Source of the DNA: Gemmatimonadota bacterium
Lineage (GTDB): Bacteria > Gemmatimonadota > Gemmatimonadetes > Gemmatimonadales > Gemmatimonadaceae
DNA: 64,000 nt
Direction of reading: 5' to 3'
Assembly (NCBI GenBank): GCA_021324775.1
Contig: JAJPIM010000026.1
Span: 1-64,000, forward strand
How positions within the stretch are numbered: the first letter of the stretch is position 1; each line of letters starts with the position of its first letter. Positions 1 through 64,000 of this stretch are shown in pieces. The notes below the pieces were generated by a model. That model did no database searches. It saw only the letters and a program-made list of their open reading frames with translations, and was not told the DNA's origin. Made by a program: the position numbers and the translations under genes.

Positions 1-1680
1 GCCGCCGTCCCGATCCGGCAAGGGATCGTGGGCGACGTCGAGCGGCCGCTCTGGGCCATGCTGGGAGCCGTGATGTTCGTGCTGCTCATTGCCTGCGCGA
101 ATGTGGCCAATCTGCTGCTCGTGCGCGCCGCATCCCGCACGAGCGAAGTGGCCGTGCGCACCGCGCTCGGGGCGGGACGCCGACAGCTCCTGGGCCAGTC
201 GCTCGCCGAGAGCATGCTCATCGCCGTGGGCGGGGCAGTGCTCGGCACGGTGATCGCGGTCGTCGTCGTGCATGTCCTGACGGCGAGCGCCACGCTCGCA
301 CTCCCGCGCATGCAGGATGTGGGCATCGACATCCGCGTGCTCGCGTTTGCCGCCACACTTGCTGTCGGCACAGGTGCCGTCTTCGGGCTCATCCCCGCGC
401 TCCATGCGTCGGGCTGGGACGTTGCAACAATTCTGCGTTCTGGCCGGGGCACCGGTGGATCCGCTGGAAGCGAGCGCGCCCGATCCGTGCTCGTCTTTGC
501 CGAGCTGGCGCTGGGGACCGTGCTGCTGGTGGGCGCCGGGCTCCTGATCCGCAGTTTCCAGCGCTTGACTGACGTCGACCCCGGCTTCAGGCCGGATCAC
601 CTCGTGGTGTTCGATGTTGCCCTGAGCGGCAACAAGTACGATAACGATCCGCCAGTTATCCAGTTCGCAGACCGTGTGCAAGCAGGACTCGCGGCATTGC
701 CAGGTGTGCAGAGCGTGGCGGTAGCAGCCAACCGCCCATTCGATCCGGAAAACGGCAGCTCGTCGCCGTCGTTCACGATCGACGGCACGCCGCCACCCGC
801 GCCCGGCACGGAGCCCTATGCCCGGCTCTGCCCTGTCTCCCCCGACTTTTTCCGCACCATGGGGATGACGCTCGTGCGCGGCCGCGCGTTTACCGACGAC
901 GAGAACCGACTCAACGCGGTCCGGGTGCTAGTGATCAACCAAGCCCTGGCAGACCGCTACTTCCCCGGGCAGAACCCGATCGGGCAGCACCTAACGTCCG
1001 AGTTTTTGCACGGGGGTTCCAACCCTGACAGCGCTGTGCATCCCAGTGGAGAGATCATCGGCGTCGTGCGCAATGCGAATTTCGAGTCGCTCAAGACCAC
1101 TCCCGAGCCGGCGACGTTCTTCCCGTATCGGAGGTTCCCGTTCAATACGACCTTCGTCCTTCGCACCGCGCTCCCCCTCACAGGGCTCGAGCACGAGATC
1201 CGGCAAGTGGTCGCATCGAACGATCCTGATGTGCCGATTTATGAGCTCGGGACGATGACCGCAGCCGTGGCCGAGTCGATGTCGCAGTCACGCTTCTACA
1301 CGGTGTTGCTCACGGCGTTTGCCGCTATCGCGCTGCTGCTCGCCGCGCTCGGCGTGTACGGAGTGGTCTCCTACGCCGTGAGCCAGCAGACGCGGGACTT
1401 CGGGATTCGCATTGCGCTCGGTGCGGACTCGTACGATGTCGTGAGTCTCGTGCTCGGGCGTGGCGCGATACTCATCCTGCCCGGCCTCGCAACGGGCATC
1501 CTGGCTGCACTGTTCGTCACGCGTGTGATTCGCGGTCTCCTGTTCGGCATCAGCCCGATAGATGGGCCTACGGTGGCGCTCGTGTGTGTCGTGTTCGCCA
1601 CCGTGGGTGCGATCGCGTCCTGGCTGCCAGCTCGTCGCGCGGCACGGGTGGATCCAATCATCGCGATGCGCGCCGAGTGA
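1..1680 (+). CDS. ADOP-family ABC transporter permease, C-terminal part
   Basis: The frame is open from the first base, so the gene begins outside the window; 559 codons are visible. Seen: a FtsX-type permease block near the start (hydrophobic stretch followed by SEVAVRTALGAGRRQLLGQ), a periplasmic MacB-like core in the middle, and a second FtsX block at the C-terminus with the ending WLPARRAARVDPIIAMRAE. Known: this duplicated architecture is typical of the orphan permeases (ADOP) abundant in Acidobacteria and Gemmatimonadetes, usually about 800 residues. The ATPase partner and the substrate are not visible. The GTG at base 28 is an internal codon, since reading continues upstream. The family call is firm; the transported substrate is unknown. 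Confidence 0.9.
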   Translation, partial: AAVPIRQGIVGDVERPLWAMLGAVMFVLLIACANVANLLLVRAASRTSEVAVRTALGAGRRQLLGQSLAESMLIAVGGAVLGTVIAVVVVHVLTASATLALPRMQDVGIDIRVLAFAATLAVGTGAVFGLIPALHASGWDVATILRSGRGTGGSAGSERARSVLVFAELALGTVLLVGAGLLIRSFQRLTDVDPGFRPDHLVVFDVALSGNKYDNDPPVIQFADRVQAGLAALPGVQSVAVAANRPFDPENGSSSPSFTIDGTPPPAPGTEPYARLCPVSPDFFRTMGMTLVRGRAFTDDENRLNAVRVLVINQALADRYFPGQNPIGQHLTSEFLHGGSNPDSAVHPSGEIIGVVRNANFESLKTTPEPATFFPYRRFPFNTTFVLRTALPLTGLEHEIRQVVASNDPDVPIYELGTMTAAVAESMSQSRFYTVLLTAFAAIALLLAALGVYGVVSYAVSQQTRDFGIRIALGADSYDVVSLVLGRGAILILPGLATGILAALFVTRVIRGLLFGISPIDGPTVALVCVVFATVGAIASWLPARRAARVDPIIAMRAE

Positions 1681-2105
1681 GAGCGAAACCGACGGCGCGG
1701 CCCATCGCGGCATCCTTCTCCTCGACGAGGCGCAGTTTCGCCAGCGCCGCCGGGCTGCGCATGTTGGGGCAGTCGCCGCAGAACTGGGCCCGCACGGCGC
1801 CGGAGCAGTTATGAGGGTGACGACTTCGGGTCGTTAGCACCTATCCCCGCAACATTCTCGCGGAACCCGCTCGCGGTGGCTATCGCCGTTACATGGGTTG
1901 GACCGTAGGCCTGCTGCCGGTTCCGCGCCTTTGGGCCAGCGCGCGGGATTCACTGGCGAGGCTGACCGCGCGGGCCGTCGAAGGCCAGCCGCCGTCAGAA
2001 GCATGCCTGACGGAGACAGTTGCCGCACCTTACCGATAACATCGACAGTACTGCAAGCTTGCTGCGCGGTGTGACGCGTGACCGGGGGCTTATCTCTTGA
2101 CCCCG
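1681..2105. other. Gene-free spacer, possible decayed coding remnant
   Basis: This 425-base gap lies between the convergent ends of the permease gene and the DUF58 gene. I see no T-rich terminator and no RNA gene. A short minus-strand reading around 1680-1810 contains a Cys-containing peptide (CGDCPNM) that looks more protein-like than its surroundings, but it has no recognisable family. It may be a gene remnant. Confidence 0.4.
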
Positions 2106-3428
2106 CTACACCGCCCCTCGCCCCTTTAGCTCCAGATAGCGGTTCACCACTGCCGCCGTCATCGCCTGCGGCCGCACGTCGATCACCGACACGCCCGCCT
2201 GCCGCATCCGCTGCAGTGCTTCGTCCCGCGCCGACAGCAACTCCTCGGCCGCCGCTCGCTCGTACACCGCCGTCGTCGAGCGGACACCACCGGTCGCAGC
2301 CGCCGCCACCAGCGATTCGTTGCGCAACGCCACCACCACCGGCAGATGGTGCTGCGCCCCGCGCGTCGTATGCGCGATCAGCGACTGTGAGGCACGGGGA
2401 TCGATGACATCCGTGTAGAACACGATCAGCGCCCGCTTGCGCTGTCGCGCGTCGAGTGTCCGGAACGCGGTCGCATAGTCCGGCTCCGCCATCGTCGCGC
2501 GCAACGGAATGAGCCCCGCGCGGACCGACCGCAGCGCCTCCGTGCCGCGCGCCGGGGCCACCCAGGCCCGCACCTGATCGTCGAACGCCAGCATCCCCAC
2601 CTGATCGCCCGACCCGGCCGCCACGTCCGCCAGCACCAGCGCCGATGACAAGGCATACTCGAATCGCGGCAGATCGTCCGCCAACTGCGTCATGAGCCGC
2701 CCGCAGTCGATCACGATCAACACGGTCTGCCCTTGTTCGATCGAGAACTCCCGCGTGATCAGCGTACGCCGGCGGGCCGATGCCTTCCAGTCGATGAATC
2801 GCGGATCATCACCCTGCACGTACTCCCGCAACCCCGCGAAGCTCGTCCCCTCCCCGCGCCGCCGCAGCACCCGGACCCCCGCGTCTCGCAGGCGACGCTG
2901 CACGGCGAGCAACCGGTAGCGCCGCACCGAGGCGATCGACGGCGTCACGAGGACCTGGTCGGTCTGCGGGTACCGGATCGTTCGCGCTACGAGACCAAGC
3001 GGCCCGGCGACACGCAGCGCCACCGGACCGAGCGGCCACTCTCCCCGGTCGCGGCCGCTGACCGAGACTGGTAACGTCGCCTCTTCTCCGCGCCGCACGG
3101 CGAATCGCTGCGGTGCCGGCGTCTCGCGCCGGAGCGCGGCAGGAAGCGCATCCCAGACCTCACCCGCGACCCGAAACGGCCAGCGCGCCGTGACGCTATA
3201 GCGGCCCGCGACGACGTCGCGAACTCCGACGGACGCGGGGAATGCCCGCGCGACGCTCACCGATCTGCGTCCCGGAATCGCGAGGGCATCGGCCAGCACC
3301 GCGATCGCCAACACCGCGATCACTACCGGTGCGGCGCCGAACGCGGCCGGCGATCCGATCGCCGCGAGCCACCACGCGGGCGCGGTGACCAGCACGACCG
3401 CGGCGAGCCGCTTCGTCGGGACGTACAT
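2106..3428 (-). CDS. DUF58 domain-containing protein
   Basis: 440 residues. Seen: two hydrophobic segments within the first 50 residues, then a soluble part containing the DUF58 signature around GEGTSFAGLREYVQGDDPRFIDWKAS, split here as GTSFAGLREY and DDPRFIDWKASAR, followed by a von Willebrand A-like fold (VLIVIDCGRLM). Known: DUF58 proteins are usually encoded next to MoxR ATPases and are thought to act with them in protein or metal-cofactor maturation at the membrane. It follows the MoxR gene by 39 bases in the same direction, so co-transcription is likely. No strong ribosome binding site precedes the ATG. The exact role is unknown. Confidence 0.92.
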   Translation of the reverse strand: MYVPTKRLAAVVLVTAPAWWLAAIGSPAAFGAAPVVIAVLAIAVLADALAIPGRRSVSVARAFPASVGVRDVVAGRYSVTARWPFRVAGEVWDALPAALRRETPAPQRFAVRRGEEATLPVSVSGRDRGEWPLGPVALRVAGPLGLVARTIRYPQTDQVLVTPSIASVRRYRLLAVQRRLRDAGVRVLRRRGEGTSFAGLREYVQGDDPRFIDWKASARRRTLITREFSIEQGQTVLIVIDCGRLMTQLADDLPRFEYALSSALVLADVAAGSGDQVGMLAFDDQVRAWVAPARGTEALRSVRAGLIPLRATMAEPDYATAFRTLDARQRKRALIVFYTDVIDPRASQSLIAHTTRGAQHHLPVVVALRNESLVAAAATGGVRSTTAVYERAAAEELLSARDEALQRMRQAGVSVIDVRPQAMTAAVVNRYLELKGRGAV

Positions 3429-3467
3429 CAGTTCGGCATGCGAATCAGACGGACGCCAAGCGGCCGG

Positions 3468-4442
3468 TCACTTGGGCGCGGTGACGCGAGTGAGCACGCC
3501 CTGCAGCACATCGTCGGCCGAGCGCCCCTCGACCTCCAGCTCCGGCGCCACGATCACGCGGTGGCGCAGGACGGGCGGCGCGTAGTCCTTGACGTCGTCC
3601 GGCGTCACGAAGTCGCGGCCCGCGAGTAGCGCTGCACCCTGGGCCGCACGGAAGAGCGCCACCATCGCGCGCGGCGATCCGCCGAGCGTGAGGCCCGTGT
3701 CTTCCCGCGTCGCGCGGACGATGTCGGCGACATATTCACGGACCTCCGGTGCGACCTTGACGCCATCCACTGCCGCGCGCAGCGCCCGGCATCCCGCCTC
3801 ATCGAGTACGGGTGCCACGGGCCGCGTGCTCAGCCGGTCGGCGTCGAAGCCCTCGGAGTACCGCGACAGCATCTCGAGCTCCGCGTCCTTGGACGGATAC
3901 GCGACTTTGATCTTGACCAGAAACCGGTCGAGCTGCGCTTCCGGCAGCGGATACGTCCCCTCGTACTCGACCGGGTTCTGCGTCGCGAACACCGTGAAGA
4001 TCGGATCGAGCCGGCGGGCGACACCGTCGGTCGTCACCTGGCGCTCCTGCATCGCCTCGAGCAGCGCGGCCTGCGTCTTGGCCGGAGCGCGGTTGATCTC
4101 GTCGGCCAGCAGCAGATCCGTGAAGATCGGGCCAGGACGGAACTCGAACTCATGTGCGGCGTCGCGCAGGATACTGACGCCCGTGATATCGGACGGCATG
4201 AGGTCGGGGGTGAACTGAATGCGCCCGAACTTCGCGCCGAGTGCATCGGCCAGCGTGCGCACGAGGAGCGTCTTCGCGGTGCCGGGGACGCCCTCGAGCA
4301 GAATGTGCCCGCGGGCAAGAAACGCGACCACGGCCTCCTCGATCACCTCATCCTGCCCCACGACCCGGGTCGCGACGGCGTCGCGAATACGGCGCAGCGC
4401 GTCGGCGATCTGCTCGGCGGTCAGTGGCGGTGTATCAGACAC
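3468..4442 (-). CDS. MoxR family AAA+ ATPase
   Basis: 324 residues. Seen: Walker A GVPGTAKT, Walker B LLLADEINRAPAKTQAALLEA, sensor region FATQNPVEYEGTYPLPEAQLDRF, all diagnostic of MoxR ATPases. Length is normal for the family. Start is GTG at 4442; a GAGG motif eight bases upstream supports it, and this motif overlaps the TGA stop of the DUF4350 gene (nine-base gap). Known: MoxR proteins are chaperone-like ATPases acting with VWA or DUF58 partners. Inferred: with DUF4129, DUF4350 and DUF58 it forms a four-gene membrane-associated module. Confidence 0.95.
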   Translation of the reverse strand: MSDTPPLTAEQIADALRRIRDAVATRVVGQDEVIEEAVVAFLARGHILLEGVPGTAKTLLVRTLADALGAKFGRIQFTPDLMPSDITGVSILRDAAHEFEFRPGPIFTDLLLADEINRAPAKTQAALLEAMQERQVTTDGVARRLDPIFTVFATQNPVEYEGTYPLPEAQLDRFLVKIKVAYPSKDAELEMLSRYSEGFDADRLSTRPVAPVLDEAGCRALRAAVDGVKVAPEVREYVADIVRATREDTGLTLGGSPRAMVALFRAAQGAALLAGRDFVTPDDVKDYAPPVLRHRVIVAPELEVEGRSADDVLQGVLTRVTAPK

Positions 4443-4451
4443 GGTACGGCC

Positions 4452-5741
4452 TCACGTCTTGAGGGAAGGGAAGGCTTGATCGATGTGGTCCACAGCGTCG
4501 GCGACTGCCTGCAGCCCGCCGGGTGAAACCGGTATTCGCTCGGCCGACAGGATCCGTTCGGCATCGGCCGCGACACCCGGGTGTCCGGCCACGACCGCGG
4601 ACAGGAACCGCTCGTCGGCGTCGCCGGGTCCTGTTCCCGGGGTCCGGCCAGACCACGCGCCGCGTCCGTGGCGCCGGCGGAGACCAGCCGCGAGCCGGCG
4701 CGCAACGAGGCGCGTGGCGCCGATCCGCTCGTACGCGCGCGCCAGCGCATCGACGTGCTCGAGTGGCGACCGCCGCTCGATCCGCCGCACGTCCTTCGGC
4801 GGTATCGCGCGAACGCCGAGCGCGAGCATCAGCACCAGGGCGGCGGCCACGATCTGCGTGATCCCTCGTCCCACGGTCGAGTCGAAGAGGAACTGCCGGA
4901 TGACCTGTGCGGTGCTCGGCTGCCTGCCGAAACCTTGATCGTATTCATCGAACACGAGCGTGCGCCGCCGGTCTCCGGACACCCAAGCGAGGGATTGCAC
5001 CACCCGGTCCCCGATGTCCCACTTGCAGATCCGCACCACGTCGTTGCGCAGCAGGTCCGCGTCCGAATAGACCACGACGCGGCCGCGGCCCAGGGTGAAA
5101 CCGAACGCCGCCGGTTCGGTCGGGAGATACTTGGCGCCGGACACGGGCCGGTCCACCGTGATGAACACCGGCATGCCGGATGTCACGGCGCGGTGTGCCT
5201 GCAGCCGATAGAGGTGCACGCCGTCGCGAAACCAGGCCAGCATGTTGTCGACATTGTCGCGTGCGCAATGCGGCCGCATGTCCCGCGGCAACGGCGTTGG
5301 CGAAAAGCCCGTGTCGGCGCGATTCACCTGCAGCGAGTCTTCGAGCGCCCCCGAATCCGACACGATGTACATCAGTCCAGCGCCCCCGCGGACGGCCTGC
5401 AGGAGTGCGTGCGTGCCGGCCGCGGTAATCGGTATGATGGGCGCCAGGACGGCATAGACTGCGCCGGTGTCGAGGCCGCCGGTGATGGGCGTCAGGCGCC
5501 GCGTCGGGCTCCATCCAAGCGCTTTTGCCACATCGTAGATGCCTGATGCCCCGCCGGGGCCAGAGGAGTAGGTCGTGACACGCCGGTCGGGCACGACGGG
5601 CGCCGTCTCCGGGGTCAAGAACACCGCGATCACCAGCAGCGCCGTCAGCACCGGAAGCGCGACGCGCGGCCGCATCGCCATCGCGAGCCGGGACGGCGAT
5701 GCGCTCGCCGCGGACCCATCACGACCCGGCGCGTCAGCCAC
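4452..5741 (-). CDS. DUF4350 domain-containing membrane protein
   Basis: 429 residues. Seen: N-terminal transmembrane segment (VALPVLTALLVIAVFL), then the DUF4350 start with YSSGPGGASGIYDVAKALGW, an alpha/beta domain ending with VFDEYDQGFG, and a second transmembrane segment near residue 290 (IVAAALVLMLALGV) followed by a cytoplasmic tail. Known: DUF4350 proteins sit between MoxR and DUF4129 genes in many bacteria; their function is not established. It lies 87 bases after the DUF4129 stop codon and nine bases before the MoxR start. Confidence 0.85.
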   Translation of the reverse strand: MADAPGRDGSAASASPSRLAMAMRPRVALPVLTALLVIAVFLTPETAPVVPDRRVTTYSSGPGGASGIYDVAKALGWSPTRRLTPITGGLDTGAVYAVLAPIIPITAAGTHALLQAVRGGAGLMYIVSDSGALEDSLQVNRADTGFSPTPLPRDMRPHCARDNVDNMLAWFRDGVHLYRLQAHRAVTSGMPVFITVDRPVSGAKYLPTEPAAFGFTLGRGRVVVYSDADLLRNDVVRICKWDIGDRVVQSLAWVSGDRRRTLVFDEYDQGFGRQPSTAQVIRQFLFDSTVGRGITQIVAAALVLMLALGVRAIPPKDVRRIERRSPLEHVDALARAYERIGATRLVARRLAAGLRRRHGRGAWSGRTPGTGPGDADERFLSAVVAGHPGVAADAERILSAERIPVSPGGLQAVADAVDHIDQAFPSLKT

Positions 5742-5828
5742 GAGCGGACCCGGGGCGCATCCAGCGATTCACGCTGCCCCTCACACTTCTCGTCACACTG
5801 CTCGTCATGCTGCTCGTCGGGCTGTCTG

Positions 5829-6581
5829 TCACGCCGCCGCCTTCACGATGCCGGTGGCGAGCGCGTAGAGACGCTCGTAGCGCTCGCGGTCGCAGGTCCC
5901 CAATCCGTAGACAACGGTCTCATAGGTGCGCGCGAAGTCGCGATAGTGCGGAGTGAGACCGGACGAGCGCCGCCGCAGATCCCGCCCGTAGTCGCCCACG
6001 GTCTTGGAGTAATGAAGCTGGATGAGGTCCCGTCGCGCCATGTCATCGAGCAACCCGCGGTAGAGCGCGTGGGCCGCGTCCGTGTATTGGCCCGCGTGCG
6101 CGAGCCGCTGCGCTTCGGCCCAGGCGTCCTGCGGCCCTCCGAAGCCGAACGTACCCGCACGCCGGAACGCGACGCCGGCGGCGTTGCTGAGTATCGCCAG
6201 CCGGGCGATGACGGCGACGAGGACGACCATGAGCACCACGAGCGCGCCCTTCTGCACGGGGCCCGCATGCCGGATCGATTGCAGCAGATCGCGCAGCAAG
6301 CTGAGCGCCGCGTTCACGATCCGGCCCCAGAGAGTGGAGGCGATGGTCCGGTCGTATTCGCGTCGCGCGAAGACGGTGGTGATGGCTTTGCGGATCGAGT
6401 CGGCGCTGACGCTCTGCACGAGCGGATCCCCCAGAACGATCAACAGGCGGTGGTGGTCATTGTGCCCTCGGGCATCCGTCGGCCGCCAGCGATCGGGAGC
6501 ACTCCTTCCTCCTCCGCCCGGCGGGGCGGAAAGATCGCGCGCCCCCATGGAAAAGTCGAGCGCGTTGCGGAGCGCATGCAT
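5829..6581 (-). CDS. DUF4129 domain-containing membrane protein
   Basis: 250 residues. Seen: a central transmembrane segment (GALVVLMVVLVAVIARLAI) and a C-terminal DUF4129 domain (AGQYTDAAHALYRGLL, then LTPHYRDFARTYETVVYG). First gene of the MoxR cluster. An AGGGA motif five bases before the ATG at 6581 supports this start. The first 50 residues are poor in recognisable features and a GTG at 6419 would give a more family-like N-terminus, so the start is not certain. Known: DUF4129 domains are usually the C-terminal part of transglutaminase-like or MoxR-linked membrane proteins. Function unknown. Confidence 0.8.
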   Translation of the reverse strand: MHALRNALDFSMGARDLSAPPGGGGRSAPDRWRPTDARGHNDHHRLLIVLGDPLVQSVSADSIRKAITTVFARREYDRTIASTLWGRIVNAALSLLRDLLQSIRHAGPVQKGALVVLMVVLVAVIARLAILSNAAGVAFRRAGTFGFGGPQDAWAEAQRLAHAGQYTDAAHALYRGLLDDMARRDLIQLHYSKTVGDYGRDLRRRSSGLTPHYRDFARTYETVVYGLGTCDRERYERLYALATGIVKAAA

Positions 6582-6641
6582 CGGAGTCCCTAGGATGGTG
6601 CGGATAGTGCATATGGCGCGTCACGCACGGGTCGCGGACCG

Positions 6642-6669
6642 TTGACTTGCCGCGGCAAGTCTCTAATGT
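6642..6669 (+). promoter_or_regulatory. Promoter with palindromic operator
   Basis: A -35-like TTGACT (6642-6647) and a -10-like TAATGT (6664-6669) are 16 bases apart. The spacer and part of the -35 form a perfect 16-base palindrome, ACTTGCCGCGGCAAGT (6645-6660). The position suggests repressor binding. It lies 15 bases upstream of an 18-codon leader ORF and faces away from the divergent DUF4129 gene. Confidence 0.45.
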
Positions 6670-6684
6670 GATCCTCCACGACCA

Positions 6685-6741
6685 ATGAACACGACGACCA
6701 AGCCAGTGACCCGGGCGCTGCACGCGGGCCGTCGAGCATGA
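6685..6741 (+). CDS. 18-residue leader ORF upstream of methyltransferase
   Basis: ATG at 6685 opens MNTTTKPVTRALHAGRRA, and its TGA overlaps the ATG of the methyltransferase gene in the four-base pattern ATGA (6738-6741). There is no ribosome binding site; the ATG lies 16 bases past the putative -10, so the message could be nearly leaderless. Inferred role: translational coupling. It may equally be a chance frame. Confidence 0.35.
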   Translation: MNTTTKPVTRALHAGRRA

Positions 6742-7991
6742 CGGCGCCCGCCACCAGCGTCGCCGAAGCGCGCAGCGCGCAGTGGGCAGACCCCGACGTC
6801 TCGGTCATCGACACCCTGATCGCGGACAGCCAGTCCATCGGATGGCGCGCCGCACTAGACGCCCTTGCCGCGCGGTATCCGTTCTTCGCGAAGCGGATGC
6901 GCGACCTCGGACTCGGGAACTGGCACGTGCTCCTATTGCGCCCCAGGACGTCCGACGTACTCGACGTCGGGTGCGGCTTCGGATCGCTCGTCCTGGGCCT
7001 CAGCCAGTATTATCGTCGCGCCGTAGGCCTCGATGCGCTCTCGACGCGCGTCCGCTACGGGAACCTGCGCGCCCGTCAGGACGGGCAGGCCAATGCATCG
7101 TTCGTCGAAGGGACCGGGCTGACGCTGCCCTTCGCAGCGGGCGACTTCGGGCTCGTCACCATGAACGGAGTACTCGAGTGGGCCGGGCTGCACGGCGCGG
7201 GGCGGCCCGACGATCTGCAGCGCTCGATGCTGGAGCAGGTGCGCCGCGTGCTGGCGCCGGACGGCGTCTTCGCCATGGCGATCGAGAACCGCTTCGCGAT
7301 GGAGACACTGGCCGGCATGCCCGACACGCACACTGGTCTCCGCCTCGTGCCCGCGCTGCCGCGCCAGGTGGCGCGGATGATCGTGCAGGCGCGGTCGCAG
7401 CAGGATTTTCGTACGTATCTGTACAACGCGCCCGGATACATGGATCTCGTGCGGCGGTCGGGCTTCGCGCGGGCCGCGGTGCTGGACCTGGTCTCCAGCT
7501 ACAACGACTACGACTTCGTGCTCCGTCTCGGCGACACGCCATCGTACGATCTGCTGTGGCGCCGCAGCGCCGTACGGACTTTCTACAAGCGGGCCGGCTT
7601 GGCGAGACGAGCGGTCGCAAAAGCATGGCCCGGCGCGCTCGGCGCGTTCGGGTACGCGTATCTCGTCCTGGGCGGCGCCGATGTTGCGACCGTGCTCGAC
7701 GAAGCGCACCCGATCTGGACCGTCGCCGCGCGTCATGGGGTCGGCCCAGGGCGTGCACGGTTCGCGTGCAAGGGGACGGCGGTCGGTACCATGGTCGTCG
7801 CGACGCACAACGGCACGCATCTCGAATCACTCCTGGAGATCGGTGTGCAGGACGGCTCGCCGGAGAATCTGGCGCCGAGCCTGTCGGACCACGTCGTGAC
7901 CAGCCTTGGTCTGGATCGGAAGATCCCGCTGCGCGCGGCCTGGCAGATGGACGGCACCAGCGTCCGGGCGTACGGACCGGTCGCGAACTGA
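6738..7991 (+). CDS. Class I SAM-dependent methyltransferase
   Basis: 417 residues. Seen: motif I VLDVGCGFGSL near residue 72, acidic residue region AVGLDALSTRVRYGNLRA, then post-motif FAAGDFGLVTMNGVLEWAG, all typical of the Methyltransf_11/25 fold, which takes up roughly residues 60-200. The C-terminal 200 residues resemble no family I can name. Known: the domain transfers methyl from S-adenosylmethionine; the acceptor is not predictable. It is alone on the plus strand between two minus-strand groups and has its own promoter with a palindrome. A downstream A/G-rich tract (about 7995-8036) follows the stop. Confidence 0.88.
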   Translation: MTAPATSVAEARSAQWADPDVSVIDTLIADSQSIGWRAALDALAARYPFFAKRMRDLGLGNWHVLLLRPRTSDVLDVGCGFGSLVLGLSQYYRRAVGLDALSTRVRYGNLRARQDGQANASFVEGTGLTLPFAAGDFGLVTMNGVLEWAGLHGAGRPDDLQRSMLEQVRRVLAPDGVFAMAIENRFAMETLAGMPDTHTGLRLVPALPRQVARMIVQARSQQDFRTYLYNAPGYMDLVRRSGFARAAVLDLVSSYNDYDFVLRLGDTPSYDLLWRRSAVRTFYKRAGLARRAVAKAWPGALGAFGYAYLVLGGADVATVLDEAHPIWTVAARHGVGPGRARFACKGTAVGTMVVATHNGTHLESLLEIGVQDGSPENLAPSLSDHVVTSLGLDRKIPLRAAWQMDGTSVRAYGPVAN

Positions 7992-8121
7992 CGAAACGGA
8001 AACGAGAAAAGGGAAAGGAGAAGGGGGAGAGGAGAGACCACCGCCGAATCCCGCCAGGTGTCGCGTTACATGGAACGGCGTCTCTTCTGATCCCTGCTCC
8101 GTCTCGCACTGCCCGGAGGGG

Positions 8122-8448
8122 CTAGTGCGACTCGTGGCCGAAGCGGGCCTCGCAGAAATCCCAGAGCCAGGCGCCGAGCAGGTAGCCAACGACGGCGCAG
8201 ACGCAGACCAGGCCCGCGACGCTGCCCCAGAGCGGCCGCACGGCGGCCACCGTCCACGGCGCTGGCGGACCGGACCCATGCACACGGACCACGTGGTAGA
8301 ACGCCGACGCGGCGCCCACCGGCAGGCCCCACCCGATGATGCCATAGCGCCACACGAACGCCGAGCGTCCGGCGTCGCGCGTCCGGAGCCACCGCGTGCG
8401 CGCCTGCTGCGCGACGAACTCCGCAGCCGTGCCGCCGGTCGTCGTCAC
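8122..8448 (-). CDS. Small two-helix membrane protein, unknown function
   Basis: 108 residues starting at a GTG (8448) whose last two bases are shared with the TGA of the acyl-CoA dehydrogenase gene (GTGA overlap), which chooses this start over in-frame codons further upstream. Seen: short polar N-terminus, a hydrophobic segment (YGIIGWGLPVGAASAFYHVV) and a second one (LWGSVAGLVCVCAVVGYLLGAWLW), ending in a charged tail (DFCEARFGHESH). No family recognised. Tight coupling suggests it is made together with the dehydrogenase. Confidence 0.7.
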   Translation of the reverse strand: MTTTGGTAAEFVAQQARTRWLRTRDAGRSAFVWRYGIIGWGLPVGAASAFYHVVRVHGSGPPAPWTVAAVRPLWGSVAGLVCVCAVVGYLLGAWLWDFCEARFGHESH

Positions 8449-9614
8449 CGGAGCACCGCCTTGGCGATCGTCTGCAGTTGCATGTTGGACGTGCCTTCGT
8501 AGATCGTGCCGATCTTGGCGTCGCGATAGAACTTCTCGACCGGATAGTCGGTCGTGTAACCGTAGCCGCCGAACAACTCCACGCATCGTGACGTGACGCG
8601 CTCGCAGACCTGGGACGCGAAGAGCTTGGCCATCGCGCCTTCGCGTGCGATGTCATAACCGGCATCCTTGAGCCGGGCCGCGTTGTACACCATCAGGCGC
8701 GCCGCCTCCAGCTCCGTCGCCGCTTGCGCGATCTGGAACTGGATCCCCTGGAAATCGGACAGCGGCTTGCCGAACTGCTTCCGCTCCTTGATGTACTCGG
8801 TCGCGGCCGACAGCGCGCCGCCGGCGATGCCGATCATCTGCGCGCCGATCCCGATCCGACCCTCATTGAGGGTTTCGATCGCGATCTTGTAGCCCTGGCC
8901 GACCGGACCCAGCACGTTCCCGGCGGGGACCTCGCACCCATCGAGCATCAACTCGACGGTGCTCGAGGCGCGGATGCCGAGCTTGTCCTCCTTCTTTCCG
9001 ACGCGGAAGCCGGGAAAATCGCGCTCGACGATGAACGCCGTGATGCCTTTGTAACCCGCGGCGCGATCGGCATTGGCGAAGACGACGAAGACCCCGGCTT
9101 CCGCGCCGTTGGTGATCCACATCTTCCGTCCGTTGAGGACGAAGTGGCTGCCCGACCGCGTCGCCGAGGTCTGAAGCCCGAAGGCATCGGATCCGGAGCC
9201 CGGCTCCGAGAGCGCGTATGCGCCGACCGTGCCGCCGGTGAGGCGGGGGAGGTACCGCGACTTGATCTCGTCGCTGCCGTAGCGCGTGATCGGGTAGTTC
9301 ACGAGCGTGTTCTGGACGTCGACCATGATCGCCGCCGCCGCATCCACGCGGCTGATCGCCTCGACCGCCAGCGTCACCATCATGAGCGACCCGCCCGCAC
9401 CGCCGAAGTCCTCCGGCACCTCGATTCCCATGAGGCCCAGCGCGAACAACTGCGGGATGAGCGCCGGATCCAGCCGCCCGGCGCGCTCCATCGCCTGGAC
9501 GCGCGGCCGCACCTCGAGCTCCGCAAACTCCGTAACCGCGGAGCGGAACATGACCTCCTCGTCCGTGAGCGATGTCAACGCGGCGGGGCGATCCGGGGCG
9601 GTTTCCGTGGCCAT
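8445..9614 (-). CDS. Acyl-CoA dehydrogenase
   Basis: 389 residues from the ATG at 9614; in-frame sequence upstream is low in family similarity. Seen: N-terminal helical domain, FAD-binding middle region (AYALSEPGSGSDAFGLQTSA, MWITNGAEAGVFVVFA), and the C-terminal helical domain with the arginine-rich and AAxMxK-like region (EGAMAKLFASQVCERVT). The catalytic glutamate of short-chain type enzymes lies in IYEGTSNMQ (about residue 373). Known: oxidises acyl-CoA to enoyl-CoA, passing electrons to electron-transfer flavoprotein. Chain-length preference cannot be read from sequence. Confidence 0.95.
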   Translation of the reverse strand: MATETAPDRPAALTSLTDEEVMFRSAVTEFAELEVRPRVQAMERAGRLDPALIPQLFALGLMGIEVPEDFGGAGGSLMMVTLAVEAISRVDAAAAIMVDVQNTLVNYPITRYGSDEIKSRYLPRLTGGTVGAYALSEPGSGSDAFGLQTSATRSGSHFVLNGRKMWITNGAEAGVFVVFANADRAAGYKGITAFIVERDFPGFRVGKKEDKLGIRASSTVELMLDGCEVPAGNVLGPVGQGYKIAIETLNEGRIGIGAQMIGIAGGALSAATEYIKERKQFGKPLSDFQGIQFQIAQAATELEAARLMVYNAARLKDAGYDIAREGAMAKLFASQVCERVTSRCVELFGGYGYTTDYPVEKFYRDAKIGTIYEGTSNMQLQTIAKAVLR

Positions 9615-9786
9615 GGACTGGAAGTTAATCGAGAGGGGAAAGAGGGGACCACGAGCGAGCCCAGTGGGAGGGTTGCCGGCGAGAGGGGAGCGGCCTGACG
9701 TGTCGAGGGCCGGCTGCGGTCTGCCGCACCCGGCCCTCATCGACTCGCTCAGCTCCAGCGTCCAGCTACCTGTGCCGCATATGGCC

Positions 9787-10311
9787 TTATCTGGTCCAGT
9801 CCACGGATTGGACACTCGCGTCGATGCGATCTTCGAGGGCGATGAGCGCCGCGGGCGGGAACGGGGAGCCAACCTCATGAGTCACGGTCTTGACCTTGTC
9901 GCCGGTCCGCAGGGACGTGATGGCGGTGGACGTTTCGGTCAGGCCGGCGGGGTACGTGTCGCTCAGCGCCGAATAGCTGGTTCGTTGGAACTCGGTGAGC
10001 AGGTCCGAGAGAATGTCCTTGGTCACGGTGGCATGCCACCGGCCGGCTTTGCTGACGTTGGCTTTGCCCTCGTACACGACCTGGCCGTCCTCGTAGAACG
10101 ACAGCTTGTACTCGGCGCACTGTCCGTGGCACCCGGTTCGTTCGAGAGTGATGACGGGCGGGGCAGCGGGGGCCGGGGTGGGAGCAGGCTGCGGCCGGCT
10201 GCGGTGAGCGGCCTGGCCCGAGGCGCTCTGCGGCGCCGAAGCGGCGATCAGGACGCAGGCCGCGGCCAACCTGCCGCCTGTGGCTACCCTACGGAATGCG
10301 CGTGAGGCCAT
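9787..10311 (-). CDS. Exported DUF6438 domain protein
   Basis: 174 residues. Seen: an N-terminal signal peptide (LAAACVLIAASAPQSASGQA) and a DUF6438-type domain beginning ITLERTGCHGQCAEYKLSFYEDG, with the two cysteines of the CxxxC-like GCHGQC motif. The domain runs to the C-terminus. Known: this family is exported and uncharacterised. It is separated from the downstream dehydrogenase gene by 172 bases and from the upstream chelatase gene by 104 bases; a TCCCC/GGGGA hairpin (10328-10343) precedes its start. Confidence 0.8.
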   Translation of the reverse strand: MASRAFRRVATGGRLAAACVLIAASAPQSASGQAAHRSRPQPAPTPAPAAPPVITLERTGCHGQCAEYKLSFYEDGQVVYEGKANVSKAGRWHATVTKDILSDLLTEFQRTSYSALSDTYPAGLTETSTAITSLRTGDKVKTVTHEVGSPFPPAALIALEDRIDASVQSVDWTR

Positions 10312-10415
10312 GCAGAGCTCTCGCTAGTCCCCGATTTTGGGGATTCAAACGCAGCCTTCACCTGCCAGGTAGACGAGGGGCCGGGGCGGAAATAACGAGC
10401 GAAGGGAGCTGGTGG

Positions 10416-10886
10416 CTACTGTGCCGAGACCAGGGCCTTTGCGGGGCAGGCGTCGCCGCAGGCGCCGTTCGAGTGCGCAGGGTCCCAACAGCAACCGGCG
10501 GAGTCGTCGGGCAGTCCACGAGCGCGAGCGATGCCGGCACGCTCGAGTATCAGGTCGGCGAGGTGCTCGTGGACGCCGAAGGCCGGGACGACCCGGTGGG
10601 TGACGCCCGGGAACCGCGCGGCAGCTCGCCCGACCATCTTCGGGATGTCACTCGTGGAATGGCGTCCCGGGGACAGCATGTATGGGAAGGCGATCACTTC
10701 GTCGGCGCCCGCTTCCACGCAGGCCGCGAATCCCTGGTCGATTGTCGGCTCGCAAATCTCCATGTGCGCGAACCGCACGGCGGCCGTCTCGCCCACCAGA
10801 TGCTGCACGAGATTGGCCATGCACGCCATCATGTAATTGGCTTCGTCCCGGCGCGATCCGTGGTCGATGAGCAGGATGGATTTCAT
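10416..10886 (-). CDS. CbiX-type sirohydrochlorin/cobalt chelatase family protein
   Basis: 156 residues from the ATG at 10886. Seen: family opening ILLIDHGSRRDEAN, the metal-binding His (DHGSR) and a second region FPYMLSPGRHSTSDIP. The last 30 residues are rich in cysteine (CCW, then GACGDAC), an extension beyond the usual single-domain CbiX. Known: small CbiX/SirB proteins insert cobalt or iron into sirohydrochlorin, a step toward cobalamin or siroheme. Inferred: its position directly after two methionine-synthesis genes, one cobalamin-dependent, suggests cobalt delivery. Whether the tail binds an iron-sulfur cluster or zinc is unknown. Confidence 0.85.
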   Translation of the reverse strand: MKSILLIDHGSRRDEANYMMACMANLVQHLVGETAAVRFAHMEICEPTIDQGFAACVEAGADEVIAFPYMLSPGRHSTSDIPKMVGRAAARFPGVTHRVVPAFGVHEHLADLILERAGIARARGLPDDSAGCCWDPAHSNGACGDACPAKALVSAQ

Positions 10887-10913
10887 TGGCAGGCCTGAGA
10901 TGACAGAAAGGAG

Positions 10914-11036
10914 CAGTACAGAAAAGGAGAAAGGAGAAGTAGGCGACGAATTTGATAGTGGATGAATTGGCTCAGCGCCAGGACGCCTCGCTGTTCGGTC
11001 TCCTTTCTCCTCTCTGGTCTTCTCCTTTCTGCTTGT
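10914..11036. repeat. 12-bp inverted purine/pyrimidine repeat in spacer
   Basis: AGAAAGGAGAAG at 10928-10939 is the exact reverse complement of CTTCTCCTTTCT at 11019-11030. The repeat lies in the 155-base gap between the methionine-synthesis fusion gene and the chelatase gene, inside a likely common transcript. It would pair into a stem bracketing about 79 bases. Similar A/G-rich tracts occur at 7995-8036 and near 9620-9645. Confidence 0.6.
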
Positions 11037-11041
11037 GCCCT

Positions 11042-13138
11042 TTACACGCCACCCGCCCCCTCGAAGACCTTGAGCGCGAGATCCACCTTGCCGAACGGGG
11101 CGGAGACCTGGGCGCCCTGGACCTGAGCGCGCACCTGCCCGAGCATCTCGCAGGCGATCGCGATACCCTCCGCGACGGCGTGCTCCTTGGACTTCTCGCT
11201 CGCGCGGCGCATGCGCTGGATGACGGCCTCGGGGACCGTGACGCCCGGGACCTCGTTGGCGAGGAACTCCGCGTTGCGGACCGAGACGAGCGGCCAGATC
11301 CCCGCGATCACGGGGATGTCCAGGTGGCGCACCGTGCCGAGGAATCGCGTGAGTTGCGCGACATCGAATACGGGCTGTGTGATGGCGTATTCGGCGCCCG
11401 CTTCGACCTTCCATTCGAAGCGCCGCAACTCGTGCTCGGGATCGACGGCGGCGGGATTGACGCCGACGCCCAGCACGAATCGTGTGGGTTCGCCGATGTC
11501 GTTGCCGCCCGGATCGAGGCCGTGGTTCAGGCGCGAGGCGAGGTTCGTGAGACCGATCGCATCGATGTCGAAGACCGCCGTAGCGTCGGGGTAGGGGCCC
11601 ATCTTGGGAGGGTCGCCCGTGATCAGCAGGAGGTTGCGGAGACCCATGGCCGACGCGCCCAGCAGGTCGCTGAGCATGCCGAGGAGATTGCGATCGCGGC
11701 AGCAGTAGTGGGTGACCGCCTCGATGCCAACCTGTTGCTGGATCAGGATGCTGATCAGCACCGCGCTCATCCGGCTCTGTGCGCGCGGGCCGTCCGGCAC
11801 GTTCACGGCGTCCACGCCTGCGCGGCGGAGCGCTCCCACCTCGGACAGCGTGCGAGTCGCATCCACACCGCGTGGCGGGACGATCTCGACGGACGTCACG
11901 AATTGGCGGGCCGCGAGTTTGGCCGCCCACCGCGAGCGTTCGGCAAAGGGCGCCGCGGGCACGCCGGCACCGCCGAGCGCGCCGCCGGGTTGCGGGTGGG
12001 CATCGGTGGGTGGAGCCGCGGCGCCGGGAACCGGCTGGACCCGGGACAGGCGGCCGCCGCCGGCCGACGACCGCACCGTGGCGTGGGCTGGTGTTGCGCC
12101 GCGTGTGCCGCCGGGGCTCGTTCCTTCGCGAGGCTGCCGCGGCGCGAGCGAGCGCACCGAGTCCGCGAGGGCGCGGATGTGGGCGGGCGTCGTGCCGCAG
12201 CACCCGCCGACGGCCTTGGCGCCGGCCAGGATCAGATGGTGCCCGTAGGTCGCCATGTACTCGGGGCTGGCCATGTACATGCTGCGGCCGCCGACCTCGC
12301 GCGGCATCCCGGCGTTGGGCTGGGCGGCGAGCTTGCGGCGGGTGACGGGTGTCATGCGCTCGATCGCTTCGAGGATCGTCTGCGGGCCGACCGAGCAGTT
12401 GAGCCCAATGACATCGGCGCCGAACCGGTCGAGACTGCGCGCGATCTCATCGGGCGGGACGCCATAGGGGGTCAGCCCATCGACCCCGATCGTCATCTGC
12501 GCGACGACCGGCATGCCGGGGTCCACGTCGCGTGCCGCGAGGATGGCCTGCTCCATCTCATCGAGATCCGCGAACGTCTCGATGACGAAACAGTCCGCGC
12601 CACCCTCGGCGAGCCCCTGCATCTGCTCCCGAAACAGCGCGCGCGCTTCGTCGCGGCTCGTGGGGCCGTAGGGTTCGATGCGGACGCCGAGTGGACCGAC
12701 GGCTCCCGCGACGAGGCGGTCCTCACCGGCGGCCTCGCGCGCCAACTGGGCGGCCCGCCGATTGAGCTCGGCGACCTGTGACTCCAGGCCATACTGCGCC
12801 AGCTTCGCGCGATTGGCGCCGAAGCTGTTCGTCTCCAGCACCTCCGCGCCCGCCTGCACGTATTCGTCATGGACACCCCGGACGAGCGCGGGCGAGCGGA
12901 TGTTCAGCTCATCATAGCACTGATTGATGAAGACGCCCTTGGCGTAGAGCATCGTGCCCATCGCCCCGTCGAACACGATGATGGCGGCCGGGTCGACGAG
13001 CCGCGCCAGCAACTCCGCGCGCGGACGTTCGCGGCCGGTGGCCGCGGCCGCGGTGCTCGTGGCCGCGCGAGCGCGGTCACCGGCTACCGGGTTGCCGGCC
13101 GCGCGGCCGCCAGCGGGGCTGCTCACGCTCTTCGTCAC
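11042..13138 (-). CDS. Bifunctional homocysteine S-methyltransferase / methylenetetrahydrofolate reductase
   Basis: 698 residues. Start is GTG at 13138, sharing GTGA with the stop of the metH gene. Seen: N-terminal Hcy methyltransferase domain (residues 50-320) with zinc ligands in GLNCSVGP (about residue 244) and GGCCGTTPAH (about residue 310), a low-complexity linker, and a C-terminal MTHFR domain from about residue 390 (FVTSVEIVPPRGVDATRTL, then LLLITGDPPKMGPYPDATAV). Known: this fusion occurs in Bacillota and other phyla; it may provide 5-methyltetrahydrofolate and methylate homocysteine. Inferred: together with MetH directly upstream it supplies methyl groups. The reductase half lacks none of the motifs I can check. 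Confidence 0.93.
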   Translation of the reverse strand: MTKSVSSPAGGRAAGNPVAGDRARAATSTAAAATGRERPRAELLARLVDPAAIIVFDGAMGTMLYAKGVFINQCYDELNIRSPALVRGVHDEYVQAGAEVLETNSFGANRAKLAQYGLESQVAELNRRAAQLAREAAGEDRLVAGAVGPLGVRIEPYGPTSRDEARALFREQMQGLAEGGADCFVIETFADLDEMEQAILAARDVDPGMPVVAQMTIGVDGLTPYGVPPDEIARSLDRFGADVIGLNCSVGPQTILEAIERMTPVTRRKLAAQPNAGMPREVGGRSMYMASPEYMATYGHHLILAGAKAVGGCCGTTPAHIRALADSVRSLAPRQPREGTSPGGTRGATPAHATVRSSAGGGRLSRVQPVPGAAAPPTDAHPQPGGALGGAGVPAAPFAERSRWAAKLAARQFVTSVEIVPPRGVDATRTLSEVGALRRAGVDAVNVPDGPRAQSRMSAVLISILIQQQVGIEAVTHYCCRDRNLLGMLSDLLGASAMGLRNLLLITGDPPKMGPYPDATAVFDIDAIGLTNLASRLNHGLDPGGNDIGEPTRFVLGVGVNPAAVDPEHELRRFEWKVEAGAEYAITQPVFDVAQLTRFLGTVRHLDIPVIAGIWPLVSVRNAEFLANEVPGVTVPEAVIQRMRRASEKSKEHAVAEGIAIACEMLGQVRAQVQGAQVSAPFGKVDLALKVFEGAGGV

Positions 13139-16100
13139 GCGGCAGCGCCCGTGGTATCGCCGGCGCGGCCCACGGCCGTGGCCGCGGGCGGGCTGTTGTC
13201 GGCGGCACCCTCGCCGCGGACGGCGTAGTACTTGGCTTCCGGGTGGTGCACGATGATCGCGGCCGTGGATTGCTCGGGCAGGAGCTGGAACGCGGACGTG
13301 AGCTGCATGCCGATCGCATCGGCCGGGAGGAGCCGGAAGACCGTCGTGTGATCGTCGAGATCGGGACACGCGCCGTAGCCCCATGAGTAGCGCTTGCCCT
13401 GGCCCGCGGGGAGTCCCAACTCGCTGCGGATGCGCCGGTGCATCCATTCGGCGAGCGCCTCTGCCGTCTCGACACCCAGGCCGTGCGTGTAGAACGCCTC
13501 GGTGTATTCGCCCGCCTGTTGCAGCGTATCGAACCGATGCGTGGCGGCATCGCCGACCGTCACGATCTGGAGCGCCACGACATCGACCTCGCCCGAATCC
13601 ACAGGCCGGAAATAGTCCGCGATGCAGAGTCGGTCGCGGCCCACCTGGCGCGGGAACGTGAAGCGTGCCGTCTCGCGCAGCGCGCCACCGTCGCTCTCGT
13701 ACGCGGCAGGATCGTAGACGACGAGATCATTGCCGCGCGACTGCACGGGGAAATAGCCGTAGACCGCCTGGGGCACGAGCCACTTCTCGTGGCTGGCCTG
13801 CGCGGTGAGCCGCTCGAGCGCGGGCTGGAACTCCTCGCGCACCGCGCGCTCGAACGCGGGCCCAGAGCCGCGGCCGCCCCATTGCAGCCGGAACAACTCC
13901 TCGAGGTCCAGGAGCGGAAAGACCTCCGCCAGCGGGATCTGGCGCAGCACGCGCGTGCCGAAGAACGGCGCGGTGGGGATGGGCCCGTCGGCACGGACGG
14001 CACTCCGTTCCGTACTGGCCGATCCGGCGGCGATGTCCTTGCCGACGGTGGTATGGAGGAACACATCCTTGCGCGCCTCATCGAGCGTGCGGGCGACGGC
14101 CTCGCGGCGGCGGTCCGTGTCCATCAGCTCGTCCATCATCGAGAGGCCCTCAAAGGCGTCCTTGCAATAGTAGACGCCCGCGGAGTAGGGCCGCTCGCCG
14201 TCGACGAAGAGCGTGCGCCGCCCGAACCGTCGGTTGATCGCCGCGCCGCCGATCAGCACCGGGTACGTGAGCCCGCGCCGGTCGAGCTCCTGGACACAGA
14301 GGGGCATCTGCTTCGACGTCGAGACGAGGAGTGCGGAGAGGCCGATGGCGTCGGCCTGGACCTCGTCGGCCTTGGCGATGATGGTGTTGACCGGAACCTG
14401 TTTGCCGAGGTCGTACACCGTGTAGCCGTTGTTGCTGAGAATCGTGTTGACCAGCGACTTGCCGATGTCGTGGACGTCGCCGTACACAGTCGCCAGCACC
14501 ACCTTGCCTTTGGTGTAGCCCTCCGTCTTCTCCAGGAACTGCTCGAGGTGCTTGACGGCCCGCTTCATGACCTCGGCGCTCTGCAGCACGAACGGCAGGA
14601 TCAACTCACCGGCGCCGAACTTGTCGCCGACCTCCTTCATCGCCGGGAGCAGCACATCATTGAGGACGCGGACGGGTTGCTCGCGCACCCCGGCAGCGTC
14701 GAGCTGGTCCTCGATCCCTTCCTTCTTCCGGTGGACGATCATCCAATGGATGCGCTGGTCGGCCGTCATCCCGGCCGTGGGGTCCGCGGCGGGGCCGGCG
14801 GCGGCGCGTGATCCCCCGGTGCCGGTTCCCGAGAAGTGCTCGATGAACTGCTGCAGCGCGTCCGGCCGGCGATTGAACACGAGGTCATCGGCGAGGGCCC
14901 GTTCGGCGGCATCCACTTCGGCGTAGGGGCGGATGTGCGCGGGGTTGACGATCGCCGCATCCAGCCCGGCGGCGACGCAGTGGTGCAGGAAGACCGAGTT
15001 GAGGACCGCGCGGGCCTCGGGCGACAGGCCGAAGCTGACGTTGGAGACGCCGAGGCTGGTGAGCACACCCGGCAACTCACGCTTGATGAGGCGGATGCCT
15101 TCGATCGTCTCCGTTGCGGAATCGATCCATTCCGCTTCGCCGGTGGCGAGCGTGAACGTCAGGGCATCGAAGAGGAGATCGGCGGGCGCCAGTCCGAACT
15201 CCGTGGTCGCGATGTCGTGGATGCGCCGGGCGATCTCGAGTTTGCGCTGGCGCGTCTTGGCCATGCCCTGCTCATCGATCGTCAGGGCGACGACCGCCGC
15301 GCCGTGCTTGCGGACGAGCGGGAGCACGGCGTCGATGCGCTGGCGGCCGTTCTCCATGTTGATGGAGTTCACGATGCCGCGGCCCGGCAGGTGCGCGAGC
15401 GCCGCCGCGAGCACGGCCGGCTCCGTGGAGTCGATCATGATCGGCGCTTCGACACTCATGGAGAGCAGCTTCACCACTCGCGACATCTGCTCGGCCTCGT
15501 CGGCCCGCTCCGTGAGCGCCACGCACACGTCCAGCACGTGGGCGCCGGACTCCGCCTGCTCGCGCGCGACCCGGACGATGCCATCGTAGTCGTCAGCCAG
15601 GAGCATCCGCTTGACCGCGCGGGAGCCTTGCGAGTTGACGCGCTCGCCGACGAGGAGCGGGGGCGGATCCTGGTGCAGCGTGATGGCGCGCATCGCGCTG
15701 GAGACGCGCGGGACCGTCGTGGGCCGCCGGACGACACCGTTCGTGGACAGCGGGCGGACCGCTTCGACGACGGCGCGCAGATGCTCGGGCGTCGTGCCGC
15801 AACACCCGCCGACGATGCGAACGCCGAAATCCCGGACGAACGCCGACAGGGCGCTCGCGAGCGGCGCGGGCTCGAGGGGGTAGACCGCGTCCCCGGTGCC
15901 GGTGTTGAGTGGCAGGCCGGCGTTGGGTATCACGGAGATCGGCCGGGTGGCGTGCTCGGAGAGGTAGCGGACGGGCTCCCGCATGTGTTCGGGCCCAGTC
16001 GAGCAATTCAGTCCGATGACATCGACGTGGAGGGCTTCGAGCGTCGTCAGCGCGCTCGCGACATCGGTGCCGAGGAGCATGCGGCCGCTGGTGTCGAGCG

Positions 16101-16758
16101 TGATCTGCGTCTGGATGGGGACGCGGCGGCCCAGCTCCGTGAACAGCCGTTCGAAGGCGGTGACGGCAGCTTTGACCTCGAGGATGTCCTGCGCGGTCTC
16201 GACGAGAAGGACATCGACGCCGCCTTCGACGAGGGCCTTGGCCTGGGCGTAGTAATTCTCCGAGAGCTCATCGAAAGTGATCGCGCCCAGCACCGGATCG
16301 TCGCTCGACGGCAGCATACCCGTTGGCCCGATCGACCCGGCGACGAACCGGGGGTGATCGGGAGTGGCGTACCCATCGCAGGCCGCGCGCGCCAGGCGTG
16401 CCGCCGCGACATTCAGCTCGTGGGTGTGTTCACCGATACCCCACTCTTTGAGCCGGCGCGGCGTCGCCTGGAAGGTGCACGTCTCGACGACGTCGCATCC
16501 CACGGCGAGAAACGACTCGTGGATGCCGCGGATGACATCCGGACGCTTGAGCACGAGGAAGTCGTTGCAACCTTCGAGCGAGGGTCCGCCGAAATCCGCC
16601 GCGCTCAGCTTGTGGCGCTGGATGTTGGTTCCCATGGCGCCATCGTAGATGAGCACACCGCGAGCGAGCGCGCCGAGATAGGAAGACGGATCCGGCGCGG
16701 CCGGCCGCGAGACTGGGCCAGGCGACCCGAGCGGTGAGGCGGATTGCGTGTCGGTCAT
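13135..16758 (-). CDS. metH: Cobalamin-dependent methionine synthase
   Basis: 1207 residues from the ATG at 16758, close to the 1227 of E. coli MetH. Seen in order: homocysteine-binding domain with zinc ligands in GLNCSTGP (about 249) and GGCCGTTPEH (about 317); pterin-binding domain (ERVNSQGSRAVKRML region); cobalamin cap; cobalamin-binding domain with DVHDIGKS (His about 763); AdoMet-binding reactivation domain ending with GYGACPDLDD (about 1126). Known: transfers methyl from 5-methyltetrahydrofolate via cobalamin to homocysteine. A 24-codon upstream ORF overlaps its start by ATGA and a terminator-like hairpin lies 26 bases upstream, which suggests attenuation. Confidence 0.97.
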   Translation of the reverse strand: MTDTQSASPLGSPGPVSRPAAPDPSSYLGALARGVLIYDGAMGTNIQRHKLSAADFGGPSLEGCNDFLVLKRPDVIRGIHESFLAVGCDVVETCTFQATPRRLKEWGIGEHTHELNVAAARLARAACDGYATPDHPRFVAGSIGPTGMLPSSDDPVLGAITFDELSENYYAQAKALVEGGVDVLLVETAQDILEVKAAVTAFERLFTELGRRVPIQTQITLDTSGRMLLGTDVASALTTLEALHVDVIGLNCSTGPEHMREPVRYLSEHATRPISVIPNAGLPLNTGTGDAVYPLEPAPLASALSAFVRDFGVRIVGGCCGTTPEHLRAVVEAVRPLSTNGVVRRPTTVPRVSSAMRAITLHQDPPPLLVGERVNSQGSRAVKRMLLADDYDGIVRVAREQAESGAHVLDVCVALTERADEAEQMSRVVKLLSMSVEAPIMIDSTEPAVLAAALAHLPGRGIVNSINMENGRQRIDAVLPLVRKHGAAVVALTIDEQGMAKTRQRKLEIARRIHDIATTEFGLAPADLLFDALTFTLATGEAEWIDSATETIEGIRLIKRELPGVLTSLGVSNVSFGLSPEARAVLNSVFLHHCVAAGLDAAIVNPAHIRPYAEVDAAERALADDLVFNRRPDALQQFIEHFSGTGTGGSRAAAGPAADPTAGMTADQRIHWMIVHRKKEGIEDQLDAAGVREQPVRVLNDVLLPAMKEVGDKFGAGELILPFVLQSAEVMKRAVKHLEQFLEKTEGYTKGKVVLATVYGDVHDIGKSLVNTILSNNGYTVYDLGKQVPVNTIIAKADEVQADAIGLSALLVSTSKQMPLCVQELDRRGLTYPVLIGGAAINRRFGRRTLFVDGERPYSAGVYYCKDAFEGLSMMDELMDTDRRREAVARTLDEARKDVFLHTTVGKDIAAGSASTERSAVRADGPIPTAPFFGTRVLRQIPLAEVFPLLDLEELFRLQWGGRGSGPAFERAVREEFQPALERLTAQASHEKWLVPQAVYGYFPVQSRGNDLVVYDPAAYESDGGALRETARFTFPRQVGRDRLCIADYFRPVDSGEVDVVALQIVTVGDAATHRFDTLQQAGEYTEAFYTHGLGVETAEALAEWMHRRIRSELGLPAGQGKRYSWGYGACPDLDDHTTVFRLLPADAIGMQLTSAFQLLPEQSTAAIIVHHPEAKYYAVRGEGAADNSPPAATAVGRAGDTTGAAA

Positions 16759-16829
16759 ACCTGCGGAGGTCTCCCGCGAGAACAAAAATGCCCGGACGCT
16801 GTACGCCGCCGGGCTTGGCGGTTTAGCAT
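16755..16829 (-). CDS. 24-residue upstream ORF before metH
   Basis: ATG at 16829 opens a frame whose TGA overlaps the metH ATG (ATGA, 16755-16758). The peptide begins MLNRQARRRTASGHF and is arginine-rich. It spans the terminator-like hairpin at 16784-16814, so ribosomes translating it would cover the stem. Inferred to be a coupling or attenuation leader; no homolog recognised, and chance origin cannot be excluded. Confidence 0.35.
   Translation of the reverse strand: MLNRQARRRTASGHFCSRGRPPQV
16784..16814 (-). terminator. Intrinsic-terminator-like hairpin in the metH leader
   Basis: On the minus strand GCCCGG (16809-16814) pairs with CCGGGC (16790-16795) across a 13-base loop, followed by ATTTTTG. 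The stem is six G/C pairs with a run of five T, located 26 bases before metH. An upstream gene in the same orientation is absent, so this is more likely a regulatory attenuator than a gene-end terminator. Confidence 0.45.
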
Positions 16830-16837
16830 TTGTTTAA

Positions 16838-17067
16838 CGTGGCCGCAAGTTGCCGTAAATCGCCACGAACTCAGTTGTTCTGTCCGTAACGTAACGGTGG
16901 CGGCGGGTAACGCAACCCCGCGCGGGCGCCTCGGTCGCGCTGGCGGCCAAATCGTTGTCGATCTGTCTCCGGATGCGCGTCTCGTCACTGGGAATGACGC
17001 CCATCCCACGCGGAGCGGCACAGCGCTGGTACCCGCCGGTACCGCGCGGGCACGGCTCTGGTATACT
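16838..17067. promoter_or_regulatory. Divergent control region between metH and the O-antigen ligase
   Basis: On the plus strand TG-N-TATACT (17059-17067) matches an extended -10 element pointing to the ligase gene; no good -35 is seen. Toward metH, an inverted repeat CGTGGC/GCCACG (16838-16843 and 16862-16867) and repeated GTAACG hexamers (16886-16896 and 16907-16912) are present. I see no cobalamin or SAM riboswitch core. The remaining 17068-17215 leader shows no feature. Confidence 0.35.
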
Positions 17068-17215
17068 GATTGACGCGGCCCGCGGAGCGTAGCAAATCGG
17101 CGCCCGGCGCGTCTGATGCAGGGTGGGTAGCGTGGCGACAGTCGATCATGGACTCCGGCGGGCGCAGCGAGGGTGAGGGCCCCCGGGGATGACCTCCTCG
17201 CGGTAGGTTCCTGGA

Positions 17216-18727
17216 GTGCGACAGACATCATTTGCCGGGCAGGCACTCGCACCTGTGGCCGCCCCTCCCGCCGGGGTGCGGCCGCAGCGACCAGCGCGCG
17301 TGCGGGTGCGTGTGCGCCGGGCGCTCCAATTCGCCAAGGACCCGTACCGTCTGGTGCTGCTGCTGCTGGTCGTGCTGACGATCAGCCGCCTGCACATGGC
17401 GATTCCCTCGCTCAACAAGACCCATCCGCTCATCGTGCTGACGATCGCGGCGCTGGCCGTCGCGTGGGCGCGGCCGGCGCTGCTGGCGCAGCGGCCGCTG
17501 TTCGTGACCTGGCCGGCCAAAGTCGTGGGCGGCATCGCGGTGTGGGCGCTGCTCGGGATGTTCTTCGGAATGTCCTTCGGGAGCACGGCGACGTTCATCC
17601 TCGAGGATTTCGGCAAGACCCTGATCTTCACGTTCCTGATTCTGGCGTCGATCCGGACATCCCGCGACCTGTTCACGATCATCGTCGCGTACATCGCGAG
17701 CGCGTCGTGGCTCGTGTATCAGGCCGTGTTTCATTTCCACCTCGAGATGGAGCAGGGCGGCTACTACCGGCTGAGCCATCTCGACACGTACGACGCCAAC
17801 GACCTCGGGCTGGTGCTGTTGCTCGGCCTCGCATTGACGCTGCTCGTCTTTCAGGTCGCCCGCTGGCGCGGGCGGATCATTGTCAGCGGCGTGCTGCTGG
17901 GGATTGCCGCGGCGATCGCCAAGAGCGGCTCGCGAGGCGCATTGGTCGGACTCGTGGCGATGGCGCTGGCGTCGCTCGTGCTGCTGCAGGCGGTCCCGCT
18001 GTGGAAGCGCTGCGCGTTCATCGCAGTGGCGATCACGGGGATCACGGCGTTTGCGCCGTCGGGCTACTGGCGGCAGATGGAAACCCTCATCCACCCCGAG
18101 AACGATTACAACTGGGACTCGAATCACGGCCGGCGGCAGGTCGCGCTACGCGGCATCGGGTATTTCGAGATGTTTCCGGTCTTCGGCCTCGGCGTGGGCA
18201 ACTTCGAACGGGCCGAATGCACGCCCGAGATCTCGCCGAATGCGCGCTACCGGTATGCGCATGGCCTCGGCGTGTGGTGTGAGCCGCCGCACAACTCGTA
18301 CGTGCAGGCGCTGGCCGAGACGGGGGCAGGGGGCATTCTGCTGTGGCTCGTGATGGTACCCGGTTCGGCTCTCTGGCTGGTGTTCCTGCAGCGCCGGATG
18401 CCGCAGCAGTGGGTGAACGGCGACGGCGAACAGCGATTCCTGTACTTCGCGCCGATGTATCTGTCGATCGGCATCATCGCGTTTTCCGTGGGCGCGTTCT
18501 TCCTGACATTTGCCTGGCGCGAAGTGACGTTCTACATCCCCGGCGTCGTGGCGGGCCTGGACGCCGCGGTGGCGGAGCGGATGGCACGTGAGGGCATTCC
18601 CGGGCCGCTCCTGCCAGGATCGGTCGGCAACGTCAAGCTGGCCGCCCGCCAGGTGCGACGGTGGATCGCGCGTCCGGTGGCGTGGGGATCGCGAGGTCCG
18701 CGCGCCGGGCGGGTCGTGCGTCGCTGA
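17216..18727 (+). CDS. O-antigen ligase / polymerase family protein
   Basis: 503 residues, about ten hydrophobic segments. Seen: a short basic N-terminus, the family-typical periplasmic loop preceded by AKSGSRGALVGLV and a conserved HNSYVQALAETGAGGILLWL segment. Known: the Wzy_C family joins polysaccharide repeat units or transfers them to lipid or protein acceptors. A GTG start is assumed at 17216 but the ribosome binding site is too close, so initiation may be downstream. The nearest other polysaccharide genes begin at 21388, so it may belong to the same locus. The acceptor cannot be determined. Confidence 0.85.
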   Translation: MRQTSFAGQALAPVAAPPAGVRPQRPARVRVRVRRALQFAKDPYRLVLLLLVVLTISRLHMAIPSLNKTHPLIVLTIAALAVAWARPALLAQRPLFVTWPAKVVGGIAVWALLGMFFGMSFGSTATFILEDFGKTLIFTFLILASIRTSRDLFTIIVAYIASASWLVYQAVFHFHLEMEQGGYYRLSHLDTYDANDLGLVLLLGLALTLLVFQVARWRGRIIVSGVLLGIAAAIAKSGSRGALVGLVAMALASLVLLQAVPLWKRCAFIAVAITGITAFAPSGYWRQMETLIHPENDYNWDSNHGRRQVALRGIGYFEMFPVFGLGVGNFERAECTPEISPNARYRYAHGLGVWCEPPHNSYVQALAETGAGGILLWLVMVPGSALWLVFLQRRMPQQWVNGDGEQRFLYFAPMYLSIGIIAFSVGAFFLTFAWREVTFYIPGVVAGLDAAVAERMAREGIPGPLLPGSVGNVKLAARQVRRWIARPVAWGSRGPRAGRVVRR

Positions 18728-18736
18728 GGGCCGCGT

Positions 18737-18806
18737 TGCCTGGGGCGCGCTGCCTGGGGCGCGCTGCCTGGGGCGCGCTGCCTGGGGCGCGCTGCCTAGG
18801 GCGCGC
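18737..18806. repeat. Five-copy 14-bp tandem repeat
   Basis: TGCCTGGGGCGCGC occurs at 18737, 18751, 18765, 18779 and 18793. The first four copies are identical; the fifth has G to A, giving TGCCTAGG. That change creates the TAG stop of the minus-strand gene ending at 18796. The array begins 10 bases after the ligase stop. Confidence 0.95.
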
Positions 18807-19215
18807 GGCTCTCGGGCTGTGACGGTATGTGCTCACGCCCTCGCGCGCGGGCGCGATCGGCGACGGTCCGGACGAGAGTGACGAGACGCTGCCGTTCGAG
18901 GGGAAGGGTGAGGTCGGCGAGGGTCATCCGAAGAAGGGCCGCCGGCAACGGGAGCGCGGCGTCGTCCGCGCCGTGGTAGAGCACCATCGTGCCGCCGTAG
19001 GCCACCGTCAGATTCGGCATGCCGGCTCCGCTCGCCGCCGCTTCGAAGGCGAGCGCGCGTTCGACGATCGCGACGAGTGGCGGATCATTCGCGGCCACCA
19101 GCTCGCTGTCGTGCAGCGACTCGGCGATACGCACCCGCTCTCCCGCAGCGGCGAGCGTCTGCGCGAGCCCCTCGAGCAACGCCAGATCGGAACCGACGAA
19201 CAGTATCAACGCCAT
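18796..19215 (-). CDS. Receiver-like protein without phosphoacceptor
   Basis: 139 residues. Seen: Rossmann-like opening MALILFVGSDLALLEGLAQTLAAAGERVRIAESL, resembling a response-regulator receiver, but the region where the phosphorylated Asp would be reads PPLVAIVERAL, with no Asp. The C-terminal half is Ala/Leu-rich. No DNA-binding domain. Its stop codon lies in the last copy of the 14-bp tandem repeat. It is likely the last gene of the VanZ-YggT group. Function unknown. Confidence 0.6.
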   Translation of the reverse strand: MALILFVGSDLALLEGLAQTLAAAGERVRIAESLHDSELVAANDPPLVAIVERALAFEAAASGAGMPNLTVAYGGTMVLYHGADDAALPLPAALLRMTLADLTLPLERQRLVTLVRTVADRARARGREHIPSQPESRAP

Positions 19216-19297
19216 CGAAGCCCTCGTGCGTGCGGTGCGTCCCGTGGCCGGCGCGTGGCGGCGAACCCTCGCCCGGTATCAGGGGAGAGAACCTCGG

Positions 19298-19909
19298 CTA
19301 CAATCCCGTCGTGAGCAAGCTCAGCGCATTGAGCGCGAGCCACTCGAGCAAGCTCAGCCCGAACCATGCAACGATCGGTGAGATATCGAACATCCCCATT
19401 GGCGGGATCACGCGGCGGAGTGGCCGCAGCATCCAATCCGTCACCGGGTACGCCCATCGCACCCATCGCGAATATTGGCCCATGCCAAGCCACGACGCGA
19501 TCACGCGGATGATGAGGGCTAGCTGCAGGAAGAGAACCGTCCAGTGGATGAACAGACGCGCGAGTGGCATGAGGCCGCCGTGCGAGGCGGCGGCCATCTC
19601 GAGCGCAGTCTGCCGCACGTAGTCGAGGGCCGCGAGCAGGAGAATCCCGCCGACCACCACGACGGCGAAGGTCCACCATGGTGCGCTGGCGGGGTTGCCA
19701 CCGGCACGGATGACGCGCCGTTCGACGGGCACCATCAGCGGATCCAGCGAGCCGCGAAAGAAGCGGGCGACGGGATTGAACGGATTGATGCGCCGGGTGC
19801 GCACGAGCCAGTCGGCACCGAAGACGATCGCCGAGAGCACGGCGAGCACCAGCACCGCGCGGCGCGCGATGAACTCCGCGATGTCGAACGTGGTCAGCAG
19901 ATCATTCAC
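19298..19909 (-). CDS. YggT family membrane protein
   Basis: 203 residues, start GTG at 19909 overlapping the VanZ-gene stop (GTGA), which excludes longer in-frame alternatives. Seen: two YggT-type repeats, each with a hydrophobic helix and a short arginine-containing motif (RRINPFNPVARFFRGSLDPLMVPVERRV and YPVTDWMLRPLRRVIPPMGMFDISP in pieces). Known: YggT proteins are inner-membrane proteins linked to turgor, cell division or cofactor assembly. No more specific role can be read. Confidence 0.85.
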   Translation of the reverse strand: MNDLLTTFDIAEFIARRAVLVLAVLSAIVFGADWLVRTRRINPFNPVARFFRGSLDPLMVPVERRVIRAGGNPASAPWWTFAVVVVGGILLLAALDYVRQTALEMAAASHGGLMPLARLFIHWTVLFLQLALIIRVIASWLGMGQYSRWVRWAYPVTDWMLRPLRRVIPPMGMFDISPIVAWFGLSLLEWLALNALSLLTTGL

Positions 19910-21348
19910 AGGCCCGGATCCAGGATCGGTGACATTGCGCGCGCCGCGGTCCATCCGAAAACGATGGCGGCGGCCCCCGCGGCCCACACCGGCCATGGCG
20001 CCGCTGGAGACCCTGCGGTCCACGGGATGATAGCGAGCGCCACCAGCAACGTCAGGACCGGCGGGACGGCCGACGTGGCCGCGCTCGTCCGCAGCGATAC
20101 GCGTCCGCCCCAATATCCGAGGGGCGCAAACATGGCGGCGATGACGATCAGCGTGACCGGCCCCGCGAATCTGCCGTAGCGTCCCTCGTCCGGCACCAGG
20201 AGGCTCCAGGCCTGCCAGATTCCGCTGCCCATGCGGCGCTCGGCGCGACCGACCGGCGTCTCGACGGCGATACGCGCCGACCCTTCTTCGACGGTCGCCG
20301 AGATGCGGACCGTGTCGTCCGTGCGGGGCTGAGGCGCCAGCGCGCCCGTGAGGGCGAGAGATGGCGAGCGGAATCCCCAGTCGTCGGTCCGGCGCCGGAT
20401 CTGGAAGATCAGGTCATTGTGCCGCTGGCCGAGCACGAAGATTTCGCGGTGCCGGTCATCGAAGACACCGAGCACCGGGGCGAGACGGCGCGGCGGGCGG
20501 GCTGCCATCGTCATCACGGCGGCGATGCGCGTATCGCCGGCAAGCAGCGCATCGCGCATCGCGGCGCTGGCCTTGTCCGGCAACCGTCCGCCTGGAAACG
20601 GCGCGCCGCCGAACGAGGCGCTGAGGACCTGGCCGCCGAACGTCGAGAACTGGCCCAGCTGGGGGGCGACTTGCTCGTAGTAGATACTGCGCGGGAGCGA
20701 CACGGAGAGCGCCCACTGGGTCGCGCCGGCGATGATACACCACGCTGCCGCACCGGCCAAGGACAGGCGGATAGCCGATGCCGGCGACGGAGCGAGCAGT
20801 CGTTTCCGCGCATCGGCCGCGGCCACGCCCAGCACGCCCCCGAGTGCGTTGGACAGGATGTCGCTGAGATCTGAATCGCGTCCGGTGATCACCGAGTACT
20901 GGAGGATCTCGATGCTGATCGTCGCCCCGAGCGCCACGAGCCACGCCGTCCGCCGGCGGAGCCCGGCCAGCCGGAGCCCAAATCCGAATGGAAAAAACAA
21001 CAGCACGTTGAGGCCGAAATCCGATGCCCAGTGGGTCCCGCAGGTGATGCACAGATCGAAGTGGCCGGCCGGGGGTCCGGCTTGCGGTGTCAGGGTAAGA
21101 GCGGCGATGACCAGGATGCTGAGGCCGGTCGTAGCGATCCCCAAGGCCTTCTGTTGCGCCAGCGCCACATTCAGGAGCTGCCCGAGCGGGTGGTTGTGTG
21201 CCTCAAAGAGGCCTGGAGTGCCCACAGGCCGTCGTAACCGGTCAGTTCTTGCGGGCATTGGGCGTGCTGGGTTGGCCGCGAACAGGCGGCTTGGTCGTCT
21301 TGGAAGGGGAGGCGGATCGGCAGCCGTGGGCCCCGCCGGATTGGACAT
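19906..21348 (-). CDS. VanZ-like protein fused to a ConA/LamG-like domain
   Basis: 480 residues. Seen: about 60 polar N-terminal residues, VanZ-like helices (LLFFPFGFGLRLAGL, then DLSDILSNALGGVLGVAA), a hydrophobic segment near 215, a domain of about 150 residues resembling a laminin-G or concanavalin-like sandwich (FVLGQRHNDLIFQIRRRTDDW), and at least two C-terminal helices. Known: VanZ proteins confer low teicoplanin resistance in enterococci; most homologs are uncharacterised. The fused domain could bind glycans. Only 39 bases separate it from the divergent deacetylase gene. Confidence 0.75.
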   Translation of the reverse strand: MSNPAGPTAADPPPLPRRPSRLFAANPARPMPARTDRLRRPVGTPGLFEAHNHPLGQLLNVALAQQKALGIATTGLSILVIAALTLTPQAGPPAGHFDLCITCGTHWASDFGLNVLLFFPFGFGLRLAGLRRRTAWLVALGATISIEILQYSVITGRDSDLSDILSNALGGVLGVAAADARKRLLAPSPASAIRLSLAGAAAWCIIAGATQWALSVSLPRSIYYEQVAPQLGQFSTFGGQVLSASFGGAPFPGGRLPDKASAAMRDALLAGDTRIAAVMTMAARPPRRLAPVLGVFDDRHREIFVLGQRHNDLIFQIRRRTDDWGFRSPSLALTGALAPQPRTDDTVRISATVEEGSARIAVETPVGRAERRMGSGIWQAWSLLVPDEGRYGRFAGPVTLIVIAAMFAPLGYWGGRVSLRTSAATSAVPPVLTLLVALAIIPWTAGSPAAPWPVWAAGAAAIVFGWTAARAMSPILDPGL

Positions 21349-21387
21349 CGATCACGGTCTGCCTCAGGGTGGGTGTAGCCTCCACGC

Positions 21388-22281
21388 ATGATAGCGCCAA
21401 GCATTAGCCAGATCCGGCATTTCTTCACCGTCGACGTGGAAGAGTACTTCCAGGTCAGCGCGTTCGATGGTGTGGTGTCGCGCGAGACGTGGCCGGAGAT
21501 GCCGAGCCGGGTCTCGGAGAGTGTCGGCATCGTCCTCGATCTGCTCGCGCGTCGCGGCGTGCACGGGACGTTCTTCACTCTGGGGTGGGTCGCGAAGCGG
21601 CATCCCGCGGTGATCAAGCGTATTGCGGCGGCGGGCCATGAAGTCGCGTCGCATGGCTGGTGGCATCAGAAAGTCACGAGCCTGAGTGAGCCGCAGTTTC
21701 GCGAAGATGTGCGCCGCGCGAAAGACGTGCTGGAGGACATTACGGGCTGCCGGGTGCTCGGATACCGCGCGCCGAGCTTCTCGATCGTGCCGGGCCTCGA
21801 ATGGGCGTTCGACGTGCTCATCGAAGAGGGCCACGTCTACGATTCGAGCATCTTTCCGGTGCGCCGGGCGGGGTACGGCTATCCGGGTGCGACGCCGATC
21901 GCGCACGTCATCGACCGGCCGTGCGGGCGGCTCTGTGAGTTCCCGCTGGCCACGCTGGCGTGGAACGGCGTGCGGATCCCGGCGGCGGGCGGCGGATATC
22001 TCCGGCACTTCCCCTACAACGTGGTGCAGCGTGCATTTCGCGAGCACAACGACGCGAACCTGCCGGCGGTATTCTACATTCACCCGTGGGAGCTGGATCC
22101 CGAACAGCCGCGGCTCGCCGTTCCGTTGCTGACCCGGGTGCGGCACTACCGGGGGTTGCGTGGCACCGCCGAACGCGTGGATCGCCTGCTGGGAGAGTTC
22201 CGGTTCACGTCGATCTCTCAGGGACTCGCGCCCGCCGTCGTGGGCCGGACGGACGTGGCGGGTTCGGCGGTCGCGAGGTGA
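21388..22281 (+). CDS. Polysaccharide deacetylase, XrtA-associated (DUF3473) type
   Basis: 297 residues. Seen: motif 1 FFTVDVEEYFQVSAFDG, motif 2 EVASHGWWHQKV (both His present), motif 3 GYRAPSFSIVPG, and C-terminal DUF3473 HPWELDPEQPRL. The usual second acid of motif 1 is Glu rather than Asp. Known: such proteins accompany exosortase-A/PEP-CTERM loci and deacetylate N-acetyl sugars in an extracellular polysaccharide. No exosortase is seen in the window. First gene of a plus-strand group that continues to 27329. Probable cytoplasmic or membrane-associated location, no signal peptide seen. Confidence 0.9.
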   Translation: MIAPSISQIRHFFTVDVEEYFQVSAFDGVVSRETWPEMPSRVSESVGIVLDLLARRGVHGTFFTLGWVAKRHPAVIKRIAAAGHEVASHGWWHQKVTSLSEPQFREDVRRAKDVLEDITGCRVLGYRAPSFSIVPGLEWAFDVLIEEGHVYDSSIFPVRRAGYGYPGATPIAHVIDRPCGRLCEFPLATLAWNGVRIPAAGGGYLRHFPYNVVQRAFREHNDANLPAVFYIHPWELDPEQPRLAVPLLTRVRHYRGLRGTAERVDRLLGEFRFTSISQGLAPAVVGRTDVAGSAVAR

Positions 22282-22368
22282 GCGGCGCGCGAACGGGAGG
22301 CCGGTGCCGCGCACGGCGCTGGCTGAGAGGCGTGCCGGTGGCGCGGCCGCGACGCGGGGCGCTGTGAG

Positions 22369-23490
22369 GTGAGCGCGGCCGCACGAGCCGCCGGCACCAG
22401 CGAGGCCACACGCGGTCCGGGTGCAGCGCCGGGGGACGATGGGTGCCTGGTCGAGCTCTTCTCGGGTACGCCTGCCGAGTGGGATGCCTGCGCGGACCGG
22501 GCCCCGGGTGCCACGCACTGCCATCGATACGGCTGGCGTGGCGTCATGGAGCGCGTGTTCGGGCACGAATGCGTGTATCTGGCCGCCCGGACGCGCGCGG
22601 GCGCGCTGGAGGGCCTGCTGCCGCTGGTGCGGGTCAAGAGCCCGGTCTTCGGTCATTTCCTCGTGTCCATGCCGTTTCTGAACTACGGCGGCGCTGTGGG
22701 CAGCGACCGCGCCGTGGTGGCGCTGATGTCTGCCGCTGCGGATCGCGCACGGCGAGACCGCGTCTCGCTGGTTGAACTCCGGAACCGTGCGCCGCTGTCG
22801 CAGGCACCGGCCGGCGACTGGGTGGCGTCGACGCGCAAGATCACCGTGGTGCTGCCGATCCCCGCGGGCGGCGAGGCGGCACTCTGGAAGGGGCTCGACG
22901 GCAAGTTGCGGAGCCAGGTCCGGCGGCCGCAGAAGGAAGGCGTGACCGTCACGTTCGGCGCCGGCCAGGTGGCGCCGTTCTACTCCGTGTTCGCGCACCA
23001 CATGCGCGATCTGGGAACACCGGCGCAGCCCCGCCGCCTGTTCGACGAGATCGCCGCGGCATTCCCCGCCGACGTCTGGTTCGGCTGCGCGTACATTGGG
23101 GAGCAGCCGGTGGCCGCAGGCTGTGGGTTTCGCTGGGGCTCGGAGTTCGAGATGACCTGGGCATCCGCGCTCGTCGAGCACAAGCGGCTCGCGCCGAACA
23201 TGCTGTTGTACTGGGCGTTCATGCAGCGAGCGGCGGCCGAGGGATTGACGCATTTCAATTTTGGCCGGTGTACACCGGACAGCGGGACGCACCGGTTCAA
23301 GCGCCAATGGGGCGCGGAGGACGAGCAGCTCTGGTGGTACGGATTGACGCCTGGCGCAACACCGGGTGCGGCGGCGACCACGCCGTCGCCGCACGACTCG
23401 GCGTATGCATGGGGACCGCGCCTCTGGAAGCGGCTGCCGCTGGCCGTCGCGAACGCACTTGGACCGCGCATCGTGAAGTACATCCCGTGA
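22369..23490 (+). CDS. FemAB-like GNAT-fold protein (PEP-CTERM/XrtA-associated)
   Basis: 373 residues from a GTG at 22369. Seen: two GNAT-like halves with the segments LVSMPFLNYGGAVGSD and RSQVRRPQKEGVTV, then FEMTWASALVEHKRLAPNMLLYWAFMQRA and FNFGRCTPDSGTHRFKRQWG, characteristic of the FemAB group found in XrtA loci. Known: FemAB proteins add amino acids from aminoacyl-tRNA to peptidoglycan or polysaccharide; substrate unknown here. It follows the deacetylase by 87 bases. The N-terminal 30 residues are low-complexity, so the true start may be downstream. Confidence 0.85.
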   Translation: MSAAARAAGTSEATRGPGAAPGDDGCLVELFSGTPAEWDACADRAPGATHCHRYGWRGVMERVFGHECVYLAARTRAGALEGLLPLVRVKSPVFGHFLVSMPFLNYGGAVGSDRAVVALMSAAADRARRDRVSLVELRNRAPLSQAPAGDWVASTRKITVVLPIPAGGEAALWKGLDGKLRSQVRRPQKEGVTVTFGAGQVAPFYSVFAHHMRDLGTPAQPRRLFDEIAAAFPADVWFGCAYIGEQPVAAGCGFRWGSEFEMTWASALVEHKRLAPNMLLYWAFMQRAAAEGLTHFNFGRCTPDSGTHRFKRQWGAEDEQLWWYGLTPGATPGAAATTPSPHDSAYAWGPRLWKRLPLAVANALGPRIVKYIP

Positions 23491-23635
23491 CCGTGGCGCC
23501 AGCGGAGGGGCGGACGAAGGGCTGCGCGAAGGGCGGGTTGCCGGGTGGGGATGGGACGAAGCGCCGCCGCGAGCGTCGGTCGGGGTGCCGGGCGATGGTT
23601 CGGGGCGTGGACGCACTCATAGTCGTCCATATGGT

Positions 23636-25240
23636 ATGGCTACCCAAGACGCGGGCGCTGCCCGTGGCCGTCCACGGCGGGCCAGTATGAGCCGTGCTGC
23701 CAGCGCCGGCATCGTCGCGCACGAGAGCCGGCGTCCTACCCCCGTGCACGGCGTGCGGCCGGGCGGGCCGGCGCAGCGGAGTGCCGCGGCGGATGCGCGG
23801 GCCGGCTGGCCGGAGCGCATTGCGGTCACGGCTGTCGTGTTGCTCGCGGTGGCGCTACGGGTGCATGGACTCTCGACGTTCCCGCTGGAGCAGGACGAGC
23901 TGTACACGGTGGATGAAGGCACCTTCCTGTTGCATTCCGAGCTGCGGCCCGGGATCGCCGCGCGGCCGTTGTACTATCTGCTCGTGCATCCCATGCTGAT
24001 GGGATTGCCACAGACCCCTGTGCTGCTGCGGTTGCTGCCGTTTCTGTTTGGCGTCGGGGGCATCATCGCGGTTTGGTGGCTGGCCCGGCGCACCCTTGGC
24101 AGGACCGCGGGACTCGTGGCCGCGATCTTCGTGGGGATCTCGCCGTGGCACCTTTACGCGTCGGGGATGGCGCGGTACTGGTCGCTCGTCTTCCTGTTCG
24201 CCGCGCTGAGCTATGCGCTGATTCCGCGCGCGATCGATCGGGATGACCGCCGTTCCTATCTGTGGGCATTCGTGGTACTCCTGCTCGGATCACTCACACA
24301 CCCATCGTTTCTGTTTCCGATGTCGGGCGCGATCCTCGGCGCACACCTCGTGCGGGCCGACGGCAGACTGGGGTTGCGGTGGCCGACGCCGGTCGCGTGG
24401 CGATGGCTCTGGGGCCCGTATGCGCTGGCAATGGCTGCCGTCGCCGTGGTCGTCCGTGGACTCACGCATTCCGCCGGCCTGACGAACTGGAATGGACGAG
24501 GAACCGCCGCCGACCTGCGTCTCATCCCGGCTGTGGTCGAGTGGGCGACTCCCGTGATGTTCGCCGCGGCGATCACCGCTGTCGTGCTGCTCTTCCGGGA
24601 GCACAGCGCCGTGCGGCGCCGCTGGGCCGCGATGGCCGGTCTCGGGATTCTGGCATCACTCGTGGCTCTGATCGCCTCGTCGACCAAGACCAACACGTAC
24701 GCTGACTACGCGATGGCCGCATTGCCGCTGGTGCTGGTTACGGCGGCGGCTCTGGTGCAGCTCATCGGCGAGCGGACCGGAATCCCTGAAGCCGATACGC
24801 CCGGCGTGCGGGTCCAGGCATCATCCTGGCTGATGGCCGCTGGTGTCACCGCCGCACTGGTCGCGGGCGTGCTGCCGGCGACCGTCTCGCATCTCATCGA
24901 TGGCACCCGGTTCGACTACCGGCCGGCGTACCGCCGTATCACGGCTGTCGCACCGGGCGAACTGGTCGTAACCGGTCCCATCGGGCCACCCGAGTACTAT
25001 GGACCCGGGCTGCGTTTGGCCGATATTTCGGCGGATACCGCGGGACTCGCGGCCAAGGTACGGCAGGAGCACGCCTTGTGGGTCGTCGCGTCGGAGAAGC
25101 GGTACGGACTCGTCGGCGATGACGGTGGTGCGTTGCAGGCGTGGCTCCTCGCCCGGTGCCATCTCGAGCTGGTGACGCAGCGCCCGCGCCTCGACGACCG
25201 TCTCTATCGTGTGGACCTCTTTCACTGTCAGGACCATTAG
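23636..25240 (+). CDS. GT39-type (ArnT/PMT-like) membrane glycosyltransferase
   Basis: 534 residues if it starts at the ATG at 23636; a second ATG at 23687 is equally possible and no ribosome binding site decides. Seen: about 10 hydrophobic segments, and the first periplasmic loop motif EQDELYTVDE (catalytic Asp/Glu pair of the GT-C fold). Hydrophobic tail is followed by a soluble C-terminal domain. Known: these enzymes transfer sugars from polyprenyl phosphate to lipid or protein at the outer face of the membrane. The sugar donor is not predictable. Confidence 0.85.
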   Translation: MATQDAGAARGRPRRASMSRAASAGIVAHESRRPTPVHGVRPGGPAQRSAAADARAGWPERIAVTAVVLLAVALRVHGLSTFPLEQDELYTVDEGTFLLHSELRPGIAARPLYYLLVHPMLMGLPQTPVLLRLLPFLFGVGGIIAVWWLARRTLGRTAGLVAAIFVGISPWHLYASGMARYWSLVFLFAALSYALIPRAIDRDDRRSYLWAFVVLLLGSLTHPSFLFPMSGAILGAHLVRADGRLGLRWPTPVAWRWLWGPYALAMAAVAVVVRGLTHSAGLTNWNGRGTAADLRLIPAVVEWATPVMFAAAITAVVLLFREHSAVRRRWAAMAGLGILASLVALIASSTKTNTYADYAMAALPLVLVTAAALVQLIGERTGIPEADTPGVRVQASSWLMAAGVTAALVAGVLPATVSHLIDGTRFDYRPAYRRITAVAPGELVVTGPIGPPEYYGPGLRLADISADTAGLAAKVRQEHALWVVASEKRYGLVGDDGGALQAWLLARCHLELVTQRPRLDDRLYRVDLFHCQDH

Positions 25241-25242
25241 CG

Positions 25243-26062
25243 ATGGCGCTGGGCCGCCCGGATGTCTCGGTCATCATCCCCGCGTACAACGAGGAGAAGC
25301 GGCTGGCGCCGACGGTCCGCGACGCCGTGGAATATTTCCGGGGGCGCGCGCGCTCCGTGGAGATCATCGTCGTCGATGACGGCAGCCGGGATCGCACGAG
25401 CGATCTGACCCACCACCTCGGCGCCGAGATGCGCGAGGTGCGGCTCATCCGGCTGGCGGCCAATGCGGGGAAGGGATATGCGGTCCGAACGGGGGTCGTC
25501 AACGCGCGCGGCCGGCTCGTGATGTTCATGGACGCGGATGGTGCGACTCCGATCCGAGTTCGAGCGGCTCGAGACGGCGATCGACGCGGGCGCCGCGGTC
25601 GCGATCGGATCCCGCGTGCTGCATGGCCAGGGCGTGCGCGTCCGCGCCCGGTTCTACCGGCGGCTGATCGGCCGGAGCTTCCATGCACTCGTGCGCGCGC
25701 TGACCGTCCGCGGCATTGCGGACACGCAGTGCGGATTCAAGATGTTCCGCGGCGAAGTGGCGCACGATCTGTTTTCGCGCATGCGGATGACCGGGTTCAG
25801 CTTCGACGTCGAAGTCCTGGTCATGGCGCAACTCCGCGGGATACGCGTCGCGGAAGTGCCGGTGAACTGGACCCACCAGCCGGGGTCGCGCGTGAACCTG
25901 GTGCGCGATTCGCTGCACATGGCATACGACCTTCTCGTCATTCGCACCCACGTTCTGCGCGGGGACTACGACGCGCCGCATGTGGCGCCATTGTCGGGCG
26001 TCGCGGTGGTCGTCGATCCGATCGACGACGAGCGGGAGGGTCCGGAACCAGCGCTCCCGTAG
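25243..26062 (+). pseudogene. GT2 dolichyl-phosphate-sugar synthase family, frameshifted
   Basis: The first part (ATG 25243) reads VSVIIPAYNEEKRLAPTVRD and VDDGSRDRTS, with the DxD motif in MFMDADGATPI. The reading then shifts by one frame near 25553 and continues as SEFERLETAIDAGAAVAIGSR to the stop at 26062, which ends HVLRGDYDAPHV. The joint text ATPI-SEFERLE fits the family exactly if two bases were lost from ATCTCC to give ATCC. The complete protein would have about 273 residues. Known: makes polyprenyl-phosphate glucose or mannose. It is either a disabled gene or a sequencing error; a partner for the adjacent GT39 donor supply would be expected. Confidence 0.85.
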
Positions 26063-26132
26063 CCGGCGGGCGCTGTGGCATCACGGATCTCCATCTCCCA
26101 CTCACGTCCGCTGTGATCGGCCCGGCCGACCG

Positions 26133-27329
26133 ATGAGGGTGCCGCGCCGGCAGCCGCCGGTCGTATCCCACGTGAGCCCGTCCGCGGTTCTGGCCGCAGC
26201 GCGCGTCGCGGCCCGCCGATACGCGGGGCGGGTGGATCGCGGAGACGAAGTCGTGCGGTCCGCGCTGAGCACCCGGTACGACGCCAGAGCCGTGGCGCTG
26301 ACGGACAGCGGAACTGCGGCGCTGGTGCTCGCGATGCGGCTCACGGCACCCCGGGGTACCGTCGCTCTTCCAGCCTACGGCTGCGTGGATCTCATCGCCG
26401 CGGCGGTCCGGGCGCGAGTGCGGGTGCGCCTCTACGACGTCGACCCCGCGACCCTCAGCCCTGATCTCGGCTCGGTGCGGCAGGCGCTCGGGCGCGGGGC
26501 GGACGCGATCGTCGTCGCCCACTTCTACGGCTACCCCGCGGACGTCCCTGGCGTGCGCGCATTGGCCGATGCCGCGGGAGCCCGGGTGATCGAAGACGCG
26601 GCCCAGCAGGCGGGCGGGCGGCTCGGAGGGGTGCGGCTCGGCGCATTCGGGCCGCTCAGCGTATTCAGTTTTGGGCGGGGCAAGGGCACCACCGGGGGGC
26701 GCGGCGGAGCGTTGCTTGCCACCGCGGAAGCCGGGGCGGCGGCCATCGGGGCGGTGGAAGCGGCGGGGCGTGCGATGCCGCCACGGGCGGCCGGATGGGG
26801 TGAAGTCGTGATCGCGGCGGCGCAATGGGTCCTCGGCCGCCCGGCGGCCTACGGGATCGCCGCATCGCTCCCTGGTCTCCACCTCGGAGAGACCATCTAT
26901 CATCCCGCCGGCGAGCCCGGTCCTCTCTCCCGCGCGGCTGCGGCGCTCGTGCGCCGCGGGTTGCCACATGCGGACGCCGAACGACTCGCGCGGGCGCGCG
27001 TGGCGGAATCACTCATTGCCCAACTGGCGCGCGTTCCCTCGTTCCATCCGGTGAGACCGATCGCAGGTGGGATGCCCGGGTATCTCCGGATGGCGGTGCT
27101 CGACGGGGCCGGGCGCCGCCCGGCGCCGGCCATGGGGATCGTCCGCAGCTACCCGCGCCCGCTCGCCGAGGAGCCCGAGCTGGCACCCATTATCCACCGT
27201 GGAGAACCCGACGCGCCCGGCGCGCGGGACATCTGCCGGACGTTGCTCACCCTTCCAGTTCACGAGTACGTGACCCTCGCGGACGAGCGGCAGATCGTCG
27301 AGTGGGCATCGTCGGTCGCGATGGGGTGA
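26133..27329 (+). CDS. DegT/DnrJ/EryC1/StrS family aminotransferase
   Basis: 398 residues from the ATG at 26133. Seen: PLP-binding region with the acid and motif IEDAAQQAGGRLGG, and the Schiff-base Lys in SFGRGKGTTGGRGG (about residue 184). Conserved NTD start TDSGTAALVLAMRL. Known: these enzymes aminate keto-sugars of nucleotide sugars during exopolysaccharide assembly. Atypical elements of the C-terminus (residues 200-300, rich in Ala/Gly) make the specific sugar unclear. Last gene of the plus group; a hairpin follows at 27361-27392. Confidence 0.8.
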   Translation: MRVPRRQPPVVSHVSPSAVLAAARVAARRYAGRVDRGDEVVRSALSTRYDARAVALTDSGTAALVLAMRLTAPRGTVALPAYGCVDLIAAAVRARVRVRLYDVDPATLSPDLGSVRQALGRGADAIVVAHFYGYPADVPGVRALADAAGARVIEDAAQQAGGRLGGVRLGAFGPLSVFSFGRGKGTTGGRGGALLATAEAGAAAIGAVEAAGRAMPPRAAGWGEVVIAAAQWVLGRPAAYGIAASLPGLHLGETIYHPAGEPGPLSRAAAALVRRGLPHADAERLARARVAESLIAQLARVPSFHPVRPIAGGMPGYLRMAVLDGAGRRPAPAMGIVRSYPRPLAEEPELAPIIHRGEPDAPGARDICRTLLTLPVHEYVTLADERQIVEWASSVAMG

Positions 27330-27360
27330 TCGCGCCGAGAAGAACGGCCTGGAAATTGGG

Positions 27361-27392
27361 GTGGGACCGATCCGGGGATTGGATCGTCCCAC
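27361..27392 (+). terminator. Hairpin after the aminotransferase gene
   Basis: GTGGGACCGATCC pairs with GGATCGTCCCAC across a seven-base loop GGGGATT (one bulged base). It lies 31 bases after the DegT stop. There is no T-tract, so it is a possible processing or Rho-related transcript end. Confidence 0.4.
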
Positions 27393-27561
27393 AGAGGCAG
27401 GCGAGTCGGACATACTGACCGCCTAGGAGCACGACCGACCCGAAATTGGGTCTGGCGCCGTAGAGGCTGCTGGCCTACGTTGCCAGACGTCGGGGCCGGG
27501 CGATAAAGCGTCGCCTGGAGTTACGCGGTGTACAGCCGCGCCCCGGCATGCAGGACCGGAT

Positions 27562-27593
27562 CGGCCCGCTATTCGGGCGGGCCGACGCTTTTT
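27562..27593 (+). terminator. Intrinsic terminator
   Basis: CGGCCCGC (27562-27569) pairs with GCGGGCCG (27577-27584) in an eight-pair stem with seven-base loop, followed by ACGC and five T. It lies about 230 bases after the DegT gene, immediately upstream of the first riboswitch, and would insulate the riboswitch gene from readthrough. Confidence 0.65.
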
Positions 27594-27619
27594 ACCTCCG
27601 GCGGGATCGTCGCCCTGCA

Positions 27620-27722
27620 CAGGGCTGCGACAAAGGCAAACCCGGCGAAAGCCGGCGACGCAAAGCCACGAGGCTACCGTCCGCGCGCAGCAGGATCAGC
27701 GCGGGCCACGCCAGTCGGGCCG
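27620..27722 (+). ncRNA. c-di-GMP-I (GEMM) riboswitch, copy 1
   Basis: The core GGCAAACC, a GAAA tetraloop stem (CGGC-GAAA-GCCG), GACGCAAAGCC and the GGCTAC segment match the GEMM-I consensus known from Vc2. A 3' helix follows, ending in GCCACGCCAGTC. The aptamer ends about 25 bases before the ATG at 27745, where AGGGGG lies 5 bases before the start. No terminator is seen between, so translational control is the simplest mechanism. Boundaries are approximate. Confidence 0.85.
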
Positions 27723-27744
27723 CCGAACAGACGCAGGGGGACAG

Positions 27745-30273
27745 ATGCGCGCGGCGAACACGCGGCCTGCGCTGGCGTTTGCGGTTACGCTAGCGGGAAT
27801 TCTGGGCGCCTTTGGCACGTACGGCTGCTTCAGCGGCCGCTCACTCACCGATCCCAGCTCGGGTAGTCCCGGCACCGGATTTCGCCCTCCGACATCGCCG
27901 ATCGCTCAGGTAGCGCTGTCGCCGTCGTCGATCAGCGGCAAGCCGGGCGACTCGACCACGATCACGGCGACCCTGAAGGACTCCTCTGGTGCGCAGGTGA
28001 CGGAATCGGCGGTCAACTGGTCGTCCACCGATTCGTCGGTCGCGACGGTGTCCGCCAACGGCCGCGTGCGGCTGTGGCACAAAGGGAGATCATGGATCAG
28101 CGTCAAAGTCGGCACCGTGACCGATTCCGTCCCGACCACGGTCACGAATCAGGTGCTGGCGACGATCCAGCTCTCACCCACGGCGATCAGCGGCGCCCCG
28201 GGCAGCTCCACGCAAATCACCGCCGTCCTCGACGATTCCACCGGCGCGCCGATGACGCCGTCGCCGGCGCTCAACTGGACCTCGTCCAACTCGTCCATCG
28301 CGAGCGTCTCGAGCTCGGGCCTCGTGACCCTGTCGAAGCAGGGTAGCGCGACGATCACGGCATCCGCGAGCGGCGTCTCGTCGGCCGTGGGGGTGACGGT
28401 AACCGCGCCCCCAGTGGGACCGGTGGCATCGATTGCGCTCTCTCCGGCCGCGATCACCGGCATTCCGGGCAATACCGCGCAGGTGTCCGCGGCCCTGACG
28501 GATGCGAACGGCAACGCCGTCACCGGAGTCGCGGTGTCGTGGTCCTCGTCCAACACGGCTGTGGCCACGGTCTCGTCCGGCGGTCTCGTGACCCTGGTCA
28601 ATCAGGGGGCGGCGACGATCAAGGCGTCGGCGGGTGGTGTGACAGCGACGATCGGCGCGACGGTCAACGCGGCTCCGGTCGCCTCGGTCGTACTCTCGCC
28701 CACATCGATCACGGGCGTGCCGGGCAACACGACGCAAGTGTCGGCGGTACTCAAGGACGCATCGGGCAATGCAGTTACGGGACAGACCGTGTCGTGGGCG
28801 TCGTCCGACGCGACCATCGCGAACGTCAGCTCAAGCGGACTCGTCACGCTCAAGAAGCAGGGGAGCACCACCATCACCGCCTCCGACGGAAGTATCTCGG
28901 CGACCGTAGCGGTGGTGGTGAACGCGCCGCCAGTCGCCGCGATCGCGCTCTCGCCCACGACGGTCACGGGCGTGCCGGGGAACACGGCGCAACTGTCGGC
29001 TGTTCCGGAAGACGCATCGGGCAATGCCATCAGCGGCGTCTCGCTCACGTGGTCGTCATCGAACACCGCGATCGCGACCGTGTCGGGCGGCACGGTGTCG
29101 CTGGTCAAGCAGGGGACGGCGACCATCACGGTGGCCGGTGCCGGCGTCTCGGCAACGGCGGCGGTGACGGTGAATGCTCCGGCGCCTCCGGTGGTCGCGG
29201 CGGTGGCAGTAACCCCCACCAGTCTCAGCCTCAATGCCGGACAGAGCGGCCAACTTACGGCGACCGCCGTGGACGCGTCAGGGAACGCCATACCTGGAGC
29301 GACGATATCTTGGACGTCATCGAACACCGGGATGGCGACTGTGTCTGGGACGGGGATGGTGCAGGCGATCGCGGCCGGTACCGTGATCATGACCGCAACG
29401 AGCGGCGGGCACACGGCGACGGCGAAAGTGCAGGTCGCGGCCGTGCAGCCGCCGAGCAGTGGGCCGAGCAACGGGTGGAACATGCCGGCCGGCATGACGA
29501 TCGTCTGCCAGACCGGTTCGGTCACGTCATCGTCCCCCGGATTCTCGATGCCGGCTGGCGGCTCCATCAATTTCGGCGGTCCGGTCCCGTGCGCGTGGAC
29601 GCGTAACGGCGGAAACGGCTCGATCGGCCTGGCGTCGTCTGGTACGAACCCCGACGGCTCGGCCAACAACGACGTGCAGCCTTCCGGCTACCGGGTGATG
29701 TTCCCGGCCGGCCAGGTGAACGACCCCGGGTGGGACATGTACTTCAACCACGCCGCCGGCACGGGCACCTACTACATCGGGTGGAAGCAGCGGTGGCAGC
29801 CGCTCGGCAGCTACGCGGCGTTGCTGTCGGCGATGAACAGCGGCGACAGCAAGGCGTGGGCGCCCAAGGGACCGTCGGGTGGAGATCTCACGATCATGTC
29901 GTGGATGGGCTTCAACAGCACGCCGGTCATCGGTCTCAATTTCCAGGGCGTCGATGGCCACAACATTCTGGACGTGAACCAGACCGGTGGCAGCGGCACG
30001 ATACCGGTGACGAGTGCGATGACGCTACCGGGCGTGGCGGCCGGAAACGGCGCGTGGGACCAGGAAGAAGTGCTGATCGTGGGGAATGGCACCACAAGCA
30101 CGAGCACGGTGTCGTTTTTCGTGAACGGTGTCGCGGTGGGGACCGCGACGGGCGTCACCAACGCGAATGCCTGGACCGCGACGGAGCAGTACCTGTCGCG
30201 CTCGATTTACTCCGGGACGCAGGCGCAGACCACGTATACGGATCTCGATCAGGTAACGGTCGCTGTGAAGTGA
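27745..30273 (+). CDS. Exported protein with six Ig-like (Big_2) domains and a C-terminal ConA-like domain
   Basis: 842 residues. Seen: signal peptide-like N-terminus (LAFAVTLAGILGAFGTYGC, with a Cys that may be lipidated, though the box is not ideal), then six repeats of about 85-90 residues (motifs such as LSPTSITGVPGNTTQVSAVL and VATVSSGGLVTL), then a unique C-terminal part of about 260 residues (PSGYRVMFPAG, WKQRWQPLGS) related to the downstream protein at 30832. Known: Big_2 domains are found in surface adhesins. Inferred: a c-di-GMP-controlled surface or matrix protein. No PEP-CTERM tail is seen. Confidence 0.9.
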   Translation: MRAANTRPALAFAVTLAGILGAFGTYGCFSGRSLTDPSSGSPGTGFRPPTSPIAQVALSPSSISGKPGDSTTITATLKDSSGAQVTESAVNWSSTDSSVATVSANGRVRLWHKGRSWISVKVGTVTDSVPTTVTNQVLATIQLSPTAISGAPGSSTQITAVLDDSTGAPMTPSPALNWTSSNSSIASVSSSGLVTLSKQGSATITASASGVSSAVGVTVTAPPVGPVASIALSPAAITGIPGNTAQVSAALTDANGNAVTGVAVSWSSSNTAVATVSSGGLVTLVNQGAATIKASAGGVTATIGATVNAAPVASVVLSPTSITGVPGNTTQVSAVLKDASGNAVTGQTVSWASSDATIANVSSSGLVTLKKQGSTTITASDGSISATVAVVVNAPPVAAIALSPTTVTGVPGNTAQLSAVPEDASGNAISGVSLTWSSSNTAIATVSGGTVSLVKQGTATITVAGAGVSATAAVTVNAPAPPVVAAVAVTPTSLSLNAGQSGQLTATAVDASGNAIPGATISWTSSNTGMATVSGTGMVQAIAAGTVIMTATSGGHTATAKVQVAAVQPPSSGPSNGWNMPAGMTIVCQTGSVTSSSPGFSMPAGGSINFGGPVPCAWTRNGGNGSIGLASSGTNPDGSANNDVQPSGYRVMFPAGQVNDPGWDMYFNHAAGTGTYYIGWKQRWQPLGSYAALLSAMNSGDSKAWAPKGPSGGDLTIMSWMGFNSTPVIGLNFQGVDGHNILDVNQTGGSGTIPVTSAMTLPGVAAGNGAWDQEEVLIVGNGTTSTSTVSFFVNGVAVGTATGVTNANAWTATEQYLSRSIYSGTQAQTTYTDLDQVTVAVK

Positions 30274-30326
30274 GAGCGTGAGTTGAGACTCTGATGCGGC
30301 AGTGATGTCTCAGGCAGCAGTGCTGG

Positions 30327-30352
30327 CGGCCCCGTCGTGATCGGCGGGGCCG
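30327..30352 (+). terminator. Terminator-like hairpin after the Ig-domain gene
   Basis: CGGCCCCG (30327-30334) and CGGGGCCG (30345-30352) form an eight-pair stem with a ten-base loop. Only a loose T-rich segment (TCTGCGTTTCTC) follows. Located 54 bases after the stop. Confidence 0.6.
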
Positions 30353-30632
30353 TCTGCGTTTCTCGACCTCTCGAGGGGACACCGCGAACATCAGCCTCAA
30401 CCGTGTGGTGCGATGGACTCGCATCATCGGGAGGAAAAACGCTCCGGCGAATACGCCGCGCGACATTTTGACCGAACCATCGCGGCGCCGATGCGCCGCA
30501 GCGCCGGCGCTTCACGAAAAGAGCGGAGCGTTCGGTGGCCGGGACAATCGCTCCGGCATCATTTGGCGTCGCGGGATGACGCGCGTGGGACGATTGACAT
30601 CTGGTCGCTGAAAAAAAATTCTTCGAGAGGGG
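30353..30632 (+). promoter_or_regulatory. Upstream spacer with a -35-like TTGACA
   Basis: Nearly gene-free. A perfect TTGACA lies at 30594-30599 followed by an A-rich stretch, but its partner at the correct distance (AATTCT) is poor. An inverted repeat GGAGCG/CGCTCC is seen around 30520-30560. No coding feature is supported. Confidence 0.25.
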
Positions 30633-30660
30633 TTGCGCGATCATGTCGCCGCTGTATTGT
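30633..30660 (+). promoter_or_regulatory. Predicted promoter of the second riboswitch gene
   Basis: TTGCGC (30633-30638) and TATTGT (30655-30660) are 16 bases apart. The predicted transcript start at about 30667 lies some 30 bases before the aptamer. The match is moderate. Confidence 0.4.
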
Positions 30661-30697
30661 GTAGGCGTCACCCAGTTGCGCGTCTGCGGAACACTGC

Positions 30698-30803
30698 AGG
30701 CCACACGCAACCCTGGCAAACCCGCCGAAAGGCGGTGACGCAAAGCTCTGGGGGCTACAGCACACGCAGATGTCTCGCGAGTGCCACGCCAGTCCGGCTA
30801 CCT
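30698..30803 (+). ncRNA. c-di-GMP-I (GEMM) riboswitch, copy 2
   Basis: The core GGCAAACC, stem CGCC-GAAA-GGCG, and GACGCAAAGC match copy 1, as does the 3' element GCCACGCCAGTC. The aptamer is followed after a few bases by CCTCA (30801-30805), which is complementary to TGAGG (30819-30823) at the ribosome binding site, so ligand binding could change access to it. Boundaries approximate. Confidence 0.85.
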
Positions 30804-30831
30804 CACAATATCGTAGGATGAGGAACCAGCC

Positions 30832-32166
30832 ATGCCCTCAGTGCAGGACTGCGGCCGCGCGTTTGCGCGGGCCCGCTGGCCGCGACTGGCACGCCGGCTT
30901 TTCACGCGGTCCGCCATCTCGTTGTTCGCCCTCGCGTCGACGTTCGCTGCATGCAATGATTCGCCATCCCCGCCGACCGCACCGCGGGACGCGGCGTTGG
31001 CCGGGGGTGACGTGACGGTTCATGCCGCCTCCGTCGCGTATCCGATCGTCACCATCCAACCGACGGTGACCACGATCGCAGTCGGGGCCAAAGTGACGCT
31101 GCGCGCCAAGCTCTCGGAGGGAAGCGCCTCGTGGATGGGCAAGAAGACGACCTGGCGCAGCTCGGACACGACCATCTTGTCGGTGGCGATCGCCAACTGG
31201 GGTGGTGCGGGCGGCGACGAGGGCATCTTCACCGGCAAGAAGGCCGGGAAGGCGACTATCACCGCCACCACGGAGAGCCAGACCGTCGGATCGATGGCCG
31301 TCACCGTGACGAGCACCTCCGGCGGGTCGACGCCACCGCCGCCCACGACTCCCGCGCCAGCGCCAGCGCCGGCGCCGGCACCGACCCCACCCATTCTCGC
31401 GGGCACCACGCATCAGCCGTCCGGCTACATCGCGGTGGTGAACACCGGCCCGCTGACCAGCGGCCCGACGGGCCACAACACCTCCTGGACGTCAGGCGGC
31501 CCGATTCCCATGACCTGGACGCTGGTACAGGGGACGCCAGCCGCAAACATGGGCCTTTCCAGTGCGGCATCTACCGAGCCGCAGAGCGAGGGATACCGAA
31601 TCTATTTCCCGGCGGGCGCGCAAAACGACGCCGCGGTCGCGGCCTCGCTGCCGTTCACGCCGGTCGGTGGCGGCAGCATCTACGCCCGGTGGCGAATGCG
31701 GCTCGGGTCGACATGGTCGACGAGCGCAATGAACGCGCAGTCGAGCAAGCTCTTCGCGCCCAAAGACGTCAACAGCGCCAACGACGACATCGTCATGGCC
31801 TACCTGCCGTCGCCCGTGAACTACGCCGCAGGCGTTGGGCTCCAGGGTCCGACGACCGCGAACGTCCCGAACAACAATGTGGCGACGCCGGCGTCGACGG
31901 ACATGTACGCCGCAGGTGTGTGGAACCAGATCGAAGTGCTGATCACTGCGGACAGCCCGGCTGGTGCTGGCAACGGTACCGTGACGGTCTGGGTGAACGG
32001 CGTACAGGGAGCCAAGACGACCGGCGTCTCGATCTTCTCGTCGAGCGAGAAGATGCAGTGGCGGAACTGGTCGATCTACGCCGCGCGCGCCGTGTACAGC
32101 GGCGTCCAGGCGAAGACGACGTTCGAAGACATCGACAACCTGTATGTCGCGGTAAGTCCGAACTGA
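30832..32166 (+). CDS. Lipoprotein-like exported protein with Ig-like and ConA-like domains
   Basis: 444 residues. GAGGA seven bases before the ATG at 30832 supports the start. Seen: signal with lipobox-like STFAAC (probable lipoprotein), one Ig-like domain (VTTIAVGAKVTLRAKLSE), a Pro/Ala linker (TPPPPTTPAPAPAP) and a C-terminal domain sharing SGYRIYFPAG-type, WR-type and VYSGxQAxTTxxDxDxxxVA ending with the 27745 protein. Known: similar sandwich folds occur in glycan-binding and lyase proteins. Inferred: surface glycan binding under c-di-GMP control. A strong hairpin follows the stop. Confidence 0.88.
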   Translation: MPSVQDCGRAFARARWPRLARRLFTRSAISLFALASTFAACNDSPSPPTAPRDAALAGGDVTVHAASVAYPIVTIQPTVTTIAVGAKVTLRAKLSEGSASWMGKKTTWRSSDTTILSVAIANWGGAGGDEGIFTGKKAGKATITATTESQTVGSMAVTVTSTSGGSTPPPPTTPAPAPAPAPAPTPPILAGTTHQPSGYIAVVNTGPLTSGPTGHNTSWTSGGPIPMTWTLVQGTPAANMGLSSAASTEPQSEGYRIYFPAGAQNDAAVAASLPFTPVGGGSIYARWRMRLGSTWSTSAMNAQSSKLFAPKDVNSANDDIVMAYLPSPVNYAAGVGLQGPTTANVPNNNVATPASTDMYAAGVWNQIEVLITADSPAGAGNGTVTVWVNGVQGAKTTGVSIFSSSEKMQWRNWSIYAARAVYSGVQAKTTFEDIDNLYVAVSPN

Positions 32167-32181
32167 TCCAGGCGGCAGCAC

Positions 32182-32214
32182 TCCCGGCGGGACAGACGCA
32201 GCGTTCCGCCGGGA
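32182..32214 (+). terminator. Hairpin after the second riboswitch gene
   Basis: TCCCGGCGG (32182-32190) pairs perfectly with CCGCCGGGA (32206-32214). No T-tract follows. It stands 16 bases after the stop and probably helps to end or protect the transcript. Confidence 0.45.
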
Positions 32215-32250
32215 TCGCACCAACTCAGATTTGAACGGAGCGCGATGGTG

Positions 32251-32287
32251 AGAGCGGGGTAGCGCGTGAGTTGCGCTGCCCCGCTCT
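32251..32287. terminator. Convergent 15-bp stem-loop
   Basis: AGAGCGGGGTAGCGC and GCGCTGCCCCGCTCT pair with one wobble and a seven-base loop. The right arm overlaps the stop of the minus-strand GT2 gene. It lies between convergent genes, so a bidirectional terminator is likely despite the weak T-run. Confidence 0.55.
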
Positions 32288-33542
32288 ATCCGTTTGGGGA
32301 ATCCCCTGGAGCGCTGCCCTCGCCGGTGGGCGCCGGTGCCGGAGTGGCCGGCTCGTGGCGGTCTGTGCGCACCCAGGGCTTGTTGGCCAGACGGCTCAGC
32401 GATGCGAGTTGGATGCCGAGACGCCAGAACACGTAGAACGGGAGAAACGCGAACGCGCCGACGGCGCGCACGGGCTCCGGATCTCGCGCCAGAGCGATCG
32501 TGGTATAGGCGATCGGCCGCACCAGCGACGCGAGAAGTGCCACGGCGATCCCCGCGCCCCAGGGCAGTCCTCCGAACGCCGCGATCGCGGCGAGTACGAC
32601 CGCGCTCCCGAGGTGTGCCGCCGGGCCGAGCGCCATCATTTCCGCGAGACAATCGAGCTTTTGGCGGCCGCTGATCCGGCGGCTGCGAAGGATGGCCGGC
32701 CCGTAGGTACGTAGCACCGTGAGACGGCCTGCGGTCCATCGCTTGCGCTGGCTCGCACTCTGCCCGAGCGACCGCGCTTCCTGGGCACCCAGGTGGGCGT
32801 CCTCGGCGCCGACACACCGCACACCGGCCGCCGTCATGCTGGCGTAGATCTCCCAGGTCTCCGAGAGCGAGAACGCCGACCAGCCAAACTCGCCGAGCAC
32901 ACCGGTCCCGATGCAGAGCCCGTCGCCCAGGGGCACGTTGAGACCGGCATGCACCTTGATCGCGTTCACGACCTGGAATCGCACGGCCGACCACACGCGG
33001 GCCATTCGCGTGACGGCACTCTCGCCCGGATTGCTGACATCGATGTAGCCTTGCACGACCTTCGAGCCGAGGGGCGAGCGTCGCGCGAGCGCGCGCAGGA
33101 ATCCGGGATCGACGATGGAGTCGGCGTCGAGCACGATGACCGCATCGTAGTCCGCCAGCGTGACGCGCTCGAGCGCCCAGGCCACGGCCCACGGCTTTCC
33201 GCGCTGCCCGAGATTCGTACGCTCGAGACAGCGAACTCCTCGCGAACGGACCCGGTCCGAGGTGGCGTCCGTGCAGTTGTCCGCCACCACCAGCGTCTCG
33301 GCGCGGTCCGCAGGATACTGGAGCTGCTGCAGCGACGCGAGACAGGCGTCGATGAGGATTTCCTCGTCGTGCGCGGGGATCAGGATGAGGAACCGCGGAG
33401 TCGCGGCCGGAGGTCCGGCGGGCGGGAGGTCGTTCGATCGCGCCGGTAGCAGGACGCTCAACAGGTCGGAGATCGTGGGAAGGAGAAACACCGCCGCGAG
33501 CACGGCGAGCACGCCCGACAACAGCCCCGCGAGCGCCATCAT
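32286..33542 (-). CDS. Membrane GT2 glycosyltransferase
   Basis: 418 residues from the ATG at 33542 (the hydrophobic helix MMALAGLLSGVLAVLAAVF directly follows, while the sequence upstream is not family-like). Seen: GT2 core with IPAHDEE, VVADNCTDAT, DxD in VLDADSIVD, and QRKRW, then three C-terminal helices, the cellulose synthase-like architecture. Known: polymerises or adds sugars from nucleotide sugars. It stands alone on the minus strand, convergent with the riboswitch genes and divergent to the deacetylase gene. Confidence 0.85.
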   Translation of the reverse strand: MMALAGLLSGVLAVLAAVFLLPTISDLLSVLLPARSNDLPPAGPPAATPRFLILIPAHDEEILIDACLASLQQLQYPADRAETLVVADNCTDATSDRVRSRGVRCLERTNLGQRGKPWAVAWALERVTLADYDAVIVLDADSIVDPGFLRALARRSPLGSKVVQGYIDVSNPGESAVTRMARVWSAVRFQVVNAIKVHAGLNVPLGDGLCIGTGVLGEFGWSAFSLSETWEIYASMTAAGVRCVGAEDAHLGAQEARSLGQSASQRKRWTAGRLTVLRTYGPAILRSRRISGRQKLDCLAEMMALGPAAHLGSAVVLAAIAAFGGLPWGAGIAVALLASLVRPIAYTTIALARDPEPVRAVGAFAFLPFYVFWRLGIQLASLSRLANKPWVRTDRHEPATPAPAPTGEGSAPGDSPNG

Positions 33543-33769
33543 TGATCGAATCTGAGTAGACCGATTGGCAATGTACAGGAGGCTCAGGGGATCACGCGGG
33601 CGCGGCATCGCCTCGCGGCCTATGGCTGCCGCCACTGGTGCACCATCTTTCCCGGCAGGTGCGGGGCGCTGGACGCCGCCGAACACCATCACCGGGATGA
33701 GACGATCGAGAGACTCGCGAAGCACGTGACGGCGGCGGCCCGCTGGCGGCACCCGAATCCGGCGAGCTC

Positions 33770-34714
33770 GTGACCGCGCGGCGCCGCACGAAGGCGATCG
33801 TGGAGCGCGTCCTGGTCACCGGCGGCGCAGCGGCGTGGAGCGCGCGGCGCCACCGGGGCGGAGTCTGCATTCTCGCATATCACAACATCGTACCCGGCAC
33901 GCTTCGCGGCGTGGGTGATGCGTCGCTGCATTTGGCGGACAGTGATTTCCGGCGGCAGCTCGATGAGATCGGGCGCCGGTACGAGGTGGTGCCGGTGACC
34001 GAGGTGTTGGCCGGATCGTCGCGTCCCCGCCGAGCGCGCGTAGCGATCACGTTCGATGATGCGTACCTCGGCGCCGTCACCCTCGGGGTCGAGGAGCTCG
34101 CGCGCCGAGGGTGGCCCGCGACGATCTTCGTGCCGCCGGGGTTGCTGGGGCGCCGCGCGATGTGGTGGGACTCGTTCGTGCTCGCGGAGACGGCGCGTGG
34201 TGTGTCGTCCGCACCCGGCGTCCGAACGCAAGCGCTCACTGACTGCGGCGGGCGTGACGCTCGCGTCCGGGAGGTTGCGGCGCGCGACGGGTGGGGCATC
34301 CGCGATGTGCCGGAGGTCGCGCTGACGGCGACCGAGGCGGAACTGGCGGCGGCATGTCGCCGTCACGATGGGCTATCGCTGGGGTCGCATACGTGGTCGC
34401 ATCCCAACCTCGCGCGCTCGGCCGAGTCCGAGCTTGCGGACGAGATGCGGCCACCGCTCGAGTGGCTGCGCGCGCGGTACGAGCGCACCATCCCGTGGCT
34501 CGCCTATCCCTATGGCCTTACCAACCCGCCGGCCGCCGCGGCGGCGCGAGCGGCCGGGTACGAGGCCGCGGTGCTGGTCTCCGGCGGGTGGGCAATGCCG
34601 CCAATTCGTGACCCGTTTGCAGTTCCGCGCGTGAACATCCCGGCAGGACTGAGCGCCGATGGGTTCGCGCTGCGGCTGTCGGGGGTGTTGAGCCCTGGCG
34701 CCCCGCAATCGTGA
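33770..34714 (+). CDS. NodB-type polysaccharide deacetylase
   Basis: 314 residues from GTG 33770. Seen: motif 1 TFDDAYLG, motif 2 SLGSHTWSHPNL (both His), and IPWLAYPYGLTNPPA; the fold begins near CILAYHNIV. No signal peptide. Known: removes acetyl groups from N-acetyl sugars using a divalent metal. Catalytic residues look intact, unlike the fused domain of the gene at 54427. It is 124 bases before the ATP-grasp gene, whose promoter lies in between, so transcripts may be separate. Confidence 0.85.
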   Translation: MTARRRTKAIVERVLVTGGAAAWSARRHRGGVCILAYHNIVPGTLRGVGDASLHLADSDFRRQLDEIGRRYEVVPVTEVLAGSSRPRRARVAITFDDAYLGAVTLGVEELARRGWPATIFVPPGLLGRRAMWWDSFVLAETARGVSSAPGVRTQALTDCGGRDARVREVAARDGWGIRDVPEVALTATEAELAAACRRHDGLSLGSHTWSHPNLARSAESELADEMRPPLEWLRARYERTIPWLAYPYGLTNPPAAAAARAAGYEAAVLVSGGWAMPPIRDPFAVPRVNIPAGLSADGFALRLSGVLSPGAPQS

Positions 34715-34759
34715 TCTGTTCCTGCCGGCTACGCGGGCGCCGCAGCCTGGCCTTCCCTA

Positions 34760-34807
34760 CTAACAGGCTATCTAAGCGATTGTATAATAACAACTTACGC
34801 CTGTTAG
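34760..34807 (+). promoter_or_regulatory. Promoter flanked by an inverted repeat
   Basis: TATAAT at 34783-34788 lies 17 bases after CTAACA (34760-34765). A perfect nine-base inverted repeat, CTAACAGGC (34760-34768) and GCCTGTTAG (34799-34807), brackets it: the left arm is the -35 itself and the right arm lies just past the expected start of transcription. A further partial copy (AACAGGC) is at 34822-34828. The arrangement suggests an operator. Confidence 0.6.
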
Positions 34808-34838
34808 CCATTCGGGGCCGAAACAGGCGGAAACGATC

Positions 34839-36137
34839 ATGCTGCCGGGCGTGACGGCCCAGAATCCTGTGTATTCCGTTCTGGTCACCGACGGGGAGGA
34901 GCGCTCCGCGCTCGCCGTCGTGCGGTCGCTGGGGCGGGCCGGATACCGGGTGCACGCCGGGGCCCGCCGGGCCGATGCGCTGGCTGCGTCGTCGAGATGG
35001 GCGGCCCGCGTTGTCGTGACGCCGGACCCACTCCGTGAGGCCGGGGCTTTCGCCGATGCCGTGGTGGAGTACGTCCGCGAAGAGGCAATCGATTTCGTCG
35101 TGCCCGTGACCGACGCATCGATGTTGGCGATGCTGCCGGCGCGCGACCGGCTTGGCTCATCGGTGATTCCCTTCGGCACGCTCGAGTCATTTGTCGCGCT
35201 CGCCGACAAAGCGGGATTGCGCGAGCGGGCGGCCCGGCTCGGCATCGCGTTTCCGAGGCAGGTCGAGTTGGATTGGTCTGACCGCGAGCAGTCGCTAGCG
35301 GGTGCCGTGCCTATGCCGGCGGTGATCAAGCCGGCGCGCTCTGTGGCGGCACCCGGCGTGCAAGGCGATGCCCTGGCCGACGCGCGGGGCGAGGCACCGG
35401 GCGAGGTGCAGCGGGCCGGTGAGGTGACGCCGGTTACCGCGCCGGTTACATCGAAGTTCGGGATCCGGCATGCCGCGACGATAGATGAGTTGGGCGCGAT
35501 CATCCGAACGATGCCGCGCGCTGCGTACCCCCTGCTCATTCAGGAGAGGATTGTCGGACCGGGGATTGGAGTATTCCTGCTCCTGTGGGATGGAGAGATC
35601 CTGGCGACTTTTGCGCATCGCCGCTTGCGTGAGAAACCGCCGTCGGGAGGCGTTAGTGTGTACGCGGAGAGCATCGAGGCCCCGGCGGGGCTGGCCGAGC
35701 GGTCGATCGAGTTGCTGCGGGAGTTCGGGTGGCGTGGCGCCGCCATGGTCGAGTACAAGATCGACCAGGCGACGGGCACGCCGTATCTCATGGAGATCAA
35801 CGGCCGGTTCTGGGGATCGCTCCAGCTTGCGATCGACTCGGGCGTCGATTTTCCCCGGCTGCTGATGGATCGCGCCGCCGAACGGCCGGTTGCCGCCCGA
35901 TCCGGATATCGCGCCGGCGTGCGCGGCCGGTGGTGGTGGGGTGACGTCGACCACTTGCTGGCACGGCTACGGCGCTCCCGAACGGCATTGTCCCTTCCGC
36001 CGGATGCGCCGTCGCGCGGAGCGGCCATTCTCGCCTTCCTCGGAGCCTGCGCCCGATTCGACGCCGACGCCGTGTGGCGGTGGGATGATCCGCGCCCATT
36101 TCTGAGCGAGACAGCCGCGTGGTTTCGCCGCGAATGA
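34839..36137 (+). CDS. ATP-grasp carbamoyl-phosphate synthase-like ligase
   Basis: 432 residues. Seen: pre-ATP-grasp opening YSVLVTDGEERSALAVVRSLGRAGYRVHA, then the ATP-grasp region (MPAVIKPAR; LIQERIVGPGIGVFLL; AMVEYKIDQATGTPYLMEINGRFWG) with metal-binding Glu/Asn. A low-complexity insert at about 170-205 interrupts the fold. Known: these enzymes make amide or ester bonds in cell-envelope and natural-product pathways. Substrate not predictable. Preceded by a strong promoter; AGGCGG nine bases upstream. Confidence 0.85.
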   Translation: MLPGVTAQNPVYSVLVTDGEERSALAVVRSLGRAGYRVHAGARRADALAASSRWAARVVVTPDPLREAGAFADAVVEYVREEAIDFVVPVTDASMLAMLPARDRLGSSVIPFGTLESFVALADKAGLRERAARLGIAFPRQVELDWSDREQSLAGAVPMPAVIKPARSVAAPGVQGDALADARGEAPGEVQRAGEVTPVTAPVTSKFGIRHAATIDELGAIIRTMPRAAYPLLIQERIVGPGIGVFLLLWDGEILATFAHRRLREKPPSGGVSVYAESIEAPAGLAERSIELLREFGWRGAAMVEYKIDQATGTPYLMEINGRFWGSLQLAIDSGVDFPRLLMDRAAERPVAARSGYRAGVRGRWWWGDVDHLLARLRRSRTALSLPPDAPSRGAAILAFLGACARFDADAVWRWDDPRPFLSETAAWFRRE

Positions 36138-36210
36138 ATGGCGACGCGATGATGTCCGAAGGGCCGGTTGCGGTCCCGCCACGGGCGGCACAGATTGCCG
36201 CGCCAGCCAT

Positions 36211-37329
36211 ATGACAGCCGCCGCTGCCGCGCGTCCGTTGCGCATCGCTCAGATGTTGGAGTCCGACGGGCCCGGCGGCGCGGAGACGATGCTGGTCAGC
36301 ATATCCGAGGCATTGCGCGCGCGCGGTCACGAGGTATGTCCCGTGGGACCTGCGCACGGCGTCGGCTGGCTGTCCGGCCGCCTCAAGAACGAGGGGTTCC
36401 AGCGCGAGACGTTCACGATCCGGCGTCCGATCGATTGGCGGTGCCTGCGCGGACTCATTCAGGTGTTGCGGGCGCGGCGCATCGAGGTCGTGCACAGCCA
36501 TGAGTTCACGATGGCGGTGTACGGCGCGGCCGCCGCGCGGTGGCTCGGGATCCCGCACGTGATCACCATGCATGGCAGCCAGTACGTCACCTCGAAGCGT
36601 CGCCGGCGGATCGCGCTGCGGTGGGCGTTCCGGTCGAGCGCACACGTGGTCGGCGTGTCGAACGACACGACCGCGCATCTACGCTCGCGTCTCGGATTGC
36701 CGCGCGATCTCATACAGACGATATCGAACGGGGTGCCGTATCGTCCCGGCAATCGCGCCGCCACCCGCCGTGAGCTGGGCGTCGGCGACAACGAGATCCT
36801 GGTCCTCGCCGTCGGCAATCTCATCGTGCGCAAAGGTCACGCACAGTTGATCCGCGCGCTGGCGAGCGCGCGTCTGGAGCCGGACGTCCCGTGGCGGCTC
36901 GCGATCGCGGGGCAGGGTGACCAGCGGGACCGGCTGGTGGCCGTCGCGGAGGAATACGGCGTCGCCGATCGCGTGAACCTTCTCGGCCAGCGCTCCGACG
37001 TGTTCGATCTGCACGCCGCCGCCGACATCTTCGTCATGCCCTCACTGTGGGAGGGATTGCCGCTCGCGCTGCTCGAGGCCATGCACGCGGGCACCGCCAT
37101 CGTGGCGTCCCGGACATCGGGCATCCCGGAAGCAATCACGGATGGAGTCGATGGGCTGCTGACTCCGCCCGGCGATGAAGTCGCGCTGCGCGACGCACTC
37201 GTGCGGCTGCTGCCGGATGCGAACGAGCGCGCGCGGCTCGGCGGGGCGGCACTGGCGCGCGCGCGCGCGAAGTTCTCGATGGACCGCATGACCGACGAAT
37301 ACGAGGCGCTGTACCGCACGGCGGACTGA
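36211..37329 (+). CDS. GT4 family glycosyltransferase
   Basis: 372 residues. Seen: N-terminal glycine-rich loop ESDGPGGAETMLVSISEAL, Rossmann fold, and the EX7E motif in PSLWEGLPLALLEAMHAG, typical of retaining GT4 enzymes. Length normal. Known: transfers a sugar from a nucleotide donor. Inferred role: repeat-unit assembly in the cytoplasm. Follows the ATP-grasp gene by 73 bases; a perfect 16-base palindrome separates it from the convergent flippase gene. Confidence 0.92.
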   Translation: MTAAAAARPLRIAQMLESDGPGGAETMLVSISEALRARGHEVCPVGPAHGVGWLSGRLKNEGFQRETFTIRRPIDWRCLRGLIQVLRARRIEVVHSHEFTMAVYGAAAARWLGIPHVITMHGSQYVTSKRRRRIALRWAFRSSAHVVGVSNDTTAHLRSRLGLPRDLIQTISNGVPYRPGNRAATRRELGVGDNEILVLAVGNLIVRKGHAQLIRALASARLEPDVPWRLAIAGQGDQRDRLVAVAEEYGVADRVNLLGQRSDVFDLHAAADIFVMPSLWEGLPLALLEAMHAGTAIVASRTSGIPEAITDGVDGLLTPPGDEVALRDALVRLLPDANERARLGGAALARARAKFSMDRMTDEYEALYRTAD

Positions 37330-37335
37330 TGCCCG

Positions 37336-37351
37336 CGACGGGCGCCCGTCG
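37336..37351. terminator. 16-bp palindrome between convergent genes
   Basis: CGACGGGCGCCCGTCG is a perfect palindrome filling most of the 22-base gap between the GT4 stop and the flippase stop. No T-tract. A possible bidirectional stop signal or simply a compact stem. Confidence 0.4.
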
Positions 37352-38989
37352 TCAGGCCGCCCCTCCCGGCCCCCCGCCTGCCGGTGCCAGCGGCCGTCCC
37401 GCCGCCCGGTCAGCGGTCCTCGTCAGGAACTGCCCGGCCATCCGCAGCGCCGCCGCCCGGTCGTCCGCACTGACCACGCCCGCGAACCAGACCACGATCA
37501 GGTAGGCGATGTACAGCGAGATACGCACCGGCAGCATGTACACGAGCGGTCCCCACGGGATGTACCAACTGATCGCATACGTGAGGCCCGTGAGGGCGAC
37601 GAGGCGGATGACCGGCGCCCAGTCGTAGCGCACCGGCCAGAGGCGCTGCGAAAAGAAGTACGTCAGGGCAGAGCGGACGACGTATCCGATCACCGTGGCG
37701 GAGGCCGCACCCCAGAGGCGGTATCGGGGAATCAGGATCGCGTAGGCGATGAGCGTGACGATCGCGGCGGCCCAGTTGGCGATCGCGAGGTACTTGGTCC
37801 GCTCGGACACGAGAATGCCGAGGTCGTGCATCCCGGCCCACCCCTGCAGTACGATGGATACCACGAGCAACGGCACGTAGTCCGATGCGCCGAAAAACGG
37901 CTTCGTCGCGATGAGGTGCAGCACGTCGTGCGTGAACATCGCGAACCCCAGCGCTCCTGCCATCAGCACGACATTGAAATAGACGAAGACCCGCGCGTAG
38001 ATCGCATCATGATCGGGATGCGTGGCGATCTCAAAGCGTTTGGGCTCCCAGACCAGGCTAAAGGGAGTCTGTGTCAACGAATTGAGCGCAAACGCGAACT
38101 GGTACGCCGTCGTATAGATGCCGACCGACGTCAGATTCGTGACGGCGCGCAGGAACGGGCGGTCACCGAAGGTGAGAATGAACGTCGCGGCCTGGACCAC
38201 GATGAGCGGAAAGCCGAAGCGATACAGCGCGCTCGCCGCGTGCGGGGAGAAGTGGAGGCCGACTGGCCGCAGGACCATCACCAGCACCACACCGCCCACG
38301 CAGATGTTAGCCAGGAGCGTGCTGAGGAAGATGGCATTCGGTCCCATGAGATAGTGCACGAGAAACAGCACGTTGAGCGCGACCTGCATCGCGAGCCGCG
38401 CGAGCTGTATCACCACGACGCTGCGGAATCGGCCTTGCACGCGCAGCAGAGCGGGCGGAAGACTGGTGAGGGATTGGCTGGCGAGAGCGAGGGACCCGAT
38501 GCGAACCAGGCCAGAGAGCGACGTGTCGCCGAGGACCACTTTGGCCAACGGGGTCGCCGCTGCGTACGCGATCGCGCCAACCGCGGCGTATCCGGTGCAA
38601 ATGAGCAACGCACCCGTGGAGATGACGGCTTTCCGCTCCGTTTCGGTCTCGGCCTTGTAGTAGTATCGGAAGACGCCGCCGAGGAGGCGCGTGCCGGCCA
38701 CCATCGTGAGGACGTCGAAGCTCAGCTCGATCAGCTCCATCGCTCCGTACTGCGAGGGCCGCAGGTACCTGGTGTAGACCGGCAGCATGACGAACGACAC
38801 GGCCTTGGTGAGGATCGTGACGACGGCAAACATCATCGTGTATCCGCCGAGCGACGCGAGCCGGAACGGGGCCGGCGCGTCTGAGGTCGGCTCGGTTACG
38901 GATTCGTCTTGCGACGCGACCTCGACCGGATCCTCGACCAGCGGTGCCGGGGGCGACCGGTCCGCGCTGGTGCGGCGTTCAGCGCTCAC
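37352..38989 (-). CDS. Wzx-type polysaccharide flippase (PST/MATE family)
   Basis: 545 residues from the GTG at 38989, which overlaps the stop of the GT39 gene by GTGA. Seen: polar N-terminus of about 40 residues, then at least ten hydrophobic segments; the family motif LGGYTMMFAVVTILTKAVSFVMLPVYTRYLRPSQYG opens the transmembrane part (split across two helices). Known: flips lipid-linked repeat units. Last gene of the minus-strand operon. Confidence 0.9.
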   Translation of the reverse strand: MSAERRTSADRSPPAPLVEDPVEVASQDESVTEPTSDAPAPFRLASLGGYTMMFAVVTILTKAVSFVMLPVYTRYLRPSQYGAMELIELSFDVLTMVAGTRLLGGVFRYYYKAETETERKAVISTGALLICTGYAAVGAIAYAAATPLAKVVLGDTSLSGLVRIGSLALASQSLTSLPPALLRVQGRFRSVVVIQLARLAMQVALNVLFLVHYLMGPNAIFLSTLLANICVGGVVLVMVLRPVGLHFSPHAASALYRFGFPLIVVQAATFILTFGDRPFLRAVTNLTSVGIYTTAYQFAFALNSLTQTPFSLVWEPKRFEIATHPDHDAIYARVFVYFNVVLMAGALGFAMFTHDVLHLIATKPFFGASDYVPLLVVSIVLQGWAGMHDLGILVSERTKYLAIANWAAAIVTLIAYAILIPRYRLWGAASATVIGYVVRSALTYFFSQRLWPVRYDWAPVIRLVALTGLTYAISWYIPWGPLVYMLPVRISLYIAYLIVVWFAGVVSADDRAAALRMAGQFLTRTADRAAGRPLAPAGGGPGGAA

Positions 38990-40527
38990 GGCGTTCGCAC
39001 CCGGTACACCTCGAAGGCCGGCATCGAGGACGACGTCACATCGACGGACTGGGTATCCGGCCACACGGGCGTGCAGCACGCGGCCAGCGCGTTGTTGAAC
39101 GCGCCGAGATCGGCGCCCTGTAGCCGCATTGCCCCGATCCATTCCTTGCGGTCCACGACGAGCCATCGCACGTGCCACGCCTGCAGGCTGTCCGCGGCGG
39201 GCAGGTACGGGGGCACCAGATCCCAGAAGGATTTCGCGGGGGTGGTGCGCTGCATCACGATGTAGGGTGCGGCAAGCACGACATCAGACGGTTGGGTGTG
39301 GCGGTCGAGCCATTGGACGGTCGCCCGCGACGGCTCCCTCGTGGTGGCGACGCCGCCCGCGAAGCGGGCCACATCGTATACCAGGACAACCACAAGGACG
39401 ATCGAGGCCCAGGTCCAGCGCACGCCGAAGCGATGCCGAGCCATGGCAGTCCGGTCCATCTCGGCGAGGAACCACGCGCTGCCCAGCGCCATGGCCGGGT
39501 AGAGGACCGCGAGGTGGTTCTCGAGCCACACGGCCTGGACGATCAGGGCCGCTAGGCCCAGGAAGAACCACCAGCCGATCAGTGTCGACCGCCGCTCGAA
39601 AAGCGCCATGATCGCACCGGCGGTGCCGAGGACCACCCCGAATGGCGCGTCGGTGGACAGGACCCGCAGGATTCTGAAGGCGAAGTTCGGGTCGATGACG
39701 ATGAATCCCACGCGAAAAACGGCCGGGACGACCCCGGGCCCGTTGCCCGGCCGCACGGGAACGCCTCGCGTGGTCGCGATCCACCCTTTCAGGAACTCGC
39801 TCGGGTCATGCATGGCGAGGATCGCGAATACCAGAGCCGCGAGGGCGGCGCCCGCGGCGAGTGCGAGCCACGACCTGCGCCGGCGTTCTCGGTCCATTGG
39901 GGGGGCGTCCGTGAGGCTCGCGAGGACGAGAGCGACGAGGATGAAGGCGCCATTCGCCTTCGTGAGGAGTAGGCCGGCCGTTGCTAGCGCGGCGGCGACG
40001 AGGTCGCGCCGGGTGCGGCCGAGGCAGAAAAAGACCAGCGCGTTCATCCAGAACATCTGGAACGGCTCGATGTAGGCGCGCCGGTCCGTCAGCACCGTCG
40101 CGTAGTCCAATCCGAGCAGCAACAGCGCCCAGAGCGCGGTGCGGCGATCGCCGGTCAGGCGGTACGCGGCGCCGGTGAAACACGCGAGGCCGAGCAGCGT
40201 GAAGATGGCGGCCGTATCGCGTCCAACGACGACCGTGGGCCCGAACAGCCGGAAGGCCAGACCGAGAATCCAGTGGTAGACCGGCGCCTGGTAGTAGTCG
40301 AACGTGGCCAGTCCGTGGTCGGCCCAGTTCCGGACCGCCAGCGGCCAGCCGCCCTCATCGGGGGCAATGATCGGATATCGGCCAAGCCAGAGCGTGTGGA
40401 CGATGACGACCAGCGCGATGGCCGCGATCGCCTGCGCGCCAAGCCGGGTCGCGTGCGTCGTCGTCGCGTGCGTGGTCGTCGCGTGCGTTGTGTCTGTCCC
40501 GGACCGGCCGGGCGTGTTAGTGGTCAT
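38986..40527 (-). CDS. GT39-type membrane glycosyltransferase
   Basis: 513 residues. Seen: a repeated N-terminal peptide THATT (three in-frame copies of 15 bases, 40449-40493), then about 11 hydrophobic segments; first-loop motif IIAPDEGGW has the catalytic acid. Start ATG 40527 overlaps the previous gene by 11 bases. Known: GT-C transferase using polyprenyl-phosphate sugars. The three neighbours are similar, suggesting several decoration steps. Confidence 0.82.
   Translation of the reverse strand: MTTNTPGRSGTDTTHATTTHATTTHATRLGAQAIAAIALVVIVHTLWLGRYPIIAPDEGGWPLAVRNWADHGLATFDYYQAPVYHWILGLAFRLFGPTVVVGRDTAAIFTLLGLACFTGAAYRLTGDRRTALWALLLLGLDYATVLTDRRAYIEPFQMFWMNALVFFCLGRTRRDLVAAALATAGLLLTKANGAFILVALVLASLTDAPPMDRERRRRSWLALAAGAALAALVFAILAMHDPSEFLKGWIATTRGVPVRPGNGPGVVPAVFRVGFIVIDPNFAFRILRVLSTDAPFGVVLGTAGAIMALFERRSTLIGWWFFLGLAALIVQAVWLENHLAVLYPAMALGSAWFLAEMDRTAMARHRFGVRWTWASIVLVVVLVYDVARFAGGVATTREPSRATVQWLDRHTQPSDVVLAAPYIVMQRTTPAKSFWDLVPPYLPAADSLQAWHVRWLVVDRKEWIGAMRLQGADLGAFNNALAACCTPVWPDTQSVDVTSSSMPAFEVYRVRTP
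40449..40493. repeat. 15-bp in-frame tandem repeat, three copies
   Basis: Imperfect copies of TCGCGTGCGTCGTCG at 40449, 40464 and 40479 code for THATT on the minus strand near the N-terminus of the GT39 protein. Being a multiple of three, copy-number change would not shift the frame. Confidence 0.85.
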
Positions 40528-42247
40528 GCTCTCCCGTCTCTGCTGGGCGGAGGGCGTACAGCGACCATCCGTTGGATGTGACGAGCACCGGGAATCGGCG
40601 GTTCAAATCATCCGCAAATCCGGGCCGAGAATGGACAAGCGAGTCGTTCGCGACGAAGAATCTCGCTCCGCGGGCGACGATGCTGTCGAGCCGCGTCATC
40701 GACTGCTGCTCGACGCAGATGTCGAAACCTTTGCGGTCGAGCCAGTAGAACATATACGATTGGTTGTAGGCCACGTGCGGGGCCATTGCGGTGTGGCACG
40801 GGCCGCCCGACGAGACGATAAGCGTGCCGGCCGGAATCCATGGCGCGAACAGCTTGGCCGCTATGTAATTGCCGGTTTCGTGGTGCGGATGCACATCGTC
40901 CGCCACCTGCGCGGCGAGCAGCAGCAGCGCGAGCGGCGTCATCGCGGCGGCCGTAACGGCGAGTGCGGGTGCGTGTCTGATCCCGGCAGGCCGGCGGCGG
41001 CCAACTATTACGAGGATCACCATGTAGAGGGTGACCAGCGCGATCGCGCCCAGCTTCACCCCGCGCGACGAGCTGTATCCGATCGGCAGGTCGTGCACGA
41101 CGAAGTACCAGATGACGATCACGCACGGCACCATGGCGGCGGCGATGCCGGCCAGCACACCGCGGCGCCATCGCAGGCGCGCCAACTGCGCGACGCCCAG
41201 GCCGAAGAGCAGCGCGACGGGCGCGACCGAGAAGATGTGGTAATAGAGCGCCCAGGAATTCGCCGTGGTGCGGATCGCGGCGATGTAGAACAGCATGGCG
41301 CCAGCCAGCCACGGCACGGCGACCAGCGACGCCGGTGCCTTCGGCGCGGAGGCGAACCCGTAGAGGCCCGTGACCGCGCCGGCCGCCGTCCACACGTAGA
41401 ACAGTTCCGCCGTAATGAGTCCGAGCGTGAAGGATGATTCACGGAACACATCGATCCCGATCCAGTGGTCCTCGTTGGACAGGCCGAGCGAATTGCCGTA
41501 GATGAGCCAGAAATGGTGGGCGTGGCTGTACCAGAGCGCCGAGGGCACGAGGGCGATGATGCCGAATCCCCAGACCCACGGGTCCCGGAGCGCCCCCCAG
41601 CGGTATCGTCGCCACAGCATGACGGCGAACAGCAGTCCGATGTGCGCCGCGGTTGCCTTGGCGAGAATCGCGAGCGACGTGGCCACGGCGGCGAGTGCCC
41701 ACCAGCCAACGGCCTGGCGTCCCGGTTTTCGTGCCTCGAGCCATCGCACGAATGCGTAGACGCCACCCACGTACGCGAGCAGCATGAGCGCTTCGGGTTG
41801 CAGCGCGTTCGAAATGCGGACGATGAGCGGGTTCAGCGCGAAGAAGAGCCCGGCCGCGAGCGCCCCGCGCCAGGGGAGCAATCGTCGCGCCAGCGCCAGG
41901 AAGATCGCAAGCGTCGCGAGGGCAAACGTATACGCGAGAATCCGGCCCAGCACCTCGTGGAATCCGAACGTTTCGTAGAGCGCCGCGATCGTCCACGGAA
42001 ACAGCGGGAACTCCATCTCCGCGAAGCCCGGCCCATCCCCGCGCCAGTCGATGCGAGGATAGAGGATGTTCATGCCCTCGCGCGTGAAGTTCCGCGCGAT
42101 CGCGGCTTCGTCGCTCTCGCGCCAACTCTCGCGGATCCGGCCGTCGACCGGCCGCCAGAGATCGATCGCGCGGATACCCGCGCCGAAGAGGAAGATGGCC
42201 GCGAACAGCCACCCCCGGTGGGCGCGAAGCCAGGAGGCCCGTCTCAT
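40517..42247 (-). CDS. GT39-type membrane glycosyltransferase
   Basis: 576 residues. Start ATG 42247 overlaps the upstream stop as ATGA. Seen: first-loop ESDEAAIARNFTREGMN containing the acid pair, about 12 hydrophobic segments, and a C-terminal soluble part with FDICVEQQSM. Known: GT-C transferases of this type use polyprenyl-linked donors; sugar unknown. It lies inside the coupled minus-strand group. Confidence 0.8.
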   Translation of the reverse strand: MRRASWLRAHRGWLFAAIFLFGAGIRAIDLWRPVDGRIRESWRESDEAAIARNFTREGMNILYPRIDWRGDGPGFAEMEFPLFPWTIAALYETFGFHEVLGRILAYTFALATLAIFLALARRLLPWRGALAAGLFFALNPLIVRISNALQPEALMLLAYVGGVYAFVRWLEARKPGRQAVGWWALAAVATSLAILAKATAAHIGLLFAVMLWRRYRWGALRDPWVWGFGIIALVPSALWYSHAHHFWLIYGNSLGLSNEDHWIGIDVFRESSFTLGLITAELFYVWTAAGAVTGLYGFASAPKAPASLVAVPWLAGAMLFYIAAIRTTANSWALYYHIFSVAPVALLFGLGVAQLARLRWRRGVLAGIAAAMVPCVIVIWYFVVHDLPIGYSSSRGVKLGAIALVTLYMVILVIVGRRRPAGIRHAPALAVTAAAMTPLALLLLAAQVADDVHPHHETGNYIAAKLFAPWIPAGTLIVSSGGPCHTAMAPHVAYNQSYMFYWLDRKGFDICVEQQSMTRLDSIVARGARFFVANDSLVHSRPGFADDLNRRFPVLVTSNGWSLYALRPAETGEHDH

Positions 42248-43854
42248 GCGCCGGTTGGAGGCGCCCCCGCCGCCGGTGTCCCCGAGAATCGGTAGAGGTA
42301 TCGGGGAAAACGGTGATTGTAGCGCTTGGGCAGTCCTGCAAGCGCCTCGAACCGGTCCCCGAAATCGGCCTGCAGCGCGTAGGAACCGGCGAGTAGCGAG
42401 AGCGGCGGCTGCTCGGTCGCGAGCGGCAGGTTGGTGATGAGATACGCCGGTCCCGCCGGACGTTCGGCGGGGCCCATCAAGTCGTACGCGATGGCGCGGT
42501 CCCGGTCCGTATGTCCGGGCCCGCGTCCGATGTCGTCGAGCGCCACCCAGTGTGCTCCGGGATGAAACAGCGGCGGGCCAGCCAGCTCGCCAACGTCCGG
42601 CGCGTACAACGGTCCGTCCAGCCCGTGAACGAAACCGAGAAAATCAGCATATGCCGCGGGTGCGTGCGGCGACAGTATCACGGTCCGAGGGGCGTAGATG
42701 AGTGGTATGAACGCCGCCGCGACCGCGACCGGCTGTGCCGCCTGCGCCCACACACCGGCGTTGGCCCGCACGGACTCCGCCAGTCCGACGGTGCCCAGAA
42801 CGATGACGAACGCGCCGAAGGGAATGAATACATTATCGGATGACCCAGCGTCCAGCGCCCCCTGCAGCGCACTCGCGGCCGCACAGCACCACTGAACATG
42901 CCAGATGCGCAACGGCGCGCGCTTCCGCCAGACGCGCACCAGCGGAATCAGGCTAGCGGCGAACAGGGGCAGGTAGGCGCGGGCCGTGAAGCGCGCCAGG
43001 CGCACGACCGCGCCGGCGTTGACCGTGGACCACTTGCGGGGCACGTCCCAGGTGAAGTAGTGGAACGCCGGTCCAAACGGCCACTGGACCGCGGCCACGT
43101 AGGCCAGCACGCCGAGGAGCACGACGACTGTCCATGCGGGCAGTGATGCGCGCCATCCATCGCGGAACGTGAGAAAGCCAACGCCGCCCAGCGCGAACAG
43201 CGCGCCGTGTTGCTTGAACCAGAAACTCAGGACGAGAATGATGGTGCCGGCGATGCGTCCCGCGCGCGTCGTTGCCCGGTCGATGACGTACGTGCCGAAC
43301 AGCGCCGTGCAGAGGAGCCAGGAATCGGAATGCGCCGTGTCGAGGTACGCGTCCATGACGCGGTACGCCGCGGCGAAGAGTCCGAGGCCGATCAACCCCC
43401 ACCACTGCGATCCGGTCCATCCGCGGACCGTGGCGTAGATCACGGCGCCACTGCCCGCCATGCCCGCGATCGCGACCAGGCGAAGCGCCGGCAGGTTGAG
43501 ACCGAACACCCAGGTCACGGGGGCACAGAGGTAGTAGTACAGTGGATTGTACGCCAGCGGCACGAAGCCGGGTGCCGGCGCGGGGTAGACCGGCAATCCG
43601 TGGGCGGCCCGCGCGACATGCTGGAGGACGGTCCCTTCCATCAGGTCGAGGAGGAACGGGAACCGGATGTGGTCCGCCCACAGAAACACGGTGAACGCGA
43701 TCGTGATGCCCGACCATAGTGCGAGAGCGCCGCGGGCCAGCGAGTGGGCGCCATCCGTGTGCTGTCGGCGCCGCACGTCGACGACCGCACACAGGCAGAC
43801 CGTGACCAGCAGCGCCGCTCGGACGATGTTGGCGGTATTGAGCGCCCCACTCAC
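42244..43854 (-). CDS. Polytopic membrane protein, GT-C-like
   Basis: 536 residues from GTG 43854, which overlaps the acyltransferase stop (GTGA). Seen: about ten hydrophobic segments and a loop DLMEGTVLQHVARAAHG, followed by PLAYNPLYYYLCAPVTWVFG, resembling the GT-C fold of GT87/DUF2029-like proteins. Firm family assignment not possible. Possible role: another lipid-linked sugar transferase. Confidence 0.7.
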   Translation of the reverse strand: MSGALNTANIVRAALLVTVCLCAVVDVRRRQHTDGAHSLARGALALWSGITIAFTVFLWADHIRFPFLLDLMEGTVLQHVARAAHGLPVYPAPAPGFVPLAYNPLYYYLCAPVTWVFGLNLPALRLVAIAGMAGSGAVIYATVRGWTGSQWWGLIGLGLFAAAYRVMDAYLDTAHSDSWLLCTALFGTYVIDRATTRAGRIAGTIILVLSFWFKQHGALFALGGVGFLTFRDGWRASLPAWTVVVLLGVLAYVAAVQWPFGPAFHYFTWDVPRKWSTVNAGAVVRLARFTARAYLPLFAASLIPLVRVWRKRAPLRIWHVQWCCAAASALQGALDAGSSDNVFIPFGAFVIVLGTVGLAESVRANAGVWAQAAQPVAVAAAFIPLIYAPRTVILSPHAPAAYADFLGFVHGLDGPLYAPDVGELAGPPLFHPGAHWVALDDIGRGPGHTDRDRAIAYDLMGPAERPAGPAYLITNLPLATEQPPLSLLAGSYALQADFGDRFEALAGLPKRYNHRFPRYLYRFSGTPAAGAPPTGA

Positions 43855-46520
43855 GGAGCACACCTGCCGCCGATCAATCCGTGCCGGCTGAGCACCGTCA
43901 TGATGGCCGCCGCGGCCGCCCGGTGGCCGGCAGCGTTCCAGTGCCACTGGTTAGGGTAATAGACCGGCTGCGGGCGATAGGCGCGCAACGGGCCCGTGAG
44001 GTCTGCCAGGGGCACGCCGAGCGAATCGGTGATCCGCTGGAGGGTGGTGAACGGCCGCCGGAGATCGTAGTGCACGGAGTCCGTCAACGGGATCCCGGAC
44101 GGCGGGAGATATGCGATCTGGTCGCGTGGGAGCACCGTCACGCCGCCGGGAGTGTAGAAGATGACGAGCGTCCCTCCGTCCGCTCGCGCGGCGTCGCGAA
44201 AGTGCGCGATGAACCGCGTCATGCGATCGATGTTGGCCGGACTATAGAGCGGGTTGGGTCCGGTGCGGTAGTAGTCGAGCAGGAGCTTGTAGCGCTGCGT
44301 CGCGGAGATCTGTCCGGTCAACGCCGAGACGATCCGCTCATACAGCAGCCGCGCGTTGACGGCGAGATCGGAGTGGCCGAGGAGCCACCCGCGCGTGAGG
44401 CGCTGCCCCGTGAGTCCGATCCCCTGGCGCCGCTCGCCGGCGCCGACGGTGATGTCGGACCAGTCGTTCACGAAGAACTCGTGCACGACGATGTCGGGGC
44501 GGTACAGCGCTCCGAGCTCGTCGAACTGCGGCTCCTCCTCGAGCGGGCCGTAACCGGTCACACCCGCGTTGATCACCTGCACGGGCCGCGGGGCGAGACA
44601 CTGGCTGAGCGCGGAGTCGAGCAGAGCGGGGAACGACTCCTCGTAGTTCAGCCCCTCGGGCATCGTGAACGCATCGCCGGTCGTCAGCACGCGCAGCGCG
44701 TCGGGCGCCGGCCGCGCGGCCGGGATCTCGGGACTCGCGAGTCCCATCGAGTTGGTGCGCACGACATAGTCGTAGTCGTTGTAGCGCAAACGTGTGACGC
44801 GGTTCGGAATGAGGCCGAAGGCCCGTGTCGGATGCACCATCAAGGCGGGCCGCTCGCCCCAGCCTCCCACCTCACGCGGGGCGACTCGGCGCACCACGAG
44901 TTCCCCCGCGCCGGACAGCGCCAGCAGGCCGCCGATCCCGGCACCCCATGCCCAGTATGGCGGCCGCGCGCGGCCACCCGTCTGGTCCACGGCCGTCGCG
45001 ACCAATGCCACGATGAGACCCGCGGGGGCTGCCAGGTAGCCGTAGCCGGGCGGCATCAGGAACAGGCCGGTCAGTCCCGCCACGAGCCCGGTGCGGCGCG
45101 CCACGGCTGCCCACGCGGGCTCAGGGGCACCGGCAGTGGCCGCGCCGGCAGGCCCACCGCGAGGACGTGCCAACCGCTCCAGCCATAGCGCGACCGCAGT
45201 GCCGGCGGCGATGGCAAAGCAGACCGCTCGCTCGTAGAAACCGGAGGATGCCGTCTGCGGTTCTACCCCCAGCAAAGTCGCGAATATCGCGATGCCCGTC
45301 AGGCCGGAGAGCACAGTAGTGTGGGCGCGGAGCCACGCCGGTCCCCGTTGGGTGAGAACCGCCATGCCGCGCTCGACCGCACGGCCAGCGGGAATGGACG
45401 CTGCAAGCACCAGGAGCGCAGCGGCCATATACGGGCGGCGATGCCCGGCGAGTGCGAGGCGGGTCCACTCCAACAGTGGCTGGTGCAGCAGGTAGACCGC
45501 GTAGGAGCTGGCGCCCACGATGGTGATACCTGTTGCCGCCATCGGAACGTGGGCGCGCAAGAGCCGCCACATCCCGTAGAACAGCCCAGAGAGGCCGAGT
45601 GTGACGAGCAGGTTGGAGATGAGCGATCCCGTCAGCGTTACCGAGCAGGCTAGCCCTGCCACGTAGACCATGGCTGCCCACGCGGCGACCCATCCGGCGG
45701 CGGGCTGTTTGTGACCGTTCGCCTGGCCCTCCACCAGCCACCACGCGGCCACCATGCCGGCCGCGAACTCCGCGAGCCGCGTCCCCGCGAACATGCCGGT
45801 CATCCACATGTAGAGGTGCGGCGAATACAGGATCCCGAGTCCACGCGATGCGATCGTGATCGCCAGCGTCCCGGCGAGGAACCAGACAGGTCCCGTGCGC
45901 CGCAGCCATGGCAGGAGGAAGGGAAATACCAGGTACAACTGAACGATCAGCCAGATGTACCACCATGCGGGCGCGATATAGTAGAACAGCGACGCGGTGC
46001 CGCGGAATCCGGCGAGACTGAACAATGTGAGCGGACTGCCGAACGTGAGCAGGTTGCCCGGGACGGCAAGATCGCCTCCCAGGACGATGAAGTGCATCGC
46101 GATGTAGAGCGGAAACAGCCGTGCGAGGCGGCGACGGTAGAACTCTCTCGTGGCGCTCTGGACGTGCGGCCGACTCAGCGCGGCGAGTGTGAGGCCGACG
46201 CCACTCGCGAAAATGAACACGCCGGGTCCGCTGTCACCGAGCCAGCCGAGGGTGCGCACCATGGCGATCGGCAGAGACCGATCGTCGGGGAAGAACGTGT
46301 GCAGCCGTGTGGCCAGGCCGGGCCAATCGTTGCTGGGATTCGTGAACCACGGTCCGGGGCCGACTGACTCCACGAAGTGGTTCAGCAGTACGGCGAGGAT
46401 CGCGAAGCCTTTCAGGGGGTCGAGCCAATCGGCCCGCAGCTCCGGCGGCCTGACCGGGGCATCTCCTGCAGGTATGTGCCCCGTCGCGGCCTCACGTGTG
46501 GACGGCCGCGGGCCGGTCAC
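43851..46520 (-). CDS. Acyltransferase-3 membrane protein fused to a degenerate SGNH domain
   Basis: 889 residues from GTG 46520, overlapping the GT39 stop (GTGA). Seen: acyltransferase-3 helices with DPLKGFAILAVLLNHFVE (His motif) and ASSYAVYLLHQPLLEW, further helices to about residue 540, then a soluble SGNH-like domain: block I TTGDAFTMPEG (the nucleophile Ser is Ala617), block II INAGVTGYGPLEEE, block III FVNDWSDI, block V NQWHWNAAGH (Asp of DxxH replaced by Asn857). Known: such fusions acylate glycans. With two catalytic residues changed, the soluble domain may bind rather than hydrolyse or transfer. Confidence 0.88.
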   Translation of the reverse strand: MTGPRPSTREAATGHIPAGDAPVRPPELRADWLDPLKGFAILAVLLNHFVESVGPGPWFTNPSNDWPGLATRLHTFFPDDRSLPIAMVRTLGWLGDSGPGVFIFASGVGLTLAALSRPHVQSATREFYRRRLARLFPLYIAMHFIVLGGDLAVPGNLLTFGSPLTLFSLAGFRGTASLFYYIAPAWWYIWLIVQLYLVFPFLLPWLRRTGPVWFLAGTLAITIASRGLGILYSPHLYMWMTGMFAGTRLAEFAAGMVAAWWLVEGQANGHKQPAAGWVAAWAAMVYVAGLACSVTLTGSLISNLLVTLGLSGLFYGMWRLLRAHVPMAATGITIVGASSYAVYLLHQPLLEWTRLALAGHRRPYMAAALLVLAASIPAGRAVERGMAVLTQRGPAWLRAHTTVLSGLTGIAIFATLLGVEPQTASSGFYERAVCFAIAAGTAVALWLERLARPRGGPAGAATAGAPEPAWAAVARRTGLVAGLTGLFLMPPGYGYLAAPAGLIVALVATAVDQTGGRARPPYWAWGAGIGGLLALSGAGELVVRRVAPREVGGWGERPALMVHPTRAFGLIPNRVTRLRYNDYDYVVRTNSMGLASPEIPAARPAPDALRVLTTGDAFTMPEGLNYEESFPALLDSALSQCLAPRPVQVINAGVTGYGPLEEEPQFDELGALYRPDIVVHEFFVNDWSDITVGAGERRQGIGLTGQRLTRGWLLGHSDLAVNARLLYERIVSALTGQISATQRYKLLLDYYRTGPNPLYSPANIDRMTRFIAHFRDAARADGGTLVIFYTPGGVTVLPRDQIAYLPPSGIPLTDSVHYDLRRPFTTLQRITDSLGVPLADLTGPLRAYRPQPVYYPNQWHWNAAGHRAAAAAIMTVLSRHGLIGGRCAP

Positions 46521-48112
46521 CGTCTCACCGCATGGATGACGTAGACATTCGTGAAGGTGGCACTATCGAGCACGGTGGCTCGGGCCCGCAGGAAGCTGGT
46601 CACGATCGAACCGGCCGGGGCGGTGTGCCACACGAACCCCTCCGACACGACCATCCAATAACGGTTCGGCACGCCGGCATCGCGCATCCGCTTGCCGATC
46701 TGTGAGGTGTCGCGCAGGTCGAACAGCGCCGGCTCGTACACGTCGAGCGACGCGTCGATCGGGACACCGAACACCGGCGCGCGTCCTCCGTCGGCTCCCG
46801 CATAGTAGTAGTAGCGGAAGGGCAGGACCGCTTCCGGTCCGATTACGAGGACCGGCTCGTCCGGCCGGCCGTGCTGGGCGACGTAGGCGGCCGCGCCGCG
46901 CGAGTCCGCGACGTCTACGTGACGCTCGAAGCTGACCAATGCAAGCACCGCGGACAGCATCAGCGCGGCGCTGCCCACCCAACGCCACACGCCCGGAGCG
47001 ATGCGGGCAGTCCAGAGCGTACACAACAGAATGAACGGCGGCGTGAGGCACGCGAGGTGCCGGGGATAGACGGACACGATGTTCCAGAACTGCAGTCCCA
47101 GCAATCCAATTGCCGGGGCAGCCAGTGTTACGACCAGGGCCGGCTCGAGCCAGTGATATGTGGCGAGATCGTGGGGGGACGCATGGCCGTCCGGCAAAGG
47201 CGACGCCATCGCCGTCTCCGGGCGGGGCACACCGCGGTCCGGCACCGCGAAGCGCAGGATCACGACGAGGAGAATCAATCCCCCGACGATGATCGCGCCG
47301 AAGGACGTTTGTGTCAGGACGGGGGAGTCGCCGAACACTCCGGCGAGAAACGCCGCCGGCGGGTTGGTGGACGGGCCGCCCGCGAGGTAACGCATCGCCG
47401 GCTGCGGCACGATGGCCGGGACGGGGTTGATGTTCCTCGTCAACTGATCACGAACGACCGAGAGCCAGGGCACGAACGCGAACGCCACCACCGCGAGCGC
47501 GATCGTGAGCCAACGCCGGCCCCGCTGCAGCAATGCCGCGGCGACCCACTGCCCGGCCAGCAGGAAGCCCACGTAATAGAACGTGAGGAGGCCGGCATAG
47601 GCGCCGATCGCGTAGAGCGCCGCGTCGCGCCAGGAGCGGTCGTCCCGGCGGTCCATGATGCGGACGAAGAAGTACATCGTCCACGCCGAGAAGAAGAGCG
47701 CCAGCGCGTAGGGCCTGGCCTCGGCCGCCGCCCAGACGATCGTCGCGGTCACCACCGCAAATACCGATGCGGGGACGCCGCGACGTCCGGTGTGGGCCGG
47801 TCGTGTGGCCCAGAGGAATACGATGCACCCGATCACGGCGAGTGCGGACAGCACGCGCATCCAGTGCACACTCGGTGGTCCGAGGCGCAACCAGAGGTTG
47901 AGCAGGATGAAGTACAGCGGCGGCTGCGTCTCGAAGTGGATCGCCTGGTGCCACGTGGCGGCCAGCGTGCGGCTCGCCGAGTGGAACGAGTACGCCTCGT
48001 CGATCCAGAGGCTCTTGTGGAGGGAGTTCCAGATCGTGAGGGCGATGAGGCCGGCCGCGGACGCGGCCAGGACCCACCGCGATCGCGAGCCTCGAGCGTC
48101 GGTAGTGTCCAC
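46517..48112 (-). CDS. GT39-type membrane glycosyltransferase
   Basis: 531 residues, GTG start at 48112. Seen: first-loop motif KSLWIDEAYSFHSAS with the catalytic acids, about 10 hydrophobic segments, and a soluble C-terminus containing EAVLPFRYYYYAGAD. Known: ArnT/PMT-like GT-C transferases. It is 90 bases after the dehydrogenase gene and starts the run of coupled genes to 37352; no ribosome binding site is obvious. Confidence 0.82.
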   Translation of the reverse strand: MDTTDARGSRSRWVLAASAAGLIALTIWNSLHKSLWIDEAYSFHSASRTLAATWHQAIHFETQPPLYFILLNLWLRLGPPSVHWMRVLSALAVIGCIVFLWATRPAHTGRRGVPASVFAVVTATIVWAAAEARPYALALFFSAWTMYFFVRIMDRRDDRSWRDAALYAIGAYAGLLTFYYVGFLLAGQWVAAALLQRGRRWLTIALAVVAFAFVPWLSVVRDQLTRNINPVPAIVPQPAMRYLAGGPSTNPPAAFLAGVFGDSPVLTQTSFGAIIVGGLILLVVILRFAVPDRGVPRPETAMASPLPDGHASPHDLATYHWLEPALVVTLAAPAIGLLGLQFWNIVSVYPRHLACLTPPFILLCTLWTARIAPGVWRWVGSAALMLSAVLALVSFERHVDVADSRGAAAYVAQHGRPDEPVLVIGPEAVLPFRYYYYAGADGGRAPVFGVPIDASLDVYEPALFDLRDTSQIGKRMRDAGVPNRYWMVVSEGFVWHTAPAGSIVTSFLRARATVLDSATFTNVYVIHAVRR

Positions 48113-48202
48113 GGTCGGCTGAGCGGGCGGCTGCGATACTGCCGCTACGGTCGGCAGGCGGTAGCTCCGAGTGAGTTACGTCGCGGCGGCGTCAGCTAAC
48201 AC

Positions 48203-49948
48203 TCAAACCGCGGCTGCCGCGACCGGGCCGGTGCTGCCAACGGCGCGCCGGAGCAGGACAGACCCCGAGCCCAGGCCCGCAGGGATCGCCGCCACCGGTC
48301 CGGGGTCGACGATCGCGCACCCCGTGACGCAGGTACCGGCCAGCTTCTGCACGTCGGCGAACTGCACGCGATTGAATTTGTCGCTGGCATAGCGGTCATT
48401 GAGGAAATCAACCACCTCCTGTACCTCGTTCGCCAACCCCCGTTCCACCGCGCGGAACGCGGCGGTCACGGAGTCGATCTCCGCCGGGGCCGGCGCGCGG
48501 TGGCCGCGTCCGATGCCGGTATACAGCAGTCCGCGCCGGGTGATGTCCGCCGCGTGGTAGACGTTGCAGCCATCGACGACACCGCGGGCCTTGGGCGCGG
48601 CGTCGAGCATCGCGTCGCGGCCACTCACGTAGTCGCGGTGTGCTGTGCACATCACGAGCCACTCCGCGTCCTTGACGGCTTCCGTGAGGTCGCGTGTGAA
48701 GTGGTCGGTCAGCCCGAATTTGCGAAGGTTCTGGTCGTCGCCCTTCACGTACGGGTCGTGCAACCGGACCCGGCAGCCGCGCGCCAACAGGAGCTTGCCG
48801 AGCGAAAGCGTAGGCGAGTTGCGGGTGTCTTCGGAGTTGAAGCGATACGCCGTCCCGAGCAGTGCGACCGGCCGCCCGTCCACCGGGCCCAGGACGCGCT
48901 CGGCGAGGCGCACCGTCTCGGCGGGCGAGGCATCATTGATGCGGCGCGCCTCGAGGATCAGGCTCCGGCTCGTGTCGCCTTTGCTTTCGAGCCGCCGCCA
49001 CCAGAGCAGAATGCCGTCTTTTGGCAGGCAATGCCCGCCGACGCCGACTGTGGGGACGAGCAGTCCGCCACTCGGAACGGCGTTGGGGTCGGCACTCGCG
49101 GCATCCGCCTGGGCGAGCCGCGTGTTGACCTGATCGCGCACCTTATAGAAGTCGATGTCGCGGGCATCGCAGTCGCGCGCGACTTCCGCCGCGAACGCGA
49201 TCCGCACATCCCGGTATGCGTTCTCGAGCGTCTTGACGACTTCCGCGGTCATGCTGTTCGTCGGATAGAGGGTCCCACGGGTCACGATCCGGGCGTAGAG
49301 CTTCTTGATGAGCTGCGGCGTCGCGGGATGCAGTCCGGCCACGAGCTTGTCCGACGCGGCAACGCGCTCGACCAGACGGCCGGGCATGACGCGGTTCGGG
49401 CTGTTGCCGAGCAGGATGTCGCGGCCCTCGATCAGCCCATACTTGGCGAAGTGCTCGCGGATGACCGTCGCCATCGACGACGGCGCGAGGGTCGACTCGA
49501 ACACGATGAGCGGCACGTTGCCGGCTGGGCGGGTTCGCAGTGTCTCCGCGACATGGGTCAGCGCCTCGAACAGCGGGCCGTAATCCGGTGCGATGCCGGC
49601 CTTGTCGGTCTGGACGCACACGAGGATCACATCCGCGTCTCGCAGGCCGGCGTAGTCGCGAGTCGCGCTGAGCAGGCCGGCGGCGACGGATTCCGCGACG
49701 ACGCGGTCGAGATCGGGCTCGACGCCGCCAATCGGAGACTTGCCGGCGTTGATCGCGTCGACCTTCCAGCCGGATGTGGGTGAGTCGCGCTGGACGACGA
49801 CGACCCGGGCCGGGGTGTCGCTGCCCTCGCAGATGCGTGAGTGCGCGAGGAGCGCAGCCATCGGCATCCCCACGATGCCGGGGCCGATCACCGCGATCTT
49901 TCGGACCTGCCAGGATTGAACGCCGCGGTCGCCGAGAGTGAGAGGCAC
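48203..49948 (-). CDS. UDP-sugar dehydrogenase (UDP-glucose / UDP-ManNAc dehydrogenase family)
   Basis: 581 residues. Seen: NAD motif IAVIGPGIVGMP, the family lysine-asparagine segment KTLENAYRDVRIAFAAEV, and catalytic Cys in VGGHCLPKDG (about residue 306). The C-terminal domain contains the UDP-binding LGTAYRFNSEDTRNSP. A tail of about 100 residues beyond the normal end is Ala/Val-rich. Known: oxidises a UDP-hexose to the uronic acid. Which hexose cannot be decided. Start GTG 49948 is taken. Confidence 0.88.
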   Translation of the reverse strand: MPLTLGDRGVQSWQVRKIAVIGPGIVGMPMAALLAHSRICEGSDTPARVVVVQRDSPTSGWKVDAINAGKSPIGGVEPDLDRVVAESVAAGLLSATRDYAGLRDADVILVCVQTDKAGIAPDYGPLFEALTHVAETLRTRPAGNVPLIVFESTLAPSSMATVIREHFAKYGLIEGRDILLGNSPNRVMPGRLVERVAASDKLVAGLHPATPQLIKKLYARIVTRGTLYPTNSMTAEVVKTLENAYRDVRIAFAAEVARDCDARDIDFYKVRDQVNTRLAQADAASADPNAVPSGGLLVPTVGVGGHCLPKDGILLWWRRLESKGDTSRSLILEARRINDASPAETVRLAERVLGPVDGRPVALLGTAYRFNSEDTRNSPTLSLGKLLLARGCRVRLHDPYVKGDDQNLRKFGLTDHFTRDLTEAVKDAEWLVMCTAHRDYVSGRDAMLDAAPKARGVVDGCNVYHAADITRRGLLYTGIGRGHRAPAPAEIDSVTAAFRAVERGLANEVQEVVDFLNDRYASDKFNRVQFADVQKLAGTCVTGCAIVDPGPVAAIPAGLGSGSVLLRRAVGSTGPVAAAAV

Positions 49949-50020
49949 GGGAGATTCGCTCGTGTTGTCGGAAAACTTGACGTACGGGAACGAAGTCGGA
50001 CGGGTCAGTGCAGCCGAACG

Positions 50021-51904
50021 CTAGGCCGCGTCGATGAATTGCCGGTGCCAGAGCTCGAGGTTGAGCAACCCCCACAGGCGCCGCCCGAACGCGGACTCGC
50101 CGTCCATGAGTTTCGCCACCTCGCGGGTATCGAAGATACCGCGATCGCGGGCCCGGGAAGACAGCAGCACATCGGCGAAGAAATCGCGCGACGCGCCCTT
50201 GGCCCACAGATGCATCGGCACAGGGAACCCCATCTTGTCTTTACGCTCGGCGACCCGCCGAGGCAACAGATTGGCCGTTGCCCGGAGGAGCATGTACTTC
50301 AGCTCGCCCCCACGGAATTTCATGCGCGGGGGCATGCTGGTCACCAGATCGGCGACCCGGTAGTCGAGGATGGGCACGCGCGACTCCAGTGACGACGCCA
50401 TGCTGACGCGGTCCTCGACGTGGAGGAGCGACGGCAGGCCGGTCACCAGGTCGAAGTGCGTCATCTTGTTGTAGTAGGACTGGGTGTCCGGGTGATTGAA
50501 GACCGCCTGGAATCGCGCGAAGAGGTCCTCGCGATGATAGGTCGCTCGGAAATCGTCGCTGAAGAGGGACAGGGCGCCGCCGCTACGGTCGATGAGCCGG
50601 AAATAGCGCCGGTCCATCGACTCGAAGACATCCTGGCGCCAGAACGTCTGCAGCATTGGCGCGTACTGCCGAAGCGCGGGCAGGTTCGGGATGATCGACT
50701 TGAGCGACACGATGTGCTCGGCCTCTTCGTTGCTCTCGAAGATCGCCCCCTTGATTGCCTGCTCCAGATAGGCCACCAGGTATCGGGCGTAGCCACCGAA
50801 GATCTCGTCGCCGCCCTGGCCGCCGAGGACGACCTTCACCGTCTGGGCGGCGCACCGGGCGACAATGAATTGCGGGAAGAGTCCCGGCCCCGCGGTCGGC
50901 TCGTCCATCTGGTAAACCATCGACGGCATCAGGTCGACGAACTGCTGCTCCGTCGGGACGATCTCGTGCACCGTCGCCTGGCACTGGGCGGCGACTTCCC
51001 GAGAGTACCGGGTCTCGTCGAATTCCGGGCCTTCGCGGAACGCACCGGTGAACGTGTGAAACGGCGGCGCCGCGTGCGGCGCCGCGAGGAGCGTCACGAT
51101 GCTCGAATCGGTGCCGCCACTGAGATAGGCGCCGACGGGCACATCGCTCCGGAGCTGCAGCCGGATCGCATCTTCGAGCAGCCTCCGGACTTCGACGACG
51201 AAATACTCCTCGGTGTGGTACGGGTCGATCGCAAACCGGGGTTCCCAGAAGCATTCCGTCCGGCAGTCGCCAGACTTCAGGTCGATCATCTGCCAGTGGC
51301 CCGGGCGGAGCTTGCGGATTCCCGCGAACATCGTGTTCTCACCCGTGACGAACTGAAAGGTGATGTATTCCCGGATCGCATCGTGGTCGGGCGCGGCGGT
51401 GACCGACGGATGCTGCAGAAGCGCTTTGATCTCCGAGGCGAAGAGGATGTGCCGGCCCGAGGCGGCGTAGTAGAGCGGCTTGATGCCGAAATGGTCGCGG
51501 GCGACGAACACGGTTTGCCGGTCCCGATCGTACATCATGAACGCGAACATCCCGTTCAGCCGCTTCACGCACTCGGGCCCATACTCCGCGTACATCGCCA
51601 GAATGACTTCGGTGTCCGACGTGGTGCGGAAGGCGTGGCCGCGCTGCTGCAATTCGGCCCGCAGCTCCACGTAGTTGTAGATCTCGCCATTGAATGCGAT
51701 GGTCAGCGCGCCCCTGGTCATGGGCTGCGCGCCCGTCACGAGGTCGATGATGGCGAGCCGCTTGTGATAGAAACCGACCGGTCCGTCGATGAAGCAGCCT
51801 TCGCCATCCGGGCCGCGATGGCGAATCACATCCGCCATGTCCGCGAGCACAGCGCGCTCCACGGGTTGCCGGTCGCGATTGATGATGCCGACGATGCCGC
51901 ACAT
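50021..51904 (-). CDS. asnB: Asparagine synthetase, glutamine-hydrolysing
   Basis: 627 residues from ATG 51904. Seen: N-terminal nucleophile Cys2 (MCGIVGIINR) with NGEIYNYVELR, then the synthetase domain with the ATP-binding SGGTDSS (about residue 261). Length normal. Known: converts aspartate and glutamine to asparagine. In polysaccharide loci AsnB-like enzymes often amidate sugar acids; the neighbouring UDP-sugar dehydrogenase makes that plausible here. Ten bases after the deacetylase stop. Confidence 0.9.
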   Translation of the reverse strand: MCGIVGIINRDRQPVERAVLADMADVIRHRGPDGEGCFIDGPVGFYHKRLAIIDLVTGAQPMTRGALTIAFNGEIYNYVELRAELQQRGHAFRTTSDTEVILAMYAEYGPECVKRLNGMFAFMMYDRDRQTVFVARDHFGIKPLYYAASGRHILFASEIKALLQHPSVTAAPDHDAIREYITFQFVTGENTMFAGIRKLRPGHWQMIDLKSGDCRTECFWEPRFAIDPYHTEEYFVVEVRRLLEDAIRLQLRSDVPVGAYLSGGTDSSIVTLLAAPHAAPPFHTFTGAFREGPEFDETRYSREVAAQCQATVHEIVPTEQQFVDLMPSMVYQMDEPTAGPGLFPQFIVARCAAQTVKVVLGGQGGDEIFGGYARYLVAYLEQAIKGAIFESNEEAEHIVSLKSIIPNLPALRQYAPMLQTFWRQDVFESMDRRYFRLIDRSGGALSLFSDDFRATYHREDLFARFQAVFNHPDTQSYYNKMTHFDLVTGLPSLLHVEDRVSMASSLESRVPILDYRVADLVTSMPPRMKFRGGELKYMLLRATANLLPRRVAERKDKMGFPVPMHLWAKGASRDFFADVLLSSRARDRGIFDTREVAKLMDGESAFGRRLWGLLNLELWHRQFIDAA

Positions 51905-51914
51905 GGTCAGGCGA

Positions 51915-52955
51915 TCACGAGCGGCCGGCGCCGGCGCGCGCCGGAGGGGGCGCCGGGACCGGAGGGAGGGCGGGCCGCAACACAGGAGCGCGGCGGCCGA
52001 GAATCGCGCGGGCATGTGTGCTCATGTCGACCAGGCGGAAGTGTTCGCCCAGGATCCGGAGCACGCGCGTGAAGAGTTGCACTTTCCGATAGCCCGCCAG
52101 ATCCATACCGGGGAAGAATTGCAATGCCGGCGCCTGATCGCCGCCCAGCAGGTCGAGCGGATGGAGCAGGAAACTCGGCTCCGTCCCGGTGAGCCGGCAC
52201 ATCATGATCGCGAATCGCAGGTAGGCGGCCATCGCCGCTTCCGAGACCCGGCTCAGATACAGCAGGTAGCTGAGATGGAACGGCGTCTTCACCACGGGAA
52301 TCGTGGTCACCGGAATCTCGAGCAGGGTCCGTCCTGACGGAAGCGACCAGCGGTACGGCCGCACCGGCCTCAACCCGTCGCTCGCCGAACCGAACAGCGC
52401 GGCGCGCTCCTCTTGCTGGGCCGGGGTCAGGTGCGCGGTCCAGAAGTAGTAAGCGCGAGCGAGCGGGCCGAGGTACGTCGGCAGCGTCGACGCATCATAG
52501 ATATATCCGCGATCGACGAGCACCTCGAACAGCGCGGGGCTCCAACTGAAGCCCGGCCCCCGGAATCCCACCGGCCGCTGCCCGGTGGCCGCCTCGATCG
52601 CGGCCTCCGCATTGCCGATCTCGGACGCCAGTTGCTCCGGTGTATAGCGGTGCAGCCAGGGCTCGTGCTCGAACGAATGGTTGCCGACCTCGTGCCCCGC
52701 CGCAATCACGGCGCGAAGCTGATCGTGGTGGGCGGGGACCGCCGCGTCCCTCCCCACGACGAAGAACGTGATGCGCATGTTGAGCGTGTCGAGGGCGCGC
52801 AGCGTGGTGTCGAAGAACACCTCATAGTACGACGGGCGCGCCTCCCACCCGGCGTCGCCGTGCGTCTTCATGTACGACCACTGGTTGTCCACGTCGAGCG
52901 AGACGCTCGCGAGCGGGCGGGAGTCGGTCATGGTGGGAACCGGCGCTTCGGTCAC
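51915..52955 (-). CDS. NodB-type polysaccharide deacetylase
   Basis: 346 residues from GTG 52955, overlapping the oxidoreductase stop (GTGA); an ATG at 52931 is the alternative. Seen: motif 1 SLDVDNQW, motif 2 GNHSFEHEPWL (intact His pair), motif 3 GFRGPGFSWSP. The C-terminal half ends in Pro/Ala-rich tail. Known: metal-dependent deacetylase of N-acetyl sugars or similar. Active residues look complete. Confidence 0.85.
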   Translation of the reverse strand: MTEAPVPTMTDSRPLASVSLDVDNQWSYMKTHGDAGWEARPSYYEVFFDTTLRALDTLNMRITFFVVGRDAAVPAHHDQLRAVIAAGHEVGNHSFEHEPWLHRYTPEQLASEIGNAEAAIEAATGQRPVGFRGPGFSWSPALFEVLVDRGYIYDASTLPTYLGPLARAYYFWTAHLTPAQQEERAALFGSASDGLRPVRPYRWSLPSGRTLLEIPVTTIPVVKTPFHLSYLLYLSRVSEAAMAAYLRFAIMMCRLTGTEPSFLLHPLDLLGGDQAPALQFFPGMDLAGYRKVQLFTRVLRILGEHFRLVDMSTHARAILGRRAPVLRPALPPVPAPPPARAGAGRS

Positions 52956-54430
52956 GACGCGGCGCCGGCGGCCGGGGCCCGGGTGGGCGACACGGCCGCA
53001 CGGCCGGGCGCCGGGACCGAGAAGCCGTTCTGCCCGCGGCGCGAGGACCCTCTGGCCGGACCGATCAACGCTGCGAGCGCCGCCGCCTGCCGGGCTGCCA
53101 ACGCAAGCGTCTCATTGACGTTGAGCGTCCCGTACGCGATTTGCGCCGAGTTCACCACGAAGACATTGTCGATCGACGTCTGGAGCGGCGGCAGCAGGGA
53201 CCGCGAGTAGTCGATCGTGGAAATCGCGTGCACCTCGCGGACGCGTGCCACGCGTGATGCCAGCACGTCGCCCTGCCGGAACTGCGGATACATCCGGGCC
53301 AGCGTCGCCACGGTTTCAGCGACCAGGTCGTCGTCGCTGCGCTTCCACGTCGGATCATCCTGGGCCAGGTAGCGCGGGAGATAGACGAGGGACCGGCCGC
53401 CGAACGATGCGGGATCCACGAGCGCGGTCATCTCGATCACACCGGTGAACGGGATGCCGGGGTCGGTGATATTGGTGACGTAGTAATCGGCCAGCGGGCG
53501 CGCGAGCAACAGCGATGGACAGACCACGCCCTGATAGACGACCTTCTGCAACCGCTCACGTTCCGGCGCCGTCAACTGCGGGCAGAGCGCCGCGACGCGG
53601 CCGCATGGTAGGGTGAGCACCACGGCATCGAAGTGGCGGGACGATCCATCCGCGAAGCGCACCTCGCCGCCCGCGGCGTCGCCACGCACGTCGGTCGCCG
53701 GCCGGCCGGTGACAATTTCGATACCGCGGCTCTCGAGCGCGGACCGCAAGTGGGTCAGAACGGCGTCGTAGCCGCCTTCGACGTACCCGAACATCTCGCG
53801 CTTGAGACCGGAGCGCCTGGCCGCATAGAGACGGGCGATGATCGCCCAGATGAACGCCGCGCTCGCGAGCCGGTAGTTCTCACCGAGCTTGCTGCGCAGC
53901 AGCGGCAGCCAGATGCGTTCGACCGTGCTGCGGCCGGACAGACGTGTCAGCCATTCGACGACCGTCACCTGCTCGAGTGGCGCCGGGTCCTTGACGCGCG
54001 AGGCGTAGAGGATCGTCCACCCCAGCCGCGCCTTGGCGAAGAGGCCAAGCGGCGGGAACATCAGGAAATCGAGCGCGGACGACATCGACACGAGTCGTCC
54101 GCCGGTAAAGAATCCGGTGCGCGTGGTGCGCCAGCGGAGGCGGTCGCCGAGCCCGATATCGTCGAGCAGCGCGCGCAGGTGGGAGTCCGAGAGCAGCGTC
54201 ACGTGGTAGAAGCGGTCCCACGTCACGTCCCCGATGCTGTCGGCCGCCGCCAGGCCGCCGAGGGCTGCCGCGCCTTCGATCACGGTCACGCGATGGCCGT
54301 TCCGCGCCAGTTGGGCGGCCAGGCCGAGGCCCAGCATCCCACCGCCCACGATCCCGACATGCGGGTGCGCGCCCGCCACCGGGCCGCTGGATGGCGGTCC
54401 GCTCGTAATGCCCTGATCGCCGGCTGTCAC
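52952..54430 (-). CDS. NAD(P)/FAD-dependent oxidoreductase (HemY/UDP-galactopyranose mutase-like)
   Basis: 492 residues from GTG 54430, overlapping the fused gene stop (GTGA). Seen: dinucleotide fold VGIVGGGMLGLGLAAQLARNGHRVTVIEG, a FAD-binding C-terminal HxE-like region ending NVFVVNSAQIAYGTLNVNETLALAARQAAAL. Known: COG1232-type oxidoreductases recur in polysaccharide loci and act on glycan precursors or lipids. The exact substrate is unknown. Confidence 0.8.
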   Translation of the reverse strand: MTAGDQGITSGPPSSGPVAGAHPHVGIVGGGMLGLGLAAQLARNGHRVTVIEGAAALGGLAAADSIGDVTWDRFYHVTLLSDSHLRALLDDIGLGDRLRWRTTRTGFFTGGRLVSMSSALDFLMFPPLGLFAKARLGWTILYASRVKDPAPLEQVTVVEWLTRLSGRSTVERIWLPLLRSKLGENYRLASAAFIWAIIARLYAARRSGLKREMFGYVEGGYDAVLTHLRSALESRGIEIVTGRPATDVRGDAAGGEVRFADGSSRHFDAVVLTLPCGRVAALCPQLTAPERERLQKVVYQGVVCPSLLLARPLADYYVTNITDPGIPFTGVIEMTALVDPASFGGRSLVYLPRYLAQDDPTWKRSDDDLVAETVATLARMYPQFRQGDVLASRVARVREVHAISTIDYSRSLLPPLQTSIDNVFVVNSAQIAYGTLNVNETLALAARQAAALAALIGPARGSSRRGQNGFSVPAPGRAAVSPTRAPAAGAAS

Positions 54431-56346
54431 GACTTGCGGCGCGTCGCCAGGCGTTGGAAGGCGAGCCGCGCCAACAGCCCCAAATGGCCGGCAATCGTCC
54501 GCAGCACCTTCATCTTCGAACGTCCGATCATCCGGACCTCGAGCGTCGTCGGGTATTCCGCGATCTTGGAGCCCCGCAGGTCGAGCTTCCCGAGCATCTC
54601 CGCGACGCCGAGGAACCCGGTGTTGTCCAACTGCACCGTGGCCGCAGCGCTCCGGCGGTACACGCGGAAACAGCTCGTGTAGGTGGCCAATCGCTGGTGG
54701 AGCACGATCCGGTACAGGCCGGACAGCGATTTGGACAGGCCGAGCCGCCACGCCGGCACGTTGCGGACCTTGCCGAGCGCATGGTACGGCGATGCCGTCA
54801 CCAGGTCAACGCCGTCGGCCAGGAGCGGGATCATGTGCTGCAGCTCGTGCGGGTCGTATGTACAGTCACAGTCCATCGAGCATACGATGTCGGTCGTCGC
54901 GCGCTGGATGCCGGTGACGATCCCCGCCGCGACGCCCTGATTGGTGGCGTGCCGCACGATGACGCAGTTCGGACGGTCGCCGAAGATCCGGTGGAGCGCT
55001 TCATTGGTGCCGTCGGAACTGTGATCGTCCACGAAGATGAACGTGAAAGCGTACGCCGTGAGGTGCGCTTCCACACTCGCCAGCGTATTGGCGAGATAGG
55101 GGAGGATCAACTCTTCGTTGTAGCACGGGATGACGACCGACACCGGTATGCGCTCGGCGGGCGGTACCGCCAGAACGGGGCCTGATGCGGACCCGGCACT
55201 CAGCAGCCCGCGCGCGTCGCCGCCACCGATTTGCGCGTCGCCGCTTCCGGCCGGCTTCAGGACCATCACGCCGCCCGAGACCCGCGCACGCGGCAGAATC
55301 GTCTCGCGGGTGTCCATGCGGATCGCGGTGGGCGTCAGGCCCAGATATCCGGCCGCAGTCGTGAACTGATATCGTTTGAGGTAGTACCGCAGTATGTGCG
55401 GCATCCGGTCGAGGTTCCGGTACTGGCGCACGCGCGAGAACCACGGGGCCGAGTTGATCTTGGGCTGGTCCGGATCGAGCTCCCACGTATGGAAGTACAT
55501 GACGTAGGGCGCGGTATACGTACGCGTCCATTGCGCGACGGCGCGCCGGACCATCCGCTCCGGAAACTGCCGGAAATAATTGCCGCCGGCGATCGGCACG
55601 AGGAATCCGAAGACATCCGCGGTCGATATCGGCAACTCCCACAGCGTGCGGTCATTGTAGCGGTGCAGATGGGCGAAGCGCCGCCACGGCTCCGATGCGT
55701 AGGACCGGAGGATCGGACCGACGCTGGAGTCGTACTCGTAGCCCTCATCGGCGAGGACATCGAGGGCCCACAGGTCGGCCGGCTGAAACCAGTCGTCGGC
55801 GACCCGATAGCCGATGATGCGGTGACCGCCCGCCCGTTCGAGCGCCTCGCGGGCGCGGGCGAGGTCGTCCCGGAATTCCGCTGGCGTCAACTGCCGGATG
55901 TTGCGGTGGTAGTAGCCCTTGCTGGCGATCTCGTGTCCGCGCTCAGCGACCACGCGGATCAGCTCCGGCATCGTGTCCGCGACCCACCCCAGCACGAAAA
56001 ACGTGGCCCGCGACTGGAACTCGTCCAGAAGGTCGAGCGTGCGCATGGTACTCGCTTCGATGCGCCGCTCGAACCGGTACCACTGCCCGCGCTGAATGAC
56101 GCGGTTGAAGGCACCGACGTGGTAGTAATCCTCCAGCGCGACGGTCAGGATGTGCGGCCCGGTCGCCGACGCGTCGATCTCGAAATTCGATCGGCGAACG
56201 GAGAGAGCGCCGCCCGGTGTCTGCGCCGTCACTCGCATGGGCCTGACGTCACGACCGAGGGAAGAGGCGCCGCGATGGGTCGGGGCGGACCGGCCGAAGC
56301 TGGACTCGGGGTTGGAGCTTGTATTGGGGTCCACGATGTCCACCAC
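54427..56346 (-). CDS. Fusion of degenerate DUF3473 deacetylase and GT2 glycosyltransferase
   Basis: 639 residues, first gene of the minus operon. Seen: DUF3473-like domain (residues 60-330): motif 1 TVALEDYYHVGAF has Ala70 where Asp is expected; motif 2 IASKGYYHRNI has Lys143 where the first His is expected; motif 3 GYRVADDW instead of GYRAPSF. The C-terminal half (about 400-620) is a GT2 of dolichyl-phosphate-sugar type with VVIPCYNEE, VDDHSSDGT and DxD in MDCDCTYDP. Known: active deacetylases need these residues. Inferred: the first half may bind glycan and guide the transferase. GTG start. Confidence 0.88.
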   Translation of the reverse strand: MVDIVDPNTSSNPESSFGRSAPTHRGASSLGRDVRPMRVTAQTPGGALSVRRSNFEIDASATGPHILTVALEDYYHVGAFNRVIQRGQWYRFERRIEASTMRTLDLLDEFQSRATFFVLGWVADTMPELIRVVAERGHEIASKGYYHRNIRQLTPAEFRDDLARAREALERAGGHRIIGYRVADDWFQPADLWALDVLADEGYEYDSSVGPILRSYASEPWRRFAHLHRYNDRTLWELPISTADVFGFLVPIAGGNYFRQFPERMVRRAVAQWTRTYTAPYVMYFHTWELDPDQPKINSAPWFSRVRQYRNLDRMPHILRYYLKRYQFTTAAGYLGLTPTAIRMDTRETILPRARVSGGVMVLKPAGSGDAQIGGGDARGLLSAGSASGPVLAVPPAERIPVSVVIPCYNEELILPYLANTLASVEAHLTAYAFTFIFVDDHSSDGTNEALHRIFGDRPNCVIVRHATNQGVAAGIVTGIQRATTDIVCSMDCDCTYDPHELQHMIPLLADGVDLVTASPYHALGKVRNVPAWRLGLSKSLSGLYRIVLHQRLATYTSCFRVYRRSAAATVQLDNTGFLGVAEMLGKLDLRGSKIAEYPTTLEVRMIGRSKMKVLRTIAGHLGLLARLAFQRLATRRKS

Positions 56347-56657
56347 TCAGCAAGCCAGTGGCCACGCGAAGCGACGCCACGGGCCCAGTCTCCGGCTCAC
56401 GGGAATCATTCTCAAGTCTATGTCGATTAGTGAGTTAACAATCGTCAAAGAGATCGAAACACGGGGTGCCACCAACCCGCGGCCGCGGGCTGGCCACGCG
56501 TCAACCGGCATCTGTGGCATTGCCTCTACAATCGACGCGCATCGGCGCGATACGCCACTGGAAAATAGCGCGCCAAGCGCGGATACCCGGGAGCAACCCG
56601 CGAATTGGTGATGTGGCGCCCCTATTCCCGTTGAAAGGTTCGCGCTAGCCTACGGAC
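56347..56657. promoter_or_regulatory. Divergent control region of the minus operon and GT4 gene
   Basis: The plus side has TACAAT (56527-56532), five of six bases of a -10, but no good -35. The minus side has TTGACG with weak downstream elements around a GTTAAC palindrome (near 56440). The stretch is less GC-rich than the genes. No coding feature is supported. Confidence 0.3.
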
Positions 56658-57848
56658 GTGCCCGTCGTCCAGCCAGCATCGCAACGATCGATCCTACATG
56701 TCCTGGCGCCGGCTCCGGCTGGCGGACTCGAACGGGTGGTCCGGGCGCTCGCGGTCGGCCAAGCGGCGCGGGGGCACACGGTTACGGTGGCCGCAGTCCT
56801 CGAGCGGAACCACCGGCTGGCCGCCGACGCCGCGGCCGAAGCGTACGAGCACCCCTTCGTCACCAGCCTCGCGGGAACCAGCGTGCTGGCGGTCCCGGTG
56901 ATCGTCGGCCGCCGGGACTACCTGGGAGAGCGGGCGGCGATCCGAAACCTCGCCGCCCAGCACTCCGCGTCCATCGTGCATACCCATGGACGGCGGCCGG
57001 ACGTCGTGGATTCGGGTATCGCGAAAGAGCGCAACATCCCGTCGGTGACGACGGTGCATGGGTTCACGGGGGAAGGGATCCGCAGCTTCGTGAATGCGGC
57101 GATCCAGCGGCGGGCCTTTCGCCAATTCGACGGGGTGGTCGCCGTGTCCGACACGGTGGCTGACGCGCTGATGCGCTTCGGGGTACCAGCGGCCCGGGTC
57201 CACGTCATCCAGAACGCGTATGACCAGGTGGCGCCTCCGCTGGAGCGGGCCGAGGCGCGGACGCGGCTCTTTGCGCGCGCGGATGAGTTCATCATCGGCT
57301 GGGTGGGCCGGTTGTCTCGCGAGAAGGGCCTGGACGTCTTGCTGGCGGCGCTGCCCGAGCTGCGTGACCGGCCGCTAACGGTCGCCGTCATCGGCAGCGG
57401 AGGCGAGCGTCCCGCGCTCGAAGCCGACGCCGCGCGGCTTGGCGTGTCGGAGGCGGTCCGGTGGATGGGCCAGGTGAATGATGCGCCCCGTCTGTTCCGC
57501 GGCTTCGACCTCTTCGTCCTGAGTTCCCGTAGCGAGGGCACGCCGATCGCACTCTTCGAAGCGATGGATGCGGAAATCCCGGTCGTGGCGACCGCCGTCG
57601 GCGGTGTCCCGGCCGTCGTGTCACCCGCAGAGGCGTATCTGGTCCCGCCTGAGGATCCGCCGGCGCTCGCCCGGGCGATTCGCGATTCAGTCGATGATCC
57701 GGCGTCGGGGCGGGCGCGCGCCGCGCGCGCGCGCGGGCGGCTCCGCACGCAATTCGGCACCGCCCCTTGGCTCGACCGATACGACCGGCTGTACGCCGAC
57801 CTGGCAGCGGCCCGCCAACTCCGCAAGGCCGGCCGCGGGGCGGCATGA
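56658..57848 (+). CDS. GT4 family glycosyltransferase
   Basis: 396 residues from GTG 56658. Seen: opening HVLAPAPAGGLERVVRALAVG, N-terminal Rossmann fold, EX7E motif in SSRSEGTPIALFEAMDAE. Length normal. Known: retaining transferase using nucleotide sugars. Inferred role in the cytoplasmic assembly of the repeat unit. Its TGA overlaps the next gene's ATG (ATGA), so the two are translated together. Confidence 0.92.
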   Translation: MPVVQPASQRSILHVLAPAPAGGLERVVRALAVGQAARGHTVTVAAVLERNHRLAADAAAEAYEHPFVTSLAGTSVLAVPVIVGRRDYLGERAAIRNLAAQHSASIVHTHGRRPDVVDSGIAKERNIPSVTTVHGFTGEGIRSFVNAAIQRRAFRQFDGVVAVSDTVADALMRFGVPAARVHVIQNAYDQVAPPLERAEARTRLFARADEFIIGWVGRLSREKGLDVLLAALPELRDRPLTVAVIGSGGERPALEADAARLGVSEAVRWMGQVNDAPRLFRGFDLFVLSSRSEGTPIALFEAMDAEIPVVATAVGGVPAVVSPAEAYLVPPEDPPALARAIRDSVDDPASGRARAARARGRLRTQFGTAPWLDRYDRLYADLAAARQLRKAGRGAA

Positions 57849-59023
57849 CGGTGGCCGGCCCATGGTGGGCGGTTGCGCTCCTGTTCATCCCGGTGGCGCT
57901 CGTCGGGTATGCATACGGTCTGTATCCGCTCGTGCTCACGATCCTGGGCCGCACGCGGCCGGGGGCGACAGAACCGGAGATCCCGGCCGAATGGCCTTTC
58001 ATCAGCATCACCGTGCCGGCCTACAACGAGGAGCGGTCGATCGGCGCGACCATCGAGAACCTGCTGCGCGCGGATTATCCGGCGGACCGCCGGCAGATCC
58101 TGGTCGTGTCCGACGGGTCCACGGACGGAACCGACGCCGTGGTGCGCGCATACGCGGACCGGGGAGTCGAGCTGCTGCGGCTGCCGGTGCGGCGCGGGAA
58201 GACGGCTGCCGAGAACGCGGCCGCCGGCGTGGTGCGCGCCGAGATCATCATCAACACGGATGCCTCGGTGCGCATTCTACCGGACGCCATCAAGCCGCTC
58301 GTGCGCGCCTTTGGCGATCCGACGGTCGGCGTGGCATCGGGCCGTGACGTCAGCATCGGAGATGCCGAGGCCGAGGGGAACCGCGGCGAGTCGGGATACG
58401 TCGGGTACGAGATGGCCGTTCGGGATCTCGAGACGCGACTGGGGTCCATCATCGGCGCGAGCGGATGCTACTACGGGTTTCGCCGGCCGGTGTACGCACC
58501 GGATTTCCCCGACGCCCTGAGCCGCGACTTCGCGAGTGTGCTCATCGCGCGCGAGCGGGGATTCCGGTCGGTGTCTGTTGCCGCCGCTCGCTGCGTTGTC
58601 CCGCGGACCGTGTCGCTGCGCTCGGAGTTCCGGCGCAAAGTCCGGACGATGGCCCGCGGCCTCGCAACGCTGTGGTACAAGCGCGCGCTCCTCGACGCGC
58701 GGCGCTACGGCGTCTTCGCTTTCATGCTGTTCAGCCACAAACTCTGCCGGTGGCTGGTGTATCTGGCGGTGCCACCCGCGCTGCTGGGACTCGTCGTACT
58801 GGCGCTGACGAACCGTGTCGCCGTGGTGGTGCTGGCGGCTGCCGTGGCGGGTGCGGGGATTGGGTGGTGGGCGCTGCGGACGGGCGATCGGCGGCCGCTC
58901 GCGCGTCCAATCGCGTTGTGCGGCTATCTGGTGGGAAGCATCGCCGCGGGGGTGCTGGCCTGGGTGACGTTCTTCCGGGGCCAGCGGATGCCGATGTGGG
59001 AGCCGACCCGCAGGCCGGTCTGA
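57845..59023 (+). CDS. Membrane-anchored GT2 glycosyltransferase
   Basis: 392 residues from ATG 57845, fixed by the ATGA overlap. Seen: N-terminal helix WWAVALLFIPVALVGYAYGL, GT2 core with VPAYNEE, SDGSTDGT and the NTDASVRI acidic motif, then three C-terminal helices. Known: such enzymes extend polysaccharide chains at the membrane. Convergent with the UbiA gene after 26 bases. Confidence 0.9.
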   Translation: MTVAGPWWAVALLFIPVALVGYAYGLYPLVLTILGRTRPGATEPEIPAEWPFISITVPAYNEERSIGATIENLLRADYPADRRQILVVSDGSTDGTDAVVRAYADRGVELLRLPVRRGKTAAENAAAGVVRAEIIINTDASVRILPDAIKPLVRAFGDPTVGVASGRDVSIGDAEAEGNRGESGYVGYEMAVRDLETRLGSIIGASGCYYGFRRPVYAPDFPDALSRDFASVLIARERGFRSVSVAAARCVVPRTVSLRSEFRRKVRTMARGLATLWYKRALLDARRYGVFAFMLFSHKLCRWLVYLAVPPALLGLVVLALTNRVAVVVLAAAVAGAGIGWWALRTGDRRPLARPIALCGYLVGSIAAGVLAWVTFFRGQRMPMWEPTRRPV

Positions 59024-59049
59024 CCGCGGACCGGCGTGGTCGTGCGACT

Positions 59050-60156
59050 CTACGGACCGGTGAACCGGTGCCGCAGCAGAACCGCGGCACACAGGGCACC
59101 CCATCCGAGCACGGTCGCAATGAGCGGGATGTCGGTCCAGACGGCGTCCGTCGGTGATTCCGACGCGGTTCCCGATTCCGCGATGTACCAGTAGCGGAAG
59201 AGACCAAACAGCACGAGCGGCACGGTGATCGCCAACCCGGGCCGCACGGTGATGACGAACAGCCCATAGAAGACCACCGCACTGAGCGCGGACATCTCGG
59301 CGTACCGGTCCAGCAGGCGGACCGTATACAGGCGCAAGACGGATCGCGCCGACCCGCCGGTCGCCACGAGTTCATCCCGTCGCTTGACCGCCGCGAGATA
59401 CAGCGCGAGGCACAGCGTGGTGATGAGCATCCAGAGCGACAGCGGGACGCCGATGGCGACGGCGCCGCAGAACACCCGGAGGACGAAGCCGCCCGCCAGC
59501 GCGAAGATGTCGACGACGGGGATGTGCTTGAGCTTCACCGTGTAGGCGGCATTGAGAAGCACGTAAGCCACCGCGACGGCGGTCGTATCGACGCTCCACA
59601 ACGCGGCGGCCGCGACGATCGCGTACAGCACGGCGAGGAGCATCCGGGCCTGGGCGGGCGTGACCTCTCCGCTCGCGATCGGGCGCGTGCGCGATTTGGT
59701 CGGATGGGCGGCATCGGCCGCCCGATCGGTCAGGTCGTTGAAGACATAGGTGGCCGACGAGGCGATGCAGAAGAGGGCCGTCGCAATGATCGCGCGCTCG
59801 ACCGAGGTCGCGTAAATGAACGTCCCCGAGAAGATGAGCGGGGCCAAGACGAACGTGTTCTTGATCCATTGGCGCGGGCGGAGCAGCCGGACGAAGGCAC
59901 CGGCGCGCCCAGAATGCACGACCGGGCGGGTCATGCCGCGCACCGGCGTGTTGTCCGGGTTGGGGTCGCGGGTGCCGAGGGGCAGCGGTGCGCCCGGCTC
60001 CAGTTGGACGGGCAGCGAGGCGGCGATCTCGGGGGGCGGAGATGGAGGTGCGGGACCGGGCGCTGGCGGGAGCGCGGGAGACGACGTGATGAAGTCGTCG
60101 GTCTGTCTCCCTTCCCTGGGGCCGGGGTCCGCCCCCGGCTGTCTGGGTGCGGTCAC
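59050..60156 (-). CDS. UbiA-family prenyltransferase (decaprenyl-phosphate phosphoribosyltransferase-like)
   Basis: 368 residues if from GTG 60156; the Pro-rich first 74 residues could be dispensable and ATG 59934 is an alternative. Seen: the prenyl-phosphate motif VFNDLTDRAADAAHPTKSRTRP (NDxxD), and about nine hydrophobic segments. Known: in mycobacteria the homolog adds phosphoribose to decaprenyl phosphate for arabinan synthesis. Inferred: makes a lipid-linked pentose donor, which could supply the GT39 enzymes in this locus. Confidence 0.85.
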   Translation of the reverse strand: MTAPRQPGADPGPREGRQTDDFITSSPALPPAPGPAPPSPPPEIAASLPVQLEPGAPLPLGTRDPNPDNTPVRGMTRPVVHSGRAGAFVRLLRPRQWIKNTFVLAPLIFSGTFIYATSVERAIIATALFCIASSATYVFNDLTDRAADAAHPTKSRTRPIASGEVTPAQARMLLAVLYAIVAAAALWSVDTTAVAVAYVLLNAAYTVKLKHIPVVDIFALAGGFVLRVFCGAVAIGVPLSLWMLITTLCLALYLAAVKRRDELVATGGSARSVLRLYTVRLLDRYAEMSALSAVVFYGLFVITVRPGLAITVPLVLFGLFRYWYIAESGTASESPTDAVWTDIPLIATVLGWGALCAAVLLRHRFTGP

Positions 60157-60179
60157 GAGCGGGCCGGCAGTGACGGCGA

Positions 60180-61037
60180 CTACCAGCCGCCGCGCTTGAA
60201 CAGCATCACGGGCAGGGTCTTCAGCATGATGCGCACGTCTTCGACGAGACCCTGCCGCCGCAGGTATTCGAGATCGTAGCGCACCTTGACCCGCACGTCA
60301 TCGATCGACGCGTCGTACGCCGCGCTGATCTGGGCGAGGCCGGTGATGCCTGGCTTGGCCCGCTGGCGGAGCGCGTAGTCGGAGATGTCTTCCTTGAGAC
60401 GGACCACGATCCCAGGGCGCTCTGGGCGCGGGCCGACGATGTTCATGTCGCCCTTGAGCACGTTCCAGAGTTGCGGCAGCTCGTCAATGCGGGATTTGCG
60501 CAGGAAGCGCCCGACCGGTGTGACCCGCGGGTCGTTCTTCGTGGCCCACACCTCGCCGCAATGGCGCTCGGCGTCGATGTACATCGAGCGGAACTTGTAG
60601 ATCGTGAAGACGAGCCCACCGACGTCGCGGGCGCGGCGGTCGTAGAGCGCGAGCGCACGTCGCGACCGGCGGTCGATGCCGACGCGGGTCTGCGTGTACA
60701 GGATCGGGCCGGGTGAGGTCAGCTTGACGATGATCGCGATGATCAGGAAAACCGGAGTCAGCGCGATCAACGCGACGGTCGCGATCACGATGTTGGCGGC
60801 GCGATTGGCGATCTCCGACCGGCTCCGGGGCGCGTGGGCGGCGCGGTTCGCGGCGTGCGCGCTCGAGATCCGGGCGGGACGGACCGGTTCGACGGAAGCA
60901 AGACCCGCGATCACGCGAGCCGCCGCACCGGAGACCCAGCCTGGGCGGATCTCTCCCGAGACGCGGGACGGTCCGATCGTCCGCACGTCGGGTAAAGCCT
61001 GGCCGGAGGGCCGGGTGGGAGCGCGGGAGAGGTCCAT
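60180..61037 (-). CDS. Initiating sugar transferase (polyprenyl-phosphate, WcaJ-type)
   Basis: 285 residues. Seen: one N-terminal helix (IVIATVALIALTPVFLIIAIIVKL), then the bacterial sugar transferase domain with KFRSMYIDAE, RKSRIDELPQLWNVLKGDMNIVGPRPERPG and KPGITGLAQI. The usual N-terminal CoA-binding and membrane part of WcaJ is shorter here. Known: transfers sugar-1-phosphate to undecaprenyl phosphate, the first step. Ends 23 bases upstream of the UbiA gene. Confidence 0.93.
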   Translation of the reverse strand: MDLSRAPTRPSGQALPDVRTIGPSRVSGEIRPGWVSGAAARVIAGLASVEPVRPARISSAHAANRAAHAPRSRSEIANRAANIVIATVALIALTPVFLIIAIIVKLTSPGPILYTQTRVGIDRRSRRALALYDRRARDVGGLVFTIYKFRSMYIDAERHCGEVWATKNDPRVTPVGRFLRKSRIDELPQLWNVLKGDMNIVGPRPERPGIVVRLKEDISDYALRQRAKPGITGLAQISAAYDASIDDVRVKVRYDLEYLRRQGLVEDVRIMLKTLPVMLFKRGGW

Positions 61038-61077
61038 GAAGCGGCTTGGGGCCGTCGATTCCAGGTTAGAGGCAGGT

Positions 61078-62016
61078 CTAGTGACGGGTGATCAGCACGA
61101 CGCTGACCGCAATGCCGGCGATCGCGCCGACGACTTCCAGAACGCGAACGAGATTGCCGCCGGCCGGCCGTTCCCCGACGACGATCGCGTCACCGGCCCG
61201 TACATCGAGCTGGTCGAGTGTCTCGCCGCGAGCCAGTGCTTCCTGAACGCGTGAGGCCGGCTGCACCAGGGCCTCGCCGCGACGGACGACGGTCTTGTTG
61301 ATATCGGCCTGGGCGGACAGCCCTCCCGCCTGCATGACGACATCGCTCACGAGTTCATCGGCCGGCGCCGTGTAGAAGCCAGGCCTGAGCACAGGCCCCA
61401 GGACGTCGACGCGGACGAGCGAGACGGCGCGCACGTCCGGATTCCGGAGATACCGGCCGAGCTGCTGTCTGAGAAAGTCCTGCAGCTCCGACCGCAGGAC
61501 ACCGTGGAGCGAGATGTCCGGCATGTTCGTGAGATGGATGACCTGGTTGGCGCGAACGGTGACCGTGTCGCTCAATGTCGGCTCGCCCTGCACGACCATC
61601 GCGATCCGGTCGCCGGCCTGGAAGTCCCCATTGGCCAGGCGCTCTCGCGCTGATGCAGCTTGCGGGCCGTTGCCGGCGGCCAGCGCTTCCAGGTCCGACC
61701 GCGACGCGACGGCGCCGAGTCCCGTGGAACCAGGGGAGGTCACCGCGGGCGGCGGGGTGGTGGGCGATGTCTGGGCGCCTGACGCTGCCGGCAGCACGGC
61801 GGCCGCCAACAACACCGCCGCGAACAGCGCCGCCACGCTGGCGCGGCGACCCAAGCGGCTGGCTCGTCTCGAAGCGGGGAGCGGCTGGCGTGATGTGGCG
61901 CCGGAGTGGCGGCATGGCGGTAGCGTCAACAGCACTGGCGGAGAGGGGCGACGAGCGGTGCGATCGGGGGCGGCAACGAGTGACACGAGGGTCCGAGCAA
62001 GAGACGCGGGAAACAT
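61078..62016 (-). CDS. Wza-like polysaccharide export protein
   Basis: 312 residues from ATG 62016, which is preceded by GGTGGG; in-frame sequence further upstream is less protein-like. Seen: a signal peptide (ASVAALFAAVLLAAAVLPAASGA), poly-export motif GDRIAMVVQGEPTLSDTVTVRAN, an SLBB domain (VLGPVLRPGFYTAPADELVSDV) and a C-terminal transmembrane segment. Known: outer-membrane or periplasmic export of polysaccharide. No lipobox is seen. Last in order of the group 62016 to 59050; control region with a CRP-like site lies upstream. Confidence 0.88.
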   Translation of the reverse strand: MFPASLARTLVSLVAAPDRTARRPSPPVLLTLPPCRHSGATSRQPLPASRRASRLGRRASVAALFAAVLLAAAVLPAASGAQTSPTTPPPAVTSPGSTGLGAVASRSDLEALAAGNGPQAASARERLANGDFQAGDRIAMVVQGEPTLSDTVTVRANQVIHLTNMPDISLHGVLRSELQDFLRQQLGRYLRNPDVRAVSLVRVDVLGPVLRPGFYTAPADELVSDVVMQAGGLSAQADINKTVVRRGEALVQPASRVQEALARGETLDQLDVRAGDAIVVGERPAGGNLVRVLEVVGAIAGIAVSVVLITRH

Positions 62017-62470
62017 ACGCACCCACCGTGCTACGGGAGGTACGTGCGGGGATTTTTGGTAATACCTTGGAGCGGTGGCGGTTACGGGATGAGCCGTCCG
62101 AGTATTCATGTGGCCAGACGACGCCACCTGTAGAGCGCAAACTACATGACTGTAGCGTCGAGAAAGCCGTGCCTTCTGTTCATGACTGATGATCAGCGTG
62201 CAACGTGACATCGGCGTGGCGTACCGGGACAGCCGGTGTGACATCGGTCACAGCCAGTCGTACGTTGAACAGGTACCACTCAGGTATGACTTGGCTATCG
62301 CTTGATGTGACCTGCAGTGCGCTGCGTGTTACGCGCTACCATCGAAGCTGTAGAGCTAATGCGGCACCGGGCGGTAATAGACGAGGCCGCTAAAAAATAC
62401 GAACTCGTTATGCCCGTGACGGTTACGCTGATCGCGAAATCCCGCACGAGACCTGCATAACTCGCGGCAC
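62017..62470. promoter_or_regulatory. Divergent control region with CRP-type site
   Basis: TGTGACATCGGTCACA (62237-62252) fits the CRP consensus TGTGA-N6-TCACA. The half-site sequence GTGACATCGG recurs at 62205-62214, 33 bases (about three helical turns) away, and TGTGAC is present again at 62306. A -10-like CATAAC before 62471 and an inverted element near 62370-62395 are noted. No coding feature is seen. Confidence 0.55.
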
Positions 62471-63445
62471 ATGCCAGAGGCCACCTTGGGAGCGACAAAA
62501 CGCGCCGCGCGCCCGCTGCTTGTGCTCATTGCGAACGACCAGGAGTGGTCTGCCCGGTCGCTCGAAACGATCCTTGGCCCGAACGGCTATGCAGTGCTGC
62601 GGACGTACAACGCGCGCCAGACGCTCGATCTCGCACGGCGCGTTCGGCCTGACGCGGTGATTCTCGACGCGAGGCTGCCTGACGGCGACGGATTGGAGTT
62701 GTGCGCGGCGTTGCGCGGCGAAGACCAACTCGGCCCGGCGACGCCCATGATCGTGACCACCTCCGATCCTGGCCAGCGCTCGCAGCAGGTCGCCGCCTAC
62801 AGGAGCGGGGCGTGGGACTACGTGGCTCTCCCGCTCGATGGGGACGTCCTGCTGCACAAGCTGGACACCTTTGCGAGGGCCAAACGGGAGGCCGACCGCC
62901 TCCGGGACGAAGGGCTTCTCGATCCCGCGACCGGGTTGTACAACGCGCGCGGGTTGGCGCGTCGTGCCCGTGAGATCGGGGCGGCGGCGGCGCGGCGCCG
63001 CGACCCGCTCGCCTGTGTCGCGCTCACCCCATCGCCCGACGGCGCACGCATGGATGATGCGGCCACCGACGATGCCGTCGTGCGTGTCGCCGAGCAGTTG
63101 GGCGGCGTGCTGCAGCGGACTGGCCGGACGTCCGACGCCGTTGGCCGGCTCGGTCCCACCGAGTTCGCCATCGTCGCCGCGGCGACCGAGGCGTCGGGGG
63201 CCGAGCGCCTGGCCGAACGCGTGCGTGCAATCATGGATGCGGAGCACATCGTGATCCCGCGGGGCGCCGATGGCGCGGCGCGCGTCCGGATCCGCGCCGG
63301 CTACTATGCGGTGCCTGACTATGCGGAATCCGCAGTCGATGCGGTCGAGATGCTGGTCCGCGCGGCGGCGGCGCTGCGGCAAGGAGCGGGACGCGGGGGG
63401 GCCTTGAACGTCCCCATTCAGGCCTTCGCGGGCGTTCGCGCCTAG
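62471..63445 (+). CDS. Response regulator with degenerate GGDEF domain
   Basis: 324 residues. Seen: receiver domain with Asp66 in VILDARLPDGDG; the later Lys of YVxKP appears as YVALPLD. The second domain begins DPATGLYNARGL and in place of GGDEF has GRLGPTEF (residues 226-231), so no catalytic diguanylate cyclase signature. The RxxD inhibitory site is not evident. Known: degenerate GGDEF domains often act as c-di-GMP or partner sensors. Inferred: it links signalling to the polysaccharide locus. Start ATG 62471 has no clear ribosome site. Confidence 0.85.
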   Translation: MPEATLGATKRAARPLLVLIANDQEWSARSLETILGPNGYAVLRTYNARQTLDLARRVRPDAVILDARLPDGDGLELCAALRGEDQLGPATPMIVTTSDPGQRSQQVAAYRSGAWDYVALPLDGDVLLHKLDTFARAKREADRLRDEGLLDPATGLYNARGLARRAREIGAAAARRRDPLACVALTPSPDGARMDDAATDDAVVRVAEQLGGVLQRTGRTSDAVGRLGPTEFAIVAAATEASGAERLAERVRAIMDAEHIVIPRGADGAARVRIRAGYYAVPDYAESAVDAVEMLVRAAAALRQGAGRGGALNVPIQAFAGVRA

Positions 63446-63467
63446 CCGCCGTTCGCGAACGGCGGCT
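63444..63467. terminator. 24-bp palindrome between convergent genes
   Basis: AGCCGCCGTTCGCGAACGGCGGCT is its own reverse complement and begins at the regulator's stop codon. It lies between the regulator and the CpsD-like gene. No T-tract, so factor-dependent or bidirectional termination is the likely use. Confidence 0.5.
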
Positions 63468-63570
63468 GCTGCGTTGGCCGCTGGCATCCGTCACTGGGCT
63501 GGGCCGTTAGACCTGCGCCCCTAAGCGCGCTGCGCGTTCAGCGCATCTCGGCCGGGGCTCGCCAGCTTCG

Positions 63571-64000
63571 CTAGCCCGTGACTTCCTCACGCGTTCCGAC
63601 TTCGCCCACTCTCGACGGGAGTTGGGCCTGGCGCTCGGAGTCGTCGAGGTTGTACCCGTAGAGATACGAGTAGTAGCGGAACGCGCCTTCCGCCTTGATA
63701 TCGTTCAGCACACATCCGAGCACGCGGATCGGATACCGGTCGACGACACTCAGCTTGGCCTGTGCCATCTGGCGATCGCTGCGGCCGACGCGGAGCACGA
63801 CCATGAGGTTGCCGGTCGCGGCACCGAGCGCAAACGGATCGATTCCCGCGCCCAGCGGCGGGCTGTCGATGATGATGACGTCGAAGTGCGGCCGGAGCGA
63901 GTTGAGGAATTGCAGCATGCGTTCCGACGCGAGCAGCTCCGGTCCGCGATGCCGTCGCGCCCCGCAGGAGACGACGGTGAGATTCTCGTAGTCGGTGTTC
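63571..64000 (-). CDS. CpsD/CapB-type tyrosine kinase, C-terminal part
   Basis: The frame is open to the right edge, so the N-terminal part is outside; about 143 codons are seen. Seen: VVSCGARRHRGPELLASERM, Walker A'/B-like IIIDSPPLGAGIDPFAL, and a C-terminal cluster of tyrosines (RYYSYLYGYNLDD). Known: BY-kinases regulate polysaccharide polymerisation and export with a Wza/Wzc-type complex, by phosphorylating their own tyrosine cluster. A Wzc-like part may lie upstream outside the window. Confidence 0.9.
   Translation of the reverse strand, partial: NTDYENLTVVSCGARRHRGPELLASERMLQFLNSLRPHFDVIIIDSPPLGAGIDPFALGAATGNLMVVLRVGRSDRQMAQAKLSVVDRYPIRVLGCVLNDIKAEGAFRYYSYLYGYNLDDSERQAQLPSRVGEVGTREEVTG

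Follow-up and report, generated by a model that had tools for sequence, protein, structure and literature searches.

In a 64,000-nt stretch of DNA from a Gemmatimonadota bacterium, hereafter called the window, two putative riboswitches lie directly upstream of two genes for exported proteins. This arrangement raises the question of which ligand the RNAs sense, in which direction they would control the genes and what the proteins do. We consider it likely (probability of about 0.64) that both are c-di-GMP riboswitches of the G20 type that would control the two surface proteins at translation initiation, that copy 1 would be switched off through a P0 hairpin and an anti-Shine–Dalgarno (anti-SD) arm, and that the target of the proteins, whether they bind it or act on it, would be the polysaccharide that the surrounding locus produces. 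Within this reading, we infer ligand binding, the OFF direction and the protein function.

The window was searched against Rfam 15 at the curated thresholds, and three RNAs were obtained, exactly two of which were c-di-GMP-I riboswitches (RF01051; gathering cut-off of 35 bits). Copy 1 (27625..27727, + strand; 59.0 bits, E 5.4e-9) and copy 2 (30705..30805, + strand; 54.8 bits, E 5.9e-8) each matched the full model (1-87). A preliminary description of this DNA had assigned both cores to GEMM-I and had called for a search with the Rfam covariance model; the search agrees with that assignment. Both copies contain GGCAAACC, a GAAA tetraloop and GACGCAAAGC, and they share, as had been claimed, the 3' element CCACGCCAGTC. 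This element corresponds to the normal P3 strand of such aptamers and occurs with small variations in all copies of the genus; therefore, we dropped it as the mark of a special pair. The window copies were reported as RF01051 and not as the sister model c-di-GMP-I-GGC (RF03167) in a listing that gives only the best clan member, whereas one aptamer of the window genome (L005) and one of a relative (L060) scored best with RF03167.

G20, A47 and C92 have been named as the contact residues of Vc2 and Vc1 (PMC4744006). When positions were counted over 115 aptamers from the window genome and its relatives, both window copies carried G at Rfam position 11, which corresponds to G20 of Vc2, as well as A47 and C92 (27635, 27662 and 27723 in copy 1; 30715, 30742 and 30801 in copy 2; + strand). 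A GEMM-Ib RNA that senses cGAMP becomes a c-di-GMP sensor when its A20 is changed to G (PMC6456294). Because G20 is kept, c-di-GMP is the predicted ligand of both window aptamers. The genome encodes 12 GGDEF and 6 EAL matches. The cGAMP riboswitch GEMM-Ib of Geobacter (PMC6456294) is a close variant of the aptamer and likewise has surface-directed regulons, but it carries A20, which is absent from both window copies. A20 (cGAMP-type) aptamers account for 32 of the 115 in the genome and relatives, which lends some weight to the idea that 3',3'-cGAMP, and not c-di-GMP, is the ligand of the window aptamers; given G20 in both copies and the effect of the A20-to-G change, we regard this as very improbable. 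Tandem A20 and G20 aptamers were also observed among the relatives. That the aptamers are chance matches or functionless remnants is harder still to believe: beyond the oddities of copy 2 described below, nothing supports it, and it is already contradicted by E values near 1e-8 in a 64-kb search, by the recurrence, in different genera, of similarly spaced aptamers in front of genes of the same kind and by the covarying flanks.

The start codon of gene 1 (27745) lies 17 nt after aptamer 1, and that of gene 2 (30832) lies 26 nt after aptamer 2; the corresponding SD sequences are AGGGGG (27735..27740, + strand) and TGAGG (30819..30823, + strand). Exported protein 1 (842 aa; 27745..30273, + strand) begins with a signal sequence, in which the cysteine of GTYGC may belong to a lipobox, and continues with six Big_2 stretches and a C-terminal ConA-like domain. 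Exported protein 2 (444 aa; 30832..32166, + strand) has a signal sequence with the lipobox-like FAAC, one Big_2 and, again, a C-terminal ConA-like domain. Both proteins exceeded the Pfam cut-off of 22.8 for Big_2 (PF02368), with 149.9 and 27.4 bits, respectively, and their C-terminal stretches of about 265 aa were 37% identical. AlphaFold2, run on shallow alignments of 12 and 11 rows, modelled with moderate confidence a jelly roll for the domain of protein 1 (29470..30270, + strand; pLDDT 68.8, pTM 0.76) and for that of protein 2 (31408..32163, + strand; pLDDT 67.9, pTM 0.75). These results bear out the earlier statements that each aptamer lies less than 35 bases before an exported Ig/ConA-like protein and that the two proteins share a C-terminal domain.

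The modelled domains were compared with solved structures using VIA-align. Domain 1 was closest to the alginate lyase Aly36B, which we take to be a PL36 enzyme (Z 17.0, rmsd 3.1, 214 residues aligned), and domain 2 to the PL14 alginate lyase 5gmt (Z 16.8, rmsd 3.2, 223 residues). For both domains, vAL-1 and the glucuronan lyase 2zzj, presumably of PL20, came next, followed by GH16 enzymes, PL7 lyases and lectins at 13-14. Thus modelled, both domains are ConA-like jelly rolls whose fold is closest to the alginate and glucuronan lyases of PL14, PL36 and PL20. They resemble these polyuronate lyases (5gmt, 6kcw, 2zzj) over 203-223 residues at Z 14-17, but are only about 10% identical to them. The Pfam PL14 family (PF21294) matched domain 2 below its cut-off (18.9 bits versus 27) and did not match domain 1. 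Against the sequences of solved structures, a seven-member profile of the C-terminal domain gave no match at E up to 1, and a second profile gave only chance-level partial matches at E up to 10. Lyase activity does not follow from the shared fold, and polysaccharide binding is equally possible. In the favoured reading, the two surface proteins would display a carbohydrate-active or carbohydrate-binding ConA-like domain on an Ig-like stalk.

The genes around the pair encode a DegT/DnrJ/EryC1 aminotransferase (25980..27329, + strand), an EpsU-like GT2 glycosyltransferase below the equivalog cut-off (32286..33752, - strand), a polysaccharide deacetylase (33770..34714, + strand), a Wzx-like polysaccharide flippase (37352..39178, - strand; PF01943, PF13440) and a Wzy/O-antigen ligase-type protein (17216..18727, + strand; PF04932), together with a PMT-like protein, a GT4 and an ATP-grasp protein. 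The joint presence of a flippase, a protein of the polymerase/ligase type and glycosyltransferases marks the locus as a polysaccharide cluster of the Wzx/Wzy type. Two aptamers with Ig/ConA-like genes are also present in the congener Gemmatimonadetes bacterium Centralia_MAG_343 (G001), where the pair adjoins genes for a DegT-like aminotransferase and for polysaccharide deacetylase-like proteins, all named by resemblance to the window proteins; the G001 arrangement indicates that the genus has retained the link between the Ig/ConA-like genes and a polysaccharide locus. Another genome, palsa_1248 (G002), carries a counterpart of copy 1. Two of its three genes with the C-terminal domain had no aptamer in the DNA examined, one of them being cut by a contig end. 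The preliminary description had placed the pair inside a polysaccharide locus and had proposed a c-di-GMP-controlled surface module there. The locus is as described, and the module is predicted by the contact bases, the exported proteins, the locus genes and the recurrence in G001.

The genome contains four c-di-GMP-I aptamers. Apart from the two in the window, one precedes a beta-helix lipoprotein (C43:144248), and the protein downstream of the other (C43:16905), 381 aa long, matches no Pfam family. The aptamer was found in 39 of 60 relatives and in 0 of 14 control genomes. DNA around the 115 aptamers was read for downstream genes. These were called with a simple script that used the GC bias of codon positions and gave a bonus for an SD and a start codon, and a few of the calls are visibly wrong. 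Of the 62 genes whose G20 aptamer lies no more than 33 nt off, 49 had a lipobox-like motif, against a background of 1 in 32 coding-like window ORFs, and the median gap over all 56 G20 lipobox genes was 23 nt. Among 87 downstream proteins, Pfam detected Big_2 (40), Big_1 (28), beta-helix (7), STAS (7), subtilase (5), ricin lectin (4), PL14 (3), Polysacc_lyase (3), GGDEF (2) and alginate lyase (1) domains. Judged from these sequences, the group places c-di-GMP-I aptamers mainly before predicted surface lipoproteins. The lipobox counts and the downstream domains in the relatives thus make the window pair one instance of a predicted group-wide surface-lipoprotein regulon and not a special case.

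A P0 hairpin lies directly 5' of the aptamer in the short-gap G20 leaders, with TCGC/GCGA as the outer stem. Aptamer positions 4-7 were paired upstream in 45 of 59 such leaders, compared with a mean of 13.2 and a maximum of 17 when the upstream DNA was shuffled. Deviating leaders keep the hairpin by compensating changes (GTTGCTA/TAGTAAC, TTACT/AGTGA, ATCGC/GCGAT). In leader 1, the family-conserved P0 (ATCGTCGCCC..GGGCTGCGAC; 27606..27631, + strand) has a computed energy of -15.9 kcal/mol, and in leader 2, P0 (30675..30711, + strand) is compensated, with GTTGCG..CGCAAC in place of GTCGCG..CGCGAC in G001. Stem P1 of copy 1 is formed by 27625-27627 with 27728-27730 (CUG/CAG, + strand), and its strand is overlapped by the P0 3' arm. 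The P0 3' arm and the P1 5' strand draw on the same bases, and P0 competes with P1. The P1 flanks also paired better with their own than with permuted partners (z -4.3; p 0.007 within genomes). Upstream of leader 1, a putative promoter, CTGGCG-N18-TACGTT (27452..27481, + strand), is suggested by its sequence pattern and would place the transcript start just after 27481; in 8 of the 14 leaders of the genus, similar promoter-like pairs stand some 114-183 nt upstream of the aptamer. An element of about 100 nt at 27500-27600 (AAGCGTCGCC..GGCCGACGCTT) recurs in the leader of C43:144248 and in those of G002; we took it as lineage-specific because it was not recognisable in G001.

The P0 5' arm of copy 1 is a candidate anti-SD (27605..27618, + strand). 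It is complementary to 27733-27746 (duplex of -24.9 kcal/mol), a segment that spans the SD and most of the start codon of gene 1. Across 36 leaders, which are related to each other, the P0 5' arm paired with its own SD region at -13.7 kcal/mol, compared with -11.7 +/- 0.46 kcal/mol for permuted partners (z -4.4) and -12.8 +/- 0.41 kcal/mol when the permutation was confined to single genomes (p 0.011). The pairing peaked 8-9 nt before the start codon. The tests of two other upstream segments and of a downstream control were not significant, and the P1 5' flank did not pair with the SD above the permuted level (z +1.2). The 3' flank paired with its own SD no better than permuted flanks over 57 leaders (z -1.0), with a weak signal within genomes (p 0.02); local hairpins between the 3' flank and the SD were rejected as a general platform on the z value over all leaders. 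In G002, only half of the copy 1 helix over the SD and the start codon is kept (6 bp). RNAfold gave an SD accessibility for copy 1 of 0.16 in the free fold and 0.17 with the aptamer forced, which does not settle the ON or OFF direction. Because the P0 3' arm overlaps P1 and the P0 5' arm is complementary to the SD, OFF control is the simplest reading. Without ligand, P0 of copy 1 would form, the SD would be free and the gene would be ON. With c-di-GMP, the aptamer P1 would form and take away the P0 3' arm, and the freed 5' arm would pair with the SD and the start codon, turning the gene OFF. These features suggest ligand-induced translational OFF control, in which a hairpin beside the sensor can probably mask the ribosome-binding site.

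Copy 2 is atypical and could be wired differently. At positions 8-9 it reads CC where nearly all others have AA, and at positions 85-87 UCA where they have GAA, and it lacks regular P1 pairs; of the two window copies, the conserved AA/GAA flanks and a regular P1 are found in copy 1 only. Forcing the aptamer of copy 2 costs about 12.5 kcal/mol relative to the free fold. This cost, and the regularity of the matching G001 aptamer (C23:20180), would fit a riboswitch that is decaying or has been re-wired and has ceased to respond to c-di-GMP as copy 1 does. We regard such decay or re-wiring as possible, though not probable, since copy 2 still scores 54.8 bits, keeps G20, A47 and C92 and preserves its P0 by compensating changes. 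The end of aptamer 2 offers another route: CCUCA (30801..30805, + strand), which overlaps C92, is complementary to the TGAGG at 30819-30823 (duplex of -8.4 kcal/mol), and the SD becomes more accessible (0.32 versus 0.12) when the aptamer is forced. Such pairing between the SD and the end of the aptamer would favour ON control for copy 2, which may bind poorly or be wired as ON. The same riboswitches could follow ON logic as a whole: c-di-GMP would free the SD, and cells in the sessile state would produce the surface proteins to serve as adhesins or matrix proteins. The precedent is Vc1, which lies before the secreted GlcNAc-binding GbpA of Vibrio cholerae and raises its expression with c-di-GMP (PMC4744006), and some relatives show CCTC right after the aptamer, facing a GAGGGG SD. 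However, it was the P0 5' arm and not the 3' flank that paired with the SD above the permuted level over all leaders, and several STAS-type and GGDEF-type leaders seem, by eye, to bury the SD in P1, implying OFF. We consider ON logic for the pair unlikely and retain OFF control for copy 1.

The GEMM-I aptamer, its ligand class and c-di-GMP-I control of a secreted carbohydrate-binding factor (Vc1-gbpA) are already known. The window copies resemble RF01051 in aptamer sequence, structure and contact bases, but the Rfam model has neither the P0 hairpin nor the anti-SD 5' arm, and the window gaps are compact (17-26 nt). As in Vc1-gbpA (PMC4744006), a c-di-GMP-I aptamer would control a secreted carbohydrate-related surface factor, in that case a single carbohydrate-binding one; in contrast, the UTR of Vc1 is 225 nt long, shows no apparent anti-SD and exerts positive control, whereas the window aptamers adjoin the SD, OFF control is proposed and the proteins are unrelated. 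In Clostridioides, a c-di-GMP riboswitch controls a colonization factor (PMC6447587). This regulon in Gemmatimonadota and the P0/anti-SD arrangement were not found in a literature search that covered a minority of the subscription papers, and this detail of the expression platform is apparently unreported.

A literature search on the phylum, c-di-GMP and riboswitches turned up a single review, in which each term occurs once, and c-di-GMP signalling in Gemmatimonadota seems almost unexplored. The present data yield a predicted surface-lipoprotein regulon and a testable translational switch. As a tentative proposal, which as a whole we hold to be rather less than an even chance, Gemmatimonadota would use c-di-GMP-I riboswitches with a group-specific P0/anti-SD OFF platform to control a regulon of surface lipoproteins and matrix enzymes; a fall in c-di-GMP would release polysaccharide-acting proteins from the polysaccharide locus, and the two window copies may have opposite signs. 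A second messenger would thereby be linked to proteins of lyase-like fold inside the very cluster that makes the polysaccharide.

Four DNA pieces from the relatives G051 and G053 carried two c-di-GMP-I-like aptamers in tandem, with an A20 (cGAMP-type) copy upstream and a G20 (c-di-GMP-type) copy downstream: 549–638 and 708–799 in L060, 639–728 and 819–909 in L073, 724–814 and 906–995 in L069, and 1292–1382 and 1475–1565 in L102. One Ig-like lipoprotein gene was located downstream of each tandem. It is possible that such a pair acts as a two-messenger logic gate; a direct A20 and G20 pair was not found in the available portions of the tandem-riboswitch survey PMC9481103. In the relative G036, two pieces (L096 on contig 3 and L097 on contig 36) each contained an array of three A20-type aptamers at a spacing of approximately 157 nt, and the genes following these arrays were also Ig-like.

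STAS-domain proteins of approximately 100 aa were encoded behind c-di-GMP-I-like aptamers in L103, L125, L127, L139 and others, several of which had A20. In some of these leaders, the Shine–Dalgarno sequence seems to lie inside the aptamer closing stem.

Upstream of the first aptamer in the window, we observed a promoter-like pair (CTGGCG-N18-TACGTT, 27452–27481), and a similar pair was present upstream in seven other leaders of the genus; this common pair could be the signature of a single sigma factor that serves the regulon. Leader 1 (window 27500–27600) also had approximately 100 nt of upstream sequence in common with the leader of the beta-helix lipoprotein gene at C43:144248 in the same genome (L005, about 4130–4235). 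The ends of this stretch were complementary (AAGCGTCG..CGACGCTT), and it is perhaps another structured element or the trace of a leader duplication.

Elsewhere in the window, a SAM-II (SAM_alpha) riboswitch (16803–16876, minus strand) was located directly 5' of metH (13135–16785, minus strand), which is an ordinary arrangement, and a response regulator (62471–63445, plus strand) had a degenerate GGDEF domain with GPTEF replacing GGDEF. Because c-di-GMP-I aptamers in other genomes preceded genes for a GGDEF protein (L106, 2345–3565), a response regulator-GGDEF protein (L057, 3595–4530) and lipoprotein signal peptidase (SPase II; L108, 716–1357), gene order suggests feedback as well as coupling to lipoprotein maturation.
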